In this document: in pieces, positions 1-59,536 of the stretch
Numbering within the stretch: position 1 is the stretch's first letter
Layout of the letters: each line of letters opens with the position of its first letter
DNA from: Spirochaetales bacterium
GTDB lineage: Bacteria > Spirochaetota > GWE2-31-10 > MWDO01
DNA: 59,536 nt
Assembly: GCA_017540815.1 (NCBI GenBank)
Contig: JAFYAI010000040.1
Span: 1 to 59,536, forward strand
Reading direction: 5' to 3'
The notes under the pieces: model-generated
The model's input: the letters and a program-made list of their open reading frames with translations, nothing else
What the model was told of the DNA's origin: nothing
Database searches by the model: none
Position numbers and translations under genes: made by a program

Positions 1-621
1 GAAGCGTTGAGTTATGCATTCTCTACATCAGCTCAGAAAGGTTATGTGCATGATGAAGGATACTATCCGAATCTGTTTATAACTAACCACGATCTTGTCC
101 GATTCGGCAATTTGCTTAATTGGGAGTTCAATATAGGTACTGGCAGCGGAGACGCATATTGGGGACGACACAGAGTTGCTTTGGCAACATTGGCTGCATA
201 TACAGGACCTGTTACGATCTACTACGGAGATGAATGGGGTGCTATCGTTGAAGGTTATACCGGCAGCGGAAGTCTTGGAGCATACAATGACAATGTTGCC
301 CGATCGACAGGTAAGATCAGCGGATTTAACAGCAATGAGCAGGCATTGATCAACTATACTAAGAAACTGCTTACTGCCCGTGCTGAGAATGAGGCTATGT
401 GGAACGGAAGCAATGCGACTGTTCAGAGTACAACGGACTTCTATGTCGGTAAGAAAACATTGAGCGGTAAGACGATTATATACGGTATTAACAACAGCAG
501 CAGTCAGAAGACATTCTCTGCAAGCGGAACTGTTCTTGCAGATAACGGTGAGAACGGATCAAGTGTAAGCGGCTCTGCAAAAGTTGCTCCGTATTCGGCA
601 ACATTTATATTGGTACAATAA
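1..621 (+). CDS. Alpha-amylase (GH13), C-terminal part, truncated by window edge
   Basis: The reading frame is open from base 1, so only the last ~206 residues are present. It shows the GH13 conserved region ending in the catalytic-site segment FITNHDLVR (about residues 24-32), followed by GPVTIYYGDEWG, the usual loop after the last (beta/alpha)8 strands. The tail (from about residue 140) is a beta-rich C-terminal domain of the type that ends amylases. In the family the enzyme hydrolyses alpha-1,4-glucans; the missing N-terminus prevents a statement about secretion. The next gene encodes an exported lipoprotein, so a surface role is plausible but inferred. Family assignment is confident; exact substrate is not. 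Confidence 0.88.
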   Translation, partial: EALSYAFSTSAQKGYVHDEGYYPNLFITNHDLVRFGNLLNWEFNIGTGSGDAYWGRHRVALATLAAYTGPVTIYYGDEWGAIVEGYTGSGSLGAYNDNVARSTGKISGFNSNEQALINYTKKLLTARAENEAMWNGSNATVQSTTDFYVGKKTLSGKTIIYGINNSSSQKTFSASGTVLADNGENGSSVSGSAKVAPYSATFILVQ

Positions 622-634
622 TATTATAAACCAA

Positions 635-669
635 AAGAAAATCACCTGTTTACAGCAGGTGATTTTCTT
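635..669 (+). terminator. Intrinsic terminator-like hairpin after the amylase gene
   Basis: A perfect 14-bp stem (AAGAAAATCACCTG / CAGGTGATTTTCTT) with a 7-nt loop lies 14 bases after the amylase stop. The right arm ends in TTTTCTT. It sits just upstream of the ribosome-binding site (AAGGAG) of the next gene, so it may attenuate rather than fully separate the two genes. Confidence 0.7.
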
Positions 670-691
670 CGTCTATTTTAAGGAGATCACG

Positions 692-3022
692 ATGAGATGT
701 CACATTCGATTAAGCATGATATTAATGATGATACTGCTGATAGTATCATGTACTATGGATAATACTGAAAATGCTGCGGATGTGGACAGTGGTCTCAATC
801 CGGCGAATAACAAGATCTCATCGCTGCAGGCGGTGATTGATGACTCTAAAGACGGAGACACGATTAACCTGTCGCAGTATGCCATTACTGATTACAATGC
901 AGTTGTTAATAAGTCGCTCACGATAAGCGGTTCTTCGACAAATCTAAACAATGCAGTGCTTACTGTCGGCGGCGATAATAACAATGTATCAATCAGCGGC
1001 ATTACCAATGCTTCCGTGACTGCCGATAAATCTTTGGCTAACGGCTCACTTAAAATATCAGGCTCATCACTTAGCGGTCTGAATATTCAAGGCGGCGGAT
1101 GGAACTCCATATATCTGCAGAATGGCTCATCTGTCGAGGATGTGATCCTGAACAAAAAACTGACCTCAGACGAAGATCAATATGTGCGGCTCGTCGCTGA
1201 TAATACCACATCCGTGGAGAATTTTGTCGTTAAGCAGAGTGCAATACTTGCTGCCGAAAGCATTATTACTGCAGATAATATTAAGAATGTTACATTCAGT
1301 ATTGATGAGACCTCGGACGCTGTGGCATTTGCTGTCGGAGCAAATATCTCATTCGGCAAGGATAATTCTTTGGTATGTGTGACATTCATAGACAGTGATG
1401 AGTCTGCTGATCTGATGAAGATGTTTGTCCGCAAGAGTGACAAGTTGTCGATTATTACGCCGGGATTTTTTGTGGCTGCATTTGAGCGTTTGGTTAGCCC
1501 GCTGGATGATGATACTAAGACTGCGATGCTTATGCAGTTTGAAGATGTCATTGGAGTGTCACTTAACGGTGATGTGGAACTGTATGTGGAAGGTCTTGAC
1601 AATAATAATAGTGAGAGCAGCAGTGCATCTGACGGTTCATCTTCATCGGACTCATCGTCAAGTGATAGCAGTACATCATTATCGGACTCATCGTCAAGCG
1701 ATAGCAGTACATCATCATCGGACTCATCGTCAAGCGATAGCAGTACATCATCATCGGACTCATCGTCAAGCGATAGCAGTTCATCTTCATCGGACTCATC
1801 AGCAAGTGAGAGCAGCAGCAGTTCAGATGACAGTTCATCGGGCAGCGAATCGGGCGAACATCTGACTTGTGTAATACGCTATACAGGTGATATGACGGTT
1901 GATATGACGGTTGACTATGATGAGCCTTTCACTGTATGTAATTGGAATCTCGTATATACTGCAGCACCGGCAGGCAAAGTGTTCCTCGGATGGAATACTA
2001 CAGGCGATAAGAACGGCGTAACATATTCGGTGGGACAGGAAGTGGCTAATACAGCCGCCCCCGGATCGGTGACAGTTCTCTATCCTGTATGGGATTATAA
2101 AACATACTCGATTAAATATTTCGACGGCTCTATGGATATATCCGATGAGTTTGATCCGATGAGTTTTACTATAAATGACGATGTTTCGTTAAAGCCTGCC
2201 CAAAAAACAGGATATATATTCGCAGGGTGGTATCGTAACAGTACAGATACCGAGTCGATAAGCGGTTGGTCTGCCGGAGATGTCACTGCCGATATTGACC
2301 TTACAGCGAAGTGGACTCCGATCACTTATACTGTCATATATCATATCGGTGCAGGCAGTGAGACGGATGAGACAACTGACCAGCAGTTTATATATGATAC
2401 AGAACAAAGCCTTGATCCGAACAGATTTGAGGTTGATAATTGGGTATTTATGGGCTGGAGCAGAACTCTGCAATCTGCACCCGGTGAAGAAGTGCCGGTT
2501 GAGTATGATGACTGTGTCTGTATTGATGAGCCTCTTGCTGATGAGCGGGATGCTATAGTTGATCTCTACGCAGTTTGGGATCGGGCATGGATAGTATATG
2601 CGGATATGAGTTATAGTAAAGAGTATACATATAAAGCATTGAATCCTGTGATTGGAGTTGGGGTTGAATGTGATAATCAGAACAGACCAACGAAAGTAGT
2701 ATATGTATCCAGTTTACCTTCCACTTGGGTTGGAATGAGTGCAGCCCTTAGTACATTAAATCAGAGTATTACAGGAAACATCAGTTGGTACATCTCTGAC
2801 AAGGATGAACTTTTATCTTGGAAAGACAAGATCGCTCTTATGGACGCATCGTTATCGGTTATTCCTAATGCAACAACAATTGCTTCAAATTCGACATATT
2901 GGAGTACAACAGAAAATGATACGACAACAGCATGGAGAGTTAATGTTGTCTCAGGTGAGGCTGAATCGATTCTTAAAGCAAATAGCGGTTCTATACGTCC
3001 TATGGTTGCGATAACATACTAA
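692..3022 (+). CDS. Ser-rich repeat lipoprotein with InlB/Listeria-Bacteroides repeats and DUF1566-like C-terminus
   Basis: Start chosen at ATG 692 behind AAGGAG, giving 776 residues. The N-terminus is a signal peptide with a lipobox LIVSC (Cys20), so the protein is probably lipid-anchored outside the cytoplasm. Residues ~40-300 look like a beta-rich region. Residues ~305-390 are almost pure Ser/Asp/Thr, encoded by a 36-bp tandem repeat. Residues ~395-635 hold three units ending in motifs such as FLGWN, FAGWY, FMGWS followed by A-hydrophobic-W-D/T, the signature of InlB B-repeat (Flg_new) domains. The C-terminus has YWSTTE...AWRVN...IRPM, as in DUF1566/Lcl domains of bacterial surface proteins. 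Binding partner unknown. It follows the amylase on the same strand and ends at a strong bidirectional terminator. Confidence 0.85.
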   Translation: MRCHIRLSMILMMILLIVSCTMDNTENAADVDSGLNPANNKISSLQAVIDDSKDGDTINLSQYAITDYNAVVNKSLTISGSSTNLNNAVLTVGGDNNNVSISGITNASVTADKSLANGSLKISGSSLSGLNIQGGGWNSIYLQNGSSVEDVILNKKLTSDEDQYVRLVADNTTSVENFVVKQSAILAAESIITADNIKNVTFSIDETSDAVAFAVGANISFGKDNSLVCVTFIDSDESADLMKMFVRKSDKLSIITPGFFVAAFERLVSPLDDDTKTAMLMQFEDVIGVSLNGDVELYVEGLDNNNSESSSASDGSSSSDSSSSDSSTSLSDSSSSDSSTSSSDSSSSDSSTSSSDSSSSDSSSSSSDSSASESSSSSDDSSSGSESGEHLTCVIRYTGDMTVDMTVDYDEPFTVCNWNLVYTAAPAGKVFLGWNTTGDKNGVTYSVGQEVANTAAPGSVTVLYPVWDYKTYSIKYFDGSMDISDEFDPMSFTINDDVSLKPAQKTGYIFAGWYRNSTDTESISGWSAGDVTADIDLTAKWTPITYTVIYHIGAGSETDETTDQQFIYDTEQSLDPNRFEVDNWVFMGWSRTLQSAPGEEVPVEYDDCVCIDEPLADERDAIVDLYAVWDRAWIVYADMSYSKEYTYKALNPVIGVGVECDNQNRPTKVVYVSSLPSTWVGMSAALSTLNQSITGNISWYISDKDELLSWKDKIALMDASLSVIPNATTIASNSTYWSTTENDTTTAWRVNVVSGEAESILKANSGSIRPMVAITY
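1640..1810 (+). repeat. 36-bp tandem repeat (Ser/Asp linker, ~4.7 copies)
   Basis: Consecutive 36-bp units start at 1640, 1676, 1712, 1748 and 1784 (last partial), each encoding SSSDSSSSDSST or a one- to two-residue variant. Units two to four are nearly identical at the DNA level, so copy number could change by slippage or recombination without leaving the frame. Confidence 0.9.
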
Positions 3023-3063
3023 CAAAAAAAGGATTTTCGCACCGCGAAAATCCTTTTTTTGTT
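3021..3063. terminator. Bidirectional terminator between convergent genes
   Basis: A perfect 20-bp inverted repeat (arms 3021-3040 and 3044-3063, loop ACC) with A-tract on the left and T-tract on the right. It serves the lipoprotein gene from the left and the adenine deaminase gene from the right; its right arm touches the deaminase stop codon. Confidence 0.9.
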
Positions 3064-4786
3064 ATATCTCCGTAAACTCAAACTTCGTCACATCAAATAA
3101 TCCTTTATCAGTGAGTTTGATCTCCGGGATAACCGGCAGACTCATGAAACACAATGTAGATACAGGCTCTATATCATCATCCACTCCGAGCTGAGTGTGA
3201 GCAGTATCGTTAATCCTCTTCAGAGCAGCTGCGACATGATGACCGTCTTTATCACTCATCAGACCTGCGATAGGCAGCGGCATACTGTCTATCACATGCC
3301 CATCCAAAACAATGGCGATGCCACCACCTTGAGCCGCCAGCGTCTGCACGGCAAGAGTCATATCACTGTCAGACACTCCGACAGCGATGATATTATGAGA
3401 GTCATGAGCGATCGTTATCGCTATCGCTCCATGTCGGATGTCGTATCCTGTGATCAGACCGAGTCCTACATTGCCTGTGTTGTGATGCCGCTCGATGACG
3501 GCTATCTTAGCAATATCATTATTAGGATCATATACAAAGCAGCCGTCAATATCTCGCTTGACTTTTGCATGGACTTTCTTAGTCACTATGTTATGCGGGA
3601 TAACGCCGATCGTCAGCACTTCATCAAAACTCAGCGGCATCCGCAGCTTGTCAGCAGAGAATGTCTCGATATGAACGCTACCTGACACGGCGGATATATC
3701 CTGTTTAGTAATTGGCAGCAGATATTTGCCGTTCTCTGCGGTGAGTTTACCGCCGATGAAGACTTTCTGCACATTGAAGTCTCGCAGATTATCGATCAGC
3801 ACTATATCCGCTCGTTTGCCGGGTGTTATCGCACCGCGGTCAGTCAGACCGTAACATTCTGCGGTATTGAGACTGCCCATCTGAATGGCGGTAATCGGAT
3901 CGATTCCGCCTGTGACACACAGTCTGATGTCATTATTAATATGACCATGCTCATATATCGTTACCGGCTGCAGATCATCGGAACAGAGCAGGCATCGGCG
4001 TGAGTTTTCCGGAGTTATGCCTTTGATGAGCTGCTCCAGATTATGACATGCAGAACCGTGACGCAGTTGGACATACATTCCGCTTGCGATGGACTGCTGG
4101 AGTTCTTCGGCTGTCGTACATTCGTGATCAGTCAGAATGTTTGCACTGATATATGCCTGTCTTGCCGCACCGAGCAGTCCGGGTGCATGCCCGTCTATAG
4201 GCTTGTGTCGGTCAAGAGCCGCACATATTTTGTTCAGACATTCTTCGTCATTGTTGATAATGCCGACATAGTTCATAAATTCTGCCAAGCCCAGCACATT
4301 TTCATCCTGCAGCAGTTCTGCGACAATCTTAGCATCGATGACTGCACCTGAGTTCTCGAAAGGTGAGCAGGGGACACACGACGGCACCATGTATTTAATA
4401 TCCAACGCTGTTCGCTTCGCTGCTTCAAGCATATAGCGGAATCCCTCAACTCCACAGACATTGGTAATCTCGTGCGGATCAGCGATAACAGTCGTCGTTC
4501 CGAATGGCACAACCATAGCACCGAACTCTTCCGGCGTAAGAAATGATGACTCTATATGTATATGGCTGTCGATTAAGCCCGGGATAGCACAGCATCCGCC
4601 GGCGTTGATCTCTTTCTCACCGGAATACGCCCCGATGCCGGCTATCACACCGTCGCTTATGGCAATGTCGCCTTCGGTTATTTCGTGTGAGTACACATTG
4701 ACGATCTTGGCATTTTTGATGACTATATCAGCCGGTCTATTGCCTTGTGCTGTTTCGATCCTTTTCCGCAGAATGTCGGGTGTCAT
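3062..4786 (-). CDS. ade: Adenine deaminase
   Basis: About 574 residues from the ATG at 4786, which follows a GGAG site; an earlier in-frame start would read through the hairpin upstream. The amidohydrolase fold shows GLIDSHIHIESS (metal-binding HxH at about residues 75-77), IDGHAPGL and CSDDLQ, all typical of the AdeC-type adenine deaminases, plus the C-terminal adenine deaminase domain with its GGGIA segment. It converts adenine to hypoxanthine in the cytoplasm, feeding purine salvage. An adenosine deaminase and an adenosine-kinase-like protein occur near 54-56 kb. It lies downstream of the hexose mutase gene on the same strand but is separated by a terminator. Confidence 0.93.
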   Translation of the reverse strand: MTPDILRKRIETAQGNRPADIVIKNAKIVNVYSHEITEGDIAISDGVIAGIGAYSGEKEINAGGCCAIPGLIDSHIHIESSFLTPEEFGAMVVPFGTTTVIADPHEITNVCGVEGFRYMLEAAKRTALDIKYMVPSCVPCSPFENSGAVIDAKIVAELLQDENVLGLAEFMNYVGIINNDEECLNKICAALDRHKPIDGHAPGLLGAARQAYISANILTDHECTTAEELQQSIASGMYVQLRHGSACHNLEQLIKGITPENSRRCLLCSDDLQPVTIYEHGHINNDIRLCVTGGIDPITAIQMGSLNTAECYGLTDRGAITPGKRADIVLIDNLRDFNVQKVFIGGKLTAENGKYLLPITKQDISAVSGSVHIETFSADKLRMPLSFDEVLTIGVIPHNIVTKKVHAKVKRDIDGCFVYDPNNDIAKIAVIERHHNTGNVGLGLITGYDIRHGAIAITIAHDSHNIIAVGVSDSDMTLAVQTLAAQGGGIAIVLDGHVIDSMPLPIAGLMSDKDGHHVAAALKRINDTAHTQLGVDDDIEPVSTLCFMSLPVIPEIKLTDKGLFDVTKFEFTEI

Positions 4787-4805
4787 ATTTAACTCCGTTT
4801 TATAA

Positions 4806-4838
4806 AATAATAGCAAGGGGTATCCCTTGCTATTATTT
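4806..4838 (-). terminator. Terminator of the mutase gene
   Basis: AATAGCAAGGG / TCCCTTGCTATT hairpin (3-nt loop) flanked by A/T runs, about 15 bases beyond the mutase stop codon and upstream of the deaminase start. Confidence 0.75.
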
Positions 4839-4850
4839 TGCATTATTTTT

Positions 4851-6605
4851 TTACTCTCCGATTAGCTTATCTATAACCGGCAGGATTGTATCCTGACATT
4901 TCTCGGCGATAGCCTGAGCTTCCGCCATTGTTTTGCCTTTCGTTGAGAAATAGATCTTAATCTTCGGTTCAGTGCCACTCGGACGCATCGTGACTTTCGA
5001 GCCGTCAGCGAGCTGATATTGGATAACATTTGACGGTGGCAGTGCATATACATTGTCTTTGCAGTCATAGACAGTATCATTCTGGAAGTCGATTCTCTTG
5101 GCAACATCGATGCCGCCGACTTGTGATAACGGATTATCTCGGAAGTATTTCATAATCTCTGCGATCTTAGCCATTCCTGCCAAGCCTTTAATCGTGATCG
5201 ACTTCGTCTTGTCGTAGTAGTAGCCGTATCGCTGGAAAATCTCTTCGAGATAGTCGGCGAATACAAGACCTTTGCTTTTCAGATATGCGGCACATTCTGA
5301 GAGCAGCAGTGCAGATGCGATAGAGTCTTTGTCTCGTGCATAAGTGCCCGGCAGATAGCCGTAGCTTTCTTCGCAGCCGAATACATAGTTGTAGTTCTTG
5401 TCTGCCTCGAAGTTCCTGATCTTCTGTGCGATAAACTTGAATCCTGTCAGCACATTAAACGGAGTTGCACCGAAACTCTTGGCGATCTCATCCTGCAGGT
5501 TAGTCGTAACTACAGTTTTGACAACTGCCGGATTAGGCGGCATCTTGCCGGCTGCTTTGCGTGCAGACAGAATGTAATACTCAAGTATTGCTCCGATCTG
5601 GTTGCCTGTAACGATCTGTGTATTGCCGGCTTTATCCCGGATAACGATACCTGTGCGGTCTGCATCAGGGTCAGTCGCAATGAGGATGTCTGCTTTCTGT
5701 TCTTTAAGGATCTTAGTCCCCATCTCCAGAGCGACAGGCTCTTCCGGATTCGGTGAAGCAACTGTCGAGAAGTTGCCATCAGGGATCATCTGCGGCTCGA
5801 CGAGATAGACATTCTTATATCCGATTTCTTTGAGAGCAGCAGGGATGAGTTTGGCACCTGTTCCGTGCAGCGGTGTATATACTATCTTAATGTCCGAGGT
5901 CTTAGGCAGGTCTTTGTTAATCAGCACTTTATCGACTTCTTCCATAAATCTCTTATCGATTGCAGAACCGATAATCTCGATCATGCCGTCTTTAATAAGT
6001 TCATCATAGCTGCCTTTCTTGACATCTTCGATCGCTGCAATTTTCTTGACCTCGGTGATAATGCCTTTGTCATGCGGAGTAATAACCTGCGAACCGTCAT
6101 TCCAATAGACTTTGTAGCCGTTGTATTCTTTCGGATTGTGGCTGGCTGTAATGACGATACCTGTGATACATCCCAACTCCCGCACTGTGAAACTCAGCTC
6201 AGGTGTAGGCCGAATGTCATCAAACAGGTAAGTCTTAATGCCGTTAGTCGCCAAAACTGTCGCTGCTTCCTTAGCAAAGTCTCTGCTGAAATTACGCGAA
6301 TCGAATGCGATTGCAGCTTTAGGCGGCATCTCTACGCCTTTCTGGTTCAGAACATAATTTGCCAATCCCTGAGTTGCCTTTGCAACTGTATAGACATTCA
6401 TGCCGTTCGTGCCGAATCGGATAAGTCCTCTCATTCCGCCTGTGCCGAAGTCCAGATCCAGCGAAAATCGCTCAGCCAATTCTTTATCATCACCGGCTGC
6501 AATGAGTCCGCTGATCTCGTCGATACATTCTTTACTGTATGGAGCTTTTGTCCAAACTTTTGCCCGTTCCAATATCTCCTCTTTAGTTAATTGCGTTAAA
6601 GCCAT
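4851..6605 (-). CDS. Phosphohexose mutase (phosphoglucomutase/phosphomannomutase family)
   Basis: 584 residues, full length for the family of large bacterial alpha-D-phosphohexomutases. Visible motifs are the phosphoserine loop TASHNP (about residue 150), the metal loop DPDADR (about 310), the sugar-binding GCEESYGY and the phosphate-binding RPSGTEPK (about 543). It interconverts glucose-1-phosphate and glucose-6-phosphate, or the mannose equivalents; the sequence alone does not settle the sugar. A promoter lies ~45 bp upstream. The nearby amylase would supply glucose units, which fits a role in glycogen/starch catabolism, but that link is only inferred. Confidence 0.9.
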   Translation of the reverse strand: MALTQLTKEEILERAKVWTKAPYSKECIDEISGLIAAGDDKELAERFSLDLDFGTGGMRGLIRFGTNGMNVYTVAKATQGLANYVLNQKGVEMPPKAAIAFDSRNFSRDFAKEAATVLATNGIKTYLFDDIRPTPELSFTVRELGCITGIVITASHNPKEYNGYKVYWNDGSQVITPHDKGIITEVKKIAAIEDVKKGSYDELIKDGMIEIIGSAIDKRFMEEVDKVLINKDLPKTSDIKIVYTPLHGTGAKLIPAALKEIGYKNVYLVEPQMIPDGNFSTVASPNPEEPVALEMGTKILKEQKADILIATDPDADRTGIVIRDKAGNTQIVTGNQIGAILEYYILSARKAAGKMPPNPAVVKTVVTTNLQDEIAKSFGATPFNVLTGFKFIAQKIRNFEADKNYNYVFGCEESYGYLPGTYARDKDSIASALLLSECAAYLKSKGLVFADYLEEIFQRYGYYYDKTKSITIKGLAGMAKIAEIMKYFRDNPLSQVGGIDVAKRIDFQNDTVYDCKDNVYALPPSNVIQYQLADGSKVTMRPSGTEPKIKIYFSTKGKTMAEAQAIAEKCQDTILPVIDKLIGE

Positions 6606-6646
6606 TTAATACTCCTAAAAATGCTTTCTTATCTTCTCTGACTTAC

Positions 6647-6675
6647 ATATTAATAAATTTTTTGAATATTGTCAA
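6647..6675 (-). promoter_or_regulatory. Predicted sigma-70 promoter of the mutase gene
   Basis: Read on the minus strand: TTGACA (6675-6670), 17-bp spacer, TAATAT (6652-6647), about 40 bp upstream of the start codon. Confidence 0.65.
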
Positions 6676-6743
6676 ATTTTCTCTTGAATTTATGAGGAAT
6701 TTATAATAAAATGGTTTTTGATGTTACAGTTAAATGAAACATA

Positions 6744-6954
6744 GACCTCTCCGCTTCGGTCGAGGTGACAGAGAGTGAGTGTCATTTCGACCGAAGAGAG
6801 CAAAGCGAGCGAAGCGGATAAATCTCCTGTTTACAGACCTCTCCGCTTTGGTCGAGGTGACAAGAGAGCTTGCCTGAGATGACAAGAGTGTGCGTTGCAA
6901 TACTTTTTTGTCATTTCGACCGAAGAGAGCAAAGCGAGCGAAACGGAGAAATCT
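6744..6954. repeat. REP-like repeat cluster, two pairs of inverted units
   Basis: Two units beginning GACCTCTCCGCTT.GGTCGAGG (6744-6770 and 6836-6862) alternate with two units of opposite orientation beginning TGTCATTTCGACCGAAGAGAG and ending in AAATCT (6780-6826 and 6909-6954). The forward and reverse units are complementary over CCGCTTCGGTCGA, so each pair can fold into a hairpin. The 369-bp gap 6606-6974 holds the mutase promoter, this cluster and the thyX ribosome-binding site. Such GTCATTTCGACC elements are common dispersed intergenic repeats in bacteria. Confidence 0.85.
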
Positions 6955-6974
6955 TTAATAATAAGGAAAGTAAT

Positions 6975-8471
6975 ATGACGGTTAATTTAGCAGGTTTTAA
7001 TGTAGACATCGAAAATATAAAAGCGGTTCAGTCATTCTGTGAGAATGGTATTAATAAGGAAGAAATCCAAAAATTGAATTGGACACCTGAGACGATCAGT
7101 GCTTCGTATGCACGGATAAGCCGGGATGAACGCCCAATCAATGAACTGCGGGAACAGGCACGAACCGAGATTGATAAGGCTCGCCGTTCTAACAATGCGA
7201 TTATATTTGAGATGGGACATTCGTCGATCGCCGAGCATGCAGCATTTAATCTCGACATCATCGGTGTGTCGCGTTATCTGTCTGAGCAGATTGAGAAATC
7301 ACGGCTTGCGTCATTTACCGAGAAGTCGCAGCGGTATATCAAGATCGGCACTGATTATTACATTCCGTCGGAATTTGACGAGGCAACCAAAGCCCGATAT
7401 GTCAAGACAGTCGAATATCTGTTCGAGACTTACAACAAACTCCACGAAATGCTTGTCCCTTACTTTGAGTCGCAGAATCCTGATCTCAAGCCCGGCGATA
7501 AAGGCTATCGTGATCTGGTCAATCTTGCCAAAGAAGATGCCCGCTATGTCCTGCCGCTTTGCTGTCACTCACAGTTGGGGATGACAGTCAATGCCAGGTC
7601 GCTGGAGAGTCTGCTTAAGAAACTGACTCTGATACGGTCTGCCGAAGCAGCCGAACTGCACAAGCAGATCGAGGATGCCGTATCAGGATATGCACCGTCT
7701 CTTATCAAATATACCAAAGCATCTGCGTATCAGTCAGGGATGTTTGATGCTGTGCGTGATCTGCTCGATACGGCACATTCTATGACTTATGATGGTGACA
7801 ATGATCCGGCTATGGTAGCAGCGTGTCTCCGTCAGGAATATGCCTATCAGGGTGTGCAGCTGCTCGACTTCGATAAGGAGTGTATTGATAAAGTTATCGC
7901 TGCATTCATCGTTAGATATTCTGATATTGATTATAAAGAGGCATTTGCTCGTGCGAAGAAGACTCTGGATGAGACGAAGCAGCAGATATTCGACAGACTA
8001 TACGATCTGCTTGATCAGCATGACAGTGTAGGTCGTGAGTTTGAGATGTCTGATTTTACATTCGGTATACAGCTGTCTGCATCGGCATTTGCTCAGCTTA
8101 AGCGTCACAGAATGGCGACGATCATTGACAGTGAGTATGTCCCTGCGATAGGATGTATCGTGCCAGATTCGATAGATGCTGTCGGCGGCAAGGAGATATT
8201 CCTGACTGCGATTGAGGAAGCTGACGCATTTTACTATGATACATATAAGCAGTATCCCGGGCTGAATGAGTATATCCTTACAAACTCTCATATTAAGAAT
8301 GTCATCCTCAAATGCAACTTCCGAGAGCTTGTCCATATCAGCCGCTTGAGGAGTGACGCTCATGCACAGTGGGAGATACGGGAGATCTCAGATAAGATGT
8401 GCGAGACTGTCGGCAAGAAGTTGCCAATGCTTGCGAAGTTTATGAGCGGCAAGGATAAGTTTAAGAAGTGA
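6975..8471 (+). CDS. thyX: FAD-dependent thymidylate synthase, tandem ThyX type
   Basis: 498 residues from the ATG at 6975, preceded by AAGGAAAG; an earlier in-frame start at 6870 would run through the repeat cluster and is rejected. It is about twice the length of ordinary ThyX. The first half carries a ThyX-type motif SRLASFTEKSQRY (about residues 108-120). The second half carries LKRHRMATIIDSEY (about 375), a degenerate second copy of the ThyX RHR motif. ThyX makes dTMP from dUMP with methylenetetrahydrofolate, FAD and NADPH. A FolC gene at 21.6 kb belongs to the same folate metabolism. Which of the two halves is catalytic cannot be told by eye. Confidence 0.88.
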   Translation: MTVNLAGFNVDIENIKAVQSFCENGINKEEIQKLNWTPETISASYARISRDERPINELREQARTEIDKARRSNNAIIFEMGHSSIAEHAAFNLDIIGVSRYLSEQIEKSRLASFTEKSQRYIKIGTDYYIPSEFDEATKARYVKTVEYLFETYNKLHEMLVPYFESQNPDLKPGDKGYRDLVNLAKEDARYVLPLCCHSQLGMTVNARSLESLLKKLTLIRSAEAAELHKQIEDAVSGYAPSLIKYTKASAYQSGMFDAVRDLLDTAHSMTYDGDNDPAMVAACLRQEYAYQGVQLLDFDKECIDKVIAAFIVRYSDIDYKEAFARAKKTLDETKQQIFDRLYDLLDQHDSVGREFEMSDFTFGIQLSASAFAQLKRHRMATIIDSEYVPAIGCIVPDSIDAVGGKEIFLTAIEEADAFYYDTYKQYPGLNEYILTNSHIKNVILKCNFRELVHISRLRSDAHAQWEIREISDKMCETVGKKLPMLAKFMSGKDKFKK

Positions 8472-8476
8472 TAGGA

Positions 8477-8512
8477 AAAAATGAGATTTGCAGTAGCAAA
8501 TCTCATTTTTTT
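8477..8512 (+). terminator. Terminator of thyX
   Basis: Perfect 16-bp stem AAAAAATGAGATTTGC / GCAAATCTCATTTTTT with loop AGTA, starting 5 bases after the stop codon. Confidence 0.9.
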
Positions 8513-8567
8513 TGTTTTAATTCCACAGCAAAAAAACTCCCTTGAAAAAGTCGAGAAAAAAAACGAC

Positions 8568-8596
8568 TTGCCAAAAGGTTTGATATAGTGTATAAT
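8568..8596 (+). promoter_or_regulatory. Promoter of the GIY-YIG gene
   Basis: TTGCCA (8568-8573), 17-bp spacer, TATAAT (8591-8596). The predicted transcript start (~8603) leaves a 45-nt leader with AAAGGAG before ATG 8650. Confidence 0.7.
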
Positions 8597-8649
8597 GTGA
8601 TTGTCTTAATATGCAGCAGTGCTTAAAGCAGGATAAAGGAGCAATAAAT

Positions 8650-8913
8650 ATGGCGGAAGAAGGTATTGTATATGTTTTATCGAATGAGGCGATGCCCGGT
8701 CTGGTTAAAATTGGCTTGACTAAGCGGAATGAACTTGATGCACGGCTCAATGAATTGTATTCTACCGGTGTGCCGCTTCCTTTTACCTGTGAATATGCGG
8801 TAAGGGTGAAGGATTGCGAAGCCGTTGAGCATGCTCTTCATACTGCGTTTACCAAAGACAGAATCAATCCTGCCAGAGAATTCTTCAAAACATCCTCACT
8901 ATTGGTTGTATAA
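8650..8913 (+). CDS. GIY-YIG domain protein (T5orf172/Mug113 type), probably C-terminally shortened
   Basis: 87 residues; ATG 8650 is chosen because it follows AAAGGAG. The domain has GIVYVLSN (5-12), LVKIGLTKR (18-26), an Arg at LDARLNEL and the ALHTAF helix, matching the small GIY-YIG family seen beside restriction and phage genes. The family normally has another helix after REFFK; here the frame ends seven residues later. The +1 frame at 8882-8965 reads on with HPHYWLYNGRILSD, which looks protein-like, so a frameshift may have cut the gene. Probably a DNA-acting nuclease-fold protein; activity is uncertain. It sits just before the defence operon but has its own promoter and terminator. Confidence 0.75.
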   Translation: MAEEGIVYVLSNEAMPGLVKIGLTKRNELDARLNELYSTGVPLPFTCEYAVRVKDCEAVEHALHTAFTKDRINPAREFFKTSSLLVV

Positions 8914-8965
8914 CGGACGAATATTGTCTGATATATATGATGAGACTTATAGTTTCGTGGAGTGA

Positions 8966-8975
8966 GGGGGGGGGG
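8966..8975 (+). repeat. G10 homopolymer tract
   Basis: Ten consecutive G residues in a non-coding stretch between the GIY-YIG gene and the defence operon, at the end of the out-of-frame extension of the GIY-YIG gene. It lies about 45 bp upstream of the operon's -35 element. Confidence 0.9.
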
Positions 8976-8983
8976 AGGTCTTG

Positions 8984-9009
8984 AAAAAATCATCAGGTGA
9001 TGATTTTTT
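8984..9009 (+). terminator. Terminator downstream of the GIY-YIG gene
   Basis: AAAAAATCATC / GATGATTTTTT stem with a 4-nt loop, followed by T-rich sequence, separating the GIY-YIG gene from the operon promoter. Confidence 0.75.
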
Positions 9010-9019
9010 ATTTCATAAA

Positions 9020-9048
9020 TTGAAATTCTCCCATGAATGTGATATAAT
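9020..9048 (+). promoter_or_regulatory. Promoter of the six-gene defence operon
   Basis: TTGAAA (9020-9025), 17-bp spacer, TATAAT (9043-9048); predicted start ~9055, then AGGAAGG before ATG 9099. No other convincing promoter is visible up to 19430. Confidence 0.75.
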
Positions 9049-9098
9049 GTCCTTATTATTAACAACATCAAATATATATCTTAGGAAGGTGTTAGAAA

Positions 9099-12000
9099 AT
9101 GAGTTCTAAATTTCTGACAAATAGAGATAAAACAACCTCATTATCAGAGCGAGTAAAGGCATTAACAAAAAGCAGTACTTCGCTTGATTTTTTAGTGGGG
9201 TATTTCTTTTTTTCAGGATTCTGTGAAATATATCATGACATACAGGATAAACCTTTGCGTATTCTTATCGGAATGGATGCGGAAGTAGATCTGAATAATT
9301 GTATTGTTGAATATTCTGTAATAGATATAAATAAGAAGAGAGATGATTCTAAACAAACTGTTAGGAATAAGTATTTTGAGAAATTGAGAAAATGTATTAA
9401 TCAGGCTGATGTCTTCGATTCTGCTGAGTTTGAGAAATCTTATAGATTGTTTATGGATAAACTTGAAAACGGAACATTAGAGATTCGTAAGACAATAGAG
9501 CCTAATCATGCGAAGATGTATTTGTTTAATATTCCATCATCTGCAACAGCATCAGGTCTTGATGAGAGTAAATTGATTGTTGGATCAAGTAATTTCTCAA
9601 TACAGGGATTTGCTGCCCGCAATGAAATCAATGTGTATTTGCAGGATGAACATGATTTTACGGATGGCAAAAAAATTTTTGAGACTTTATGGTCTGAGGC
9701 TAAACCTCTTGTTAATAAAGAGAATAAGGAAGAATTGAAGAATGTATTAATACACACATGGTTAGAGACAGTCCCAACTCCGTATCAAATGTATATTCGG
9801 GTATTGTATGAATATTTTAAGATTAGCAGCGATTATATTAAAACGCCGAAAGAACTTACACATGACGGACAGAATCAATTTATGGATGTGTCTTATCAGT
9901 TGGATGCGATTCGTGACGGCGTTGCTAAGGTAAAAAAACATTCTGGATGTATTGTAGCAGATGTTGTCGGGTTGGGGAAATCCGTTATCGCTTCTGCTAT
10001 TGCGGCAAACTTAGATAAAAGGACAATAATTATTTCGCCGCCTCATTTGAAAACTCAGTGGGAAGAATATGCCGTTGATTTTGGATTAAGAGGACATAAG
10101 ATATATACATCGGGAAAACTTGAAGAAGCCGTAAATGAAAATAAGAATTGTACGGATCTTGTTATTATTATAGACGAGGCACATCGTTATCGTAATGAAA
10201 ATACGGAAGCATACGGCTATCTTCATCAATTATGTGCAGGTAATCAGGTAATTTTGCTTTCGGCAACTCCGTTTAATAATAAGCCAGAAGATATATTCTC
10301 AATGATAAAACTGTTTCAGATTCCTGCTCATTCGACAATACAGACGGTTAATAATCTCAGCAATCAGATGGCTGAGTTGGTAACTGAATATAAGAAACTC
10401 AAAAAAGAAAATCGCAGTCAGACAATGAGTGATGATGAATTTAAAAAAGGTGCTAATGATATTGCCGATAAGATTAGAGATATACTTAATCCTGTTGTTA
10501 TTCGTCGGACTCGCATTGATTTGGAAAATCTCAAAAAGTATCAGGATGATCTAAAGTCACAGGGAATACAATTCTCAGATGTGAAACCGCCTCAGTCTCA
10601 GACTTATGAATTGGGCGATTTGTCAGATTTATATATAGAGACTCTTGATAAACTGTCAGGAGCAATTGGGAAATCCACTCAGCGTTTTACAGGAGCAAGA
10701 TACAGTCCTCTTGCATATATAAAATCAGATGAGACTTTAAATAAAAAATATGCAAAATATTTCGATGATGTCGGCAACTTTATAACAGGTCAGAAAAATA
10801 TGGCTGATTTTATGAAACAGCTGCTTGTTCGCCGATTTGAGAGTTCAAAACAGAGTTTCGTTAAAACATTGGAAAATATTCATCATTCTATGGAACAGAT
10901 GAAAAAATGGTATGAAAATTTCAAAAAAATACCTATGGCGAAAAAATACAGGTTGCCTGATATAGAAGATTTGTTTTTTGATGAAAGTTATCTTACGGAA
11001 TCTTTGTTTGATCTTGATACAATGTTGGAAATGCAGTTTGATTCCAATAAGGTTTGGTTCATTGATGCTGATGATTTGAACAGTGCTTTTATAAAAGATT
11101 TGCAGTCTGATATTGATTTGGTTGAAGATTTTATATCAGAATGGAAAAAAACGAATGATGATCCTAAACTGAAATCTATTGTTGATAAGATTAAGCAGTC
11201 TGTTAAAAATGACCCTAAACGTAAAATTATAATTTTTACGGAGTTTTCTGATACTGCCGACTATCTTTATGAAGAATTATGTAAAGCGAATATTAGAGTA
11301 ATGTGTTATACATCTGATAAAGCTACTAAGCAAAACAGAGAGCTTCTTAGGGCAAACTTTGATGCCGGTTATCCGCAGGAAAAGCAGTTTAATGATTATG
11401 ATGTGCTTGTTGCAACTGATGCAATCTCAGAGGGGTATAGTCTGCATAGAGCAGGAACGATATATAATTATGACATTCCGTATAATCCGACGAGAGTTAT
11501 ACAGCGAGTAGGACGAATCAATCGAATTAACAAAAGAGTCTTTGATGAGCTATATATTTATAACTTCTTCCCAACTGCTACAGGAGAGGAAATCAGTCAT
11601 ACTGCGGAAATATCGACTTTTAAGATGAAACTTTTTCAGGCAATTTTAGGTGCTGATACAAAAATACTGACTGAGGATGAAACTCTCGACGGATATTTCG
11701 GTGCAAAGTTTACAGAAGCAGAGAATGATGAAAATACAATGTCTTGGGATGTTCCATTTAGGAATGAATTAAACAGAATTGAATCGGAAGAAAAAGAAAT
11801 CTTACAACATGCAAAAGATTTGCCACAGCGATGCCGCATTGCCAGACAGAATGAATATATCAAAGGGAATAAAAAAAATACTTTGCCGTCTTTGGACAGT
11901 TCATCACCTGATGATTTATTCGCTGATTTGTCGGATAAAGGAGTTCTTTTATTCTCTAAAAAAGGAGATGCATATCGTTTCTGCTGGTCAGGGCAGAATG

Positions 12001-12434
12001 CTCAAACATTTATAGTCAGTCCGACACAGGCATTAACGATGTTTAAGGCAGAAAAAGATGAACTACCTTTAAATGTCTCCGAGCGATTCTATGCGATGTA
12101 TGAGGATGCCAAAAGAGCAAGCGGCATTGCACGAAACAGTAAAGTTAAAAGTAAAACTGTTCAGGATGCTGTCGGTATCATTACATTTATAAAGAAAAAA
12201 ACAATTTCAGATGATGATAAGAATTATCTTGATAATGTCAGTACCGTGATAAGTCTTGATTCTTTACCGACATTTTATCTGAAAATATTGACTAAAATAA
12301 ACCCAAATGATTCGGATGTAATACAACAAATAAAAGCATTTTTGCCGGAAAACTATATTGAGACATTATTGGAAAAAGATGGGAAAGTCGGATCTGAACC
12401 GGAGACTATACTGCTGGCAGAGGAGATATTGTAG
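9099..12434 (+). CDS. PLD-domain SNF2/DEAD-type helicase (defence)
   Basis: 1111 residues. The N-terminal third is a phospholipase D-like nuclease domain with one clear HKD-type motif (HAKMYLF about residue 137 and KLIVGSSNFS about 158-167). A superfamily-2 helicase follows: Walker A VVGLGKSV (~289), DEAH box DEAHRYRN (~358), LLSATPFNN (~386), the C-terminal lobe IIIFTEFSD (~710) and QRVGRINR (~802). PLD-helicase proteins of this kind occur in restriction-like defence loci, where they translocate on and perhaps cut DNA. It is the first gene of an operon whose next start codon directly follows its stop codon. Strongly AT-rich codon use compared with thyX suggests acquisition by transfer. Confidence 0.9.
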   Translation: MSSKFLTNRDKTTSLSERVKALTKSSTSLDFLVGYFFFSGFCEIYHDIQDKPLRILIGMDAEVDLNNCIVEYSVIDINKKRDDSKQTVRNKYFEKLRKCINQADVFDSAEFEKSYRLFMDKLENGTLEIRKTIEPNHAKMYLFNIPSSATASGLDESKLIVGSSNFSIQGFAARNEINVYLQDEHDFTDGKKIFETLWSEAKPLVNKENKEELKNVLIHTWLETVPTPYQMYIRVLYEYFKISSDYIKTPKELTHDGQNQFMDVSYQLDAIRDGVAKVKKHSGCIVADVVGLGKSVIASAIAANLDKRTIIISPPHLKTQWEEYAVDFGLRGHKIYTSGKLEEAVNENKNCTDLVIIIDEAHRYRNENTEAYGYLHQLCAGNQVILLSATPFNNKPEDIFSMIKLFQIPAHSTIQTVNNLSNQMAELVTEYKKLKKENRSQTMSDDEFKKGANDIADKIRDILNPVVIRRTRIDLENLKKYQDDLKSQGIQFSDVKPPQSQTYELGDLSDLYIETLDKLSGAIGKSTQRFTGARYSPLAYIKSDETLNKKYAKYFDDVGNFITGQKNMADFMKQLLVRRFESSKQSFVKTLENIHHSMEQMKKWYENFKKIPMAKKYRLPDIEDLFFDESYLTESLFDLDTMLEMQFDSNKVWFIDADDLNSAFIKDLQSDIDLVEDFISEWKKTNDDPKLKSIVDKIKQSVKNDPKRKIIIFTEFSDTADYLYEELCKANIRVMCYTSDKATKQNRELLRANFDAGYPQEKQFNDYDVLVATDAISEGYSLHRAGTIYNYDIPYNPTRVIQRVGRINRINKRVFDELYIYNFFPTATGEEISHTAEISTFKMKLFQAILGADTKILTEDETLDGYFGAKFTEAENDENTMSWDVPFRNELNRIESEEKEILQHAKDLPQRCRIARQNEYIKGNKKNTLPSLDSSSPDDLFADLSDKGVLLFSKKGDAYRFCWSGQNAQTFIVSPTQALTMFKAEKDELPLNVSERFYAMYEDAKRASGIARNSKVKSKTVQDAVGIITFIKKKTISDDDKNYLDNVSTVISLDSLPTFYLKILTKINPNDSDVIQQIKAFLPENYIETLLEKDGKVGSEPETILLAEEIL

Positions 12435-12677
12435 ATGGAAGTAGAAAATGAAAGTGATCTGAAAAGTACAGTGAAAAGTACAGTGAAAATTATCAATCTT
12501 ATCAAAGAAAATCCGTATATTACACGGCAAGAAATGTCTGATAGTCTAAAAATGAGTATAGAAGGAATCGACAAAAATATAAAAAAGTTAAAATCGCAAA
12601 ATATAATCCGCCGTATTGGTGCAGATAAAGGCGGACAATGGGAAATTATTACAGATATAACATCAGGAGATGACTAA
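12435..12677 (+). CDS. Small winged helix-turn-helix protein within the defence operon
   Basis: 80 residues; ATG immediately after the helicase TAG. Residues ~20-75 form a winged HTH: ITRQEMSDSLKMSIEGIDKNIKKLK followed by the wing IIRRIGADKGGQWEII. The same module ends the AlbA_2 protein at 27014-28345 (VRRVGSDKGGHWEII). A 12-bp tandem repeat encodes the hinge KSTVKSTVK, matching the KSSQKSSQK hinge of that protein. It could be an operon repressor, a DNA-binding subunit of the helicase-methylase complex, or a retained fragment of an AlbA_2 regulator. Exact coupling on both sides argues that it is translated. Confidence 0.75.
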   Translation: MEVENESDLKSTVKSTVKIINLIKENPYITRQEMSDSLKMSIEGIDKNIKKLKSQNIIRRIGADKGGQWEIITDITSGDD

Positions 12678-15600
12678 GATGAAATATTTTGATTTGACAA
12701 AAGACTACAATCGTGATACATTCCTTGATTTTGTATATGACTTCTTGCCTGATGATTTTGAGCAGGATATAGATGAGCCGTATTATGATTATAAAAATAT
12801 AGAATCCGGTTACAAGCTTGGCTCATGCGAATCATTGTCTCTCAATGTATATGAGTTTAGAACATTAAGCAGTAAAGATCCGAGAGTTACTCTGACTCGT
12901 GAAGTAGTCGGGCTTATGAAAAAATATGAGTTTTGTCAGAATGCTCTTGTAGTATTTTATAATGAAGATTCCTTGCAGTGGAGACTCTCTCTTATAACAA
13001 CGGATTACACAGAAGAAAACGGCAAGATTAAGCCATTGTATTCCAATCCTAAAAGATTCTCATTTTTGTTGGGCGAAGGCTGCAAAACTCACACTCCTCA
13101 AAGTCTGCTCTTTGATAAAGGTGCGGTAAAGAGTATAGAGGATTTGATTGGGCGGTTTGACATTGAAGTTGTAACTAAAGAATTCTATATTAAACTATTC
13201 TCTTGGTATGAATGGGCGACAAATATGGTGAAATATCCGAAAGGGTGCGGCGGAAATGTAATCTTAGATAATAACTCCAATGAAGAAAATCTGATACGGC
13301 TTATTACAAGACTTATGTTTGTTTGGTTTGTTAAGCAAAAGGGGCTTATACCCAATTGGATATTCGATAAAAAAGAACTTACTGGTGTTTTGAGTGATTG
13401 TGATTTGTTGTCATCCGAGAAAAGCAATTATTATAATGCGATACTGCAAAATCTGTTCTTTGCGACTTTGAATAAAAAAATCACGGAGCGATCATTTACA
13501 AATGATAATAATCGTTCAGAACAATATGGAATAAAAACATTTTTCCGAGATGATAAGGATAATTCTTTCTATAAAATCGATCATGATAGTTTTGTAAAAA
13601 AATTTGAATCTGTACCGTATCTTAACGGAGGTTTGTTTGAATGTTTGGATAAAAGAGATGACGGACCTCAATATTATAATGACGGATTCAGCCGAGAAGA
13701 AAGCAGACGAGCATTCGTACCGAATATATTGTTTTGGAATGAAGATGAAAATCAACTGGGAATAATTAACTTGCTTAATCGATATAATTTTACGGTAGAA
13801 GAAAATACTCCGACAGATGTGCAGGTCGCTCTTGATCCAGAATTGTTAGGTAAAGTATTTGAAAATCTGCTCGGAACATATAATCCTGAAACAAAAGAAA
13901 GTGCCCGAAAAGACAGCGGATCATTTTACACACCGAGAGAAATCGTTAATTATATGGTAAATGAATCGATTATTGCTTATTTGCAGAATAAAGTCAAAAA
14001 CATCTTACCTGAAACTCTAAAACATTTTGTTGAGAATACTGAAAAAGATACGGATTTTGACAGTGACACATTATCTCAAATACGATCTGCAATAGATGAA
14101 ATTAAAATCATTGATCCTGCATGTGGATCCGGGGCATTCCCTATGGGAGCACTGAATAAACTTACTCAAATCAAAATGTCCATTGATAAATCCTGCCATC
14201 ATTTGGAGACAAAAGATGAAGATAAAACATTAATAATAAAAAAAGGACAATCAATATACTATCATCCGACAAAAGGCGACTGTATTAATATTAACATCAA
14301 AGCCGAATATTTGGGTAACAGTCAATTCAGATTGTATATTGACGGTAATGATAAAGGAATGTATGACAGTCAAAGACTTGCTCTAATTGTTAAATCAGAA
14401 ATTAATAAAAGAAATAAAGAAAAAGGGAAAACTACAATAGCTAATCTCTTTTCCCAAGGTAAAATTGAAGACGGCAAAACATTTAATACAATAAAATCAC
14501 AAAAAGATATTCATATTATTGCCGATGAACAAGGAAATATTATTTGGAAATATTCAGTCTATAATGTAGAAAATAAATATAGAAATTACCGCAACGAAAC
14601 GGATGCCTTACCTGATAACCTTGATGATGATTATGAATATTCCAAACATCTGTATAAAACCAAGAAATACATAATTGAACATTCCATATTCGGTGTAGAT
14701 ATTCAGCCTATTGCCGTTCAGATTGCAAAACTGAGATGTTTCCTCTCGCTAATCGTTGATGAAGAAGTCTGTGAAGATGAACCTAATCGAGGAGTTGAAA
14801 CTCTGCCAAATCTTGAAACAAAATTTGTTGCGGCGAATAGTCTTATAGCATCAGGCTTAGGAACTGACAGACAAGGCAGCCTGTTTGAAGATGATGAAAT
14901 CGATGTATTAAAAGAACAATTAAAAGATTTGCGTCAGCATGAATATCCTAATGTGAATACTGCCAAAGATAAAATGCTCCTGCGGGAAAAAGATAAAACT
15001 ATTCGTAAAAAACTAGGGGAATTGATTGCAAATGAATATGATAAATCCGGTCTGTCTGTTATTGAAAAACTTATTGCATGGGATCCCTACGATCAAACAG
15101 CAGGAGCAAGTCCATTCTTTGATGCCGAATGGATGTTTGGAATTAAGAATGGTTTTGATATTGTGATTGGCAACCCACCGTATGGAGCGAAAGTTTCAGA
15201 TGAAGACAAGAAGTATTATATAAAGAATTACGAAGTAGCCAAAACTATAGGTAAAGTTCAAAAAGGCTCGACAGATACTTTTGCAATTTTCATAAATCAA
15301 GGATTTAATTCGTTGAAAATTGGTGGGCAACTCGCATTTATTGTTCCTATGGCAGTTACTTCAAGTGATGCAATGACTTCATTACATAATATGCTTGAAA
15401 GTAATTGCAAAACGATAAAAATATCATCTTATTCAAATCGTCCGAAACAGATTTTTGATGCTGCATGTATTAGAACTTCTGTATTGTTTTTCAGAAAGAC
15501 GGCAACACCAAATATGAGTATTTTTACAACAAAACTGCAACGTCGTCGTTATACAGATTCAATTGGTACAATTATTGATGGATTGAAATATATAGACTCA

Positions 15601-16185
15601 AAAGAACTTAAACTTCCGGGGAGATATGCAAAAATAAGTGAATATATAGAAAAACATATTCTCACTAAACTTTTTGCAACTGGGATGAATATAGAGAGCT
15701 ATGCTAAAGAAAATGGCATCCCATTTTATTATCGCATGGCAGGAGGTAGATATTTTAATGTTATTGCGAATTATTCTACAACAAATTCAACTTCAGAAAA
15801 ACAATTTAATGTTACACCTGAATATCGGGATGTGATTTGTGCTACATTAAGTACAACTTTATTTTGGTTCTATCAGCAAGTGTATACTGATGGATTAAAC
15901 TTAAAAATACAAGATTTGAATTATTTTCCATTGCCTGATTTCTCAAAAATTGATGGAAAAGCAATTTCGACAATAAAGACGAGATACGAAGAGTATCTAT
16001 CTGACATAGAAAGAAATGTGATTCAACACAGTACTTATAAGGAATATAAACTTCGCAAATCAAAGAAATTGATTGATCAGATTGATGATTTGATTTGCCC
16101 TTTGTACGGATTAACTAAAGAGGAAACAGAGTTTATCAAAAATTACGAAATTGAGTTTCGTACAGAAGATGAGACAAAAGAGTAG
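12670..16185 (+). CDS. Eco57I-like N6-adenine DNA methyltransferase / type IIG-like protein
   Basis: 1171 residues; ATG 12670 overlaps the previous stop by 8 nt (a second ATG lies at 12679). The methylase core has the SAM motif DPACGSGAFPMGAL (~481) and the catalytic NPPY (~835) in the order usual for gamma-class adenine methylases. The N-terminal ~300 residues, with RLITRLMFVWFVKQKGLIP, resemble type IIG and PglX-like enzymes. The C-terminus, with FDAACIRTSVLFF and FPLPDFSKI, looks like a target-recognition region. It probably methylates adenine to mark self DNA; I see no certain nuclease motif in it. Together with the helicase it resembles helicase-methylase-ATPase and DISARM/BREX-like systems, an inference that needs profile searches. 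Confidence 0.88.
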   Translation: MTKMKYFDLTKDYNRDTFLDFVYDFLPDDFEQDIDEPYYDYKNIESGYKLGSCESLSLNVYEFRTLSSKDPRVTLTREVVGLMKKYEFCQNALVVFYNEDSLQWRLSLITTDYTEENGKIKPLYSNPKRFSFLLGEGCKTHTPQSLLFDKGAVKSIEDLIGRFDIEVVTKEFYIKLFSWYEWATNMVKYPKGCGGNVILDNNSNEENLIRLITRLMFVWFVKQKGLIPNWIFDKKELTGVLSDCDLLSSEKSNYYNAILQNLFFATLNKKITERSFTNDNNRSEQYGIKTFFRDDKDNSFYKIDHDSFVKKFESVPYLNGGLFECLDKRDDGPQYYNDGFSREESRRAFVPNILFWNEDENQLGIINLLNRYNFTVEENTPTDVQVALDPELLGKVFENLLGTYNPETKESARKDSGSFYTPREIVNYMVNESIIAYLQNKVKNILPETLKHFVENTEKDTDFDSDTLSQIRSAIDEIKIIDPACGSGAFPMGALNKLTQIKMSIDKSCHHLETKDEDKTLIIKKGQSIYYHPTKGDCININIKAEYLGNSQFRLYIDGNDKGMYDSQRLALIVKSEINKRNKEKGKTTIANLFSQGKIEDGKTFNTIKSQKDIHIIADEQGNIIWKYSVYNVENKYRNYRNETDALPDNLDDDYEYSKHLYKTKKYIIEHSIFGVDIQPIAVQIAKLRCFLSLIVDEEVCEDEPNRGVETLPNLETKFVAANSLIASGLGTDRQGSLFEDDEIDVLKEQLKDLRQHEYPNVNTAKDKMLLREKDKTIRKKLGELIANEYDKSGLSVIEKLIAWDPYDQTAGASPFFDAEWMFGIKNGFDIVIGNPPYGAKVSDEDKKYYIKNYEVAKTIGKVQKGSTDTFAIFINQGFNSLKIGGQLAFIVPMAVTSSDAMTSLHNMLESNCKTIKISSYSNRPKQIFDAACIRTSVLFFRKTATPNMSIFTTKLQRRRYTDSIGTIIDGLKYIDSKELKLPGRYAKISEYIEKHILTKLFATGMNIESYAKENGIPFYYRMAGGRYFNVIANYSTTNSTSEKQFNVTPEYRDVICATLSTTLFWFYQQVYTDGLNLKIQDLNYFPLPDFSKIDGKAISTIKTRYEEYLSDIERNVIQHSTYKEYKLRKSKKLIDQIDDLICPLYGLTKEETEFIKNYEIEFRTEDETKE

Positions 16186-16203
16186 AATGTGGAGATGTGA
16201 GAT

Positions 16204-17289
16204 ATGGCAGAATACAATCCGGGTATTGAAGCTCTTAGTGGCTATTATTATCAAATAAAACCATTTGTATCTTTTCTTGCAAACATTTCTGATGGACAGA
16301 ATGGCGGATATGAGTACTGTGATGACATTGCTATTTGTGATGATAAGGAATCGTCATGTAATATAAATCTAAATAGAAGGAAAAAGCTTTTTCAAGTCAA
16401 AAAAACAAATGTAGATGAAAATACTGCACGAAAAGTATTGTATAATTGGTTACTTGCTGAAGATGCCGATGAGTATAATTTGATTGTAGCCCCAAAATAT
16501 ATTTGTAAAGATGATGTAATAACAAAGACAGATATAAACGAATTGTACAAATCTCTTTGTAAGACAGATGGAATGTCTTTGCAAACGAAAGTTTATAACA
16601 AGTATAAGGAAAATAACAAGAAAGACATTTTTTCAGAAAAAGTAGAACATATTCGAAGTCATTATTTACTTATTCCAGATTATAATTGTGATGAGAAAAT
16701 ATTTGAAAACTTTAAAACACATTTTCATTATACATCTGATGACTTTTTATACCAGAAAAGAATAGCAAAATTTGTAGAAAAAATAAATACACTTGTTTTA
16801 GAGTCAGTACATAATAAAGAGCCTTATGTGATTTCTTTTACAGAATTGAATGCGATAATTGAAAATGTGTGTATGGATATAAGCGAAGATAATTATGAAA
16901 TAGATTATGACTTGTTTTGTGATTATCATCCAATTTCATTGAGTGATAAGAAAATTCAAAATTCAAGAGAATATATTCAATTGGAATATTGTAATTTGAG
17001 CAAGTCCATGATTCTGAATAGGCTAAAGGATAAATTATATTATTTAGATTTTCAGGCATATTGGTTGGAAAGAAATAAAACTACAAAAATTAATAGTATT
17101 GAAAATTCTGCCGTTTCAAATTACGAAGATACTCTTGTAGAGCTTGGAAATGATGATTCACCTGTAAATCGATATTCCACAACTATAAAAAAAGAAATTT
17201 CTAACACAAATAATAAAATGCAAAGTAACGGTGTGTATATTAGTCTTACACAAGAAACAGATAAGAGGATTAGTTGGAAAGATGAGTAA
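16204..17289 (+). CDS. DUF4297/Cap4-like nuclease, probable ABC-3C effector
   Basis: 361 residues, starting 18 bp after the methylase stop. The N-terminus IEALSGYYYQIKPFVSFL (8-25) has the GYxYQ signature of the DUF4297/Cap4 nuclease group. It continues with YCDDIAI (Asp40/41) and LFQVKK (Gln64-Lys66), which fit the D...QxK active site of a PD-(D/E)XK fold. The rest is unassigned and may be the dimerisation region found in ABC-three-component effectors. It is followed, with an 8-nt overlap, by the middle component and ATPase of such a system, which supports a role as the DNA-cutting effector. Very AT-rich. Family call is by eye from short motifs, so moderate certainty. Confidence 0.65.
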   Translation: MAEYNPGIEALSGYYYQIKPFVSFLANISDGQNGGYEYCDDIAICDDKESSCNINLNRRKKLFQVKKTNVDENTARKVLYNWLLAEDADEYNLIVAPKYICKDDVITKTDINELYKSLCKTDGMSLQTKVYNKYKENNKKDIFSEKVEHIRSHYLLIPDYNCDEKIFENFKTHFHYTSDDFLYQKRIAKFVEKINTLVLESVHNKEPYVISFTELNAIIENVCMDISEDNYEIDYDLFCDYHPISLSDKKIQNSREYIQLEYCNLSKSMILNRLKDKLYYLDFQAYWLERNKTTKINSIENSAVSNYEDTLVELGNDDSPVNRYSTTIKKEISNTNNKMQSNGVYISLTQETDKRISWKDE

Positions 17290-17701
17290 TATTGAGTTAA
17301 AAGCAAAATTATTAGCAACAGCAAAGTATCTTAGTATAATTGAAACAATATTGGCTACTGTTGGTACCGTTTCTATAATAAAAGTAATCGTTATTTCGTA
17401 TATTTATATGAATAACCATTTTGAAAAAGATATTTTTAGTTTAACGACAAAGAAAAATTTATTTGACAAATATTTAGCACTTTTAACTGCTCAAAAGGAA
17501 GATTTTCTGGTAAACATAGAAACTATTTTTGATGGTATTTTGATATTGACCGATTCACAAGTAATAAATATACAAGATGGAATTCTTGTAAATAATACAG
17601 GTGAGAAAAAATTTACTGATAAATTCTTAGATAAAATTTTGTCTGTTAGTAAGTCATATTCTGATTCTCAGATGCTTAGGGAGATTCTTAACTATGTGTA
17701 A
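17282..17701 (+). CDS. ABC-3C middle component-like protein
   Basis: 139 residues from ATG 17282, which overlaps the effector stop (ATGAGTAA) and replaces a longer frame lacking a ribosome site. The N-terminus has LLATAKYLSIIETILATVG followed by a hydrophobic helix and a YIYMNNHF segment, the arrangement of middle-component proteins that link effector and ATPase in ABC-three-component systems. No catalytic motif is seen. It overlaps the ATPase start by 8 nt (ATGTGTAA), so the three proteins are translationally coupled and probably made in fixed ratio. Assignment rests mainly on context plus a general sequence resemblance. Confidence 0.6.
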   Translation: MSNIELKAKLLATAKYLSIIETILATVGTVSIIKVIVISYIYMNNHFEKDIFSLTTKKNLFDKYLALLTAQKEDFLVNIETIFDGILILTDSQVINIQDGILVNNTGEKKFTDKFLDKILSVSKSYSDSQMLREILNYV

Positions 17702-19430
17702 ACTTGATAAATTAGTTTTAGAAAGAATTAATGGAGATTCTTTTGAATATAAATTTTCAACTGGAATAAACTATTTTAAAGGTGACAATGGATGTGGAAA
17801 AACAGAGTTTTGTAAATTTCTCGACTATATGCTAGGAAGTAGCGAGGATTTAAGAGGGAAGGATTGGTTTAAAGAATTAGGCAAAGGCATTTTAGACATT
17901 CTTATAGATGGTGTAAAATATAGTTTTATGAGAACCTTAAATAGAGAAAAAAATTATATTCAGATAAATGATGAAATTGAAATAATCGAGTGTAATTCAG
18001 AGGATTATAAGATTCGATTAACAGCAGTTTTAAACAATAATCAATCAACATGGTTATTACTGAATAGATTTGCAAACGCAGATATTTCGATACGTTCTCT
18101 TTCTGCGTTTAATTTTTTGGAAGAAAAGGATGTCGGAATCGGTGAGAAAGAGAATTTTTTAACAAAATGTCGAGAGTACAAGTATAAAAAATGGGTTTCT
18201 ATTATTCTTGATTATATTTTTAATCCAAATCAAGATGAAATACTTAATTTAGAAAACGAAATATCAAAATTAAAAGAACTAAAAAAAGAACAAGAAGAGT
18301 TACTCACAAAATTAGATTCATTGAGAAATAGAATTAATTCTGCATTAATTCATCTTAATATTCATTATGAATTTACAAACAATATTACGAAAGTAAAGGA
18401 ATTGTCAAAGAATTTCATGCATACAAAACCTCTTAAGTCAAATAACTATCAAACATTATATCAATTTAATGATATTTCTGAACGAATTAAGCTTATTGAA
18501 AATGCAAATTCTGATGTAGATACTTTTAATAAAGCCGCCCAAAATAGAATTGATTTATTAAGATATTTAAGTAAACTTGTTTCAAAATCAGAAAACTATA
18601 AAAAATTGTCTGAGCCAATAGAATCTCTGCTTGAAGAATTAAATACATCAATCGGGTTTGGACATTACATTGTAAAAAATGAAGTATCAGACAGATTAAA
18701 AAAACTACAAAAAAAGTTTTTAGTTAATGTTAAAGAAGAACAAATATCTGAAAAATATGTATCTATTGATGAAAAATTCAAATATGTTTCTATATTGGAA
18801 GAGTCAATATCAATTTATGAATCTGAATATAAAGATATAAATATTGAAGAAACAATAGAACTCTTAAAAGAAAAAGAAGAACGGCTTGATGAATTAAAAA
18901 CAAGAATGGATGGTGTAAAAATAAATGAATTCGAGCAGAACATTAATTTACTATACTCAAAAGGAAATGCAAATTCAAAACTAATACGAGAAGATATGTC
19001 TTTGCCAAATTTCAAAATTGAATACATAGAAAAAACAAATTCTTTATTATCGTCAATTGAGGTTAAAACAGATAGAGAAGAAAAATCTATTAGAAATAAA
19101 ATTTATAGAGGCAGTCAAGCTAGATTATCACTTATTCAGTTGTGTGGATATTGTGGAATAAATATGCTGTTAAAGAAATACAATAACATACCTTATCTTC
19201 CTGTGCTCGTGTTAGATTATATTTCAAAACCGTTTGATATAGAAAATAAGAAAGCTGTTGGAGATATTTTGTCATCTTTCTTAGATTTGATTGGGAAGAA
19301 TAATTTCCAAATTATTATGTTTGATTGTTGCGAGCAAGAAGATTTTAATATAAATGCAGATAATTATCAGTCATTGATAATAGGTAAAAAGACAGGATTT
19401 GTTCCTTGGTATAAACCACCAAAATCATAG
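17694..19430 (+). CDS. ABC-3C ATPase (SMC/Rad50-like AAA ATPase)
   Basis: 578 residues. Walker A GDNGCGKTEF (30-39) lies near the N-terminus, followed by a long Lys/Glu-rich coiled-coil (~190-430), then the signature region GSQARLSLIQ (~473) and Walker B PVLVLDYISKPF (~503). This layout is that of the DUF3732-like ATPases of ABC-three-component conflict systems, which sense invading nucleic acid or repair intermediates and license the effector. It is the last gene of the operon. The codons are extremely AT-rich. No terminator with a clear U-run follows directly. Confidence 0.82.
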   Translation: MCKLDKLVLERINGDSFEYKFSTGINYFKGDNGCGKTEFCKFLDYMLGSSEDLRGKDWFKELGKGILDILIDGVKYSFMRTLNREKNYIQINDEIEIIECNSEDYKIRLTAVLNNNQSTWLLLNRFANADISIRSLSAFNFLEEKDVGIGEKENFLTKCREYKYKKWVSIILDYIFNPNQDEILNLENEISKLKELKKEQEELLTKLDSLRNRINSALIHLNIHYEFTNNITKVKELSKNFMHTKPLKSNNYQTLYQFNDISERIKLIENANSDVDTFNKAAQNRIDLLRYLSKLVSKSENYKKLSEPIESLLEELNTSIGFGHYIVKNEVSDRLKKLQKKFLVNVKEEQISEKYVSIDEKFKYVSILEESISIYESEYKDINIEETIELLKEKEERLDELKTRMDGVKINEFEQNINLLYSKGNANSKLIREDMSLPNFKIEYIEKTNSLLSSIEVKTDREEKSIRNKIYRGSQARLSLIQLCGYCGINMLLKKYNNIPYLPVLVLDYISKPFDIENKKAVGDILSSFLDLIGKNNFQIIMFDCCEQEDFNINADNYQSLIIGKKTGFVPWYKPPKS

Positions 19431-19781
19431 AAATGAATAATTTATTTCTAAGGTTCCATTATGCCTCACACATTAAACATATTTATTTCCCAATCAGCTG
19501 CCTCTGTTACTTCTAACCAACAAAAGACAGTTAGCTTCAAATAAACTCATTGAAACAATATTTTTTCCCCATTTTAAGGCTCTTTTGTGGGCGTGATGAA
19601 TCACGCCCGTACGTACTCTCCGTTCCCTAGTCCATTACAGACGATGAGACATGAAATAATGAAATTATAAATATAAAAAAATAAGACTTTATTGCCAAAA
19701 TTTGTTATAATATCAATAATAACAAAAAACTAAAATGCGAAAGACGAGAAAATAAAAAATAGTAATGGATGGCAGGAAAAT
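19431..19781. other. Intergenic region after the defence operon
   Basis: 351 bp without a convincing gene. It contains a hairpin GGGCGTGA-TGAA-TCACGCCC (about 19592-19611) followed by CGTACGTAC, and T-rich sequence before it (19559-19571), but no U-tract directly after the hairpin. A possible -10 element TATAAT lies at 19706-19711. Stop codons occur in all frames. Confidence 0.6.
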
Positions 19782-19970
19782 ATGGCAAATATAATACAAC
19801 TTGCAACGCAGGATTTCTGTTTGCAGCATTTGAATCGAAGTAATGACCCTTGCGGTCGTCAGTTTGATCAGATGACTCAGGCTGCACGATCCGTGGCGGC
19901 TATTTTTATATCCTTTATTCTTCTTGATTTATTCCCGCCGTTTTTGTATAATGGTGAATGTGGTGAATGA
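19782..19970 (+). pseudogene. Remnant of a four-helix-bundle (S23-type) protein gene
   Basis: The 62-codon frame contains ANIIQLATQDFCLQHLNR and NDPCGRQFDQMTQAARS, the first two helices of small four-helix-bundle suffix proteins (intact homologues continue with an IVEGSER-like segment). After AARS the sequence becomes unrelated hydrophobic residues and stops, so only a fragment is left. Intact proteins are about 120 to 200 residues and of unknown function. Its decay fits an island with recombination scars. Confidence 0.55.
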
Positions 19971-20047
19971 TATAAGTTTTGATAATATGACGATAAAGCA
20001 TGGCAATGTTACGGCAATGTTGGATATGATTATTTTAGGAATAACAA

Positions 20048-20431
20048 ATGGAAAACAAAATACTTATACACAATATCGATGATTTGAAGAACAAGATATA
20101 CACAATTCGAGGTGTACAGGTAATGCTTGATTTTGATTTAGCTGCAATTTATGGCTATGAAACGAAAAGATTTAACGAGCAGGTTAAAAATAATATCGAA
20201 CGATTTGATGAGGATTTTAGATTTCAGCTGACAGACGAAGAAGTTGAGAAACTTTCAAGGTCAAAATTTTTGACCTTGAACGATATTTACCAGAAGAGAT
20301 TAAGAAGGAGAGAATGTCACACGGATTGGATTTTGCTAACGCAAAATCGGGGAAGAAGAATGGTCGCGAATTTTGCAATAAAAATGCAACGCAAAAATTT
20401 ACATTGCATTTTCGTTGCATTTTTGCAATGA
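20048..20431 (+). CDS. ORF6N-domain protein, C-terminally truncated or degenerate
   Basis: 127 residues. The N-terminal 75 residues match the ORF6N/KilA-N-like domain of phage and island proteins: IRGVQVMLDFDLAAIYGYETKRFNEQV and NIERFDEDFRFQLTDEE, then LSRSKFLTL. Homologues continue with an AFTEQG segment; here the sequence from ~85 on is basic and unrelated, and the last 60 bases carry an inverted repeat around ATGCAACG/CGTTGCAT. I read it as a shortened gene, possibly still expressed. Proteins with this domain are thought to bind DNA. It precedes a DUF1016 nuclease gene, a frequent neighbour in mobile regions. Confidence 0.6.
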   Translation: MENKILIHNIDDLKNKIYTIRGVQVMLDFDLAAIYGYETKRFNEQVKNNIERFDEDFRFQLTDEEVEKLSRSKFLTLNDIYQKRLRRRECHTDWILLTQNRGRRMVANFAIKMQRKNLHCIFVAFLQ

Positions 20432-20465
20432 TGAACTATATAAGTTTTGATAAAGGAAGTCAGAG

Positions 20466-21623
20466 ATGCAGCAGGAATACACAAATGCGGTAAAGGCGAT
20501 AAAAAATGCGATTTTGACATCACAATATGAAGCAGCAAAGGATGTAAATAGAGTTCAGCTTGTGCTATATTTTGGGATAGGACGTTTTTTATCGTCAAAA
20601 AAAGGTAAAGAAACTTGGGGGGGGGCTGTTCTTGATACAATCAGTACTCAATTGCGAAAGGAACTTCCCGGCTTAAGAGGGTTTTCTGCCACAAGTTTAA
20701 AAAACATGCGGCTTTTTTATGAAAATTGGAGTTTTCTCGAAGATTGTAATTCGTCAGTTATAATTGACGGATTGATTGACGAACATTTAAATTCGTCAGA
20801 CGCATCTGACGAATTTGAAGAATCACAAAATTTGGAAATCGTAATTCCCGAATTGAAATTAAGCGGTATAAATATAAATGATTTTCCTATAGAAAACTTT
20901 TTTAAGGTTCCTTTTTCTCATCACATTGCTATTTTCAGTAAAGTAAAAAATCTTCAGGAACGCTATTACTATATTCAGCGTGTTGTAGAAGATCATTTGT
21001 CTGTTGATGCCCTTGAGAGTTTAATTAAAACAAATGCATATAACCATCAGAAAGAAATACCGAATAATTTCAAAAATACTATTGCTTCTTCAAGATTGGC
21101 ACGCAAAGCCATAGAAATGTTCAAAGATGAGTATCTGCTTAACTTTATAAATGTAGAAGAAATCGGTGAGCGAGATAAAGCCGATATTGATGAGCGAGTT
21201 GTTGAACAGGAAATAATCCACAATGTGAAAAACTTTATTATGACTTTTGGGCATGATTTTGCTTTTGTTGGGAATCAGTATCATTTGGAAATGTATGGAC
21301 ACGACCAATATCCTGATTTGCTTTTCTATAATCGCGAGTTGGCGGCTCTTGTTGCTGTGGAATTGAAATACGGAGAATTTAAACCTGCATATTTGGGACA
21401 GCTTAGTGCATATCTGCGTATTCTTGATGATAAAGTAAAAAAGCCGTTTGAAAATCCAAGCATTGGAATAATTCTTTGCAAACAAGCAGACAAGAATTTT
21501 GTTGAATATCTTATCCAAGGTTACAATAATCCAATGGGAGTTGCCACTTACAAAACAGCAGAAGATGTTCGCCGAGTGCTTCCGTCGGAAGAAGAACTTG
21601 CAAATGCTATGAAAGGAATGTAA
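20466..21623 (+). CDS. DUF1016/YhcG-family PD-(D/E)XK nuclease with an in-frame G9 tract
   Basis: 385 residues, full length for the family. The N-terminal YhcG domain shows YFGIGRFLS, ETWGGAVLDTIS, PGLRGFSATSLKNMRLFYENW. The C-terminal nuclease domain shows FGHDFAFVGNQYHLEM, YPDLLFYN (catalytic Asp, ~283) and VAVELKYGEF (E-x-K, ~300), then YLGQLSAYL. Such proteins are found near type I restriction systems and act on DNA. Codons ~51-53 contain nine consecutive G bases (20617-20625), a possible slippage site that would switch the protein off. FolC starts 3 bp after its stop and may be co-transcribed. Confidence 0.85.
   Translation: MQQEYTNAVKAIKNAILTSQYEAAKDVNRVQLVLYFGIGRFLSSKKGKETWGGAVLDTISTQLRKELPGLRGFSATSLKNMRLFYENWSFLEDCNSSVIIDGLIDEHLNSSDASDEFEESQNLEIVIPELKLSGININDFPIENFFKVPFSHHIAIFSKVKNLQERYYYIQRVVEDHLSVDALESLIKTNAYNHQKEIPNNFKNTIASSRLARKAIEMFKDEYLLNFINVEEIGERDKADIDERVVEQEIIHNVKNFIMTFGHDFAFVGNQYHLEMYGHDQYPDLLFYNRELAALVAVELKYGEFKPAYLGQLSAYLRILDDKVKKPFENPSIGIILCKQADKNFVEYLIQGYNNPMGVATYKTAEDVRRVLPSEEELANAMKGM
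20617..20625 (+). repeat. G9 homopolymer inside the DUF1016 gene
   Basis: Nine G bases encode W-G-G-A in the conserved WG motif of the domain. A gain or loss of one base would truncate the protein near residue 60. Confidence 0.9.
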
Positions 21624-21626
21624 ACA

Positions 21627-22922
21627 ATGCAATATAAAACACTTACACAATGCACTGACTATTTATACGGGCTGACCAATCTGGAGAAGAATCTCCGCGA
21701 TGACAAGGCTAAGGCTTGTTATACTCTGGATAATATTCGGCAGCTTATGAATGTCGTTAAGAATGTTTACCCCGATCTGCTGACCGGTAAGAAGGTAATG
21801 CACATTGCCGGAACTAAGGGTAAAGGTTCGACGGCATATATCGCGTCAAGTCTGCTGATGACTCATTACAAAACAGCGACTTTCGTTTCTCCGCATTTGA
21901 TCAGTCCGACTGAGCGGCTGCTGTTGAATCTGACTCCAATCAATGATGATGAGTTTATCCGGCTGACTAACGAACTTGCAGAGATAGTGGATAGTCAGAT
22001 GCCGTCTGAGAAAGTTATCCCGACGACATTTGAGTCATTCTATCTGATGTTCCTGCTGATGGCTTATCATCATCATGCAGATGTGATTGTGCAGGAGACC
22101 GGCTTGGGCGGGCGGCTCGATGCTACGAATGTGATTGACTCGGATGTGGCGGTCATAACACCGATTGGCTACGATCACACAGAGCTGCTTGGTGATACGA
22201 TTGAGGCGATCGCCGGTGAGAAGGCCGGGATTATCAAGGGCGGTCAGGCGGTGATTGCACCGCAGTATTATAAGGTTGAGCCTGTGTTTAAGCGGCAGGC
22301 TCATTCTGTCAGAGCGGAGATCCATTACGCAGAGAATGAGGTTAAATGTGAGTATCGCTATTCTGACGGCGGGTATGATGTGTCGATCGAAGAATGTCAT
22401 ATCCGGCTAAACTGTCTCGGAGACCATCAGGTTAATAATCTCATTACGGCTTTTGATGCGTGCCGCATTCTCGATCCGCAGATTACGCAGTATGTTAAGG
22501 AAGAAACTCGGATTATCCTGCCGCCCGGACGAATACAGATTGTGCGGACGACACCTCCGCTCATCGCCGATACTGCTCATAATCGAGAGTCTGTTGATAC
22601 ACTTGTGACGACGCTGCAGCGTTATTATCCCGATGTGAAGTGGCTTGTGCTGTCGTCAATGGCGGCGGATAAGGATTATCGGTATTTTTATAAGCGGCTG
22701 TCGGAGATTGCCGATAAGTTTATCATTACATCTTTGTCATCATCGAAGGTGAGCAATCCGAAGATTATTGCCGATTATGCAGCACAATTGTGCGAGACTG
22801 ATTTTGTACCTGATACTGATTCGGCAATCCGCCTTGCCATTTCGCAGAATATTCCGCTATTGGTGACAGGATCGTTTTATCTGACAGGACCGGTTATACA
22901 ATTCATAATGCATAATTCATAA
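21627..22922 (+). CDS. folC: Folylpolyglutamate synthase / dihydrofolate synthase
   Basis: 431 residues. Motifs of the Mur ligase-like FolC family are present: YGLTNLEKNL at the start, the P-loop AGTKGKGSTAYI (~61-72), SPHLISPTERL (folate binding), ETGLGGRLDATN and the C-terminal-domain segment DTAHNRESV. It adds glutamate to (dihydro)folates in the cytoplasm. Base composition returns to that of housekeeping genes here, so the accessory patch ends at its start codon. It starts 3 bp after the DUF1016 stop without a clear own promoter. Confidence 0.9.
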   Translation: MQYKTLTQCTDYLYGLTNLEKNLRDDKAKACYTLDNIRQLMNVVKNVYPDLLTGKKVMHIAGTKGKGSTAYIASSLLMTHYKTATFVSPHLISPTERLLLNLTPINDDEFIRLTNELAEIVDSQMPSEKVIPTTFESFYLMFLLMAYHHHADVIVQETGLGGRLDATNVIDSDVAVITPIGYDHTELLGDTIEAIAGEKAGIIKGGQAVIAPQYYKVEPVFKRQAHSVRAEIHYAENEVKCEYRYSDGGYDVSIEECHIRLNCLGDHQVNNLITAFDACRILDPQITQYVKEETRIILPPGRIQIVRTTPPLIADTAHNRESVDTLVTTLQRYYPDVKWLVLSSMAADKDYRYFYKRLSEIADKFIITSLSSSKVSNPKIIADYAAQLCETDFVPDTDSAIRLAISQNIPLLVTGSFYLTGPVIQFIMHNS

Positions 22923-22931
22923 TGCATAATT
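22904..22931 (+). repeat. Short direct repeat AATTCATAATGCAT
   Basis: Two adjacent copies of AATTCATAATGCATA at the 3' end of folC; the stop codon lies inside the second copy, suggesting a local duplication at the gene end. Confidence 0.7.
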
Positions 22932-23011
22932 GAGTGAGAGATTTATAATAACATATTCCGCTTTCTGTATTGTCTGAGAATAAGGAAGAGATATAAATAA
23001 GGAGTACAATT

Positions 23012-23353
23012 ATGAATAAATTCAAGGTCACAGGTTTTACTTTTTGGGGTGATAGTCGTTTTATTAGTGACGATATTGATGAAAATGATCGACCTACACC
23101 GAGAGATTATGCAGATATGAAAAGAGCAGTAGTCAATTATTTGGCAGACACAGATACATTTTTCCTACCTGAATATCATCAGCATGGAGAATATGGCGTT
23201 CCTATTTTGAATGATAAATATAGATTTGAATGTTCAATGCGTGCATGGGGACGTGTATTAGCAGATGCCTTCGGCGGAGATTATGTTGAATATTATTGCC
23301 ATTTTGATGACTCATATCCTATAAAACTTCCAGATGAGGATATGAGAAAATAA
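23012..23353 (+). CDS. Hypothetical protein, 113 residues
   Basis: ATG follows AAGGAG. Acidic, soluble, no signal peptide or membrane segment; contains FTFWGDSRFISDDIDEND, a Trp/Tyr-rich centre and DYVEYYCHFDDSYPIKLPDED. I do not recognise the family. It stands alone between folC and the caspase-like gene and has its own strong terminator. Its small size and position beside defence genes would suit an immunity or regulatory protein, but nothing in the sequence proves this. Confidence 0.65.
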   Translation: MNKFKVTGFTFWGDSRFISDDIDENDRPTPRDYADMKRAVVNYLADTDTFFLPEYHQHGEYGVPILNDKYRFECSMRAWGRVLADAFGGDYVEYYCHFDDSYPIKLPDEDMRK

Positions 23354-23380
23354 AGCAAATTTTAATAGATTAGTAATTGT

Positions 23381-23420
23381 AAACGCAGTATATTTTGCTA
23401 TCGTAAAATATACTGCGTTT
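23381..23420 (+). terminator. Strong hairpin after the 113-residue gene
   Basis: Perfect 16-bp stem AAACGCAGTATATTTT / AAAATATACTGCGTTT with an 8-nt loop; only a short T-rich stretch (ATCTTTAT) follows. It insulates the downstream RNA promoter at 23443. Confidence 0.75.
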
Positions 23421-23442
23421 ATCTTTATATTCATAAATTTAT

Positions 23443-23471
23443 TTGACAACTTCTATATAATGTGATAAACT
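23443..23471 (+). promoter_or_regulatory. Promoter of structured RNA copy C
   Basis: TTGACA (23443-23448), 17-bp spacer, TAAACT (23466-23471). A TATAAT at 23456 lies too close to this -35 box to be used with it. Same layout as at the two other copies. Confidence 0.6.
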
Positions 23472-23477
23472 TCATTT

Positions 23478-23662
23478 AGAATAAAACCGTGTTTAGAAGC
23501 GATTCGTACTCGCAATAAAACATAGGTATTTACCAAATTCATATTCTATCGTTGTGGGCTTTTCGCTTAGAAAAGACCCGCAGTTTTGATGGGCAAGATG
23601 TATTTTGTTCTATGAATTTGGGGATACACTTGCCGTACGGCTTCAAAACTGCGGGTCTTGTT
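23478..23662 (+). ncRNA. Structured double-pseudoknot RNA, copy C (upstream of the caspase-like gene)
   Basis: Predicted helices: outer stem TGTTT/AAACA (23490-94/23518-22); inner stem GCGA/TCGC (23499-502/23510-13) with loop TTCGTAC; pseudoknot 1, CGTAC (23505-09) with GTACG (23635-39); central helix GTAT..CCAAATTCATA with TATGAATTTGG..ATAC (23526-43/23611-27); hairpin CTTTTC/GAAAAG (23559-75); pseudoknot 2, a perfect 17-bp helix between 23573-23589 and 23643-23659. The architecture matches copies A and B while the sequence differs. The 3' end lacks the TTTTT run of the other copies, so transcription may continue into the gene at 23691, making this a leader RNA for it. Confidence 0.75.
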
Positions 23663-23690
23663 CTATTATTATAGAATTCGGAGGACTGCA

Positions 23691-24941
23691 ATGAAAAGTA
23701 AAAATTTTTTTTGTATCATTTTGTTGATGTTTATTTCTGTATCGATATATGGTGAAGCTAGAAATGCATTGCTGATAGCCAATGGCAAATATGCAAAACT
23801 ATCTAAGTTGGATAATCCTATTCCTGAAGCAATAGCATTGAAGAAATCTCTATTGGAGCTTGGATTTGAAGTTACACTTATTTCAAACGCAACATTAGAA
23901 AATACGAAGATCGAAATGAAAAAATTCCGAGATAAAATCAAAAATGAAAAAGGCATAGCTTTTTTTCATTATGGTGGTCATGCTGTGCAGGTTAGCGGAG
24001 AGAATTATCTTATTCCTATAGATGCTGATATTCCAAATGAGGATTATGTATCAACAAGGACCTATCCGATTAAAGAATTGATGATTAGTATGGTTGGAGA
24101 AACAAACATTGTTGTACTTGACTGTTGCCGCAATAACCCGATTCCTGCTTCTAGTAGAAATGCTGTTCGAGGTCTTCAAATGATTTCTGATAAACTTAAA
24201 AACTCTGTTATTGTTTATTCGGCACAACCAGGACAGACAGCAGAAGATGGGGTATTTACTCCTATTTTTACAAGAAAAATACTTGACAATAAATCTTTTA
24301 GTGAAGTTTTGATTGATGTTCGTAACGAAGTATCTAAAATAACGAATGGCAAGCAAATACCAGGAGAGTACAATGAAATAACCGAGCAAATTTATCTTGC
24401 TAATGTTCCGGGGAAAGACGAGAAACTTGCCAAAGAAATAGCTTATGAAAAAGCAAGAAAAAAAGCTTTAGAAGCAGATTTGGCTATGGCTCAAAGTTCA
24501 AAAGAAAAAGAAAGAATTAATCAAGAATTAGAGCGTGTAGAGGCAGAAACGAAACATAAGCAATTAGAACTTGAAAAAGAAAAAAAACGTCAGCAATATG
24601 AACAAGAAGAAACAAGAAGGCGACAAGAAGAATTTGAGAAGCAAAAGCGACAGCAGGAAGAACTTGATAGAATAAAACGAGAAAATGAAATAAAGCGTCA
24701 TGAGTTGGAAAAAATAAAAACTGCTACTACAAATGATAAAAATAGTATAAAAGAAAATAATGTATCTTCTACTAATATAGTTAAAAGTAAGTCTGTTGTA
24801 AAACCAGCAACCGTTAAAGATAATTTAAAAAGTCATAATAGTTTGAATATATCATTTCTTATATCGTGTATGATTGGAATAATAATATCGAGTGGATTGA
24901 TATATGTTTTTTATATATTATGGGTGATGTATAATCATTGA
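23691..24941 (+). CDS. Caspase-like (peptidase C14) protein with signal peptide, coiled coil and C-terminal membrane helix
   Basis: 416 residues from the ATG at 23691 (GGAGG upstream). Residues 1-21 form a signal peptide. The caspase p20-like domain follows, with catalytic His97 in HYGGHAVQ and Cys146 in VVLDCCRNNP, both in the canonical positions. Residues ~240-350 are a Glu/Lys/Arg/Gln-rich coiled coil. A single hydrophobic segment lies at ~382-408. The layout suggests an exported or membrane-tethered Arg/Lys-type protease whose targets are unknown. Bacterial caspase homologues act in cell-death defence or in surface biology; the export signal favours the latter or an envelope role. Its leader contains structured RNA copy C. 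Confidence 0.83.
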   Translation: MKSKNFFCIILLMFISVSIYGEARNALLIANGKYAKLSKLDNPIPEAIALKKSLLELGFEVTLISNATLENTKIEMKKFRDKIKNEKGIAFFHYGGHAVQVSGENYLIPIDADIPNEDYVSTRTYPIKELMISMVGETNIVVLDCCRNNPIPASSRNAVRGLQMISDKLKNSVIVYSAQPGQTAEDGVFTPIFTRKILDNKSFSEVLIDVRNEVSKITNGKQIPGEYNEITEQIYLANVPGKDEKLAKEIAYEKARKKALEADLAMAQSSKEKERINQELERVEAETKHKQLELEKEKKRQQYEQEETRRRQEEFEKQKRQQEELDRIKRENEIKRHELEKIKTATTNDKNSIKENNVSSTNIVKSKSVVKPATVKDNLKSHNSLNISFLISCMIGIIISSGLIYVFYILWVMYNH

Positions 24942-24962
24942 TATTATTAAATAATTGTTTAT

Positions 24963-25001
24963 AAAAAAAACTGAAAATCTATTGATTTTTCAGTTTTTTT
25001 T
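24963..25001 (+). terminator. Terminator of the caspase-like gene, overlapping the next promoter
   Basis: A8-CTGAAAATC / GATTTTTCAG-T8 hairpin (one bulged base) directly followed by GTTATAAT. The next gene's -35 (TTGATT, 24982) lies inside this hairpin. Confidence 0.8.
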
Positions 25002-25009
25002 GTTATAAT
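24982..25009 (+). promoter_or_regulatory. Predicted promoter of the KAP-type NTPase gene
   Basis: TTGATT (24982-24987), 16-bp spacer, TATAAT (25004-25009). The -35 element forms part of the upstream terminator hairpin. Confidence 0.55.
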
Positions 25010-25058
25010 TGCTGAAAGAAGTTTTTCTTATGATAGAGTTATTAAATGGAGATGTTGT

Positions 25059-26948
25059 TTGAGAAGTAATGAGCATATAAAAGAGTATTGTAAAAAGTTT
25101 ATTGAATCACCTGAAAATCCTCATTTTGCTTTGTTTATAAAGGGAGATTGGGGAACAGGAAAGACCTATTTTATTGAAAAACTTATTGAAGAATACACAG
25201 ATCAAACAGAAGTAAAAAAGAGCGAAATTATTAAAATTAGTTTATTTGGTGTACAAACTTTTGAAGATATAGATTTAAAAATATATCAAGCACTTCATCC
25301 TATTTTGTCTTCTAAATATATGAAATTAGCAGGGGCAGTTCTACGTTCTGTTGTAAAACTAAGAATTGGTTGCGATTTGAATAGTGATGGGAAAAACAAT
25401 TTATCTATATTTACGGATGGAATTAATGCTTTATTTGATACCAAAAAAGAAAGTTCATTTTCAACAAAACTTTTGATTGTTGATGATTTTGAGCGTGCTT
25501 TAATGAAACCATGTGAGATTTTTGGTTATTTCTCTGAAATTATTACAGAGTCAGACACAAAAGTGATTTTTATTGGTAACGAAGAAAAAATTGAAAATAA
25601 AGATAAATATCTACAGATTAAAGAAAAGATTATTGGTATGGAGTTTCAAATAGAACCTGTTTTTGATGAAGCGATAGAACAATTTGTTATTGATATTCCA
25701 TTTACTGAAGAAACAAAGAGCGAATTAAAAGCAATAGTAAAGAATATTGCAATCAATTTGAATTGCAGAAATTTACGAATAATTCGTCAATCTCTTTATA
25801 ATCTAAATTTATTTATTGAAGTAATTAATTCATTTGAAGAAGAAGATCAACAAAATGCTATTATTGTTTTTTTAATACTTTTTATTCAAAAGAGTTTGAA
25901 AACTATTAGTATTACTGATGATATTTCAAAAGTGATAAAAGCATATTTTCATGAACAAATTTCATATTTAGAATATTTGAATAAACATTATAAAGATATT
26001 GAATATTGTTTTCTTTATGATCGGGTTAATTATATCCCTTTATTGAGATATTGGCATTCTATTATATTTGATGGAAATTACCAAACAGAATTTTTAACGA
26101 GTGAATATAAGAATGAGAAAAAACAAATTGAAATTTCTCAAACAAATCAGAGAAAAAAATTATTTGTTTTACTTGATACTTGGTCTGATATGGATAATGA
26201 AGTTTTTCGTAAAACAATTATGGTAATTAATAAAGAATTTGAATCAGGAGAATATTTAAATATTGGGGAGATATTGCATTATGCAAATATTATGATAATC
26301 TTTGCAAGACTAGGACTTATAGCAGAATCTGTTGATAAAATTCAAAGTCGCATTTCTGAGTTTCTTAATTTTTATCATGAACAAATAATTCCTGTGAAAG
26401 ATTGGATTATGCTGCAAATGGGGTATGGTGGATTCAGTTTTAATATTGAGGGATTAGAATCTATGGAATTTTATGATAAATTAAAGAAAATTAATGAAGA
26501 TAATATTTATAAGCAATCAAAATTAGATATTAATAATGATATTAATTTGATAGAAAAAGAAATTACAGTGTTTTGTAAAAATATTATTCTTGCGAATGGG
26601 AATAATAAGTATTATGATCAGCCGATTTTGAGTTTTTTAGATATTGACAGTTTTTATGAGGTTATTCAATCTCTTCCTGTAAGAAATCAAGAAATAATTA
26701 TTAGTGCGTTTGAGGAAAGATATGGGAAAAGTTATTCAAATGAGCCTTTTAATAGCAAATATATTGCAGATTATATAAACTTAAAAAAATTAGCAAAAAA
26801 ATATACTTCAAATAACCAAGATTTTTTATATAATCCTCAAGCATATTTTAAGGATAAGATAGCTAAAAGATGGCTTGAACTAGTTGCTTATTTTGAGAAG
26901 AAAGATCCAAATTTGCTAAAATATACAAATGTGGACAATAAAGCATAA
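25059..26948 (+). CDS. KAP-type P-loop NTPase (accessory, possible defence)
   Basis: 629 residues with a TTG start at 25059 behind GGAGATG; no in-frame ATG lies nearby upstream. Walker A KGDWGTGKTYF (28-38) and Walker B LLIVDDFERA (~138-147), where the FER after the acidic pair is usual for KAP-family and related STAND-like NTPases. ISLFGVQ and VIFIGNEEK (sensor-1-like) fit as well. The rest is helical, extremely AT-rich and without recognised domains or membrane segments. KAP NTPases occur in phage-defence islands; here no partner nuclease is obvious, though the caspase-like gene precedes and an AlbA_2 regulator follows. Confidence 0.75.
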   Translation: MRSNEHIKEYCKKFIESPENPHFALFIKGDWGTGKTYFIEKLIEEYTDQTEVKKSEIIKISLFGVQTFEDIDLKIYQALHPILSSKYMKLAGAVLRSVVKLRIGCDLNSDGKNNLSIFTDGINALFDTKKESSFSTKLLIVDDFERALMKPCEIFGYFSEIITESDTKVIFIGNEEKIENKDKYLQIKEKIIGMEFQIEPVFDEAIEQFVIDIPFTEETKSELKAIVKNIAINLNCRNLRIIRQSLYNLNLFIEVINSFEEEDQQNAIIVFLILFIQKSLKTISITDDISKVIKAYFHEQISYLEYLNKHYKDIEYCFLYDRVNYIPLLRYWHSIIFDGNYQTEFLTSEYKNEKKQIEISQTNQRKKLFVLLDTWSDMDNEVFRKTIMVINKEFESGEYLNIGEILHYANIMIIFARLGLIAESVDKIQSRISEFLNFYHEQIIPVKDWIMLQMGYGGFSFNIEGLESMEFYDKLKKINEDNIYKQSKLDINNDINLIEKEITVFCKNIILANGNNKYYDQPILSFLDIDSFYEVIQSLPVRNQEIIISAFEERYGKSYSNEPFNSKYIADYINLKKLAKKYTSNNQDFLYNPQAYFKDKIAKRWLELVAYFEKKDPNLLKYTNVDNKA

Positions 26949-27013
26949 CTATATAATGTGGTATTATGAGTTTCTTCTTTGCAAATGTATTTTTATAGGA
27001 GCAACAACTCAAC

Positions 27014-28345
27014 ATGACTTTCACAGAAACTGAAAAAACAGAACTGAAACAAAAATTTACGGATACTCTTTCCAAAGAAATCATCGCTTTTTTGAATACT
27101 GACGGCGGAATGATTTATATCGGAGTGAATGACGATGGTACTGTTTGCGGTGTTACAAATCTTGATGAATCGCTAAAAAAGATAGCCGATATGTTGGAAA
27201 GTCAAATCTTGCCGGATTGCCGTTCGTTTGTGGAATTAGGCACAAAATATATTGAGCAAAAGCATGTAATCGAGATAGGAGTTCAAAAAGGCGATGACCT
27301 TTATTATATAAAGAAATATGGCAGAAGTTCTCAAGGCTGTTTTTTGCGTGTCGGTTCTACATGCCGAGCGATGACGGAAGATCAGATTAACATTGTTCAC
27401 AACAAATATTTGGATTCAAGAGTTAGGATTACTGAGATTGTTGGCGGTATAAAAAATCCGTCTTTTCAATATTTGAAACTGCTGCTGACTGAAAAAGGTT
27501 TTACTATAAATGAAAAGACTTTTGCCGAGAATTTCCATCTGCTGACAAAGGACGGCAGTTATAATAAGATGGCTGAACTTTTGGCTGATAAGAATGAGGT
27601 TTCGATTAAAGTTGTCCGTTTCAAAGGCAAGAGTAAGTCTGACGGTATTGCAATGCGTAATGAATACGGTGAAAAGTGTCTTGTAGTTGCGATGAAGCAG
27701 GCTTATGATTATTGTGCTGATGTGATAAATGAAACACATACCAGTTTTACAAATGGTATTCGTAATGATATGCCGCTTTTTGACCGAGATGCTTTTCGTG
27801 AAGTGTGGTTTAATGCTTGTTTGCATAATAATTGGGCAGACGGAACTCCACCGGCGATATACATTTATACAGACAGAATGGAGATAATTTCAACCGGCGG
27901 ACTGCCGCAGAACCTTTCAAAAGATGACTTTTTTCGCGGTGTTTCTAAGCCTGTAAATGAAGAATTGGCAAAACTTTTTATTCGTTTGAATTTAGTGGAG
28001 CAGACCGGCTACGGAATTCCACTGGTGACAAACCGCTATGGGGAAACCGTTTTTGAGTTTTTGGACTTCTTTTTACGAGTTACAATTCCATTTGAATTTG
28101 AGCTTGAAAGCGAAGATATTCAAGATGTTCCTCAAGGTTCACAGAAAAGTTCACAGAAAAGTTCACAGAAAATTATTGAAATGATAAAACAAAATGCTCA
28201 TGTTACAACACAGGAAATGGCAGATACTTTAGGTGTTTCACGAAGAGCGGTTGCAAAAACTATAGCTAAACTGCAAGAAACAAATTGCGTTCGGAGAGTT
28301 GGTTCGGATAAAGGCGGTCATTGGGAAATTATTACGGAGAAGTAA
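27014..28345 (+). CDS. AlbA_2 (Schlafen-like) ATP-binding regulator with C-terminal winged HTH
   Basis: 443 residues. The N-terminal AlbA_2 domain has LKQKFTDTLSKEIIAFLN and GGMIYIGVNDDGTVCGV (10-50). The middle holds a GHKL-like segment NACLHNNWADG and YTDRMEIISTGGLP (~270-300). A Ser/Gln/Lys hinge encoded by three 12-bp repeats (28137-28172) leads to a winged HTH ending RRVGSDKGGHWEI. Such proteins are usually transcription regulators of accessory loci. The C-terminal module is closely similar to the stand-alone HTH protein in the defence operon. Base composition is intermediate, unlike the very AT-rich KAP gene before it. Confidence 0.85.
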   Translation: MTFTETEKTELKQKFTDTLSKEIIAFLNTDGGMIYIGVNDDGTVCGVTNLDESLKKIADMLESQILPDCRSFVELGTKYIEQKHVIEIGVQKGDDLYYIKKYGRSSQGCFLRVGSTCRAMTEDQINIVHNKYLDSRVRITEIVGGIKNPSFQYLKLLLTEKGFTINEKTFAENFHLLTKDGSYNKMAELLADKNEVSIKVVRFKGKSKSDGIAMRNEYGEKCLVVAMKQAYDYCADVINETHTSFTNGIRNDMPLFDRDAFREVWFNACLHNNWADGTPPAIYIYTDRMEIISTGGLPQNLSKDDFFRGVSKPVNEELAKLFIRLNLVEQTGYGIPLVTNRYGETVFEFLDFFLRVTIPFEFELESEDIQDVPQGSQKSSQKSSQKIIEMIKQNAHVTTQEMADTLGVSRRAVAKTIAKLQETNCVRRVGSDKGGHWEIITEK

Positions 28346-28348
28346 AAG

Positions 28349-28723
28349 TTGAACAATAATACAAAACACATCACATTTCTTGACATTCTTATGATCATCA
28401 TTATCGCTGCGGTGTCTGTCGGATTTGTCATATTTGCTTGGGGCGGCAGCGGCAGCGGCAGTGTCGTGCATATCGATACGCCGACGGCAAGTTATGAATA
28501 TCCGCTGAATAAGGATCAGACTCTTCAGATACACGGCAGCGAAGGTATCACTGTCATCGAGGTAAAAAACAAGCAGATAAGGTTTGTGTCTTCACCTTGT
28601 CCGGGCAAAACATGTATTGCCTGCGGTGCAGTGCATCGTCCCAATATGCCGATCGTCTGTCTGCCTAATCGTGTCAGTGCGTATATTACAGGCGAAGCGG
28701 AGTTCGATGCGATAAGCAGATGA
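28349..28723 (+). CDS. NusG domain II-containing membrane-anchored protein
   Basis: 124 residues with a probable TTG start at 28349 behind GGAG. One N-terminal membrane helix (about 11-31) is followed by a small beta domain with IRFVSSPCPGKTCIACGAV and PIVCLPNRVSAYI, the hallmark of the NusG domain II family common in Firmicutes and spirochetes. The paired Cys residues may form disulfides or bind metal outside the membrane. Function unknown. It starts 3 bp after the regulator gene but its composition and spread suggest it belongs to the core genome. Confidence 0.82.
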   Translation: MNNNTKHITFLDILMIIIIAAVSVGFVIFAWGGSGSGSVVHIDTPTASYEYPLNKDQTLQIHGSEGITVIEVKNKQIRFVSSPCPGKTCIACGAVHRPNMPIVCLPNRVSAYITGEAEFDAISR

Positions 28724-28739
28724 TGTTCCCCCAAAAAAA

Positions 28740-28776
28740 ACAGGCAAAAAGTCTTTGACTTTTTGCCTGTTTTTTT
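28740..28776 (+). terminator. Terminator of the NusG-II gene, with an embedded promoter
   Basis: AAACAGGCAAAAAGTC / GACTTTTTGCCTGTTT stem, loop TTT, then a T-run. The next gene's TTGACT (-35) is part of loop and right arm. Confidence 0.85.
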
Positions 28777-28784
28777 GATATAAT
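28755..28784 (+). promoter_or_regulatory. Promoter of the pyridoxamine-type kinase gene
   Basis: TTGACT (28755-28760), 18-bp spacer, TATAAT (28779-28784), overlapping the preceding terminator. Confidence 0.7.
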
Positions 28785-28802
28785 ATATACAAGGAGTTCG
28801 AC

Positions 28803-29633
28803 ATGCAAAAGAAAATCGCACTAATCAATGATATAACAGGATTCGGACGCTGCTCTGTCGCCGTGATGGCACCGATAATATCCGCAATGAAGATACAGGC
28901 TGTTGCCGTGCCGACGGCGATACTGTCTGCTCATACGCAGTTCCCGACTTATTATTTCGATGATTACACACCGCGGATGCGGGATTATATACAGACTTAT
29001 AAGGATCTGGATCTCACTTTTGATGCGATTGCTACGGGATTCCTCGGTTCGGAGGAGCAGGTCGATATAGTGGATGATTTCATTCGGACTTTCCGCAGTA
29101 AGAGTGAGTTTGTGCTGGTCGATCCGGTGATGGGCGACTATGGGCAGCTCTACAAGACTTACACGCCGGCTATGTGCCGTAAGATGAAGGCTCTCGTGCA
29201 GCATGCCGACATCGTTACTCCCAATCTGACTGAACTCTGCACGCTGCTCGATGTGCCTTATCCGACAGGTAAGATCACATTGTCCGAGCTGGAGAAGATG
29301 TGCAGTGACTTATCGCAGTTAGGACCGAAGCATATCGTTGTGACAGGCATTTCGCTGTTCAGCCAGGGGCAGCTGCTCAACTTCATCTATAATCAGAATG
29401 AAGGTTATAGGCTGGTAATGGTCGATAAGATTGGCGTAGACCGCAGCGGCACAGGTGATGTGATCAGTGCCATTGTTGCCGGGATGTTCCTCAACGGGCA
29501 CACATTCTACGAATCAGTCAAGAAAGCTGCGGACTTCGTGACGAAGTGCATCTTCTACTGCGAGCGTGAGAATGTTCCTGATCAGTGGGGCTTGCCATTC
29601 GAGATGTATCTGGGAGATCTGATGGAAGGGTGA
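28803..29633 (+). CDS. Pyridoxamine/pyridoxal kinase-like protein
   Basis: 276 residues. Ribokinase-like fold with INDITGFGRCSVAVMAPI (9-26), AVPTAILSAHTQFP, LVDPVMGDYGQLY (~108-120), TPNLTELCTLL and the anion-hole segment RSGTGDVISAIVAG (Asp as base). The pattern matches pyridoxamine kinases of the PdxY/PdxK type, which phosphorylate B6 vitamers for PLP salvage. PLP-dependent DapL at 44.7 kb would be one user of the product. It stands alone between two strong terminators. Confidence 0.85.
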   Translation: MQKKIALINDITGFGRCSVAVMAPIISAMKIQAVAVPTAILSAHTQFPTYYFDDYTPRMRDYIQTYKDLDLTFDAIATGFLGSEEQVDIVDDFIRTFRSKSEFVLVDPVMGDYGQLYKTYTPAMCRKMKALVQHADIVTPNLTELCTLLDVPYPTGKITLSELEKMCSDLSQLGPKHIVVTGISLFSQGQLLNFIYNQNEGYRLVMVDKIGVDRSGTGDVISAIVAGMFLNGHTFYESVKKAADFVTKCIFYCERENVPDQWGLPFEMYLGDLMEG

Positions 29634-29638
29634 AAAAT

Positions 29639-29689
29639 GGGAAAAACATCAGGTGATGAAACCATCGCCTGATGTTTTTCCCATTTTAT
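29639..29689 (+). terminator. Long terminator hairpin after the kinase gene
   Basis: Near-perfect 20-bp inverted repeat (AATGGGAAAAACATCAGG / CCTGATGTTTTTCCCATT) with a 14-nt loop, followed by a T-rich stretch. Confidence 0.8.
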
Positions 29690-29709
29690 TGTTTTTTCCA
29701 TTATTATAC

Positions 29710-29738
29710 TTGCATTTTTTGAATATTTTTGCTATAAT
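29710..29738 (+). promoter_or_regulatory. Promoter of the 53-residue protein gene
   Basis: TTGCAT (29710-29715), 17-bp spacer, TATAAT (29733-29738); a ~64-nt leader leads to AAAGGA and ATG 29808. Confidence 0.65.
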
Positions 29739-29807
29739 ATCATTTTATAGGCAACAATGTTGTCTGAATATGTAAATAATTCTATGATAATATAAAAGGA
29801 TAGAAAA

Positions 29808-29969
29808 ATGGCTGACAATCAGGAAAAAGCAAAAAATAAGAAAATCAATCAGATGACAGCAAAGGAACTCGATGCTGCTATCGAGAAGACCATCAAAGAG
29901 CAGGGCAATCTGAACTCTCGATATGGCCGAGAACTGCAGAAAAGAAAAGACGCTATCAGTGCAAAATAA
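29808..29969 (+). CDS. Small highly charged protein, 53 residues
   Basis: ATG 29808 follows AAAGGATAG. The product is Lys/Glu/Gln-rich and predicted fully helical: N-terminus MADNQEKAKNKK, centre MTAKELDAAIEKTIKEQG, end ELQKRKDAISAK. It has its own promoter and is followed 20 bp later by the methyltransferase gene, so the two form an operon. I do not recognise the family; it could be a small nucleoid- or ribosome-associated protein, but that is a guess. It is easily missed by length cut-offs. Confidence 0.75.
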   Translation: MADNQEKAKNKKINQMTAKELDAAIEKTIKEQGNLNSRYGRELQKRKDAISAK

Positions 29970-29989
29970 TTTTTCGTAAAGGATAAGTC

Positions 29990-31123
29990 ATGGCAGACTG
30001 GCAAAATTCAAATGAAGTAGATGCAACAGCCGCAAAACTTGAAGCACAGAAGTTGGCTTGGGCTCCTTTTGCATTTCAGGCGGCTCGTATTATGCGTAAC
30101 AGCGGGATATTGGCTGCTGCGGAGGAGTGCCGTGAGAAGGGGGCAACTCTGGAAGAGCTAGAGGATGCAACAGGTGATTACTTTGTGCAGAGCGGCAATC
30201 CTGACACTGACAATCGCAAGAATGTTCACTATGCTGTTTATGTATTAGTGGATGCCGGTGTAAGTATGGGGATCTTTGATGAAGTTGAGACAGACGGTGT
30301 GATTCGTTATGTTTTGACGCTGACAGGTTACTTCCTGCTGAGGGATCGCATTACGACTGTGAATATGGATTTTACGCACGATGTCTGCTATGAAGGTCTG
30401 TTCTATCTGGAAGACGCACTGCGAACTGCACAGCCGACAGGACTGCACAAGGCATTCGGCAATTGGGAGACAGTTTATGCTGCTTTGGCAGAACTGCCTG
30501 ATCATGTTCGCCGCAGTTGGTTTGCATTCGATCACTATTTCTCGGATAGTTCATTCCCGAAGGCTCTGCCGATTGTATTCGGCGATAAGCCTAAGACTCT
30601 CTTGGACATTGGCGGCAACACAGGTAAGTGGGCGATCAAGTGTGCCAAGTATAATCCCGATGTGAAAGTAACGATTGCCGATTTGCCGGGACAGCTTCGC
30701 GATGCCAAAGAAAATATTGCGGCTAACGAATTGACTGATCGTGTAGACTATGCACCTGTCAATCTGCTTGACCACAGTGCAAAGTTCCCGACAGGATTTG
30801 ACGCTGTGTGGATGAGCCAGTTCCTTGACTGTTTCGGACCGAGCGACATTATGTCGATCGTATCACGGGCAAAGGATGCACTGAATGACGATGGCACGAT
30901 GTATATCATGGAGACATTCGTTGATCTGCAGCGATATGATATAAGCAAATACTGCCTTGATATGACCAGTCTCTACTTCACCGCTATTGCCAACGGCAAG
31001 AGCCGAATGTATCACAGCAAAGATATGATCGAGCTTGTTGAGTTGTGCGGTATGGAAGTCACAGAATGTGTCGAGCGGGTTGGGCTTAGTCACTCCATCC
31101 TTAAATGTAAAAAACGAAAATAA
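29990..31123 (+). CDS. Class I SAM-dependent methyltransferase (O-methyltransferase-like)
   Basis: 377 residues. The N-terminal ~150 residues are a helical, winged-helix-like dimerisation region. The SAM-binding core begins at KTLLDIGGNTGKWAIKCAK (~201), with TIADLPGQL (motif II), FDAVWMSQFLDCF and GTMYIMETFVD, as in the Methyltransf_2 (plant O-methyltransferase/acetylserotonin type) family. The substrate cannot be predicted. It is placed between the small charged protein and xseA; xseA starts 2 bp after its stop, indicating co-transcription. Confidence 0.85.
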   Translation: MADWQNSNEVDATAAKLEAQKLAWAPFAFQAARIMRNSGILAAAEECREKGATLEELEDATGDYFVQSGNPDTDNRKNVHYAVYVLVDAGVSMGIFDEVETDGVIRYVLTLTGYFLLRDRITTVNMDFTHDVCYEGLFYLEDALRTAQPTGLHKAFGNWETVYAALAELPDHVRRSWFAFDHYFSDSSFPKALPIVFGDKPKTLLDIGGNTGKWAIKCAKYNPDVKVTIADLPGQLRDAKENIAANELTDRVDYAPVNLLDHSAKFPTGFDAVWMSQFLDCFGPSDIMSIVSRAKDALNDDGTMYIMETFVDLQRYDISKYCLDMTSLYFTAIANGKSRMYHSKDMIELVELCGMEVTECVERVGLSHSILKCKKRK

Positions 31124-31125
31124 CA

Positions 31126-32364
31126 ATGCAGGATAATTCTAAATACAGCAGTGTTACGGAAATATCCAATATAATTAAAGCCGGTGTCGAAGGAATGATA
31201 GAGCGGGTATATATCCGTGGAGAGATAACCGGCTTTAAGATTTCTTCGACAGGTCATCTTTTTTTTAGTCTTAAAGACTCGGTATCTTCGATAAGCGTTT
31301 GTATATGGAAGAGTCAGTGGCCGAGGGTCTTAGCAAGTGTCTCCGGCAATTTGGAAGCATTCCAAAACGGTGTAGAAGTGCTTGCTGAAGGAACTTTAAG
31401 CGTATATACTAAAAACACAACAGTATCAGTGGTCATTTCTAAGATGACTCCGGCCGGCGTAGGCGAGCAGGCGTTGAAATTCGAGATGCTCAAACAAAAG
31501 CTCGCTGCCGAAGGGTTGTTTGATCCGAGCCGTAAAAAGCCTCTGCCGGATTATCCTAAGCGGATCGGTATTGTATCTGCGATAACGGCTGCCGGTAAGG
31601 GGGATATGCTTAAGATCTTGGCTGCCCGCAGTCCGTTCATTGAGATAGTTGTATTCCCGACTCCTGTGCAGGGCGAGGCCGCCGCCGCTGGTATCATCAA
31701 GGCTATCGACTGTGCCTCTAAACATTACATTAATGATACGAAATATAAAGTCGATGTGCTTATTATCGGGCGCGGCGGCGGTGCTATCGAAGATATGTGG
31801 TGCTTTAACGATGAGTCTGTGGCGAGAGCGATAGCCGCTTGTCCTATCCCGACGATAACAGGTATCGGGCATGAGCAGGATACGACTATAGCTGACTTCG
31901 TCTCGGATGTGCGGGCATCCACTCCGTCTAATGCGGCAGAGATAGTGACCCGCAATACAGTAGGTATATATGACTCTGTAAGTGCATGCCGTGTGCGGCT
32001 GCAGGGTAAGATGCGCAGCATCTTGGAGAATGTTGAATATCGGCTTGAGCGATGTGCTTCGCAAAGGCTTGTCGGACTGATGAACACTCGATACAGCGGC
32101 AGGATGTCTGATTTCAACTTTACGCAGCAGCGGTTCTCCGTGCTGATGAACAAGTCTTTGGAAGACAGGCGTAACCGCTTCGCAATGCTTGTGCAGAAAC
32201 TCGACAACATGAGTCCGCTGAAAATACTGTCACGCGGCTATGCCATTGTTCAGGATGGACATGGACAAACCGTTACTGATGCAGAGCAGGTTCATGCCGG
32301 TGAGCAAGTCGATATAGTGCTGCATAAAGGGAGAGTTAAGGCGGTGGTGGATTGTAATTCATAA
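31126..32364 (+). CDS. xseA: Exodeoxyribonuclease VII large subunit
   Basis: 412 residues. N-terminal OB fold with VYIRGEITGFKISSTGHLFFSLKD; catalytic domain with PKRIGIVSAITAAGKGDML, IIGRGGGAIEDMWCFNDE and GIGHEQDTTIADFVSDVRASTPSNAAE; coiled coil; then the C-terminal LSRGYAIV segment. All are diagnostic for XseA, which degrades single-stranded DNA in mismatch repair with XseB. No xseB is recognisable nearby; the usual small subunit is absent from this operon. Confidence 0.95.
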   Translation: MQDNSKYSSVTEISNIIKAGVEGMIERVYIRGEITGFKISSTGHLFFSLKDSVSSISVCIWKSQWPRVLASVSGNLEAFQNGVEVLAEGTLSVYTKNTTVSVVISKMTPAGVGEQALKFEMLKQKLAAEGLFDPSRKKPLPDYPKRIGIVSAITAAGKGDMLKILAARSPFIEIVVFPTPVQGEAAAAGIIKAIDCASKHYINDTKYKVDVLIIGRGGGAIEDMWCFNDESVARAIAACPIPTITGIGHEQDTTIADFVSDVRASTPSNAAEIVTRNTVGIYDSVSACRVRLQGKMRSILENVEYRLERCASQRLVGLMNTRYSGRMSDFNFTQQRFSVLMNKSLEDRRNRFAMLVQKLDNMSPLKILSRGYAIVQDGHGQTVTDAEQVHAGEQVDIVLHKGRVKAVVDCNS

Positions 32365-32384
32365 TTTATAATTCAGACCGTGCA

Positions 32385-32455
32385 GAAAGCATTGTCATGC
32401 TGAACTTGATTCAGCATCTCTTTGTGTGAGACCCTGAATCGAGTTCAGGGTGACA
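32385..32455 (+). repeat. Dispersed GCTGAACTTGATTCAGC-type repeat with two hairpins
   Basis: GCTGAA-CTTGA-TTCAGC and CCCTGAA-TCGAG-TTCAGGG hairpins face each other within 70 bp, starting with GTCATGC and ending with GTGACAT. A degenerate relative lies at 54616-54684. These match a repeat type scattered through many bacterial genomes. It may also serve as the xseA terminator. Confidence 0.75.
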
Positions 32456-32572
32456 TACCTAATTTGTTTTTGCTCAGTCTGAATTCATAATAATGAGTAA
32501 AATATTAAAATTGAAATTCTCCGCTTGGTTTTCTATATAAAATGCAGTATTAATATCTCTAAGGAGATATTA

Positions 32573-32638
32573 ATGACTTACGCACTTGTTGAAAAAAAAT
32601 ATAATACATTGACTGCGGATCATCAGCAGATTATTTAG
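32573..32638 (+). pseudogene. Relic of an antitoxin-like (DUF2281-type) gene
   Basis: A good ribosome site (AAGGAG) precedes ATG 32573, but the frame stops after MTYALVEKKYNTLTADHQQII. The start resembles small antitoxins whose genes begin with a helix ending in QQI. The rest is missing. The 352-bp gap 32365-32716 holds this relic, the dispersed repeat and the terminator at 32672. Confidence 0.35.
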
Positions 32639-32671
32639 ATGCTTCCTTCGCTGAAATATGCAGAAAATGCT

Positions 32672-32710
32672 AAAAAAACAGGAAGTTTGGAAACTTCCTG
32701 TTTTTTTTAG
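32672..32710. terminator. Bidirectional terminator
   Basis: AAAAAAACAGGAAGTTT / AACTTCCTGTTTTTTTT hairpin at the 3' end of the minus-strand GYF-domain gene. Confidence 0.85.
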
Positions 32711-32716
32711 CTGCTT

Positions 32717-33865
32717 TTACAGCCTTATTGCCATTGCCATAGTAATTTCTTTGCTCTCCATACTGTAGTTGCCGTCATTGTAAGGACTGATATTGAATGA
32801 CATAAACTTTTCACCGGACACTCTATGGTAAATCTTGGCGATTTTACCCATTCTTGAGAAAGGAATAGCACACATTGGTGTTACTATGCATCCTGTTATA
32901 AACATTATACCTGCAACTGCTGCAATAGGAATACCGATAAATGGGATGAATGCAGCAAGGACGGCCCCCACTGGCAGAATACCCAAACCAACTCCGCCAA
33001 CAACGCTGCCTGATATTGCAAGAGCTTTACCATGTTTTTTCTGTTCCAAAAATCTTGACCACATAGCGTCTTTGTTGCCCGGATGTATGCCCCATTTGAA
33101 ATACAGTATTTTTTCAATAAATGCTCTGTCTTTTTCAGTCAGTTCTTTTTGTCCTGGAGCAGATTCGATTTCTCTCGGGTCATAGTCACTGTTGGAATAT
33201 CCCATGTTTTCCCAATTCATATAACGTCCTATTGGTTTCTTATCATTAGTATTCTTTTTAGACTGGGTAAATAACAGTTCAAGATTTTTTACTTCTTTTG
33301 CTTGCATCCATCCGTCCATACCTTCTTCCCATACAAGAGTCTGAGTAGTCAATTTGCCTTTGCTCTTCATATCTTCCAACGCATCCCAATCATAAGGACC
33401 TGACTGAGCTCCGTCAATTATTGCATAGATACTAACCTGCGGTTTAGGCGGAGCAGGAGGAGCAGGAGGAACAGCCGGTTTCGTTTCCTGGGCAATGGCA
33501 GGCGGCTGGGGCTTAGCCGGAGCAGGTTTTGCCGGAGCAGGTTTCTTTTCTTCAAATACAGAAGCAAGTTCTTTCACTTGTCCTGCCGGTGTCCATCCGT
33601 TCATGCCGTCCTTCCAAACAAGAGTTTCTTTTGTAAAGAGATTCTGAGTTTTCATTTTCTCCAATGCAGTCATGTCAAACGGACCGCCTTGTTTCCCATT
33701 TATTACGACATGATATTCAATTTTTGGTGCCGGTGGTGCTGGTGGAGCAGGCGGAGCAGGTGGTGCTGCTGATGGAACAGGTGGCGGAACTTTCGGCTGA
33801 GCCGATATACCCAACACACTTATCATACATAATACTAATGCAATAATGCAAATTTTACTTTTCAT
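32717..33865 (-). CDS. Exported protein with Pro/Ala linkers and two GYF_2 domains
   Basis: 382 residues. Signal peptide 1-22 (ends ISAQ). Two copies of the GYF_2 motif (GGPFDMTALEKM...TLVWKDGMNGWTPA at ~60-95 and SGPYDWDALEDM...TLVWEEGMDGWMQA at ~155-190) are preceded by PPAPPAPPAP and PAPAKPAPAKP linkers. A Gly/Ile-rich hydrophobic stretch at ~280-325 should be membrane-embedded. GYF_2 domains bind proline-rich peptides, so the protein could bind its own linkers or those of partners. AGGAG lies before the ATG. Structured RNA copy A lies on the same strand ~190 bp upstream. Confidence 0.8.
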   Translation of the reverse strand: MKSKICIIALVLCMISVLGISAQPKVPPPVPSAAPPAPPAPPAPPAPKIEYHVVINGKQGGPFDMTALEKMKTQNLFTKETLVWKDGMNGWTPAGQVKELASVFEEKKPAPAKPAPAKPQPPAIAQETKPAVPPAPPAPPKPQVSIYAIIDGAQSGPYDWDALEDMKSKGKLTTQTLVWEEGMDGWMQAKEVKNLELLFTQSKKNTNDKKPIGRYMNWENMGYSNSDYDPREIESAPGQKELTEKDRAFIEKILYFKWGIHPGNKDAMWSRFLEQKKHGKALAISGSVVGGVGLGILPVGAVLAAFIPFIGIPIAAVAGIMFITGCIVTPMCAIPFSRMGKIAKIYHRVSGEKFMSFNISPYNDGNYSMESKEITMAMAIRL

Positions 33866-34063
33866 TTTAATCTCCTATAAATAAAATAAAAATTTTTTCT
33901 CACAATGAGATAGCACAATTGTTGCTTCTTTTGTGACATAACGAACCACAGTCATCTCATGATGACTTTAACTTACTACGAAATTGTTGATTGAAAAAAG
34001 AAAATTTTAAGAAGAAATGCAAAATGTTCTCATAAGGCAAGAACCTCCGACTAGTAGATTAAA

Positions 34064-34241
34064 TAAAAACGCCCGCAACAAAGAAGTTGGTACGGTTAGA
34101 TATATCCACCAGTCAAAACACATCTTCCCCCTCTCTGCTACGAGAGTTTCCTATCGGAAATCTCATGCGATGAGAATAACTGATGAAATATCTGCTTATT
34201 GCTGTCGGGTACCAAACCGACGGCAATAAATCGCTTTTATT
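34064..34241 (-). ncRNA. Structured double-pseudoknot RNA, copy A
   Basis: Read on the minus strand. Outer stem TTATTGC/GCAATAA (34229-23/34202-196); inner stem GTCGG/CCGAC (34221-17/34208-04) with loop TTTGGTAC; pseudoknot 1, TTGGTAC (34215-09) with GTACCAA (34093-87); central helix AGATAT..CATCAGT with ACTGGTG..ATATCT (34193-79/34113-098); hairpins CTCAT-CGC-ATGAG and TTTCC-GATA-GGAAA; pseudoknot 2, CGTAGCAGAGAG (34142-31) with a 12-nt strand at 34085-34074 (four G-U pairs), then GCGTTTTTATTT as terminator. Relative to copy B the loop pairing changes from CG to GG/CC in both strands, a compensatory change. Confidence 0.75.
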
Positions 34242-34247
34242 TATTTT

Positions 34248-34276
34248 ATGTTACTTTAATAAAATGAATTTGTCAA
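34248..34276 (-). promoter_or_regulatory. Promoter of structured RNA copy A
   Basis: Minus strand: TTGACA (34276-34271), 17-bp spacer, TAACAT (34253-34248). The -10 box is identical to that of copy B. It diverges from the promoter at 34306. Confidence 0.7.
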
Positions 34277-34305
34277 TAAAAAAATATTTGCTTTTATATT
34301 TTTCC

Positions 34306-34334
34306 TTGACTTTATATAATACTTGCTCTATAAT
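34306..34334 (+). promoter_or_regulatory. Promoter of the antitoxin-like gene and thioesterase
   Basis: TTGACT (34306-34311), 17-bp spacer, TATAAT (34329-34334). Together with the copy A promoter it forms a divergent pair only 29 bp apart between the -35 boxes. Confidence 0.7.
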
Positions 34335-34362
34335 ATACAAAGAAATATAAAGGAGTTTGCCT

Positions 34363-34614
34363 ATGTTATATACAGCGATTTTGGAAAACAAGATTAATGC
34401 TCTGCCTCAGCAGGCATTCAATGAAGTGGCTCATTATGTTGATTATATCTATACGCTTTATGTGCTGCATCGCAATCAGCCAAAATCAGATTTTGGCAGT
34501 TCTATTCAAGATGAAAAACTTGCAGCTCTTAATGCCATTGCAGGCAAACTCTCAGATGAAGATGCGGAAGAAATGCGTCAGCATTGTCATTTGAAAATAA
34601 ATTGTTTTATATAA
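34363..34614 (+). CDS. Orphan DUF2281-type antitoxin-like protein
   Basis: ATG 34363 follows AAAGGAG; 83 residues. The N-terminal MLYTAILENKINALPQQAFNEVAHYVDYIY resembles small antitoxins paired with VapC- or RelE-type toxins; LSDEDAEEMRQ follows. The last residues (LKINCFI) look out of character and may result from a 3' change. No toxin gene follows; the next gene, 13 bp on, is a thioesterase. It could be a solitary antitoxin left after loss of its toxin. Confidence 0.55.
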   Translation: MLYTAILENKINALPQQAFNEVAHYVDYIYTLYVLHRNQPKSDFGSSIQDEKLAALNAIAGKLSDEDAEEMRQHCHLKINCFI

Positions 34615-34627
34615 TAAGGAAAAAACT

Positions 34628-35026
34628 ATGATTTTTCATTATCCGATTTTTGTAGAATTTGGCGACATTGACAGTTATGGGATTATTCATAATCCGATGA
34701 TCTTGGAGTATATGGAGCGGGCGAGGGTGAAGTTTTTCCTTGATCAGGGGTTGGATATTCGTCCGGGAGTTGCTCCGGTCGGTTTGGTGGTGCGTGATAT
34801 TAATATCCGGCTCAAAGGGCAGATTACTATGTTCAATCAGCTCGATATGGAAGTCACAACTTCTGACATTGATGAGTATTCGTTTGTGTTCAACTATAAG
34901 ATCAAGCGTGACGGCAAAACTATGGTTTCCGCTTCTACGCAGATGGCATTCATCGGACTTGAGTCAATGGGGCTTATCCCGATCCCTGAAGAACAGGTCG
35001 AGATGCTAAAAAAATACGAGAAATAA
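34628..35026 (+). CDS. Acyl-CoA thioesterase, 4-hydroxybenzoyl-CoA thioesterase (hotdog) family
   Basis: 132 residues. The hotdog signature FVEFGDIDSYGIIHNPMILEYMERARVKFF (8-37) includes the catalytic Asp in DIDSYG. FNYKIKRDGKTMVSASTQMAFI supplies the later strands. Enzymes of this group hydrolyse acyl-CoA thioesters in the cytoplasm; the substrate is unknown. It follows the antitoxin-like gene in the same transcription unit and ends at a bidirectional terminator. Confidence 0.85.
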   Translation: MIFHYPIFVEFGDIDSYGIIHNPMILEYMERARVKFFLDQGLDIRPGVAPVGLVVRDINIRLKGQITMFNQLDMEVTTSDIDEYSFVFNYKIKRDGKTMVSASTQMAFIGLESMGLIPIPEEQVEMLKKYEK

Positions 35027-35030
35027 TAAA

Positions 35031-35062
35031 AAATCAGGAAGCTTAAACTTCCTGATTTTTTA
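35031..35062. terminator. Bidirectional terminator between convergent genes
   Basis: AAAATCAGGAAG / CTTCCTGATTTT stem flanked by A- and T-runs. Confidence 0.8.
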
Positions 35063-35064
35063 TG

Positions 35065-35574
35065 TCACAACACTTTCGCTGTAATCGTTTTATCATTAAT
35101 ATTGCCAAATACTTTGGTAAACTCCGCCGTCAGTTCTGTCGCTTTCTGTTCAAAGTCTGCCAGCGTAATGTCACCGGCTGTTTTAATTCGGATGACCGGA
35201 GATGTTTCGATAGTTTTCTCGAAGAGTATTTTTTTGTTTTTCTCAATAGGCTGTTTGATCTTGTCTGTAAATGTCGCCGGCACATTCGCAGACTCATCAT
35301 TGCGGACGCGGATGGCCTGATAGCGTATGTTGCGGTTGCCTTTATGATCCGGCACTGATATGATCACTATAGAACCGTTAATCGTCAGTGCAATAATCGT
35401 TTTGTTTTCATTCGGATCGGCACGATCCACTTCTTCGGTAATACCGTAATCATCCGTAATGCTGTCAAATTCGTCAAATTTCTGCTGCCAATTCTCTTTC
35501 ATAATATCAAGATCGACATTGTTCTTCTCTGCCAATCGCTTAATGCTTTTGATATAAATGTCTGATTCCATCAT
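35065..35574 (-). CDS. Hypothetical protein, 169 residues
   Basis: Two adjacent ATGs (35574, 35571) after GGAGCG. Soluble, acidic, no export signal. The N-terminal helix is followed by a beta-rich part with ALTINGSIVIISVPDHKGNRNIRYQAIRV and a Lys/Thr-rich C-terminus. I do not recognise the family and see no catalytic motif. It is a single-gene unit convergent with the thioesterase. Base composition is that of core genes, so it is probably a resident gene of the lineage. Confidence 0.65.
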   Translation of the reverse strand: MMESDIYIKSIKRLAEKNNVDLDIMKENWQQKFDEFDSITDDYGITEEVDRADPNENKTIIALTINGSIVIISVPDHKGNRNIRYQAIRVRNDESANVPATFTDKIKQPIEKNKKILFEKTIETSPVIRIKTAGDITLADFEQKATELTAEFTKVFGNINDKTITAKVL

Positions 35575-35656
35575 GATACGCTCCTTACAGAATGCAGTAT
35601 TAGTATAAAATAAAATTGGAATTTTAGCAACAAAAAAAATGAGAAAGTAAAAAGAA

Positions 35657-35710
35657 TATTAAAATTTAGAGAAGATATGAGCGGCGGAGTGTCATTTCTA
35701 AATTTTAATA
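35657..35710. promoter_or_regulatory. 14-bp inverted repeat upstream of the oxidoreductase promoter
   Basis: TATTAAAATTTAGA (35657-35670) and its exact complement TCTAAATTTTAATA (35697-35710) are separated by 26 bp containing GCGGCGGAGTGTCATTT. It ends 8 bp before the -35 element (35719). It could be an operator, a hairpin, or a small repeat; no protein is known to me for it. Confidence 0.5.
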
Positions 35711-35718
35711 AAAAATTC

Positions 35719-35747
35719 TTGCCATTATTAATATTTTATTGTAAAAT
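35719..35747 (+). promoter_or_regulatory. Promoter of the oxidoreductase gene
   Basis: TTGCCA (35719-35724), 17-bp spacer, TAAAAT (35742-35747), ~60 bp before the predicted ribosome site AAAGGTG. Confidence 0.6.
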
Positions 35748-35814
35748 AGCATAAAATGTTTGTATTCTGACATTTTAGCAAGATTTTAAAAATATTTTAT
35801 AAAGGTGAATAAAT

Positions 35815-37374
35815 ATGGCTGAAGTAAACATCATTTTCAACGGCAAACAGATGAAAGCCGATGATAGTCAGACGATCCTTGACTTTGCAAAATCTCAGGG
35901 GATCGAGATTCCGACTTTATGCTATGATAACAGACTTGACCCTTACGGCAGCTGCTTTGTATGTGTAGTTGAGGTTAAAGGTGCGAGGACTCTGGTGCCG
36001 TCATGTGCAACTAAACTCCGTGAAGGCATTGAGATCGAGACTAACTCTGAAAAGATCCTCAATTCCCGCAAGACTGCTCTTGAGCTGATCCTCTCTAACC
36101 ATTACGGTGACTGTATCGCTCCATGTAAAGCAGAGTGTCCTGCTCATTGTGACATTCAGGGGTATGTCGGATTGATTGCCAACAAAAAATATGATGATGC
36201 TATCAGATTGATAAAGAAAACTATCCCGATGCCGGCAAGTATCGGCCGTGTTTGTACCAAGTTCTGTGAGAAGAAGTGCCGCCGACAAAACATTGATGAG
36301 TCTATCTCTATCGATAATCTCAAAAGATTTGCTGCGGATAAGGACTTATTCTCAGACAAGCCTTACATCCCGACTTGCAAAGCTAAGATCGGCAAGAGAG
36401 TCGCTGTAATCGGTGGTGGTCCTGCAGGACTTGCCGCTGCATATTATATGGCTCAGGAAGGTATCGATGTAGAGATCTTCGATGCTAAAGATAAACTCGG
36501 TGGTATGCTGCGATACGGTATCCCTGAGTACAGACTGCCGAAAGCTATCCTTGATAAAGAGATCGACACGATCCTTGCTTTGGGTATCAAAGTCAACTAT
36601 AACAAAGTGCTTAATAAAGATTTCACTATAGATTCACTTCGCAAGAATGGATTCGACGCTATCGTCGTTGCCTGTGGTGCATGGTCAGCTGCTAAGCTGG
36701 GCATCCCCAATGAGGAAGGTGCAGTGAATGTGCTTGATGGTATTAAGTTCTTAGGCGAAGTCGCAGAGGGCAAAGCTCCGAAACTCCACGGTCGTGTAGC
36801 GATCGTAGGCGGTGGTAATACAGCATTTGACTGTGCGAGGACAGCGATGAGACTCGGTGCAGATGAAGTAGAGATGGTTTACCGACGAACACGCGACGCT
36901 ATGCCTGCTAATGAGATCGAGAAGGTTGAAGCAGAAGAAGAAGGCGTTAAGTTCAAACTGCTCACTGCTCCTGTATCTGTTGTTCGCGACGGCGACAAGG
37001 CTACAGGTATGATCGTGCAGAAGATGGAGTTGGGCGAGCCTGACGCATCAGGACGAAGATCACCTGTTCCGGTTGCCGGCAGTGACTACGAAGAGAAGTA
37101 TGACTTCATCATCGCTGCTATCGGGCAGAAACCTGATTTCAGCATTCTTGGTACAGACAAAGCAACGCTGCTTGGCGATAACAGACTTATCCCGTATAAT
37201 AAATTGACCGGGCAGACCGGAGTTAAAGATGTCTTTGTAGCCGGTGACTATGCGTCAGGAGCTAAGACTGTCGTAGAAGGTCTTGCCGGAGGTAAGGCTG
37301 CAGCGGTCGCTATCACTAAGTATTTCGCAGGGGAAGAGTTAGAGCCTGTTCCTGAGTTCCTCTGCAAACGTTAA
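35815..37374 (+). CDS. NADPH-type FAD/Fe-S oxidoreductase, N-terminal part (GltD-like), ended by an in-frame TAA
   Basis: 519 residues. Begins with a 2Fe-2S ferredoxin-like domain (SCFVCVVEVKG, VPSC), then the Cys-rich GltD-type domain (DCIAPCKAECPAHCDIQGY, GRVCTKFCEKKCRRQ), an FAD-binding GGGPAGLAAAYYMA (~202), an NADPH-binding GGGNTAFDCARTAMRLGA (~330) and a final VAGDYASGAKTVVEGLAGGKAAA. Electrons would pass between NAD(P)H, FAD and Fe-S centres in the cytoplasm. The TAA at 37372-37374 is followed without any shift by DLKPLDEKFFSQWEKADR, a continuation expected in one long protein ending at 38940. Read as a single gene it would be 1041 residues. Confidence 0.85.
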   Translation: MAEVNIIFNGKQMKADDSQTILDFAKSQGIEIPTLCYDNRLDPYGSCFVCVVEVKGARTLVPSCATKLREGIEIETNSEKILNSRKTALELILSNHYGDCIAPCKAECPAHCDIQGYVGLIANKKYDDAIRLIKKTIPMPASIGRVCTKFCEKKCRRQNIDESISIDNLKRFAADKDLFSDKPYIPTCKAKIGKRVAVIGGGPAGLAAAYYMAQEGIDVEIFDAKDKLGGMLRYGIPEYRLPKAILDKEIDTILALGIKVNYNKVLNKDFTIDSLRKNGFDAIVVACGAWSAAKLGIPNEEGAVNVLDGIKFLGEVAEGKAPKLHGRVAIVGGGNTAFDCARTAMRLGADEVEMVYRRTRDAMPANEIEKVEAEEEGVKFKLLTAPVSVVRDGDKATGMIVQKMELGEPDASGRRSPVPVAGSDYEEKYDFIIAAIGQKPDFSILGTDKATLLGDNRLIPYNKLTGQTGVKDVFVAGDYASGAKTVVEGLAGGKAAAVAITKYFAGEELEPVPEFLCKR

Positions 37375-38940
37375 GATCTCAAACCGCTTGATGAGAAGTT
37401 CTTCTCTCAGTGGGAGAAAGCCGACAGAGCTAAACCTGTTGTAATGAAACCGGCTGACCGCAAGAGAGGATTCACCGAGATGGAGTCCACATTCGATGAA
37501 GAGACTGCGATCAAGGAAGCTAAGCGATGTATGGAATGCGGTTGTGTCGATGTCTATGAATGTTCGCTTAAAAAATATGCTCAAAGCTATAAGGCAAAAG
37601 ACAACAAATACAAAGGTGCAGTCAATCAGTATCAGTTCGACAACAGTTCTAAGTATCTGTTCCGCGAGCCGAGCAAGTGTGTGCTGTGCGGACGATGTGC
37701 AAGACTTTGTGCAGATGTAGTTGGTCTCGGTGTATATGGCTATGTTAAACGAGGATTTAACAGTGTGCTGATGCCGAAGTTCGCTCATCCGTTGGGCACT
37801 ACAGAATGTATCTCCTGCGGAACATGTATCTCCGGCTGTCCTGTTGGTGCGATTGTGCCGAAACTGCCTGCCGCTAAGAAAGCTCCGCTACAGGGCAAGA
37901 TCACTGACTCTTACTGCTATCACTGCAGTATCGGATGTGAAAATCAGGTCGAGCTGCTGGAAGACTCTATCCTGCAGGTGCATGAGGTAGATAAGGCTCT
38001 GTGTAAGAAAGGTCGATTCCTCATACCGAGTGTCGATACTAAGAAATACAGTATCGCTGACTATGAGTGCCTTAAGAATGTTAAGGATGCGTCTGTATTT
38101 GCTTCTGCTTCGTTAAGCAGTGAGGATTACGAGGCACTGAAAGCGATCGCTGCTAAGCAGGGTTGGAGTCTCGTAAACTACTATTCTCAGAGTACATTGT
38201 GGCAGGCATTCGCTGCTGCGAAGACGCTTCCGTCGATGGACTTCTTCGGTCGTGAGATCGGCGAGAATGCGTGCGTGATTGTAGCCGGAGACTTCGATCA
38301 TATCAATCCGATCGCTTTGAACAGACTCCATGCTATCTATAAGGAAGATACTCAGATATTCTGTCTGACTAAGGATCTGTCGAAGAGAATGTATCGAATG
38401 GGCGCTAAGGCTGTATCTGATATTAAGGAACTTGATAATATAGGACTTGAGAAGTTCAGCGAAGTTGTGCTGCTCATCAATCCGATCAGTGTTGATAAGA
38501 CTTTCGGTGATAATACTGCACTGAACTTGTATAACCTTGCAGCCGGCAAGAACGGTGCTCTGCACACGACACTGTTCAGCGAAAGCCGCAACTTGTATAG
38601 TGCCGCTGATGCAGATAAGATCGCTGATGTTAAAGGTCAGAAACTTTACATCCAGACGAAAGCTGCTGATACAAATGACAGCAACAGCGTTAAGCTGCCT
38701 TACTCATTCCAGACTGCAGGTACATTCCTTAACTCTAAGAATGAGATGTATCAGAATAAGCCGCTGTTCTGCAATGATGAAGTAACAGTTGCCGCAATTG
38801 CCGATAAGATCTTCGGTGTAAAGGGAGTTGCTATGCAGGCTGCTAAGAGTGCTTCTGCCGAGAAACCGCTTAACTACAGCGGCAAGGGTGTATCATTCCC
38901 GGATGATATGTTTATAACAACATATTCAAGACAGGACTAA
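37375..38940 (+). pseudogene. C-terminal part of the same oxidoreductase, separated by one stop codon
   Basis: Same frame as the upstream part; first ATG at 37444 but no ribosome-binding site near it. Contains a Cys-rich CMECGCVDVYEC, two 4Fe-4S ferredoxin clusters (CVLCGRCARLC; CISCGTCISGCPVGAI) and a molybdopterin-oxidoreductase-type Fe4S4 segment CYHCSIGCENQVEL, followed by a domain resembling the alpha-subunit remnant found in NuoG/FdhA-like proteins, without clear cofactor motifs. If not translated by readthrough or reinitiation, the enzyme lacks its ferredoxin-side half. The coding quality stays high, so the stop is recent, or an assembly error, or is read through. Confidence 0.75.
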
Positions 38941-38949
38941 AAATGAGGT

Positions 38950-38980
38950 AAAAAAGGCTGTCCTACGGACAGCCTTTTTT
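38950..38980 (+). terminator. Terminator after the oxidoreductase
   Basis: AAAAAAGGCTGTCC / GGACAGCCTTTTTT stem with loop TAC. Confidence 0.9.
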
Positions 38981-38994
38981 TATTCAAGAGTGTT

Positions 38995-39930
38995 ATGACT
39001 GATATACAGATCGAGGAGCAAGCTCAGAAGTTAGGCATATCGAAAGCAGCGGTTAATCATCTCCACGATTGGCCGGATAAAACCGTAGTCGCTGCTTGTC
39101 TGTCGTATCGTGATGACACTCCGGGGAATATCCCTGCATATACGAGAGTAAACTACTATCGTGTGCTGTCGAAAATGCTGCACAAACTCGGCAAGTGGCT
39201 TAAACATTCTCACAATGACAATAGATCCGACTCAGAAGTGTTCCGCACTTCTGTTAATGGTGTTCTGAATGACAAGATCATAGCTGCGGCGGTTGGACTT
39301 GGCGGCTTTGCCGACAATCACCTTATCGCCGTCGATGGTGTGGGCAGTATGACTGTGCTGGGGACACTGATTATCGATAAGAAATGTGAGATAACTAAGC
39401 CTCAGTCACAATTGTGCAATGAACATTCTCCGCTGTGCAATCACTGCGGTGTGTGTTTTGCGTCGTGTCCGACAGGAGCATTAACTCCGACAGGAGTGGA
39501 TAAGCATCGATGTCTGCAGCATAACAGCAGCGTGTTGGACTTTAATACCGATCTAATACCATTCTGGGGGACACGGTTTTTCGGATGCAGTGTCTGTACT
39601 GACTGCTGTCCGATAAATGATAATGCACAATTGTGCAGTTCTAATCAGGAGTCGCTGACCGGCTATATCGGCAGCAGCTTCGACATGGCACAATTGTGGC
39701 ACTTCCGCAAGGGTGACTACAAGGCTCATTTCCGAGCCAATCAGCTGGCGGCAACATGGATGGAAGAAATTATCCATCCTCGGAACATCCTTACGAGTCT
39801 GCATAATGCTGGACGCGATGATGATGTGGCTCGCTATGCTGCGGAGATCGATAAATACGGTTGGAGTGATGAGGAGAAACGGTATCTGCTGCACTGGTGC
39901 AGAATATTGCTGAACAAGGAGTATATATGA
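38995..39930 (+). CDS. queG: Epoxyqueuosine reductase-like 4Fe-4S protein
   Basis: 311 residues, somewhat shorter than typical QueG (~350 or more). The N-terminal cobalamin-binding-like region is followed by two 4Fe-4S motifs, CNHCGVCFASCPTGAL (~147-162) and CSVCTDCCPIND (~197-208), in the spacing of QueG. The C-terminus (FRANQLAATWMEE..HPRNILTSLHNAG) has helical HEAT-like character. QueG reduces epoxyqueuosine to queuosine in tRNA using cobalamin. No other queuosine gene is visible here, so a related reductase role is possible. Its stop overlaps the Dtd start (ATGA). Confidence 0.75.
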   Translation: MTDIQIEEQAQKLGISKAAVNHLHDWPDKTVVAACLSYRDDTPGNIPAYTRVNYYRVLSKMLHKLGKWLKHSHNDNRSDSEVFRTSVNGVLNDKIIAAAVGLGGFADNHLIAVDGVGSMTVLGTLIIDKKCEITKPQSQLCNEHSPLCNHCGVCFASCPTGALTPTGVDKHRCLQHNSSVLDFNTDLIPFWGTRFFGCSVCTDCCPINDNAQLCSSNQESLTGYIGSSFDMAQLWHFRKGDYKAHFRANQLAATWMEEIIHPRNILTSLHNAGRDDDVARYAAEIDKYGWSDEEKRYLLHWCRILLNKEYI

Positions 39931-40382
39931 GAGCGGTTATACAGAAAGTAACAGAGGCAAGTGTTACTGTGGATGGCGAGATTGTCGGGAAAATCGGCGA
40001 CGGACTGATGGTGCTGCTGGGGATCAAGCCGGATGATACTGACAAAGACATCGATTATATCATCGATAAGATCACAAATGTGAGGATATTTCGGGATGAC
40101 GAAGACAAGATGAACCTGAGCGTGCGTGATACCGGCGGCGAACTGCTGATCGTCAGTCAATTCACACTTTATGCCGATGCCCGCAAAGGCCGCCGGCCGT
40201 CGTTCGACAGAGCAGCAGGCAGAGAGATTTCACTTCCGCTGTATGAACGATTCTTGGAGAAGCTGTCTGCTGTCTATGATAAGAACAAGATCCGGACCGG
40301 GAAGTTTGCCGCTATGATGGATGTCGCACTGCACAATGACGGTCCGTGTACGATTTTACTTGACTCGGAGAGAGAATTTTAA
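39927..40382 (+). CDS. dtd: D-aminoacyl-tRNA deacylase
   Basis: 151 residues from ATG 39927, overlapping the previous stop. Diagnostic motifs: MRAVIQKV at the start, SQFTLYADARKGRRPSF (the Thr-containing active-site loop) and the cross-subunit Gly-cisPro region, here FAAMMDVALHNDGPCTILLDS. Dtd removes D-amino acids mischarged to tRNA. With the upstream QueG-like gene it forms a tRNA-related operon. Confidence 0.95.
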   Translation: MRAVIQKVTEASVTVDGEIVGKIGDGLMVLLGIKPDDTDKDIDYIIDKITNVRIFRDDEDKMNLSVRDTGGELLIVSQFTLYADARKGRRPSFDRAAGREISLPLYERFLEKLSAVYDKNKIRTGKFAAMMDVALHNDGPCTILLDSEREF

Positions 40383-40495
40383 ATAATAAGAATGCGGTCT
40401 CATTATAGAAGATAAATCCGGAGTAAAAAGTCAGGAGACATTCTGCATCTGATTAGGATCATAATAATGTCTGACCGGGTATGAGATGCAGTTCC
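40383..40495. other. Two nested hairpins between dtd and a convergent gene
   Basis: AGAAT..GTCTC / GAGAC..ATTCT (about 40389-40445) and CTGCATCT / GAGATGCAG (about 40444-40493) form two adjacent imperfect stems. No U-run is present, so they are unlikely to be simple terminators. They do not match the three-copy RNA described elsewhere. Confidence 0.4.
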
Positions 40496-41317
40496 TCAGA
40501 ATACTACACCGTATGAGACTTCAAAGTCTGATTGTGGATCATGGGCGATGAATGAGCGGACTATGATCTTATATGCCCGGTGTGAGAACTCAAGTCTTAG
40601 CCGATGAATGCGAGATTGGAGTTCCTGACTGACTGCCGACATCTTGATCTCGGTTTTGTCTTTGTCATTGCTTAGCAGTTCATTGTATATAAGCGTAAGA
40701 TTTTTTTCTTTGTCGGTGTAGATGTCGATAAGATTCCACAGGAGATTGCCGGTGGACTTGTCAATGTGTCCGTTGAACCGCAGCCAATACTTGTCATAGA
40801 AGTCACTGCTTTCGATATTGCCGATCGATGTGTCGCCTGATGATACACCGAGCAATGCCACTGTCGCTGTCAGTATGTCATCATTATTCTCTGACGCGAT
40901 CTGCACACTATCTGAGTGGTTCTGAGTATCATTGTTGAGACCAATCCGCATTATCTTGTTTCGATTGATATAGTGCAGTGTGTCAAGGCTGTTCGCCGTT
41001 TTGTATATAAGAGTATCAGCGGTAAGCATAACGAGGTCAGCGTTAATAGTTCGTCCGCTGCGAAGGCTTACAGTTATCTCTGTCGCATCATTATCTGTGT
41101 CAGCCGTTACTGCGATTATGTCATTCTGTTTGATATAGCAATGCCCGTTATCGCCGTCGAGATATATCCGTTCTTTCCCGATGCCGGTTAGTTTCCCATG
41201 CAGAATGCGTCCGTCGGTTAGAGTGACTTGTGCACTGTATGTATAAGCTGCACTCATAATGAGACACAATGTGATGATTAGTATTTTGCAGCGGCTGAGA
41301 GTGGGGTTAATCTTCAT
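40496..41317 (-). CDS. Exported protein of unknown function
   Basis: 273 residues; the ATG at 41317 is chosen because it overlaps the upstream stop (ATGAAGATTAA) and starts a signal peptide (MKINPTLSRC then ILIITLCLIMSAAYTYSAQ). The mature part has two similar beta-hairpin segments, VTLTDGRILHGKLTGIGKER and VSLRSGRTINADLVMLTADT, a pattern seen in small Sm-like or SH3-like barrels. No catalytic motif. It is the last gene of the operon 43086-40496 on the minus strand, with a membrane protein and a DUF1385 protein, so it may act in the envelope. Confidence 0.7.
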   Translation of the reverse strand: MKINPTLSRCKILIITLCLIMSAAYTYSAQVTLTDGRILHGKLTGIGKERIYLDGDNGHCYIKQNDIIAVTADTDNDATEITVSLRSGRTINADLVMLTADTLIYKTANSLDTLHYINRNKIMRIGLNNDTQNHSDSVQIASENNDDILTATVALLGVSSGDTSIGNIESSDFYDKYWLRFNGHIDKSTGNLLWNLIDIYTDKEKNLTLIYNELLSNDKDKTEIKMSAVSQELQSRIHRLRLEFSHRAYKIIVRSFIAHDPQSDFEVSYGVVF

Positions 41318-41915
41318 CGGCGGATTTATCCTTGTTGTCAGAGTCAATATGCTGCTGCACATCGTTAGGCTGAACAGGATCATTGTCTGATGGCTTAGTA
41401 TTCTCTGTCTGGCATATCATAAGGATGCCGCTAAACATAAGCAGCAGTGCAACTGAGAAGAACAGCAGATATTTCGAGTTGAGATTGATAAAATCTGTTG
41501 TGAAGCATAATATCAGAGACGACATTAATGCAAGGAAAATACCTGTAATGAGCAGTGACATTTTGCGTTTGTCTGTGATGAAAAATGATATGATAAATCC
41601 GAGTGAAGCACAGAATCCGAACAGAGGCCAGATCTTCTCGATATTCCAGTTAAGCAGGATAATGAGCAGTCCGAGTATCGATGCCAATGCTACGGATATT
41701 CCTGTCGGCACAAATCCGAAGTGCTTTTTGATCTTAAGACCGCGGATAATAAAGTCAACCGACAATATCAGCAGGATTGACAATGCAGCGACTAAAAGCG
41801 TGATAACTTCCGGAAATATAACTCTTAGAGCGATGAGTATGCCTGCCAGCACGAAGTAAGTTCCGATGATCCGTCTGTATGAGAATAATGTCTTCCGATT
41901 AAATTCCATTATCAT
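41307..41915 (-). CDS. Polytopic membrane protein (HdeD-like)
   Basis: 202 residues; the ATG at 41915 overlaps the stop of the upstream gene (a second start MEFN lies at 41909). Six hydrophobic segments between residues ~15 and 170 are followed by a polar, Asp/Gln/Asn-rich tail (TKPSDNDPVQPNDVQQ). The arrangement resembles HdeD/DUF308-type membrane proteins, but no sharp motif confirms this. Probably cytoplasmic-membrane. Translationally coupled on both sides within a three-gene operon. Confidence 0.65.
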   Translation of the reverse strand: MIMEFNRKTLFSYRRIIGTYFVLAGILIALRVIFPEVITLLVAALSILLILSVDFIIRGLKIKKHFGFVPTGISVALASILGLLIILLNWNIEKIWPLFGFCASLGFIISFFITDKRKMSLLITGIFLALMSSLILCFTTDFINLNSKYLLFFSVALLLMFSGILMICQTENTKPSDNDPVQPNDVQQHIDSDNKDKSADED

Positions 41916-43086
41916 CTCCGTTAATCATCATTATAATCGGCAGCATCAGAACAGCTGTTACAGCTGCTGCAATCGGCGTTTTATGCGAGATCACAATATC
42001 GTCATCGACATGACGAGGCGTATCAACCGCTTCATCGCCCAGCACCATTGCAAGGCTAAGAATGGCACACTTGATCATATTGTCTTCAGGTTCACGAGTT
42101 GTGAACAGCTGGAAGAACAGCCCCGGAGCGATGAATATCTTCATAATCCATGTTTTCTGGAACTTCGCCGAGAGTTTGAGCAGCTCATAGCTTATCGAAG
42201 ACACGATCGGCATACCTATTACAATATGGAATGCGATGACTATGAGATGCTGCAGCTTCGTCCCGAACTGAATATCAGCGATAGATTTGAACCACGCCAT
42301 TCTGTAAAGGAAAATATCAAAGAACGGAAAAACAAACAGAGTAATGAGGAATACGATGAATATAAAAGATGTACCGCATCTCGGATGAAGCCGTGTATGT
42401 TTCCTCACATTTTCGACTGTCAGATCATCGTGTGCTTCGTAAGTGTTTATCGTCTTATGCTCTGCACCGTGATAACCGAACACACGCTTCATATCAGGCA
42501 TCAGCGAGATGATCAGCACATATCCGAAGAATAACACCAGCCGCAGCACGCCGGATACAAGATTATACAGGAACGGATAATTCTCCGCAGTGAAAGTGTT
42601 TATATCTGGGAATATCTTATTGGCAACTTCCGGCAACATCCTCGGCACGATCATAAATATCACGATCACAATGGCGAAAGTCAGCAGCATCAGCAGCCAT
42701 GACAGAATAGTCTCCCAAATAGTCGGTTTTTTAGCATAGTGGTTGCTCGGCGATTCCTGCGTCCGTGCATCACCGACCCCCACCGCATCCTGCGGCGGCT
42801 CAGGAAATGCAATTTCTCCTGATTTGTTTAGTACTTTTGAACTTGTTATCATATTATCGACGAAGCCGACGATACCGCGGATAAACGGCCAGCCAAGCGG
42901 CTTTATTCGTTCTCCGATTGACGGTTTATCGCTGTATTCTTTATACAAACTGCCGTCAGGCTTCTTCACAGTGAATGCCATACCGGATTTGCCTCTCATC
43001 ATTACACCTTCGATGAGAGCTGATCCTCCGTAAGCCAGATTTTGTTCTTTAAGAGAACAAGATTCATTAGATGTATTTTTTTCCAT
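41899..43086 (-). CDS. DUF1385-family membrane protein (YqhQ-like)
   Basis: 395 residues. The start GGSALIEGVMMRGKSGMAFTVKKPDG (16-41) and the metal-binding-like YHGAEHKTINTYEA (~205), LHPRCGTSFIF and PLVSS/GIPVSSISYELLKL-like segments define DUF1385. Four to five hydrophobic helices lie in between. The molecular function of this widespread family is unknown. First gene of the operon; a terminator of the PPIase gene lies ~50 bp upstream of it. Confidence 0.9.
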   Translation of the reverse strand: MEKNTSNESCSLKEQNLAYGGSALIEGVMMRGKSGMAFTVKKPDGSLYKEYSDKPSIGERIKPLGWPFIRGIVGFVDNMITSSKVLNKSGEIAFPEPPQDAVGVGDARTQESPSNHYAKKPTIWETILSWLLMLLTFAIVIVIFMIVPRMLPEVANKIFPDINTFTAENYPFLYNLVSGVLRLVLFFGYVLIISLMPDMKRVFGYHGAEHKTINTYEAHDDLTVENVRKHTRLHPRCGTSFIFIVFLITLFVFPFFDIFLYRMAWFKSIADIQFGTKLQHLIVIAFHIVIGMPIVSSISYELLKLSAKFQKTWIMKIFIAPGLFFQLFTTREPEDNMIKCAILSLAMVLGDEAVDTPRHVDDDIVISHKTPIAAAVTAVLMLPIIMMINGDDNGI

Positions 43087-43150
43087 TTTATGTTCCTATA
43101 ATATCCAATTATATAATTATAACAACATTCTGCCCGAAAGTCAATCGGAA

Positions 43151-43192
43151 AATAAATAAAATCCCCGCATTAGCGAGGATTTTATTTATTTT
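43151..43192 (-). terminator. Terminator of the PPIase gene
   Basis: AAATAAATAAAATCC / GGATTTTATTTATTT with inner CCGC/GCG pairs; overlaps the PPIase stop codon. Confidence 0.8.
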
Positions 43193-44547
43193 TCCATTAT
43201 CACCTTTATATTCTTCTCATTTTCTTTGAACTTGCCTTCTTCAATCTCCGCTCGGTATAATTCATGACGGCGGTTTTTTGCATCGGACTGAGTGATCCTC
43301 TCGATGATAAAGTCTTTGACTTCGCCGAGCGGTTGGACTAACTCTTTGCCGCTGTCGGTTTTGAATGAAAACAGCTGTTTTTTATTCTCAAGATAGAACT
43401 TTAGTATCTCATCATCCGACGGCGGCACAGCGGCGGTATGCCGGATGATGTATTGGTCTTCCAATATTGCAGACCGCCGCTTCTCGTATTGCTGATGGAA
43501 CTCTTTCGTATCGGTGACTTCCGGCGACAATACTTTAGCAGAGATGATGATGTTGAGTGCCATATTTTCTACAAGACGCTCCAATTCATCCTGAGTCGGC
43601 TCAGGGAATGCTCCATTCTGACGAAGCTGATTCACATGATCATCGATCTGCTGCTTTGTGATCCGATCATTGCCATATTGAACCACTACAGTATCTGCAG
43701 CAGTGCCGCTGGACAGTGCTTCTTTATTAAAGACGAGTTTGCCGCTGCGAAGCAGTTTCTCATACCACTGTGACTCTAGTTCATTCTTCTTCATTGCGTA
43801 TATATCATCGTAAATGCTTTGGTCTGCGATCAATTCATCTGTCTTGCGTATTGTTATCTTAGACAGATACAGAATATGCAGTCCGGCATTAGTCTCGATG
43901 ACACCTGACATCTGACCTTCGGAGAGTTTGCCAAGTTCTTTGTCCAATTCATCATCAAGGATGCCGCGGCGTATCTGTCCCATATAGCCGCCGTCAGCAG
44001 CTGTAATATCCTCAGAGTACTTCTTCGCTGCATCTTGAAATGCTTCAAAAGTTTTGACATTCTTAGCCAGATCTGCCATAATGGAACGAGAGCGGGCAAT
44101 GCGTTTCTCATCCAGCGTATCGATGCGGCGGACTATCTGATACAGATCATAATATTTTCTATACGGAGCGTAGTCTGCTTCGGTAATGAGGATCTTATCT
44201 GTTACATTTTTTTTGAGGAGTATTTCATATCCTATATTTTTCTGAGCTTCGGTCAGCATTGTCTGAATGACAGGTTCGTTCTGCAGGCCTTCATCCAGTG
44301 CATGTCTGTATATGATTTGTTTGAGAGCGAGTTTGCGCACGATCTTGTAATAGTCGTCATAAGTCTTAATCTCGGATTGTTCCTGTGCCGAGTAGCCGTT
44401 GTATTCAGTGAAGAAGTCCGCACCTGTAACAGTGCCGCCATTGCTTACTGCAAGTGTCAGTTTATCATAACTTTTGCCACAGCTGCACAGCACTGCCGTC
44501 ATTAGGATTGACATCTTTATAAAGGTAGAAACTCGTTTGCCAGTCAT
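43186..44547 (-). CDS. Exported peptidyl-prolyl cis-trans isomerase (parvulin, SurA/PrsA-like lipoprotein)
   Basis: 453 residues. Hydrophobic N-terminus ending AVLCSCGK suggests a (spirochete-style) lipobox. A parvulin domain lies at ~125-240: FQDAAKKYSEDITAADGGYMGQIRRGIL and LSEGQMSGVIETNAGLHILYL are characteristic. N- and C-terminal helical regions (SurA_N-like) bracket it, and the C-terminal third repeats a weaker SurA-like pattern. It should assist folding of exported proteins. It stands upstream of the DUF1385 operon, separated by a terminator. Confidence 0.85.
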   Translation of the reverse strand: MTGKRVSTFIKMSILMTAVLCSCGKSYDKLTLAVSNGGTVTGADFFTEYNGYSAQEQSEIKTYDDYYKIVRKLALKQIIYRHALDEGLQNEPVIQTMLTEAQKNIGYEILLKKNVTDKILITEADYAPYRKYYDLYQIVRRIDTLDEKRIARSRSIMADLAKNVKTFEAFQDAAKKYSEDITAADGGYMGQIRRGILDDELDKELGKLSEGQMSGVIETNAGLHILYLSKITIRKTDELIADQSIYDDIYAMKKNELESQWYEKLLRSGKLVFNKEALSSGTAADTVVVQYGNDRITKQQIDDHVNQLRQNGAFPEPTQDELERLVENMALNIIISAKVLSPEVTDTKEFHQQYEKRRSAILEDQYIIRHTAAVPPSDDEILKFYLENKKQLFSFKTDSGKELVQPLGEVKDFIIERITQSDAKNRRHELYRAEIEEGKFKENEKNIKVIMEK

Positions 44548-44602
44548 TATATTCTCCGAAAAATATAGTTATTATATTAACGGCATTTTCAGATATTATG
44601 TG

Positions 44603-44659
44603 AATAAAATTTTTAAGACAGGTGCAGGAGAAGCCTGACCATGCCTTAAAAATTTTATT
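44603..44659. promoter_or_regulatory. 57-bp imperfect palindrome overlapping the dapL promoter
   Basis: AATAAAATTTTTAAG (44603-44617) pairs exactly with CTTAAAAATTTTATT (44645-44659). Inside, GGTgCAGG-AGAAG-CCTGACC forms a second stem. The right arm shares its last two bases with the dapL -35 box. Possible operator or mobile palindrome. Confidence 0.6.
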
Positions 44660-44686
44660 GACATAATTAGTAAAATCATATATTAT
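44658..44686 (+). promoter_or_regulatory. Promoter of dapL
   Basis: TTGACA (44658-44663), 17-bp spacer, TATTAT (44681-44686), 29 bp before ATG 44716 with AAGGAG between. Confidence 0.75.
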
Positions 44687-44715
44687 GGAACAAAATCAAA
44701 CAAGGAGTATATACA

Positions 44716-45945
44716 ATGGTTAAAATAAATCCGAATTTTTTGAAACTGCAGGGCAATTATTTGTTTGCCGAGATTGCCCGATTTGTAAAAGAGTACACAG
44801 AGGCTAATCCCGACAAGAAAGTGATCAAACTCGGTATAGGCGATGTGACTGAGCCACTCAATCCGACAGTGATTGCTGGGCTCAATGAGGGCGTTGCCGA
44901 GATGAGCCGACGCGAGACATTCCAAGGGTATCCGCCTTACGAAGGCTTTGACTTCGTTCGTGAGGCTATCGCTAAGAATGATTTTGCCGACAGGGGTATT
45001 AATATAAGCAAGGATGAGATTTTCGTTTCGACAGGTGCCAAAGAAGACACTGCTAACTTTCAGGAGCTTTTCAGCACAGATATGAGGATTGCTATTACTG
45101 ATCCTGTTTATCCTGTTTATCTTGATACGAATGTTATGAGCGGCAGAGGCGGTGACTTCGCTAACGGGCGATATACCAATGTGACTTATCTTGACTGTAA
45201 TGCCGAGAATAACTTTATCCCTGCCATTCCGACAGGCAAGGTTGACATCATATATCTGTGCTTCCCGAACAATCCGACAGGGCAGGTGGCAACCAAGGCA
45301 CAGTTGACCAAGTGGGTTGAATATGCGAAGGCTAACAATGCGTTGATTTTGTTTGACGCTGCTTACGAAGCATTTATCCGAGAGCCGGACATTCCGCATA
45401 GTATCTTCGAGATACCGGGTGCAAGAGAATGTGCCGTTGAGTTCAGAAGTCTTTCCAAGACGGCGGGATTTACCGGAACACGATTTGCTTATACGATTAT
45501 CCCGAATGATGTGATGATTACAGATGAGACTGGTGCTAAGCATCAGCTTAACAAAATCTGGGTTCGCCGACAGGCTACGAAGTTTAACGGTGTGTCGTAT
45601 ATTATTCAGAAAGGTGCAGCTGCGGTATTCACTTCGGAAGGTCAGATTCAGGTTAAGAAGACGATCGACTACTATCTGGAGAATACGAAGATTATCGGAG
45701 CTGGGTTGTCAAAACTCGGTATCAGTTATACAGGCGGCAAAAACTCTCCGTATATATGGCTCAAAACTCCCAATAATATGGGCAGCTGGGAGTTCTTCCA
45801 CAAACTGCTTAACGAAGCAAATGTTGTCGGCACTCCTGGTGTCGGCTTCGGTAAATGTGGAGAAGGTTACTTCCGTTTGACAGGATTCGGAGCAAGAGCA
45901 AATATCGAAGAAGCGATGGAGAGATTTGCGAAGCTGAAGTTTTAA
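44716..45945 (+). CDS. dapL: LL-diaminopimelate aminotransferase
   Basis: 409 residues, matching the family length. Class I/II PLP aminotransferase motifs: GIGDVTEPL (37-45), FQGYPPYEGFDFVREAIA, STGAKEDTANFQELF, YLCFPNNPTGQVA (~190), DAAYEAFI and the PLP lysine in SLSKTAGFTGTRFAY (~252). These features, including the GIGDVTEPL opening, are those of DapL, which makes LL-DAP from tetrahydrodipicolinate in one step for lysine and peptidoglycan synthesis. It is known from spirochetes, chlamydiae and plants. A Xer-type recombinase gene follows after 2 bp. Confidence 0.95.
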   Translation: MVKINPNFLKLQGNYLFAEIARFVKEYTEANPDKKVIKLGIGDVTEPLNPTVIAGLNEGVAEMSRRETFQGYPPYEGFDFVREAIAKNDFADRGINISKDEIFVSTGAKEDTANFQELFSTDMRIAITDPVYPVYLDTNVMSGRGGDFANGRYTNVTYLDCNAENNFIPAIPTGKVDIIYLCFPNNPTGQVATKAQLTKWVEYAKANNALILFDAAYEAFIREPDIPHSIFEIPGARECAVEFRSLSKTAGFTGTRFAYTIIPNDVMITDETGAKHQLNKIWVRRQATKFNGVSYIIQKGAAAVFTSEGQIQVKKTIDYYLENTKIIGAGLSKLGISYTGGKNSPYIWLKTPNNMGSWEFFHKLLNEANVVGTPGVGFGKCGEGYFRLTGFGARANIEEAMERFAKLKF

Positions 45946-45947
45946 TC

Positions 45948-46850
45948 ATGACTCTTCAGGATCTTGTTTACCGCTATAAAGACTATATCGCTTCGGAGAA
46001 ACAGCTGTCGGCGAATACGATAGCCGCTTACTACGAAGATGTGTCGCAGTTCTGCGAATATCTGACTTCGCTTGATGATGACATTGAAGATATAAGGGAT
46101 TATTTCACTATCGAGAAGATCGACAGTTGGCTTGTGGAGCTTCATCAGAATGACATAACAGCCAGATCGATAGCCCGCAAACTGTCAGCGTTGTCGCTGT
46201 TTCTGAAATTTCTAAAAGTCGAAGAAGTCATCGATGACAATCCGTCATCGATGATCAATCGCCCTAAGATCGGCAAGCATGCACCGATGTATCTCACACT
46301 TGATGAAGTAGAGCGGTTTATCGGCGGGTTCGACATTACCAAGCCGGAAGGCTTGCGTGACAGAGCGGTATTTGAGATGATATACAGCTGCGGGCTGCGT
46401 GTGTCAGAGCTAAGCGGGCTTGATATTGGCTCGGTCTATACCGAAGAAGGTCTTGTGCGTGTGTTTGGTAAAGGCAGCAAGGAGCGGCTTGTGCCGATAG
46501 GGCAGCGGGCGTTATCATATCTGCAGTCATATCTGACCGAGAGTCGCCCGCTGCTGGCCCGCAAGGATAAGCGGACTAATGCTCTGTTTCTGAATTTCCG
46601 CGGTGAGCGGCTGTCGCGCAAAGGTATCTGGCGTAATCTCAAGATTACAGCCGGTCTCGTTGGTATTGAGAAGGATTTCACCGTGCATACGCTGCGGCAC
46701 AGTTTCGCAACGCACCTGATACAGAATGGAGCTGACCTGCTTGCGATACAGATGCTGCTCGGTCATGCCAGTATTAACACGACGGAGATATACACTCACC
46801 TTGAGACGAGTCATCTCCACGATGCGTATAATAAGTTCCATACGGATTAA
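45948..46850 (+). CDS. Tyrosine recombinase, XerC/XerD type
   Basis: 300 residues from ATG 45948, two bases after the dapL stop. N-terminal SAM-like DNA-binding domain (LVYRYKDYIASEKQLSANTI). Catalytic residues: Arg in CGLRVSEL (~147), Lys in FGKGSKER (~175), HTLRHSFATH (His/Arg, ~247), LGHASINTTEIYTH (His and nucleophile Tyr, ~270-282). Length and order fit chromosome-dimer resolvases XerC/D rather than phage integrases. Which of the two it is cannot be told without the partner. Confidence 0.92.
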   Translation: MTLQDLVYRYKDYIASEKQLSANTIAAYYEDVSQFCEYLTSLDDDIEDIRDYFTIEKIDSWLVELHQNDITARSIARKLSALSLFLKFLKVEEVIDDNPSSMINRPKIGKHAPMYLTLDEVERFIGGFDITKPEGLRDRAVFEMIYSCGLRVSELSGLDIGSVYTEEGLVRVFGKGSKERLVPIGQRALSYLQSYLTESRPLLARKDKRTNALFLNFRGERLSRKGIWRNLKITAGLVGIEKDFTVHTLRHSFATHLIQNGADLLAIQMLLGHASINTTEIYTHLETSHLHDAYNKFHTD

Positions 46851-46871
46851 AATCCTGTTTGTTCCATTCTT

Positions 46872-48029
46872 TTATTCTATCTCCGCTTCTCCGTCACTGC
46901 ACTTCACAGTTTTGGTCGGAATGCTTTCATTCCAAAATTTCTCTTTTTTTATCGATTCCCACTGTTCAATTGTGCCTTTGAATTGAATATCCGTTAAGGC
47001 TTCACAGCAGCTGAATGTGCTTCTACCGATATTCACAACGCTTGCCGGAATGATAACGGATTTAAGTTTGCAGGATTCAAACAGTTCGTAAGCAAGCATT
47101 TTCACTCCGTCTGGGATTTCTGCCGTTTCAGCGTCGCGGTCATAATATTGCATTGCACACATATTTGGTTCATAGATTTGGAAGCCGTGCTGCTCAATTC
47201 TGCCATTGGAGCAATATATATAAGGATTGGAGTTTACAATCAAGAGCCATTCTTTGCCTTCGATCTCTTCAAACTGCTGTTTTGTTCCACCAAATGTTAC
47301 CAGCAGATTTCGCCTTCTGCCGCCGAATGCTCCCCGTGCAAATCTTTTGACGCTTGCAGGGATAAATGTCATTTCAACCTCATCTCTGATATTATAGATT
47401 TCTTCCATGCCGTCATGAAACATTTCCTGATTTTTTGCTGCGTATTCGTATGCATCATCTGAAATATAAGCAAAACTTTCAAATTCTTCTGCTCCTGCGT
47501 GTGAGGGATGTTCTATCGCTTCGTAATAAGATTCTTTGCCTTGTGCGATTATTCCTTGAATGAAGTCACCGAATCCGTCGTCCGACCCACCACCGTAGGA
47601 TTCCCACAGTTTTCTGCAAAGCGGTTCTTCGTAAAATCTGCCTCCAAGTTCACGGCGAATGTCGTCAAAGACTTCTATTATATCAGGGCAATCCAAAAGT
47701 TTTTTGACAAGGTAATCATGCTGTTCTTGCTGACTGCCGTCTGTCTTTTTAATAGATTCGTCGATAAGTTTCCAGAATTCATATTCGTACATTCCTTTGG
47801 ACTCATACTTCTTCTGTCCGTCGAGTATAAACATCTTATCCTTTTTGGATTCAATTTCGCCGTTTCGGATTTCGTCATCCCAGACTTCCGGCTTGATTTC
47901 TTCAAATGAGACAGAGATTGCTTCCTGCTTGCAGCCCCATTCTTCGAGGAATACCTTATTGATGCGGTCTGCGACTTTTTTCTTAATGTCTTCGTCTTTC
48001 GGGTATGCTTTGATAGCGATATATGGCAT
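46872..48029 (-). CDS. Three-domain fusion: tautomerase-like, DUF4240 and BspA-type leucine-rich repeats
   Basis: 385 residues. Residues 1-55 look like a 4-oxalocrotonate-tautomerase fold with Pro2 (PYIAIKAYPKDE) and VFLEEWGCKQEAISVSFEE. Residues ~82-175 match DUF4240 (FWKLIDESIKK, LDCPDIIEVFDDIRREL, ESYYEAIEHPS). The C-terminal part has BspA-type repeats: EIPDGVKMLAYELFESCKLKSVIIPASVVNIGRSTF and FKGTIEQWESI. No signal peptide, so it is cytoplasmic, unlike surface BspA proteins. Function unknown. It is a single gene convergent with the recombinase and downstream of the Ppx gene. Confidence 0.75.
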   Translation of the reverse strand: MPYIAIKAYPKDEDIKKKVADRINKVFLEEWGCKQEAISVSFEEIKPEVWDDEIRNGEIESKKDKMFILDGQKKYESKGMYEYEFWKLIDESIKKTDGSQQEQHDYLVKKLLDCPDIIEVFDDIRRELGGRFYEEPLCRKLWESYGGGSDDGFGDFIQGIIAQGKESYYEAIEHPSHAGAEEFESFAYISDDAYEYAAKNQEMFHDGMEEIYNIRDEVEMTFIPASVKRFARGAFGGRRRNLLVTFGGTKQQFEEIEGKEWLLIVNSNPYIYCSNGRIEQHGFQIYEPNMCAMQYYDRDAETAEIPDGVKMLAYELFESCKLKSVIIPASVVNIGRSTFSCCEALTDIQFKGTIEQWESIKKEKFWNESIPTKTVKCSDGEAEIE

Positions 48030-48058
48030 AATTGACTCCTTTGTTCATGAGTTAAGTA

Positions 48059-49603
48059 TTATTTCATCTTGACCCGCAGTTTCGGCTTGATGCCGTATAT
48101 GAACTCAAACAGGTCTCGCTTTGATTTGAAACTATACCGCTCGGTGAAGAGATCTGTTTCTGTCACAGCCGTAATGATGATAGGTGATAATTCATTATCG
48201 GTAATCGTGACTCCTACATCACTGACGAGCTGCAGATGGGTGCTGTCGAGACTGTCGGCGAGTCTGAGAATGGCTGCCAGCTTCATTACTATTACTTTAT
48301 TTTCACGGGACAGAGCGGCATAATCAGGATGATTAGGTTTGGGGATAGAGCGGCGATGGTATCTGGCTATATTTGCGATAATATCACGCTCTTCATCGGT
48401 AAAGAAGAAGAAATTCTGCGACTTGATAATATACAGCGAATGTTTGTGGTGCGATGACGGAGAGAGAGACATCCCGACATCATGCAGAATAGAGGCACAC
48501 ATAAGATATAATTTCTCCCGATCTCCGAGATGGTGGAGCTTCTGAGTCTCGTCGAAGATCTTCATCGCAAATCGTGTAACAGTCATAGCGTGTTTCTCAT
48601 CATAGTTGAGTTTGCGTCCAATGTTAATCGCATTGATCCTCAGCTGGAGTCTGTTTTGCCGATACAGAGACTGCTCTCCGTCAGTCATTATCTGTTCGTA
48701 GATCATACCGTCACGCAGTGATATTTTCGGGATGTACACATCATCGAAGTCGAAGAAGTCTATAATCTTGGAGAATATGAAACACTTCACTTGGAATGTC
48801 TCAGTGTAGTCATAAGGTATCTGCAGTTTGTGGACAAGTTCTTCCTCAGAGTAATCCTGTATCTGTGCGATGAACTTCTGCATATTGGAGCGGTTCATAT
48901 ATCCGGCTTCCGGGTCTTTTGATTTGATCAGATCCTGCAGCAGTTCAAGTTCCGCACCGATGCCGAATACGACATTTATCTTTGATTTCGGTATCTCCCG
49001 CTTAATGCTGCTCAGTTCATGGTCGATCGTGACTTTCAGATAGTTAAGGAAGTTTTCTTCGAGATTAGTCGAGTTGTCGAAGACCTGCTTGACTTTCAGT
49101 GCTCCAATCGGGAATGATCGTGAGAATACTATCGCCTTTTTGCTGAATATTATAATATCGACAGAGCCTGAGCCGACTTCAACGAGTCCTTTGTATTTGC
49201 TGGAGTCATCGTTTTTGTAATTATCATTGTATTTGATCGCCTGATATATATAGTTGATCTCTTTGCTGACTGTCAGAACTGTCAGATTAATTCCTGCTTC
49301 GTAGCGGACACGATCAAGGAATAGGTCGATATTCTCAGCGTCATTGAGAGTCGTCGATGTCACTGCGGTAATCGTGTCGGTTTGATACTCATCGCACAGC
49401 CGCTTGTATCTCTTAAGGATAAGGATAGACTCATCTATACTGTCTGTGTCAATGCGGCCCTTGTCGAAAATATCTTTGCCTATCGTGACATGGACACGCA
49501 GTTCTTCCAGAACCGTAATGTGATCCGGATTATCTCCGATCTCCCAGAGACTCATCCTAATGGCACTTGAACCTACATCAATTGCTGCTATTCGTTTCTT
49601 CAT
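48059..49603 (-). CDS. Ppx/GppA phosphatase family protein with HD-like C-terminus
   Basis: 514 residues. The actin-like fold begins with IAAIDVGSSAIRMSL (5-19, phosphate loop) and continues with AVTSTTLNDAENIDLFL and GLVEVGSGSVDIIIF (phosphate-2 loop). An HD-type helical domain follows (LMCASILHDVGMSLSPSSHHKHS, ~396-418). The family hydrolyses polyphosphate or pppGpp. It overlaps the downstream end of the CorC-type gene by 26 bp, so the two are probably co-transcribed. Confidence 0.88.
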   Translation of the reverse strand: MKKRIAAIDVGSSAIRMSLWEIGDNPDHITVLEELRVHVTIGKDIFDKGRIDTDSIDESILILKRYKRLCDEYQTDTITAVTSTTLNDAENIDLFLDRVRYEAGINLTVLTVSKEINYIYQAIKYNDNYKNDDSSKYKGLVEVGSGSVDIIIFSKKAIVFSRSFPIGALKVKQVFDNSTNLEENFLNYLKVTIDHELSSIKREIPKSKINVVFGIGAELELLQDLIKSKDPEAGYMNRSNMQKFIAQIQDYSEEELVHKLQIPYDYTETFQVKCFIFSKIIDFFDFDDVYIPKISLRDGMIYEQIMTDGEQSLYRQNRLQLRINAINIGRKLNYDEKHAMTVTRFAMKIFDETQKLHHLGDREKLYLMCASILHDVGMSLSPSSHHKHSLYIIKSQNFFFFTDEERDIIANIARYHRRSIPKPNHPDYAALSRENKVIVMKLAAILRLADSLDSTHLQLVSDVGVTITDNELSPIIITAVTETDLFTERYSFKSKRDLFEFIYGIKPKLRVKMK

Positions 49604-50873
49604 CGTTGTTTCTTGCCTGCCCTTTATGATTTAATATTTTTATCTTATTGACAACTCTGTCCGTTGCTTCGATAATCTCAAATTCCACACCTTGGTATGT
49701 GACTCGCTCTCCTTTGCGGCCTATCCTGCCGAGTGCAATATTGACTATGCCGCCGAGTGTCTGGACATCATTGTCGCCGAAGTCGATCCCGGTCGCATCT
49801 GTAAAGTCATCAAGGCTCATCCTTGCATCGTATATATTGCCTTTTGTATTCAGCCTGTCAGTGCTGCTTTCATTAATGGCGGCATTCTCAGGTATGATCT
49901 CATCTACTATGTCTTCGAGAGTCAGTATACCGCACGCTGCACCGTATTCATCGACTACCACGCCCATATATTTGCGGTTGCGTTTCAGTTCAGGCAGGAT
50001 CTGTATAACAGGTTTGGTTGACGGCACGATATACAGTTTGTCTTTATATTCGGACAGAGGCTCTTTGTCTGCCGCACCGAGCACCGAGACTGCGTTGACT
50101 GTGCCGACTATATTGAAGATATTGTTCTGATATACAGGCATGCGGCTGAATGTGTATTTGCGGATGAGCCGACGGAACTCTCCGACAGTTACATTCTCAT
50201 CTATGGCGATAACATCGTTGAGATGTACCATGACATCAGCTGCTGTTATCTCATTAATATCGAATACATCTTCGATAATCTTCTTCGTTTTCTTAGAGAT
50301 GTTTGCCGATTTGCCGAGGACAAGCAGCTCCAGCTCGTCTCTTGTCATTGACTGACCGTCTTTTGTGCCGAGCATATTGTTGATGCCTTTACTGATACTG
50401 CTTATACAGAGCATAAACGGATAGAGCATTAAGTATGCAGTCTTGATCAGATTGGCATTCCGCAGAGCCGTTTCATTCGGATATTTCCGAGCAACATACA
50501 TTGGATACAGCTCGCCGAATATGAGTACCAGCGGCACCATTATGCACGATGTAACGGTATCGACAGAGATGACTTCATGTGTTACAGCGTTGATATTGTC
50601 TTGCAGAATGTTGCCGAACAGATAATCACTGCATACAGTCGAGATAATGTTAGCCAGATTAGTGCCGACAAGCGTAGTGCCGAACAGCCGTTCCGGATTG
50701 TTAAGCAGTGCAAGGATTATGTTCGCTCGCTTATCGCCGGATCTGGACGAGTTTTTCAGTTTGAGCCGATTGGAACTGAGCATAGCCATCTCACTGTTGG
50801 CGAAGAACCAGCAGGTGGCGATGCAGAGGATTATCATTGTCGGCAATATATATAACAATATAGTATTCATCAT
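49578..50873 (-). CDS. CorC/HlyC-type membrane protein (CNNM DUF21 + CBS pair), second copy
   Basis: 431 residues. Four hydrophobic segments of a DUF21/CNNM domain (1-180, with SEMAMLSSNRLKLKNSS), two CBS domains (MVHLNDVIAIDENV..., VVDEYGAACGILTLEDIVDEIIPE) and a CorC_HlyC C-terminal domain (ALGRIGRKGERVTYQGVEFEIIEA). The family is linked to magnesium or cobalt efflux; older annotations call it haemolysin. The start ATG overlaps the stop of the neighbouring paralogue (ATGATG), giving a coupled tandem pair. Confidence 0.9.
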   Translation of the reverse strand: MMNTILLYILPTMIILCIATCWFFANSEMAMLSSNRLKLKNSSRSGDKRANIILALLNNPERLFGTTLVGTNLANIISTVCSDYLFGNILQDNINAVTHEVISVDTVTSCIMVPLVLIFGELYPMYVARKYPNETALRNANLIKTAYLMLYPFMLCISSISKGINNMLGTKDGQSMTRDELELLVLGKSANISKKTKKIIEDVFDINEITAADVMVHLNDVIAIDENVTVGEFRRLIRKYTFSRMPVYQNNIFNIVGTVNAVSVLGAADKEPLSEYKDKLYIVPSTKPVIQILPELKRNRKYMGVVVDEYGAACGILTLEDIVDEIIPENAAINESSTDRLNTKGNIYDARMSLDDFTDATGIDFGDNDVQTLGGIVNIALGRIGRKGERVTYQGVEFEIIEATDRVVNKIKILNHKGQARNNDEETNSSN

Positions 50874-52135
50874 CTTGTTTCCTCATTCTTGATGCCGAAC
50901 AACTGTTCCTTGTGGCGTTCTTTAATCTTAGAAACGCGCATCGCTTCGATCTTGTTTGGCTTGGCTTTGTTTATCTTGAAGAGCAGCTTGCCTATGCTGA
51001 ATATCTCCCCCTGTTCAGGTATGCGTCTAAGATGCTCCAAGACATATCCTGCGAGTGTGACCGCATCCTCCGCAGAGATGTCTGTCTCAAATGCAGCGTT
51101 GAACTCATCTATCTCCATATCCCCGCTAAATTCACCGACATCTGGCGAGTATTTATGAAACTGCGGGACAATGTCATCCTTGTCGATCACATCCCCGACA
51201 ATGTTCTCAAATATATCTTCCATAGTGACCAATCCGCAGACTTCTCCGTATTCATTGATCGCTATAGCGATGTGGTTATTCGTCTTGCGCAGAGCTGCGA
51301 AGAGTGTATCGGCATTCATCGTTGCAGGCACAAAGAACGGTTTACGGAACACAGAGCGGCAGCTGCCGAGAGTTTTCTTTGGTGACAGCGGGACATTGTT
51401 CAGATCTCTGGCATAGAGGATGCCTGTAATATCGTCAATGTTTTTGCCGTAGACAGGGATACGGGAGTATTGTTTTTCGCGGATTAATTCAACGGCATCG
51501 GTGAGTGGTGTATTGATCTGCAGAGCGAAGATGTCTTTAGTCGGCCGCATTATCTTGTGAACATCAGCGTCGGCAAATGATATGACATTCCGCAGGATGA
51601 GTCCTTCCTCTTTATTGATCACACCTTCCTGCTGTCCTTGATTGATCACTTGTATCATTTCATCATTCTGATAGTTGTCGGTAGTCTCCACATTATGATA
51701 TGCGATGAGTCCTGTCAGTGCCGCCAAGAATTTGGCTATGTTCTGAAATATGAAAGTGATCGGAGTAAGGATAATCGTCAGAATGAAAAGCATCGGTGCA
51801 ACTATTGGTGCAACATATTGTGCTACTTTGATGGCGATTGTTTTCGGAGTCACTTCTCCAATGATCAGGACGAGTATCGTCATTGTGATTACCGTCACAA
51901 CCGGACCGGCGGACGGCAGATATGTCTCGAAAATATTAGAGGCAACAAGAGTGGCAAGTATATTGACTGTTGTGTTGCACGCAGAGTTAGTCACAAGGAG
52001 TTTCTGAGAATGATCAAGCAGATATTTGATAATCTTACCGCGGATAGGCATTTTGCGGAGCATATAGTCTGCTTTGCTTGCCGGCAATGAAAAAAGGGCG
52101 GTCTCTGACATTGAGAATATCGCCGAACATAACAA
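50870..52135 (-). CDS. CorC/HlyC-type membrane protein, first copy; start uncertain
   Basis: At least 421 residues. Same domain order as its downstream paralogue: CNNM (SMSETALFSLPASKADYM), CBS pair (RPTKDIFALQINTPL; IAINEYGEVCGLVTMEDIFENIVGD) and CorC_HlyC. The given start at 52135 is a TTG inside the expected first membrane helix. The true N-terminus (LIDWNFVLLPVLLLCSAIF) is open further upstream in this frame but has no ATG or GTG; a GGAGG site plus TTG at 52176 lies in another frame. Either an unusual start codon or a single-base frameshift is involved. The paralogues probably form a heteromeric transporter. Confidence 0.85.
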   Translation of the reverse strand: MLCSAIFSMSETALFSLPASKADYMLRKMPIRGKIIKYLLDHSQKLLVTNSACNTTVNILATLVASNIFETYLPSAGPVVTVITMTILVLIIGEVTPKTIAIKVAQYVAPIVAPMLFILTIILTPITFIFQNIAKFLAALTGLIAYHNVETTDNYQNDEMIQVINQGQQEGVINKEEGLILRNVISFADADVHKIMRPTKDIFALQINTPLTDAVELIREKQYSRIPVYGKNIDDITGILYARDLNNVPLSPKKTLGSCRSVFRKPFFVPATMNADTLFAALRKTNNHIAIAINEYGEVCGLVTMEDIFENIVGDVIDKDDIVPQFHKYSPDVGEFSGDMEIDEFNAAFETDISAEDAVTLAGYVLEHLRRIPEQGEIFSIGKLLFKINKAKPNKIEAMRVSKIKERHKEQLFGIKNEETR

Positions 52136-52176
52136 TAAGACAGGTAGTAATACAAAATTCCAGTCAATAAGGACAA

Positions 52177-52338
52177 AAAGCCTCCGTAAGTGTAGTATAT
52201 GAAAAAATTGTGAATTTGTCTATAAAAAAATGAAGTTGGTGAAAAAATAAGAGATTTTGCAAAGCAAAATCTCTTATTTTTTCTATAAAGTTATTACATT
52301 TGCGAAATCATTATTTTTTTTGTGTGCTATTTTTTATC
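52177..52338. other. Intergenic region with a long terminator-like hairpin
   Basis: 52241-52283 is a perfect 20-bp inverted repeat (GAAAAAATAAGAGATTTTGC / complement, loop AAA), flanked by A- and T-runs. It lies upstream of the first CorC-type gene and could terminate transcripts entering from either side. The rest is AT-rich and shows no gene. Confidence 0.75.
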
Positions 52339-52367
52339 TTGACAAAATCATATTATTTCAGTAACAT
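52339..52367 (+). promoter_or_regulatory. Promoter of structured RNA copy B
   Basis: TTGACA (52339-52344), 17-bp spacer, TAACAT (52362-52367), identical boxes to copy A. Confidence 0.7.
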
Positions 52368-52373
52368 TAAACC

Positions 52374-52560
52374 GAATAAAAATGATGCTGCACAGCGGTT
52401 TCGTACCCGCTTTACGGCATTCGGACATGTTTCTAGTAGCTATTCCATTTTATCATAGGAATTCCGTTTGGAAACTCCTGTGACAGAGTTGGGATGGGGA
52501 TATTGTTGGTTACTAGGGTATGTCTGTCCGTACGAACTTCTTTGTCACGGGCGTTTTTAT
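52374..52560 (+). ncRNA. Structured double-pseudoknot RNA, copy B
   Basis: Outer stem ATGCTG/CGGCAT (52385-90/52415-20); inner stem AGCGG/CCGCT (52394-98/52407-11), loop TTTCGTAC; pseudoknot 1, TTCGTAC (52400-06) with GTACGAA (52530-36); central helix GGACA..CTAGTAG with TTACTAG..TGTCC (52423-39/52510-29); hairpins ATTCC/GGAAT and TTCC-GTTT-GGAA; pseudoknot 2, CCTGTGACAGAG (52477-88) with CTTTGTCACGGG (52540-51), then CGTTTTTATT as terminator. It ends 3 bp before the stop codon of the convergent toxin gene and has no downstream gene on its own strand, so it must be a free-standing RNA. Confidence 0.78.
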
Positions 52561-52562
52561 TG

Positions 52563-52853
52563 TTATTTCTTAAATAAGTCACTATGTGAGCCGGTATCAA
52601 ATAGGTGTAAAACAAGGACATCATTAATATAGCGATAGACGAGCAGCCAATCTGGTTCTATGTGACATTCTCTGAAACCTTCATAGTCACCGACAAGAGC
52701 ATGATCTTTATTTTTTTCAGGCAAGGTGTTGCCGTTTGCAAGCAAGGCAACAATGCTTTCAAGTTTAGATATATCTTTGCCTCGTTTCTTGGCGAGTTTA
52801 TAAGATTTCTTGAAACGGTTGCTATATTTGACTGTATATTTTACAGGAGTCAT
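52563..52853 (-). CDS. RelE/YafQ-family mRNA interferase toxin
   Basis: 96 residues. YafQ-type pattern: YTVKYSNRFKKSYKLAKKRGKD at the start, then LPEKNKDHALVGDYEGFRECHIEPDWLLVYRY and the C-terminal LHLFDTGSHSDLF, including the conserved His, Asp and Phe of the family. YafQ toxins cleave mRNA in the ribosome. Its start overlaps the stop of the antitoxin gene by 4 nt (ATGA). Complete by length, so probably functional. Confidence 0.9.
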   Translation of the reverse strand: MTPVKYTVKYSNRFKKSYKLAKKRGKDISKLESIVALLANGNTLPEKNKDHALVGDYEGFRECHIEPDWLLVYRYINDVLVLHLFDTGSHSDLFKK

Positions 52854-53134
52854 TTATTTAAGTCCGCCCACATTTCATCAAGGTCTGTATATCCTTTATA
52901 CCGCTCAGGATGTTTCTCCATTTTTTTAGACTCTCGAAGTGCTGCTTTTAGCCGACGAGTTGGTCTGTGAATGCCATCAACTGTATCATCTTTCCTGTTG
53001 AAGAACCGAGCAAAGAAACTCGATTTGAAAGGAATAAATTTGCCAATCTGAACCCCATCATTTTCAATGCAGCAAGGCGTGTTTTGATATTTTTCAAAAT
53101 TATTATTAAAATCAGACACAGAAACTGTCAGCAT
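52850..53134 (-). CDS. Antitoxin partner of the YafQ-type toxin
   Basis: 94 residues from ATG 53134, preceded by AAGGAGG; a longer frame upstream lacks a ribosome site and would include the promoter. The N-terminus LTVSVSDFNNNFEKYQ resembles Phd/StbD-like DNA-binding antitoxins rather than DinJ. The C-terminal half is Arg/Lys-rich and ends in GYTDLDEMWADLNK, the likely toxin-binding tail. It would repress the operon promoter just upstream. Confidence 0.8.
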   Translation of the reverse strand: MLTVSVSDFNNNFEKYQNTPCCIENDGVQIGKFIPFKSSFFARFFNRKDDTVDGIHRPTRRLKAALRESKKMEKHPERYKGYTDLDEMWADLNK

Positions 53135-53161
53135 AATATCATCCTCCTTATTTTTATAATT

Positions 53162-53190
53162 ATTATACCACATAATATAGCCGCTTTCAA
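53162..53190 (-). promoter_or_regulatory. Promoter of the toxin-antitoxin operon
   Basis: Minus strand: TTGAAA (53190-53185), 17-bp spacer, TATAAT (53167-53162). It lies 28 bp from the antitoxin start, and CTATATTAT just downstream of the -35 could be an operator. Confidence 0.7.
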
Positions 53191-53208
53191 CCAAATTTTG
53201 CATTTGGT

Positions 53209-53244
53209 AAAGAAGAATAGTTTTGTTAAAAACTATTCTTCTTT
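53209..53244. terminator. Hairpin upstream of the toxin-antitoxin operon
   Basis: AAAGAAGAATAGTTTT / AAAACTATTCTTCTTT stem, 4-nt loop. It separates the operon from the adenosine deaminase unit. The remaining sequence 53294-53465 is AT-rich with no gene seen. Confidence 0.7.
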
Positions 53245-53263
53245 ATGATTGAACTCAATACAT

Positions 53264-53293
53264 AAAAAAGGCCACCCACCGAAGTGGGCAGCC
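53264..53293 (-). terminator. Terminator of the adenosine deaminase gene
   Basis: On the minus strand GGCTGCCCAC-TTCG-GTGGGTGGCC followed by TTTTTT, a UUCG-capped stem ~170 bp beyond the stop codon. Confidence 0.85.
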
Positions 53294-53465
53294 CCCGAAA
53301 AGAGAAAATAAAAATATTACAAAGTTTATTACAGCAACTTTCCTCAACTCTTATTTATCATTTTCATCTCTTGTTGCTGTGCAGTCTATTTCTTAACTAC
53401 ATCTGTAATATAACATATTTCATATCAGATGTCAAGTACTTTTTGCAAAAAAAATACATTTTTTT

Positions 53466-54503
53466 TTAAAAATTTTTTCCCCATGCTTTATTTACTTCTT
53501 CGATATATTTTGCTTTGTCCGCTTCCGGCATAAAACTTACCTCAAATGCATTGATGATTACCTGTTTGATCTCATCAAGTGTGAAGTTCAGCTTAGAGTA
53601 GAGATTCCAATATTCGTCGAGCAGATTGACATTGAAGAATGTCGGATCATCAGTATTGACAGTCACAATAACGCCTTTGTCGAAGAAAGGTCTGATCGGA
53701 TGCTCTTCGATTTTCTGAACATATTTCTTCGTAAATACATTGCTTGTCGGACAAATCTCCAGCGGAATTTTATTGTCAGCAAGGTATTTAACGAGATTTT
53801 CATCCTGAATTGAAGAAATACCGTGTCCGATTCGTTGAGCATCAAGCAGCTTGATGCTGTCCCACACTGACTCAGGACCAACATCTTCGCCTGCATGTGC
53901 AACCCGGCATAAGCCGGCTTTCTTCGCATTCGCATAGACATCTTTGTATTCGGCAGCAGGACCTTTTATCTCAGCACCGCCTAAGCCGATACCGATTATT
54001 TTATCGCTGTTGTATTTCAGTACAAGGTCGAGATTGTTTTGTGCATTCTCAGCACCGAATGTTCGTGATACATCGATGAGCAGCCGAATTTTGATATGGT
54101 CTTTTTCATAGATTTCATCGATCTTCTTCACGAAGAAGTCCATAATCTGCTCAAATTGCCAGCCTTTCTTCAGGAATGCTGTTGGAGCGAAGAACATCTC
54201 GGCATAGACAATGCCATTATCGATAAGGTAGTCTCTGGCACTTTCCATCAGTCCGGCAAAATCCTCCGGCTCTTTGAATGCTCCCTGCACCAGCAGGAAT
54301 GCCTGAATGAATTGTGTCAGATTGTCATAGGTGAATACTTCATCTACATTCGCCATATCCTTATACTTGGGATCTTGGCGAGACAACAGCTTCGACACAA
54401 ATTTCCTTGACGGCAGAGCTTCAATATGCAGATGAATTTCTGCTTTTGGAATGTTTTTCAGCTTGTCATAAAATTCTTTCTTATCCATAAGTTTATTTGC
54501 CAT
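53466..54503 (-). CDS. add: Adenosine deaminase
   Basis: 345 residues. Metal-binding HLHIEAL (~25, the usual HxH with the following Gly changed to Ala), HAGEDVGPESVWDSIKLLDAQRIGHG (~198-222) and VNTDDPTFFN (~280) are the standard zinc and catalytic motifs. The enzyme converts adenosine to inosine. Together with adenine deaminase and the PfkB kinase it gives a purine-salvage set. A further possibility is an adenosine-deaminase-like nucleoside deaminase because of the HIEA change. Single-gene unit. Confidence 0.9.
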   Translation of the reverse strand: MANKLMDKKEFYDKLKNIPKAEIHLHIEALPSRKFVSKLLSRQDPKYKDMANVDEVFTYDNLTQFIQAFLLVQGAFKEPEDFAGLMESARDYLIDNGIVYAEMFFAPTAFLKKGWQFEQIMDFFVKKIDEIYEKDHIKIRLLIDVSRTFGAENAQNNLDLVLKYNSDKIIGIGLGGAEIKGPAAEYKDVYANAKKAGLCRVAHAGEDVGPESVWDSIKLLDAQRIGHGISSIQDENLVKYLADNKIPLEICPTSNVFTKKYVQKIEEHPIRPFFDKGVIVTVNTDDPTFFNVNLLDEYWNLYSKLNFTLDEIKQVIINAFEVSFMPEADKAKYIEEVNKAWGKNF

Positions 54504-54615
54504 AGTAGCCTACCTTTTCGTAAAGTCAGTAAAATCAATAAATATGATCCCCATAACGAATTTCTTATCGGTAACGGACTTGTTAAAATTTAATTTTCAT
54601 TAACAATAAATTATC

Positions 54616-54684
54616 TGTCATTCTGAACTTGTTTCAGCAATCTCATACCAATGTAATGAGACTCCAAACGAGTTTAGCATAACC
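54616..54684. repeat. Degenerate dispersed repeat
   Basis: GTCATTCTGAACTTGTTTCAGCAATCTCAT and CGAGTTTAGCATAACC resemble the repeat at 32385-32455 with mismatches in the second arm. It fills most of the nth to add gap. Confidence 0.6.
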
Positions 54685-54691
54685 TAAAATT

Positions 54692-55351
54692 TCACCTGCT
54701 TTTTTTTACTCCATTCCTGCGGCATATATCATTCAGCCCGCACTTCGAGCAGAACGGCGAAACAGGCACACAAACCCGCTGACCGAAACTGACCAGATAG
54801 TCATTGAGGACTTTCCAGTATTTCTGCGGAATGAGATCTCTCAATGCAAACTCCGTCTTATCCGGTGTGTTCGTATTGACCCAGCCCAATCGGTTGGCAA
54901 TCGTGTGAACATGCGTATCGACACACATTCCGGGCTTGTCAAAGCCAAGTATCATCACGAGATTCGCTGTTTTGCGTCCGACTCCCGGAAGTTTGAGCAT
55001 TTCTTCAATGGAGTCAGGCACTTGACCGCCGTATTCATTTATCAGTATGTCGGCAATTCGTTTGAGATTAGCCGCTTTTGTCTTGTAGAATCCTGCCGGA
55101 TATATCAACTCGGCAATACGCTGTTCGTCCATTCTCTGCAGAGTATATATATCATCAGCCTCAGCGAATAACCGCCGAGACGCTTCCAGCGTAACCTGAT
55201 CTTTCGTTCGCAGACTTATAATCGTCGAAACAAGCACATGATACGGATCGTGCAGTGTGTCCGATATTAGAGTCACGGACGGAGTAGGACCCGTATCATA
55301 AGAAACTTTCAGAATATCAATAATGCGGTCAAAGTCGAACAGAGGATCCAT
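54692..55351 (-). CDS. nth: Endonuclease III
   Basis: 219 residues from ATG 55351 (a TTG three codons earlier is possible; neither has a strong ribosome site). Helix-hairpin-helix [13 protein letters not shown] (~112-124) with the catalytic Asp in [14 protein letters not shown] (~135-148), and the 4Fe-4S cluster [17 protein letters not shown] (~195-211). The bifunctional glycosylase/AP lyase repairs oxidised pyrimidines. Starts 15 bp after the PfkB gene stop, so it is the second gene of that unit. Confidence 0.95.
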
Positions 55352-55366
55352 TATCTGCAATATTGA

Positions 55367-56374
55367 TTATTTCAAAATATTGTTATCGATAAAGTTATGT
55401 ATAGCCTTGAAGTCAAGCAGCTCCAGCTGAACACCTGGGACGCTGATAATCTGGGCAGCCATATAACTTGCAATCTTGCCGCACTTTTCTATATCATAGC
55501 CTTTTGCGAGACCGTAGAGGAAACCACCGCCGTATATATCACCGCATCCTGTTGAGTCAAGAACCTTGTCAGCTTTGTAGATCGCAACTTTGATCATCTT
55601 GCCATTATGGAAGATATAACTTCCTTCCGAGCCGACTTTCACAACTACGATCTCAACGCCCATATCGGCAATAGCTTTGCCGCCTTCGATCGGATCTTCT
55701 TTGCCGGTGAGCATCTTGATCTCTTCCTTATTGCCGAACAGAATGTCAACATTCTCAGAGATGACTTTCATAAACTCATCAACATTTCTTCCGATACAGA
55801 ATGGATCTGCAATATCGAAACTTATCTTGACATTCTTGGCTTTAGCAGTTTTCATTGCAAATTTTACAGCTTCTTTCTGAGAGTCAGTATCCCACTGATA
55901 GCCGGTGCAGTGAAAAATCGCAGAGTCTGACAGAACATCTACATTAATATCTGACTTTGCATAGTTTCGGCAGACACCGAGGTTAGTGACCATCGTTCGC
56001 TCTGCATCAGGAGTCGTAAGAATAATAGACTGACCTGTTATGCCTTCCGACATTTTGCGGATAAGCGTCTTCACGCCGCGTCCGGCGATCTTCGTCTCAT
56101 ACATTCGACCGAACATATCATCCGAAACAATACCTGTATAAACAGATTTGCCGCCTAACATGCTGATAGTAGACATAGAGTTGGCACAGCTGCCGCCCGG
56201 AACAGAAATGGTTTTGTATTCACTGATTGCACTTGCGATTTCGCGTGACTTGTTGTCATCTACCAGGTGCATAATGCCTTTATCAAGTTTGAGGTTTGTC
56301 AGTGCATCATCTGGGATAAATGATACAACATCCATAAGTGCATTGCCCAAACCGAAAACATCGTAAGTAGCCAT
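55367..56374 (-). CDS. PfkB-family sugar/nucleoside kinase (adenosine-kinase-like)
   Basis: 335 residues. PfkB motifs: VFGLGNALMDVV (5-16), GGSCANSMSTISMLGGKSVYTG (~56-77) and DSTGCGDIYGGGFLYGLAKG (~273-292, catalytic Asp). The N- and C-terminal pattern is that of adenosine kinase-like proteins, consistent with purine salvage next to adenosine deaminase, but other sugars cannot be excluded. A terminator of the preceding peptidase gene lies 90 bp upstream. Confidence 0.85.
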   Translation of the reverse strand: MATYDVFGLGNALMDVVSFIPDDALTNLKLDKGIMHLVDDNKSREIASAISEYKTISVPGGSCANSMSTISMLGGKSVYTGIVSDDMFGRMYETKIAGRGVKTLIRKMSEGITGQSIILTTPDAERTMVTNLGVCRNYAKSDINVDVLSDSAIFHCTGYQWDTDSQKEAVKFAMKTAKAKNVKISFDIADPFCIGRNVDEFMKVISENVDILFGNKEEIKMLTGKEDPIEGGKAIADMGVEIVVVKVGSEGSYIFHNGKMIKVAIYKADKVLDSTGCGDIYGGGFLYGLAKGYDIEKCGKIASYMAAQIISVPGVQLELLDFKAIHNFIDNNILK

Positions 56375-56464
56375 ATTAACTTCCTTATTATTATATAAAT
56401 TCTGATTTTAGATTATTACAAATTTATTATAATCTTTTTTTAACCTTTTGTCTATTGAAAAATT

Positions 56465-56503
56465 AAAAAAAATAAGATTTTCGTTAGAAAATCTTATTTT
56501 TTG
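56465..56503 (-). terminator. Terminator of the P1 peptidase gene
   Basis: AAAAAATAAGATTTTC / GAAAATCTTATTTTTT with loop GTTA. The same TTTTC-GTTA-GAAAA core recurs at 58271-58284. Confidence 0.85.
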
Positions 56504-56512
56504 TGATGAAAT

Positions 56513-57499
56513 TTATAATGCTTTCCCGATATTTCTCAGATACTCCTCTTCGCTTGTCTTGGAATGAGTAACGGCATTCTCGATCGCTTGTGCCATAACT
56601 TCGGCACTTAATATGCCGACAAGGTTAATGTCTGCTTTGACTTCGCCAGTGCTTGCCGCATAGATTGTGTCGCCGTCTGCCATTGTGCCGACAGGACGAA
56701 TACAGCGGGCGTAGGCATTGCGAGTCATCGAGGCAATTTTGCACAATTGTGCCTTGTCAAATGCTGCATTGGTGATAACTGCTCCGATTGTCGTATTGCC
56801 GGTGAATAAGTCTCGCGGTGCGATATTTCGATAAAATGCCGATACTGAGTCGGCGAATGCAGTGCGGTCGGCTGTGTGAAGTCCTGCGATTTTTTTGCCG
56901 TCTGATACTCGAAATATATCACCGAGAGCATTAACACAGACAACGGCGGCGACTGTCAGTTGTCCGAGACGGGCGGCAGCCCAGCCGAAGCCGCTTTTGT
57001 CGGCACATCCCATTCCGTTAATCTTGCCGACAGTCGCACCTGTGCCGCAGCCGATATTGCCCATTGCCGTGTCTGTTTGGGCAAGAGCTTTTTTGCAGGC
57101 TCGATAGCCGGTGTCAGCTGTCGGTCTGATTGCTGCACTGCCGTAGCTAAGGTCAAAAATATCCGATTGACAAACAAGCGGCACTTTTGCGAATCCCGTG
57201 TCATAGCCAATGCCGTTTTCTTCGAGACAACGCATAACTCCGTCAGCGGCGGCGAGTCCGTAAGCAGATCCTCCGCCCAAAACGATTGCATTGAGCCTGT
57301 TAGCCGCAGTCTCCGGCATCGCAAGAGGAGTTTCTCTTGATGCAGGTCCGCCGCCGCTAATATCGCAGCCGACCGATGCCCCGTTCGGAAAGTACAGAAC
57401 AGTCACGCCTGTTTTGGCATTGTTATCCGTCTCGTGTCCGATTCGGACTTCGGGAATGTCTGACAGTGATATTTGTGTTAGTTCAAAATGGGATGTCAT
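56513..57499 (-). CDS. P1-family (DmpA/S58) peptidase-like protein
   Basis: 328 residues. Typical motifs: EVRIGHETDNNAKTGVTVL (17-35), GGGPASRET, NAIVLGGGSAYGLAAADGVMRCLEE (~90-114) and GNIGCGTGATVGKI (~148). The self-cleaving nucleophile is normally a Ser/Thr in GAxTNA; here IGAVITNAAFDKAQL (~236) is present but with Asn-Ala in the usual position after Thr. Members are aminopeptidases. The 44-residue frame upstream overlaps its start by 17 nt. Confidence 0.88.
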   Translation of the reverse strand: MTSHFELTQISLSDIPEVRIGHETDNNAKTGVTVLYFPNGASVGCDISGGGPASRETPLAMPETAANRLNAIVLGGGSAYGLAAADGVMRCLEENGIGYDTGFAKVPLVCQSDIFDLSYGSAAIRPTADTGYRACKKALAQTDTAMGNIGCGTGATVGKINGMGCADKSGFGWAAARLGQLTVAAVVCVNALGDIFRVSDGKKIAGLHTADRTAFADSVSAFYRNIAPRDLFTGNTTIGAVITNAAFDKAQLCKIASMTRNAYARCIRPVGTMADGDTIYAASTGEVKADINLVGILSAEVMAQAIENAVTHSKTSEEEYLRNIGKAL

Positions 57500-57617
57500 T
57501 AGAGGAAACCTCCTCGTAATAATTTTCTATATCATACTGCTTCAAAAAGCCGTAAAAAGACTTAATCTGCTCGGTTTTGCCGAGGAATGTGTAGTGTTCT
57601 GATATATCTACGCCCAT
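57483..57617 (-). CDS. Small protein, 44 residues, coupled to the P1 peptidase gene
   Basis: ATG 57617 follows AAGGA; the frame reads MGVDISEHYTFLGKTEQI, continues through FLKQYDIENYYEEVSS and ends with a TGA at 57483 inside the peptidase gene. The peptidase ribosome site (GAGGAGG) lies within it, so translation of the small frame could couple to the peptidase. No domain recognised; acidic and aromatic-rich. It fills an otherwise empty 136-bp gap. It is too short for most gene finders. Confidence 0.55.
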   Translation of the reverse strand: MGVDISEHYTFLGKTEQIKSFYGFLKQYDIENYYEEVSSNDIPF

Positions 57618-57635
57618 GCGGTGAGTCCTTGTTGA

Positions 57636-58202
57636 CTATCTCTTCTTCTCCCAATAATCCTTATACGCATAATTGTCTATGGTGCCGATAAGAAGTTCTT
57701 CGGATTTTGTGAAACCAAGTTTTGCAAATGCGGTTTGCCTTTCAATAGCATAAAGCGGAATTTTCGTTATGATACGATTGGTATCAAGCAATGAATAAGC
57801 CGATTTTATAATAAGATTGGATATTTCTTCAATCGTATTTGATTTTTCATAATCGCTGTGCAGATCCAGCCGAAATAGACCTGTGTGATTGAAAGCATCG
57901 TTTGCTTCGCGGTGGAATAATTCAATCGAGCCAATGGCTTTTTTGATTGTCTTGTCTATAATGCTCCAGCGAACAAACCATTTATTTTTATAAGAATCAA
58001 GCCAAAAATCAACCGCTTGATTCATTCTGTCTAATGTCTGATAATAAAAATTGTCACCTTGACAGTTGTCGCTGTTGAAGAATGGCAGAGCATTCTTATC
58101 GCTGTAAACCGCCAGCAAGTCGTTAGCGTCGCCTTTTTGAACGAATCGTAAAATGAAGTTGTCATTCTCAAAAGTCGGAACTGATGTATAGATGTCGGGC
58201 AT
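57636..58202 (-). CDS. GNAT-family acetyltransferase
   Basis: 188 residues. GNAT/RimJ-like pattern: NDFILRFVQKGDANDLLAVYSDKNALPFFN at the start, RWSIIDKTIKKAIGSIELFHRE (beta strands 2-4), LFRLDLHSDYEKSNTIEEISNLII (acetyl-CoA site region), then RIITKIPLYAIERQTAFAKLGFTKSEELLIG. It probably acetylates small molecules or protein N-termini. It is 18 bp upstream of the 44-residue gene and in the same operon. Confidence 0.85.
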   Translation of the reverse strand: MPDIYTSVPTFENDNFILRFVQKGDANDLLAVYSDKNALPFFNSDNCQGDNFYYQTLDRMNQAVDFWLDSYKNKWFVRWSIIDKTIKKAIGSIELFHREANDAFNHTGLFRLDLHSDYEKSNTIEEISNLIIKSAYSLLDTNRIITKIPLYAIERQTAFAKLGFTKSEELLIGTIDNYAYKDYWEKKR

Positions 58203-58260
58203 GGTTGACTCCTTTGTTTAATATTATTTATTATATCATATTAATACAAAATCAATTAGT

Positions 58261-58294
58261 AAAAATTAGATTTTCGTTAGAAAATCTAATTTTT
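58261..58294 (-). terminator. Terminator of the 283-residue gene
   Basis: AAAAATTAGATTTTC / GAAAATCTAATTTTT, loop GTTA. Confidence 0.85.
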
Positions 58295-58304
58295 TATCCT
58301 AATA

Positions 58305-59156
58305 TCAAAACAATGTCATTCTGTCAAGCAGATTTTCGATAGGAATGCCGTATTTGTCAAGAGTCGGCTTGTATGCCATAACTGTCTCAAAGTCTTCATC
58401 GTTGAATGGGAAGACGCTGACACTTTCGACATCAGTTGAAAAACGAATCGGACCGAAGAACTGCAGTTCGTAATTCTCAAATCCGGGGAAGCCGTCAGTC
58501 GCCATAGCCAAACGGTTAGGCGTAGTAATGTTGATTTTATTATTGATGATCAGATCGTAGAAAAGCCCAAATCCGTTAAATACAGGAGTCCCCGGTTGAA
58601 CAGGCTTGGTGGGCATTCCTTTTATACAAACCGGACTTATATCATCAAGCGGAACAGGAGTCTTTAATAATGATTCCATAAAATTAAGACTGCTGCCGAT
58701 TGTCATCGTTGTGCGACCAATAAACTTCTCTTTTTTGAGCGTCAGCATAACTCCGCCGTAATGATAGAAAATATCAGGATCTTGGATCAGATCTTTCACC
58801 TTATTTTTGCCGGTAAGGATGCCGTATTTCGGATAATCAGCCGGATCTAAGCCTTCGGCATCAATGCCGTAAATATTTGACAGAGCTTTTATTCGTACTT
58901 CGTCGCCGCCGTTTGTAGTGCCGTGACCTGTCTCCATGCTGTTCTTTACGAAATCGCTTTCTACTATTGCACCAAAGTATTTCACAGGCACACACATTGA
59001 GAAATCAGATTTTTCGACGATGTTTTGTAAGAATTCGATAATGACTTTTTCTTTATCACTTTCGCCGCGGTGAATCAGATGAAAATGAGATTTGCGAATA
59101 GGATAAACCGAAGCAAAAGATTTTAAGATTGGATTGGTTGATTGCTCTAAATACAT
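58305..59156 (-). CDS. Conserved-looking hypothetical protein, 283 residues
   Basis: Starts at ATG 59156. No signal peptide or membrane segment. Contains HFHLIHRGESDKEKVI, MCVPVKYFGAIV, ETGHGTTNGGDEVRIKAL, YHYGGVMLTLKKEKFIGRTTMTIGSSLNFM and FENYELQFFGPIRFS. These recall DUF3626-type proteins with conserved His and Gly-Gly motifs, but I cannot confirm it. A catalytic role around the HGTTNGGDE and YHYGGV segments is possible. Monocistronic, flanked by terminator and the CreD-like gene. Confidence 0.65.
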   Translation of the reverse strand: MYLEQSTNPILKSFASVYPIRKSHFHLIHRGESDKEKVIIEFLQNIVEKSDFSMCVPVKYFGAIVESDFVKNSMETGHGTTNGGDEVRIKALSNIYGIDAEGLDPADYPKYGILTGKNKVKDLIQDPDIFYHYGGVMLTLKKEKFIGRTTMTIGSSLNFMESLLKTPVPLDDISPVCIKGMPTKPVQPGTPVFNGFGLFYDLIINNKINITTPNRLAMATDGFPGFENYELQFFGPIRFSTDVESVSVFPFNDEDFETVMAYKPTLDKYGIPIENLLDRMTLF

Positions 59157-59204
59157 TGTGTATCCTTATTGTTGGTTAAATATTTATACTACATTTCATT
59201 TTTC

Positions 59205-59536
59205 TCACTCCGCCTTATCTTTCTTGTCCAATTCATACCAATCGATCTTGCGTGTGATGAACATCAGGAGAACGACAACAGCGAATAATCCGATGCTGCC
59301 GATGAGTAGGGCATAGTCTTCCGCTTGAAGTGTGCCGTATAAGAATATATACGAAATAAACTGAACCGCACTAAGCAGTCCGCCCCATTTCCTGCTGCCG
59401 AAGATCGCCACTGCATAAAACAGCGTGGCGAGACAGACGCTGACCGCACAGATAAGATATGTCAGATCAAACGGCCAATGCTCTGATATGGACAGCAGGA
59501 GCAGATAAAAGATTACATCGGCAAAACCGATAAGAC
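59205..59536 (-). CDS. creD: CreD-like inner membrane protein, C-terminal part, cut by window edge
   Basis: The frame is open to the right-hand edge and shows 109 residues of four hydrophobic helices: LIGFADVIFYLLLLSISEHW, LTYLICAVSVCLATLFY, LLSAVQFISYIFLYGTLQAE and DYALLIGSIGLFAVVVLLMF. It ends TRKIDWYELDKKDKAE. The QAEDYALLIGSIGLF and TRKIDWY segments match the CreD family, part of the CreBC regulon in enterobacteria and a stress-linked membrane protein elsewhere. No creBC gene is in view. Confidence 0.85.
   Translation of the reverse strand, partial: LIGFADVIFYLLLLSISEHWPFDLTYLICAVSVCLATLFYAVAIFGSRKWGGLLSAVQFISYIFLYGTLQAEDYALLIGSIGLFAVVVLLMFITRKIDWYELDKKDKAE

Follow-up and report, generated by a model that had tools for sequence, protein, structure and literature searches.

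A putative 5' leader RNA of a caspase-like gene in a Spirochaetales bacterium and its approximately 30 paralogous copies

The trp leader of Bacillus subtilis, which is controlled by TRAP, combines a choice between antiterminator and terminator with a hairpin that masks the Shine-Dalgarno (SD) sequence in the read-through RNA, and TRAP itself binds (G/U)AG repeats. The SAM-II riboswitch of Sinorhizobium meliloti metA, with SAM as its ligand, is a pseudoknotted leader in which the SD is masked and a Rho-independent terminator between AUG1 and AUG2 gives rise to a small RNA, and translation of the main gene starts 3' of the riboswitch SD (PMC9373788). In the B12 riboswitches of Mycobacterium tuberculosis metE and ppe2, the leader controls whether a short upstream ORF is translated, ppe2 being dependent on this ORF, and premature termination takes place in the leader (PMC11260477). 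Here we describe an RNA, named copy C, in front of a caspase-like gene in a window of 59,536 nt, which is the whole stretch of DNA that was analysed (Spirochaetales bacterium, assembly GCA_017540815.1, contig JAFYAI010000040.1), together with its relatives in the same genome.

Like the metA leader, these RNAs are predicted to be pseudoknotted leaders with SD masking, a terminator and a main gene that begins beyond the leader SD. They differ from it in being a distinct RNA by Rfam search and in having the terminator before the SD, and the strand triad S1/S*/S2 presented below is not described for SAM-II. The M. tuberculosis B12 switches belong to a known aptamer class, to which our RNAs showed no Rfam relation, and are not known to form a 30-copy family. 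With the trp leader the RNAs would share two-level control from one leader, whereas (G/U)AG repeats were not seen as a conserved feature of the family and the trp leader is not known to have pseudoknots or the triad. T-box leaders (RF00230) likewise form a multi-copy family, switch between terminator and antiterminator and have a variable loop, but the partner of the variable loop in our family is a strand in cis, PK1'. A T-box identity was rejected: RF00230 gave no match, and the downstream genes encode caspase-like, CsgG, lipoprotein and other products and are not aminoacyl-tRNA or amino-acid genes. The other Rfam classes were ruled out as well, as none matched the element. The family is also reminiscent of type III toxin-antitoxin RNAs of the ToxI type, in that a structured RNA with a pseudoknot precedes a gene that may be toxic, in most copies with a terminator between the two. 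This assignment was rejected because repeat search and self-BLAST revealed no tandem units in 23443-23700 and the protein is a Peptidase_C14 and not a ToxN-type endoribonuclease.

The gene behind copy C (23691-24941, plus strand) is predicted to encode a caspase-domain protein of 416 aa (Peptidase_C14, E 6.8e-29) with an N-terminal signal-like segment, HYGGH and DCCRN motifs, a coiled coil and a C-terminal hydrophobic segment. Its surroundings (window 9099-28345) may form a defence island, with a helicase giving DrmD-like matches, a type IIG restriction-modification system, an LmuB-like ATPase and a PDC-S02 nuclease, and a KAP NTPase matching PDC-S49 lies directly 3' of the caspase gene. Three caspase genes follow an RNA of the family (copies C, L048 and L117), and 7 of the 10 caspase paralogues have no such leader, indicating that the RNA is not bound to caspase function. 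A search for related loci with the caspase as query, and likewise a DNA pattern search of the genome contigs, returned nothing, and none of the viral loci matching the search pattern carried the family RNA.

Copy C extends over approximately 23478-23659 on the plus strand and is preceded by a sigma-70-like promoter (23443-23471) that consists of a -35 box TTGACA (23443-23448), 17 nt, and a -10 box TAAACT (23466-23471) with TG ahead of it. The first-pass annotation had placed the start of the element at 23443; this is actually the -35 box, and the RNA probably starts near 23478. Four promoter-like sites were found in the copy C stretch, compared with 2.5 expected from shuffles, and a 9/12 match within the 3' strand of helix P3, with a candidate start at ~23676, was weak and scored at chance level; this position falls in the interval for which the first-pass annotation had named a caspase start as evidence against a leader. 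The leader folded more stably than its shuffles, with z -5.2 for 23478-23690 and z -4.6 for 23443-23700.

From 5' to 3', the plus strand of copy C carries the P1 hairpin (23490-23522) with loop L1 TTCGTAC (23503-23509), strand S1 CCAAATTCATA (23533-23543), and the P2 5' strand TCTATC (23545-23550), which can form an alternative helix with 23588-23593. The P2b hairpin (TTGTGGGC..CCCGCAG, 23552-23580) belongs to the MFE fold, in which it takes up the 5' strand of P3 and so competes with P3. The latter is a helix of 17 bp between AAGACCCGCAGTTTTGA (23573-23589) and TCAAAACTGCGGGTCTT (23643-23659). Between these strands lie the two strands of P4, GGGCAAGATGTAT (23591-23603) and ATACACTTGCC (23624-23634), with S* TTCTATGAATTTGGGG (23608-23623) in the P4 loop, and PK1' GTACGG (23635-23640), which forms a pseudoknot to loop L1 (CGTAC/GTACG). 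S* has two possible partners, namely S1, through 23611-23621, and S2 plus the SD. Strand S2 TATAGAATTC (23670-23679) abuts the GGAGG of the caspase gene (23680-23684), and the end of P3 is 31 nt from the ATG at 23691, in agreement with the ~30 nt and the nearby GGAGG noted at first pass. With its own promoter and the conserved S2 strand next to the caspase SD, copy C is very probably a 5' leader of this gene, as had been suggested.

The earlier statement that copy C has no TTTTT after its 17-bp helix was also correct. In the tail 3' of P3, GTTCTATTATT, the longest T run in the scored stretch was 2, compared with 5 after P3 in each of copies A and B, the two other copies in the window, which do end in U-tracts as reported. 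Copy C thus has the GC helix of an intrinsic terminator without the U run, while A and B have both.

With copy C as query, BLAST and nhmmer found no other copy in the window or the genome; what A, B and C have in common is their anatomy, not their primary sequence. A first covariance model, based on this anatomy and on two copies found by BLAST with B, yielded 22 clear copies, and a second model built on these 22 detected 29 at E <=8e-8 plus L117 at E 0.012. The family thus comprises 30 copies in the 3.07-Mb genome, not the three recognized initially, and A (34229 to 34065, minus strand) and B (52384-52558, plus strand) are real relatives of C by both anatomy and model. A TTGACA or TTGACT was located ~30-60 nt 5' of every copy inspected with upstream flank, except the 5'-truncated L043/L111.

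Copy A (34065-34276, minus strand) consists of the -35 box (34276-34271), P1 (34229-34196), S1 (34185-34178), P3 (34146-34133/34083-34072), S* (34114-34107), PK1' (34093-34087) and a U run. It is followed on the same strand (34056-34007) by S2 (34056-34049), the SD GGAGG (34048-34044) and an 8-codon ORF, MRTFCISS (34033-34007), and its main gene (32717-33865, minus strand) encodes an exported GYF_2-domain protein. Copy B (52339-52558, plus strand) carries a promoter, P1 (52384-52421), S1 (52433-52440), P3 (52476-52488/52540-52551), S* (52508-52516), PK1' (52530-52536) and a U run, and is an orphan with no S2, SD or same-strand gene. S2 was missing from B and L115, and the only orphans were B and the 5'-truncated L111. 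A YafQ-type toxin gene with a small upstream partner (window 52563-53203, minus strand) is convergent to B, in which it may have taken the place of the gene that originally followed the RNA. L111/L043 (G000:C159:18824-18989) lacks P1 and S1 and keeps S*, the terminator, S2, the SD and a 7-codon ORF, and is possibly a decaying copy. In L116 (G000:C140:10287-10376 and upstream) a longer extra hairpin domain is present at the tip of P2b, which therefore appears to be an arm of variable length.

The first-pass annotation had set A and B apart from C as free-standing terminated RNAs. This distinction could not be maintained, since 28 of the 30 copies, including A, have a same-strand gene on their 3' side. 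The U run does separate A and B from C, but its absence from C is not unique: it is missing also from the second caspase locus L117, where the SD likewise serves the main gene directly and the tail GTCTTGT is shared with C. A direct SD was found in L115 as well. Behind the SD, 23 copies carry a short ORF (6-9 codons, typically MRTNxxxx) whose start, as read from the sequence, often lies inside a GGUUCU..AGAAC hairpin; the main gene, with its own SD, follows at a spacing of roughly 70-300 nt. The main genes are of CsgG/LpoB type in D, E, L039, L041 and L044, and others encode HEPN/RES proteins, an ion channel, a dynamin-like GTPase, an FGE-sulfatase-type protein and many lipoproteins.

Some of the spacers contained additional elements. 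In the L048 spacer (G000:C118:9178-9268) we observed a second repeated leader module with hairpins AAATGGAGTATACTCCATTT and GTTGTTCTTGACAGAACAAC followed by an SD-like hairpin; it was present also in the spacers of L046, L047, L050, L052 and L116 and occurs at some 15-20 genome sites, several of which have no known family RNA nearby. In the L047 copy, the stretch that separates the short ORF from its main gene contained a match to Bacillaceae-1 RNA (RF01690; L088:1771-1832; 38.5 bits, gathering score 35). It was the sole above-threshold Rfam match, outside the element; searches with Rfam 15 that covered 16 copies and allowed E values up to 5 gave none on the family element, nor was there a match in the window at gathering score.

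The genome has 5 matches to FlaA, the flagellar sheath family of spirochaetes, compared with 0 of 14 controls, and is therefore probably that of a spirochaete. No clear match to the covariance model was obtained in 3 genomes of the same family and 5 of the same order. The family was not detected in 384 other genomes of the phylum (393 scanned, own genome included), where the best 6 candidates per genome were scored and weak isolated copies could escape. Phage and plasmid collections gave no match, and no description of the element was found in the open-access literature. As judged from the sequences, the family is one of undescribed leader RNAs that would work like known cis-regulatory leaders and falls in no tested family. 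Because it is known from one genome, all covariation is between paralogues.

The six helices ranked highest by an unbiased column-pair search of the 22-copy alignment were P3, P4, P1, PK1, P2 and S1:S*. In the terminator-state structure 82.7% of cells were paired, compared with 38-50% in slid controls; 40 of its 47 pairs changed on both sides and 0 of 500 shuffles reached its score. For P1 all 6 pairs changed on both sides, and PK1 was 73% paired with a score of 0.518 versus 0.245 when shuffled. P2 was 89% paired versus 43-58% in slid controls, with a covariation score reached by 0 of 500 shuffles, although it shares strands with P3 and P4; P2/P2b and P3/P4 are mutually exclusive. In most copies a U run follows P3, and the conserved bases are mostly in P2-P4, while L1 and the S strands vary. 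A conserved structure is located directly 5' of same-strand genes in 28 of the 30 copies, as in cis-regulatory leaders. It is very improbable that the copies are a mobile or regulatory DNA cassette of promoter and terminator that was copied before accessory genes, with functionless RNA structure past the terminator. The high copy number in one genome, the diverse cargo genes, the orphans B and L111 and the other repeated module in several of the same spacers are compatible with such a cassette, but the strong covariation of the L1:PK1' pseudoknot and of the S triad, as well as the lack of matches in the phage and plasmid collections, argue against it.

Within the triad, S1 immediately precedes P2, the P4 loop contains S*, and S2 is found after the U run and before GGAGG; S* is complementary to both S1 and S2. 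In the 22 copies, cognate strands paired far more strongly than non-cognate ones for S1:S* (-15.9 versus -5.6 kcal/mol), S*:S2 (-14.0 versus -5.0 kcal/mol) and L1:PK1' (-10.5 versus -6.0 kcal/mol; p=5e-5 each), and four control strand pairs were not significant. Some non-cognate S*:S2 pairs were nevertheless strong, 12 of 784 being at or below -18.5. The own S1:S* ranked first in 22/22 copies and the own S*:S2 first to third in 21/22, B having no S2. Six held-out copies gave the smallest possible p, 1/720, for each of the three pairings; the control pair S1:S2 gave 3/720 with weak energies. The predicted S*:S2 duplex ran into the SD in all 27 copies with S2, covering 2-4 of the GGAG bases, and triads with 7 or more pairs were found in 22 of these 27 compared with 3 of 65 unrelated SD-ATG sites of the window. 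Both of the alternatives open to S*, pairing with S1 and pairing with S2, are therefore supported, and the same applies to P2 versus P3.

These strands could also act in trans: the terminated RNA of ~190 nt would be a small RNA whose S* represses the S2-SD of matching, perhaps also other, mRNAs, and in C it would be processed from the leader. The terminator that ends most copies, the match of S* to S2 beside the SD, the retention of S1:S* in orphan B without S2, and the near-random identity of the S strands between copies (0.34-0.36, the most variable, compared with 0.67 for P3 and 0.83 for the SD-AUG region, the most conserved) are in line with this. We nevertheless consider it unlikely, as every S* has a mask in its own S1, the best S2 target of B (-11.5) is not a strong one, and several non-cognate S*:S2 pairs equal cognate ones in strength, which selection for specificity in trans should have removed. 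Quite unlikely, too, is a constitutive leader that neither responds to a signal nor switches but fixes a low expression by terminating in part and masking the SD, with alternative pairings as by-products of paralogue duplication. Neither a trigger nor a conserved ligand pocket was found for the family RNA and the downstream genes are functionally mixed, as such a leader would allow; however, S1, S* and S2 have stayed complementary while diverging to near-random identity, and P2 and P3 share strands, which implies that both alternatives are selected.

Our preferred reading is that copy C is probably a cis-acting 5' leader switch of the caspase gene and one of ~30 paralogous leader RNAs. With three matching strands able to hide or expose the SD, the copies look like built-in on/off switches of genes for secreted proteins, lipoproteins and caspases. 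In one fold, S1:S* together with P2 would prevent the terminator and leave S2-SD free; in the other, P3 would terminate and S* would capture S2-SD in the read-through RNA. As both folds would affect terminator and SD, transcription and translation would be switched together. The SD of most copies would drive the 6-9-codon ORF 5' of the main gene, presumably as a translational relay.

Most likely, most copies combine a terminator with SD masking and copy C uses SD masking alone. The first-pass annotation had left open whether copy C controls translation or transcription; the loss of the U run favours translation over termination, and L117 has the same layout. Because the SD also serves the caspase gene directly, copy C would act on translation initiation. 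Its nested folds, before pseudoknots, were close in energy (free MFE -72.4 kcal/mol for P2 plus S1:S*, -70.7 kcal/mol for the P3 fold), which predicts that it is near bistable, and its S*:S2 (-12.6 kcal/mol) is among the weakest of the family. Once P3 is open, the tail GUCUU of its 3' strand can mask the AGGAC of the SD in a hairpin of -9.6 kcal/mol; this would reverse the polarity in copy C, and either fold may be ON. Nested partition-function calculations gave no consistent effect on SD accessibility, S*:S2 with P3 intact being a pseudoknot and beyond nested folding.

More tentatively, the family may represent a new class of signal-responsive leader, in which termination and SD masking are coupled through the shared strand of S1/S*/S2, an 8-codon ORF serves as relay, and a common signal acts on ~30 copies before exported CsgG/lipoprotein genes and three caspase-like proteases. 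The three-strand exchange with copy-specific addresses would be a natural counterpart of designed riboregulators, and with its ~30 natural variants the family would lend itself to studies of the ways in which termination, SD masking and short upstream ORFs work together. If this is true, one signal would act through one undescribed RNA architecture on a regulon of ~30 genes, the three caspase-like proteases among them, and the regulation of a bacterial caspase homologue would become directly testable.
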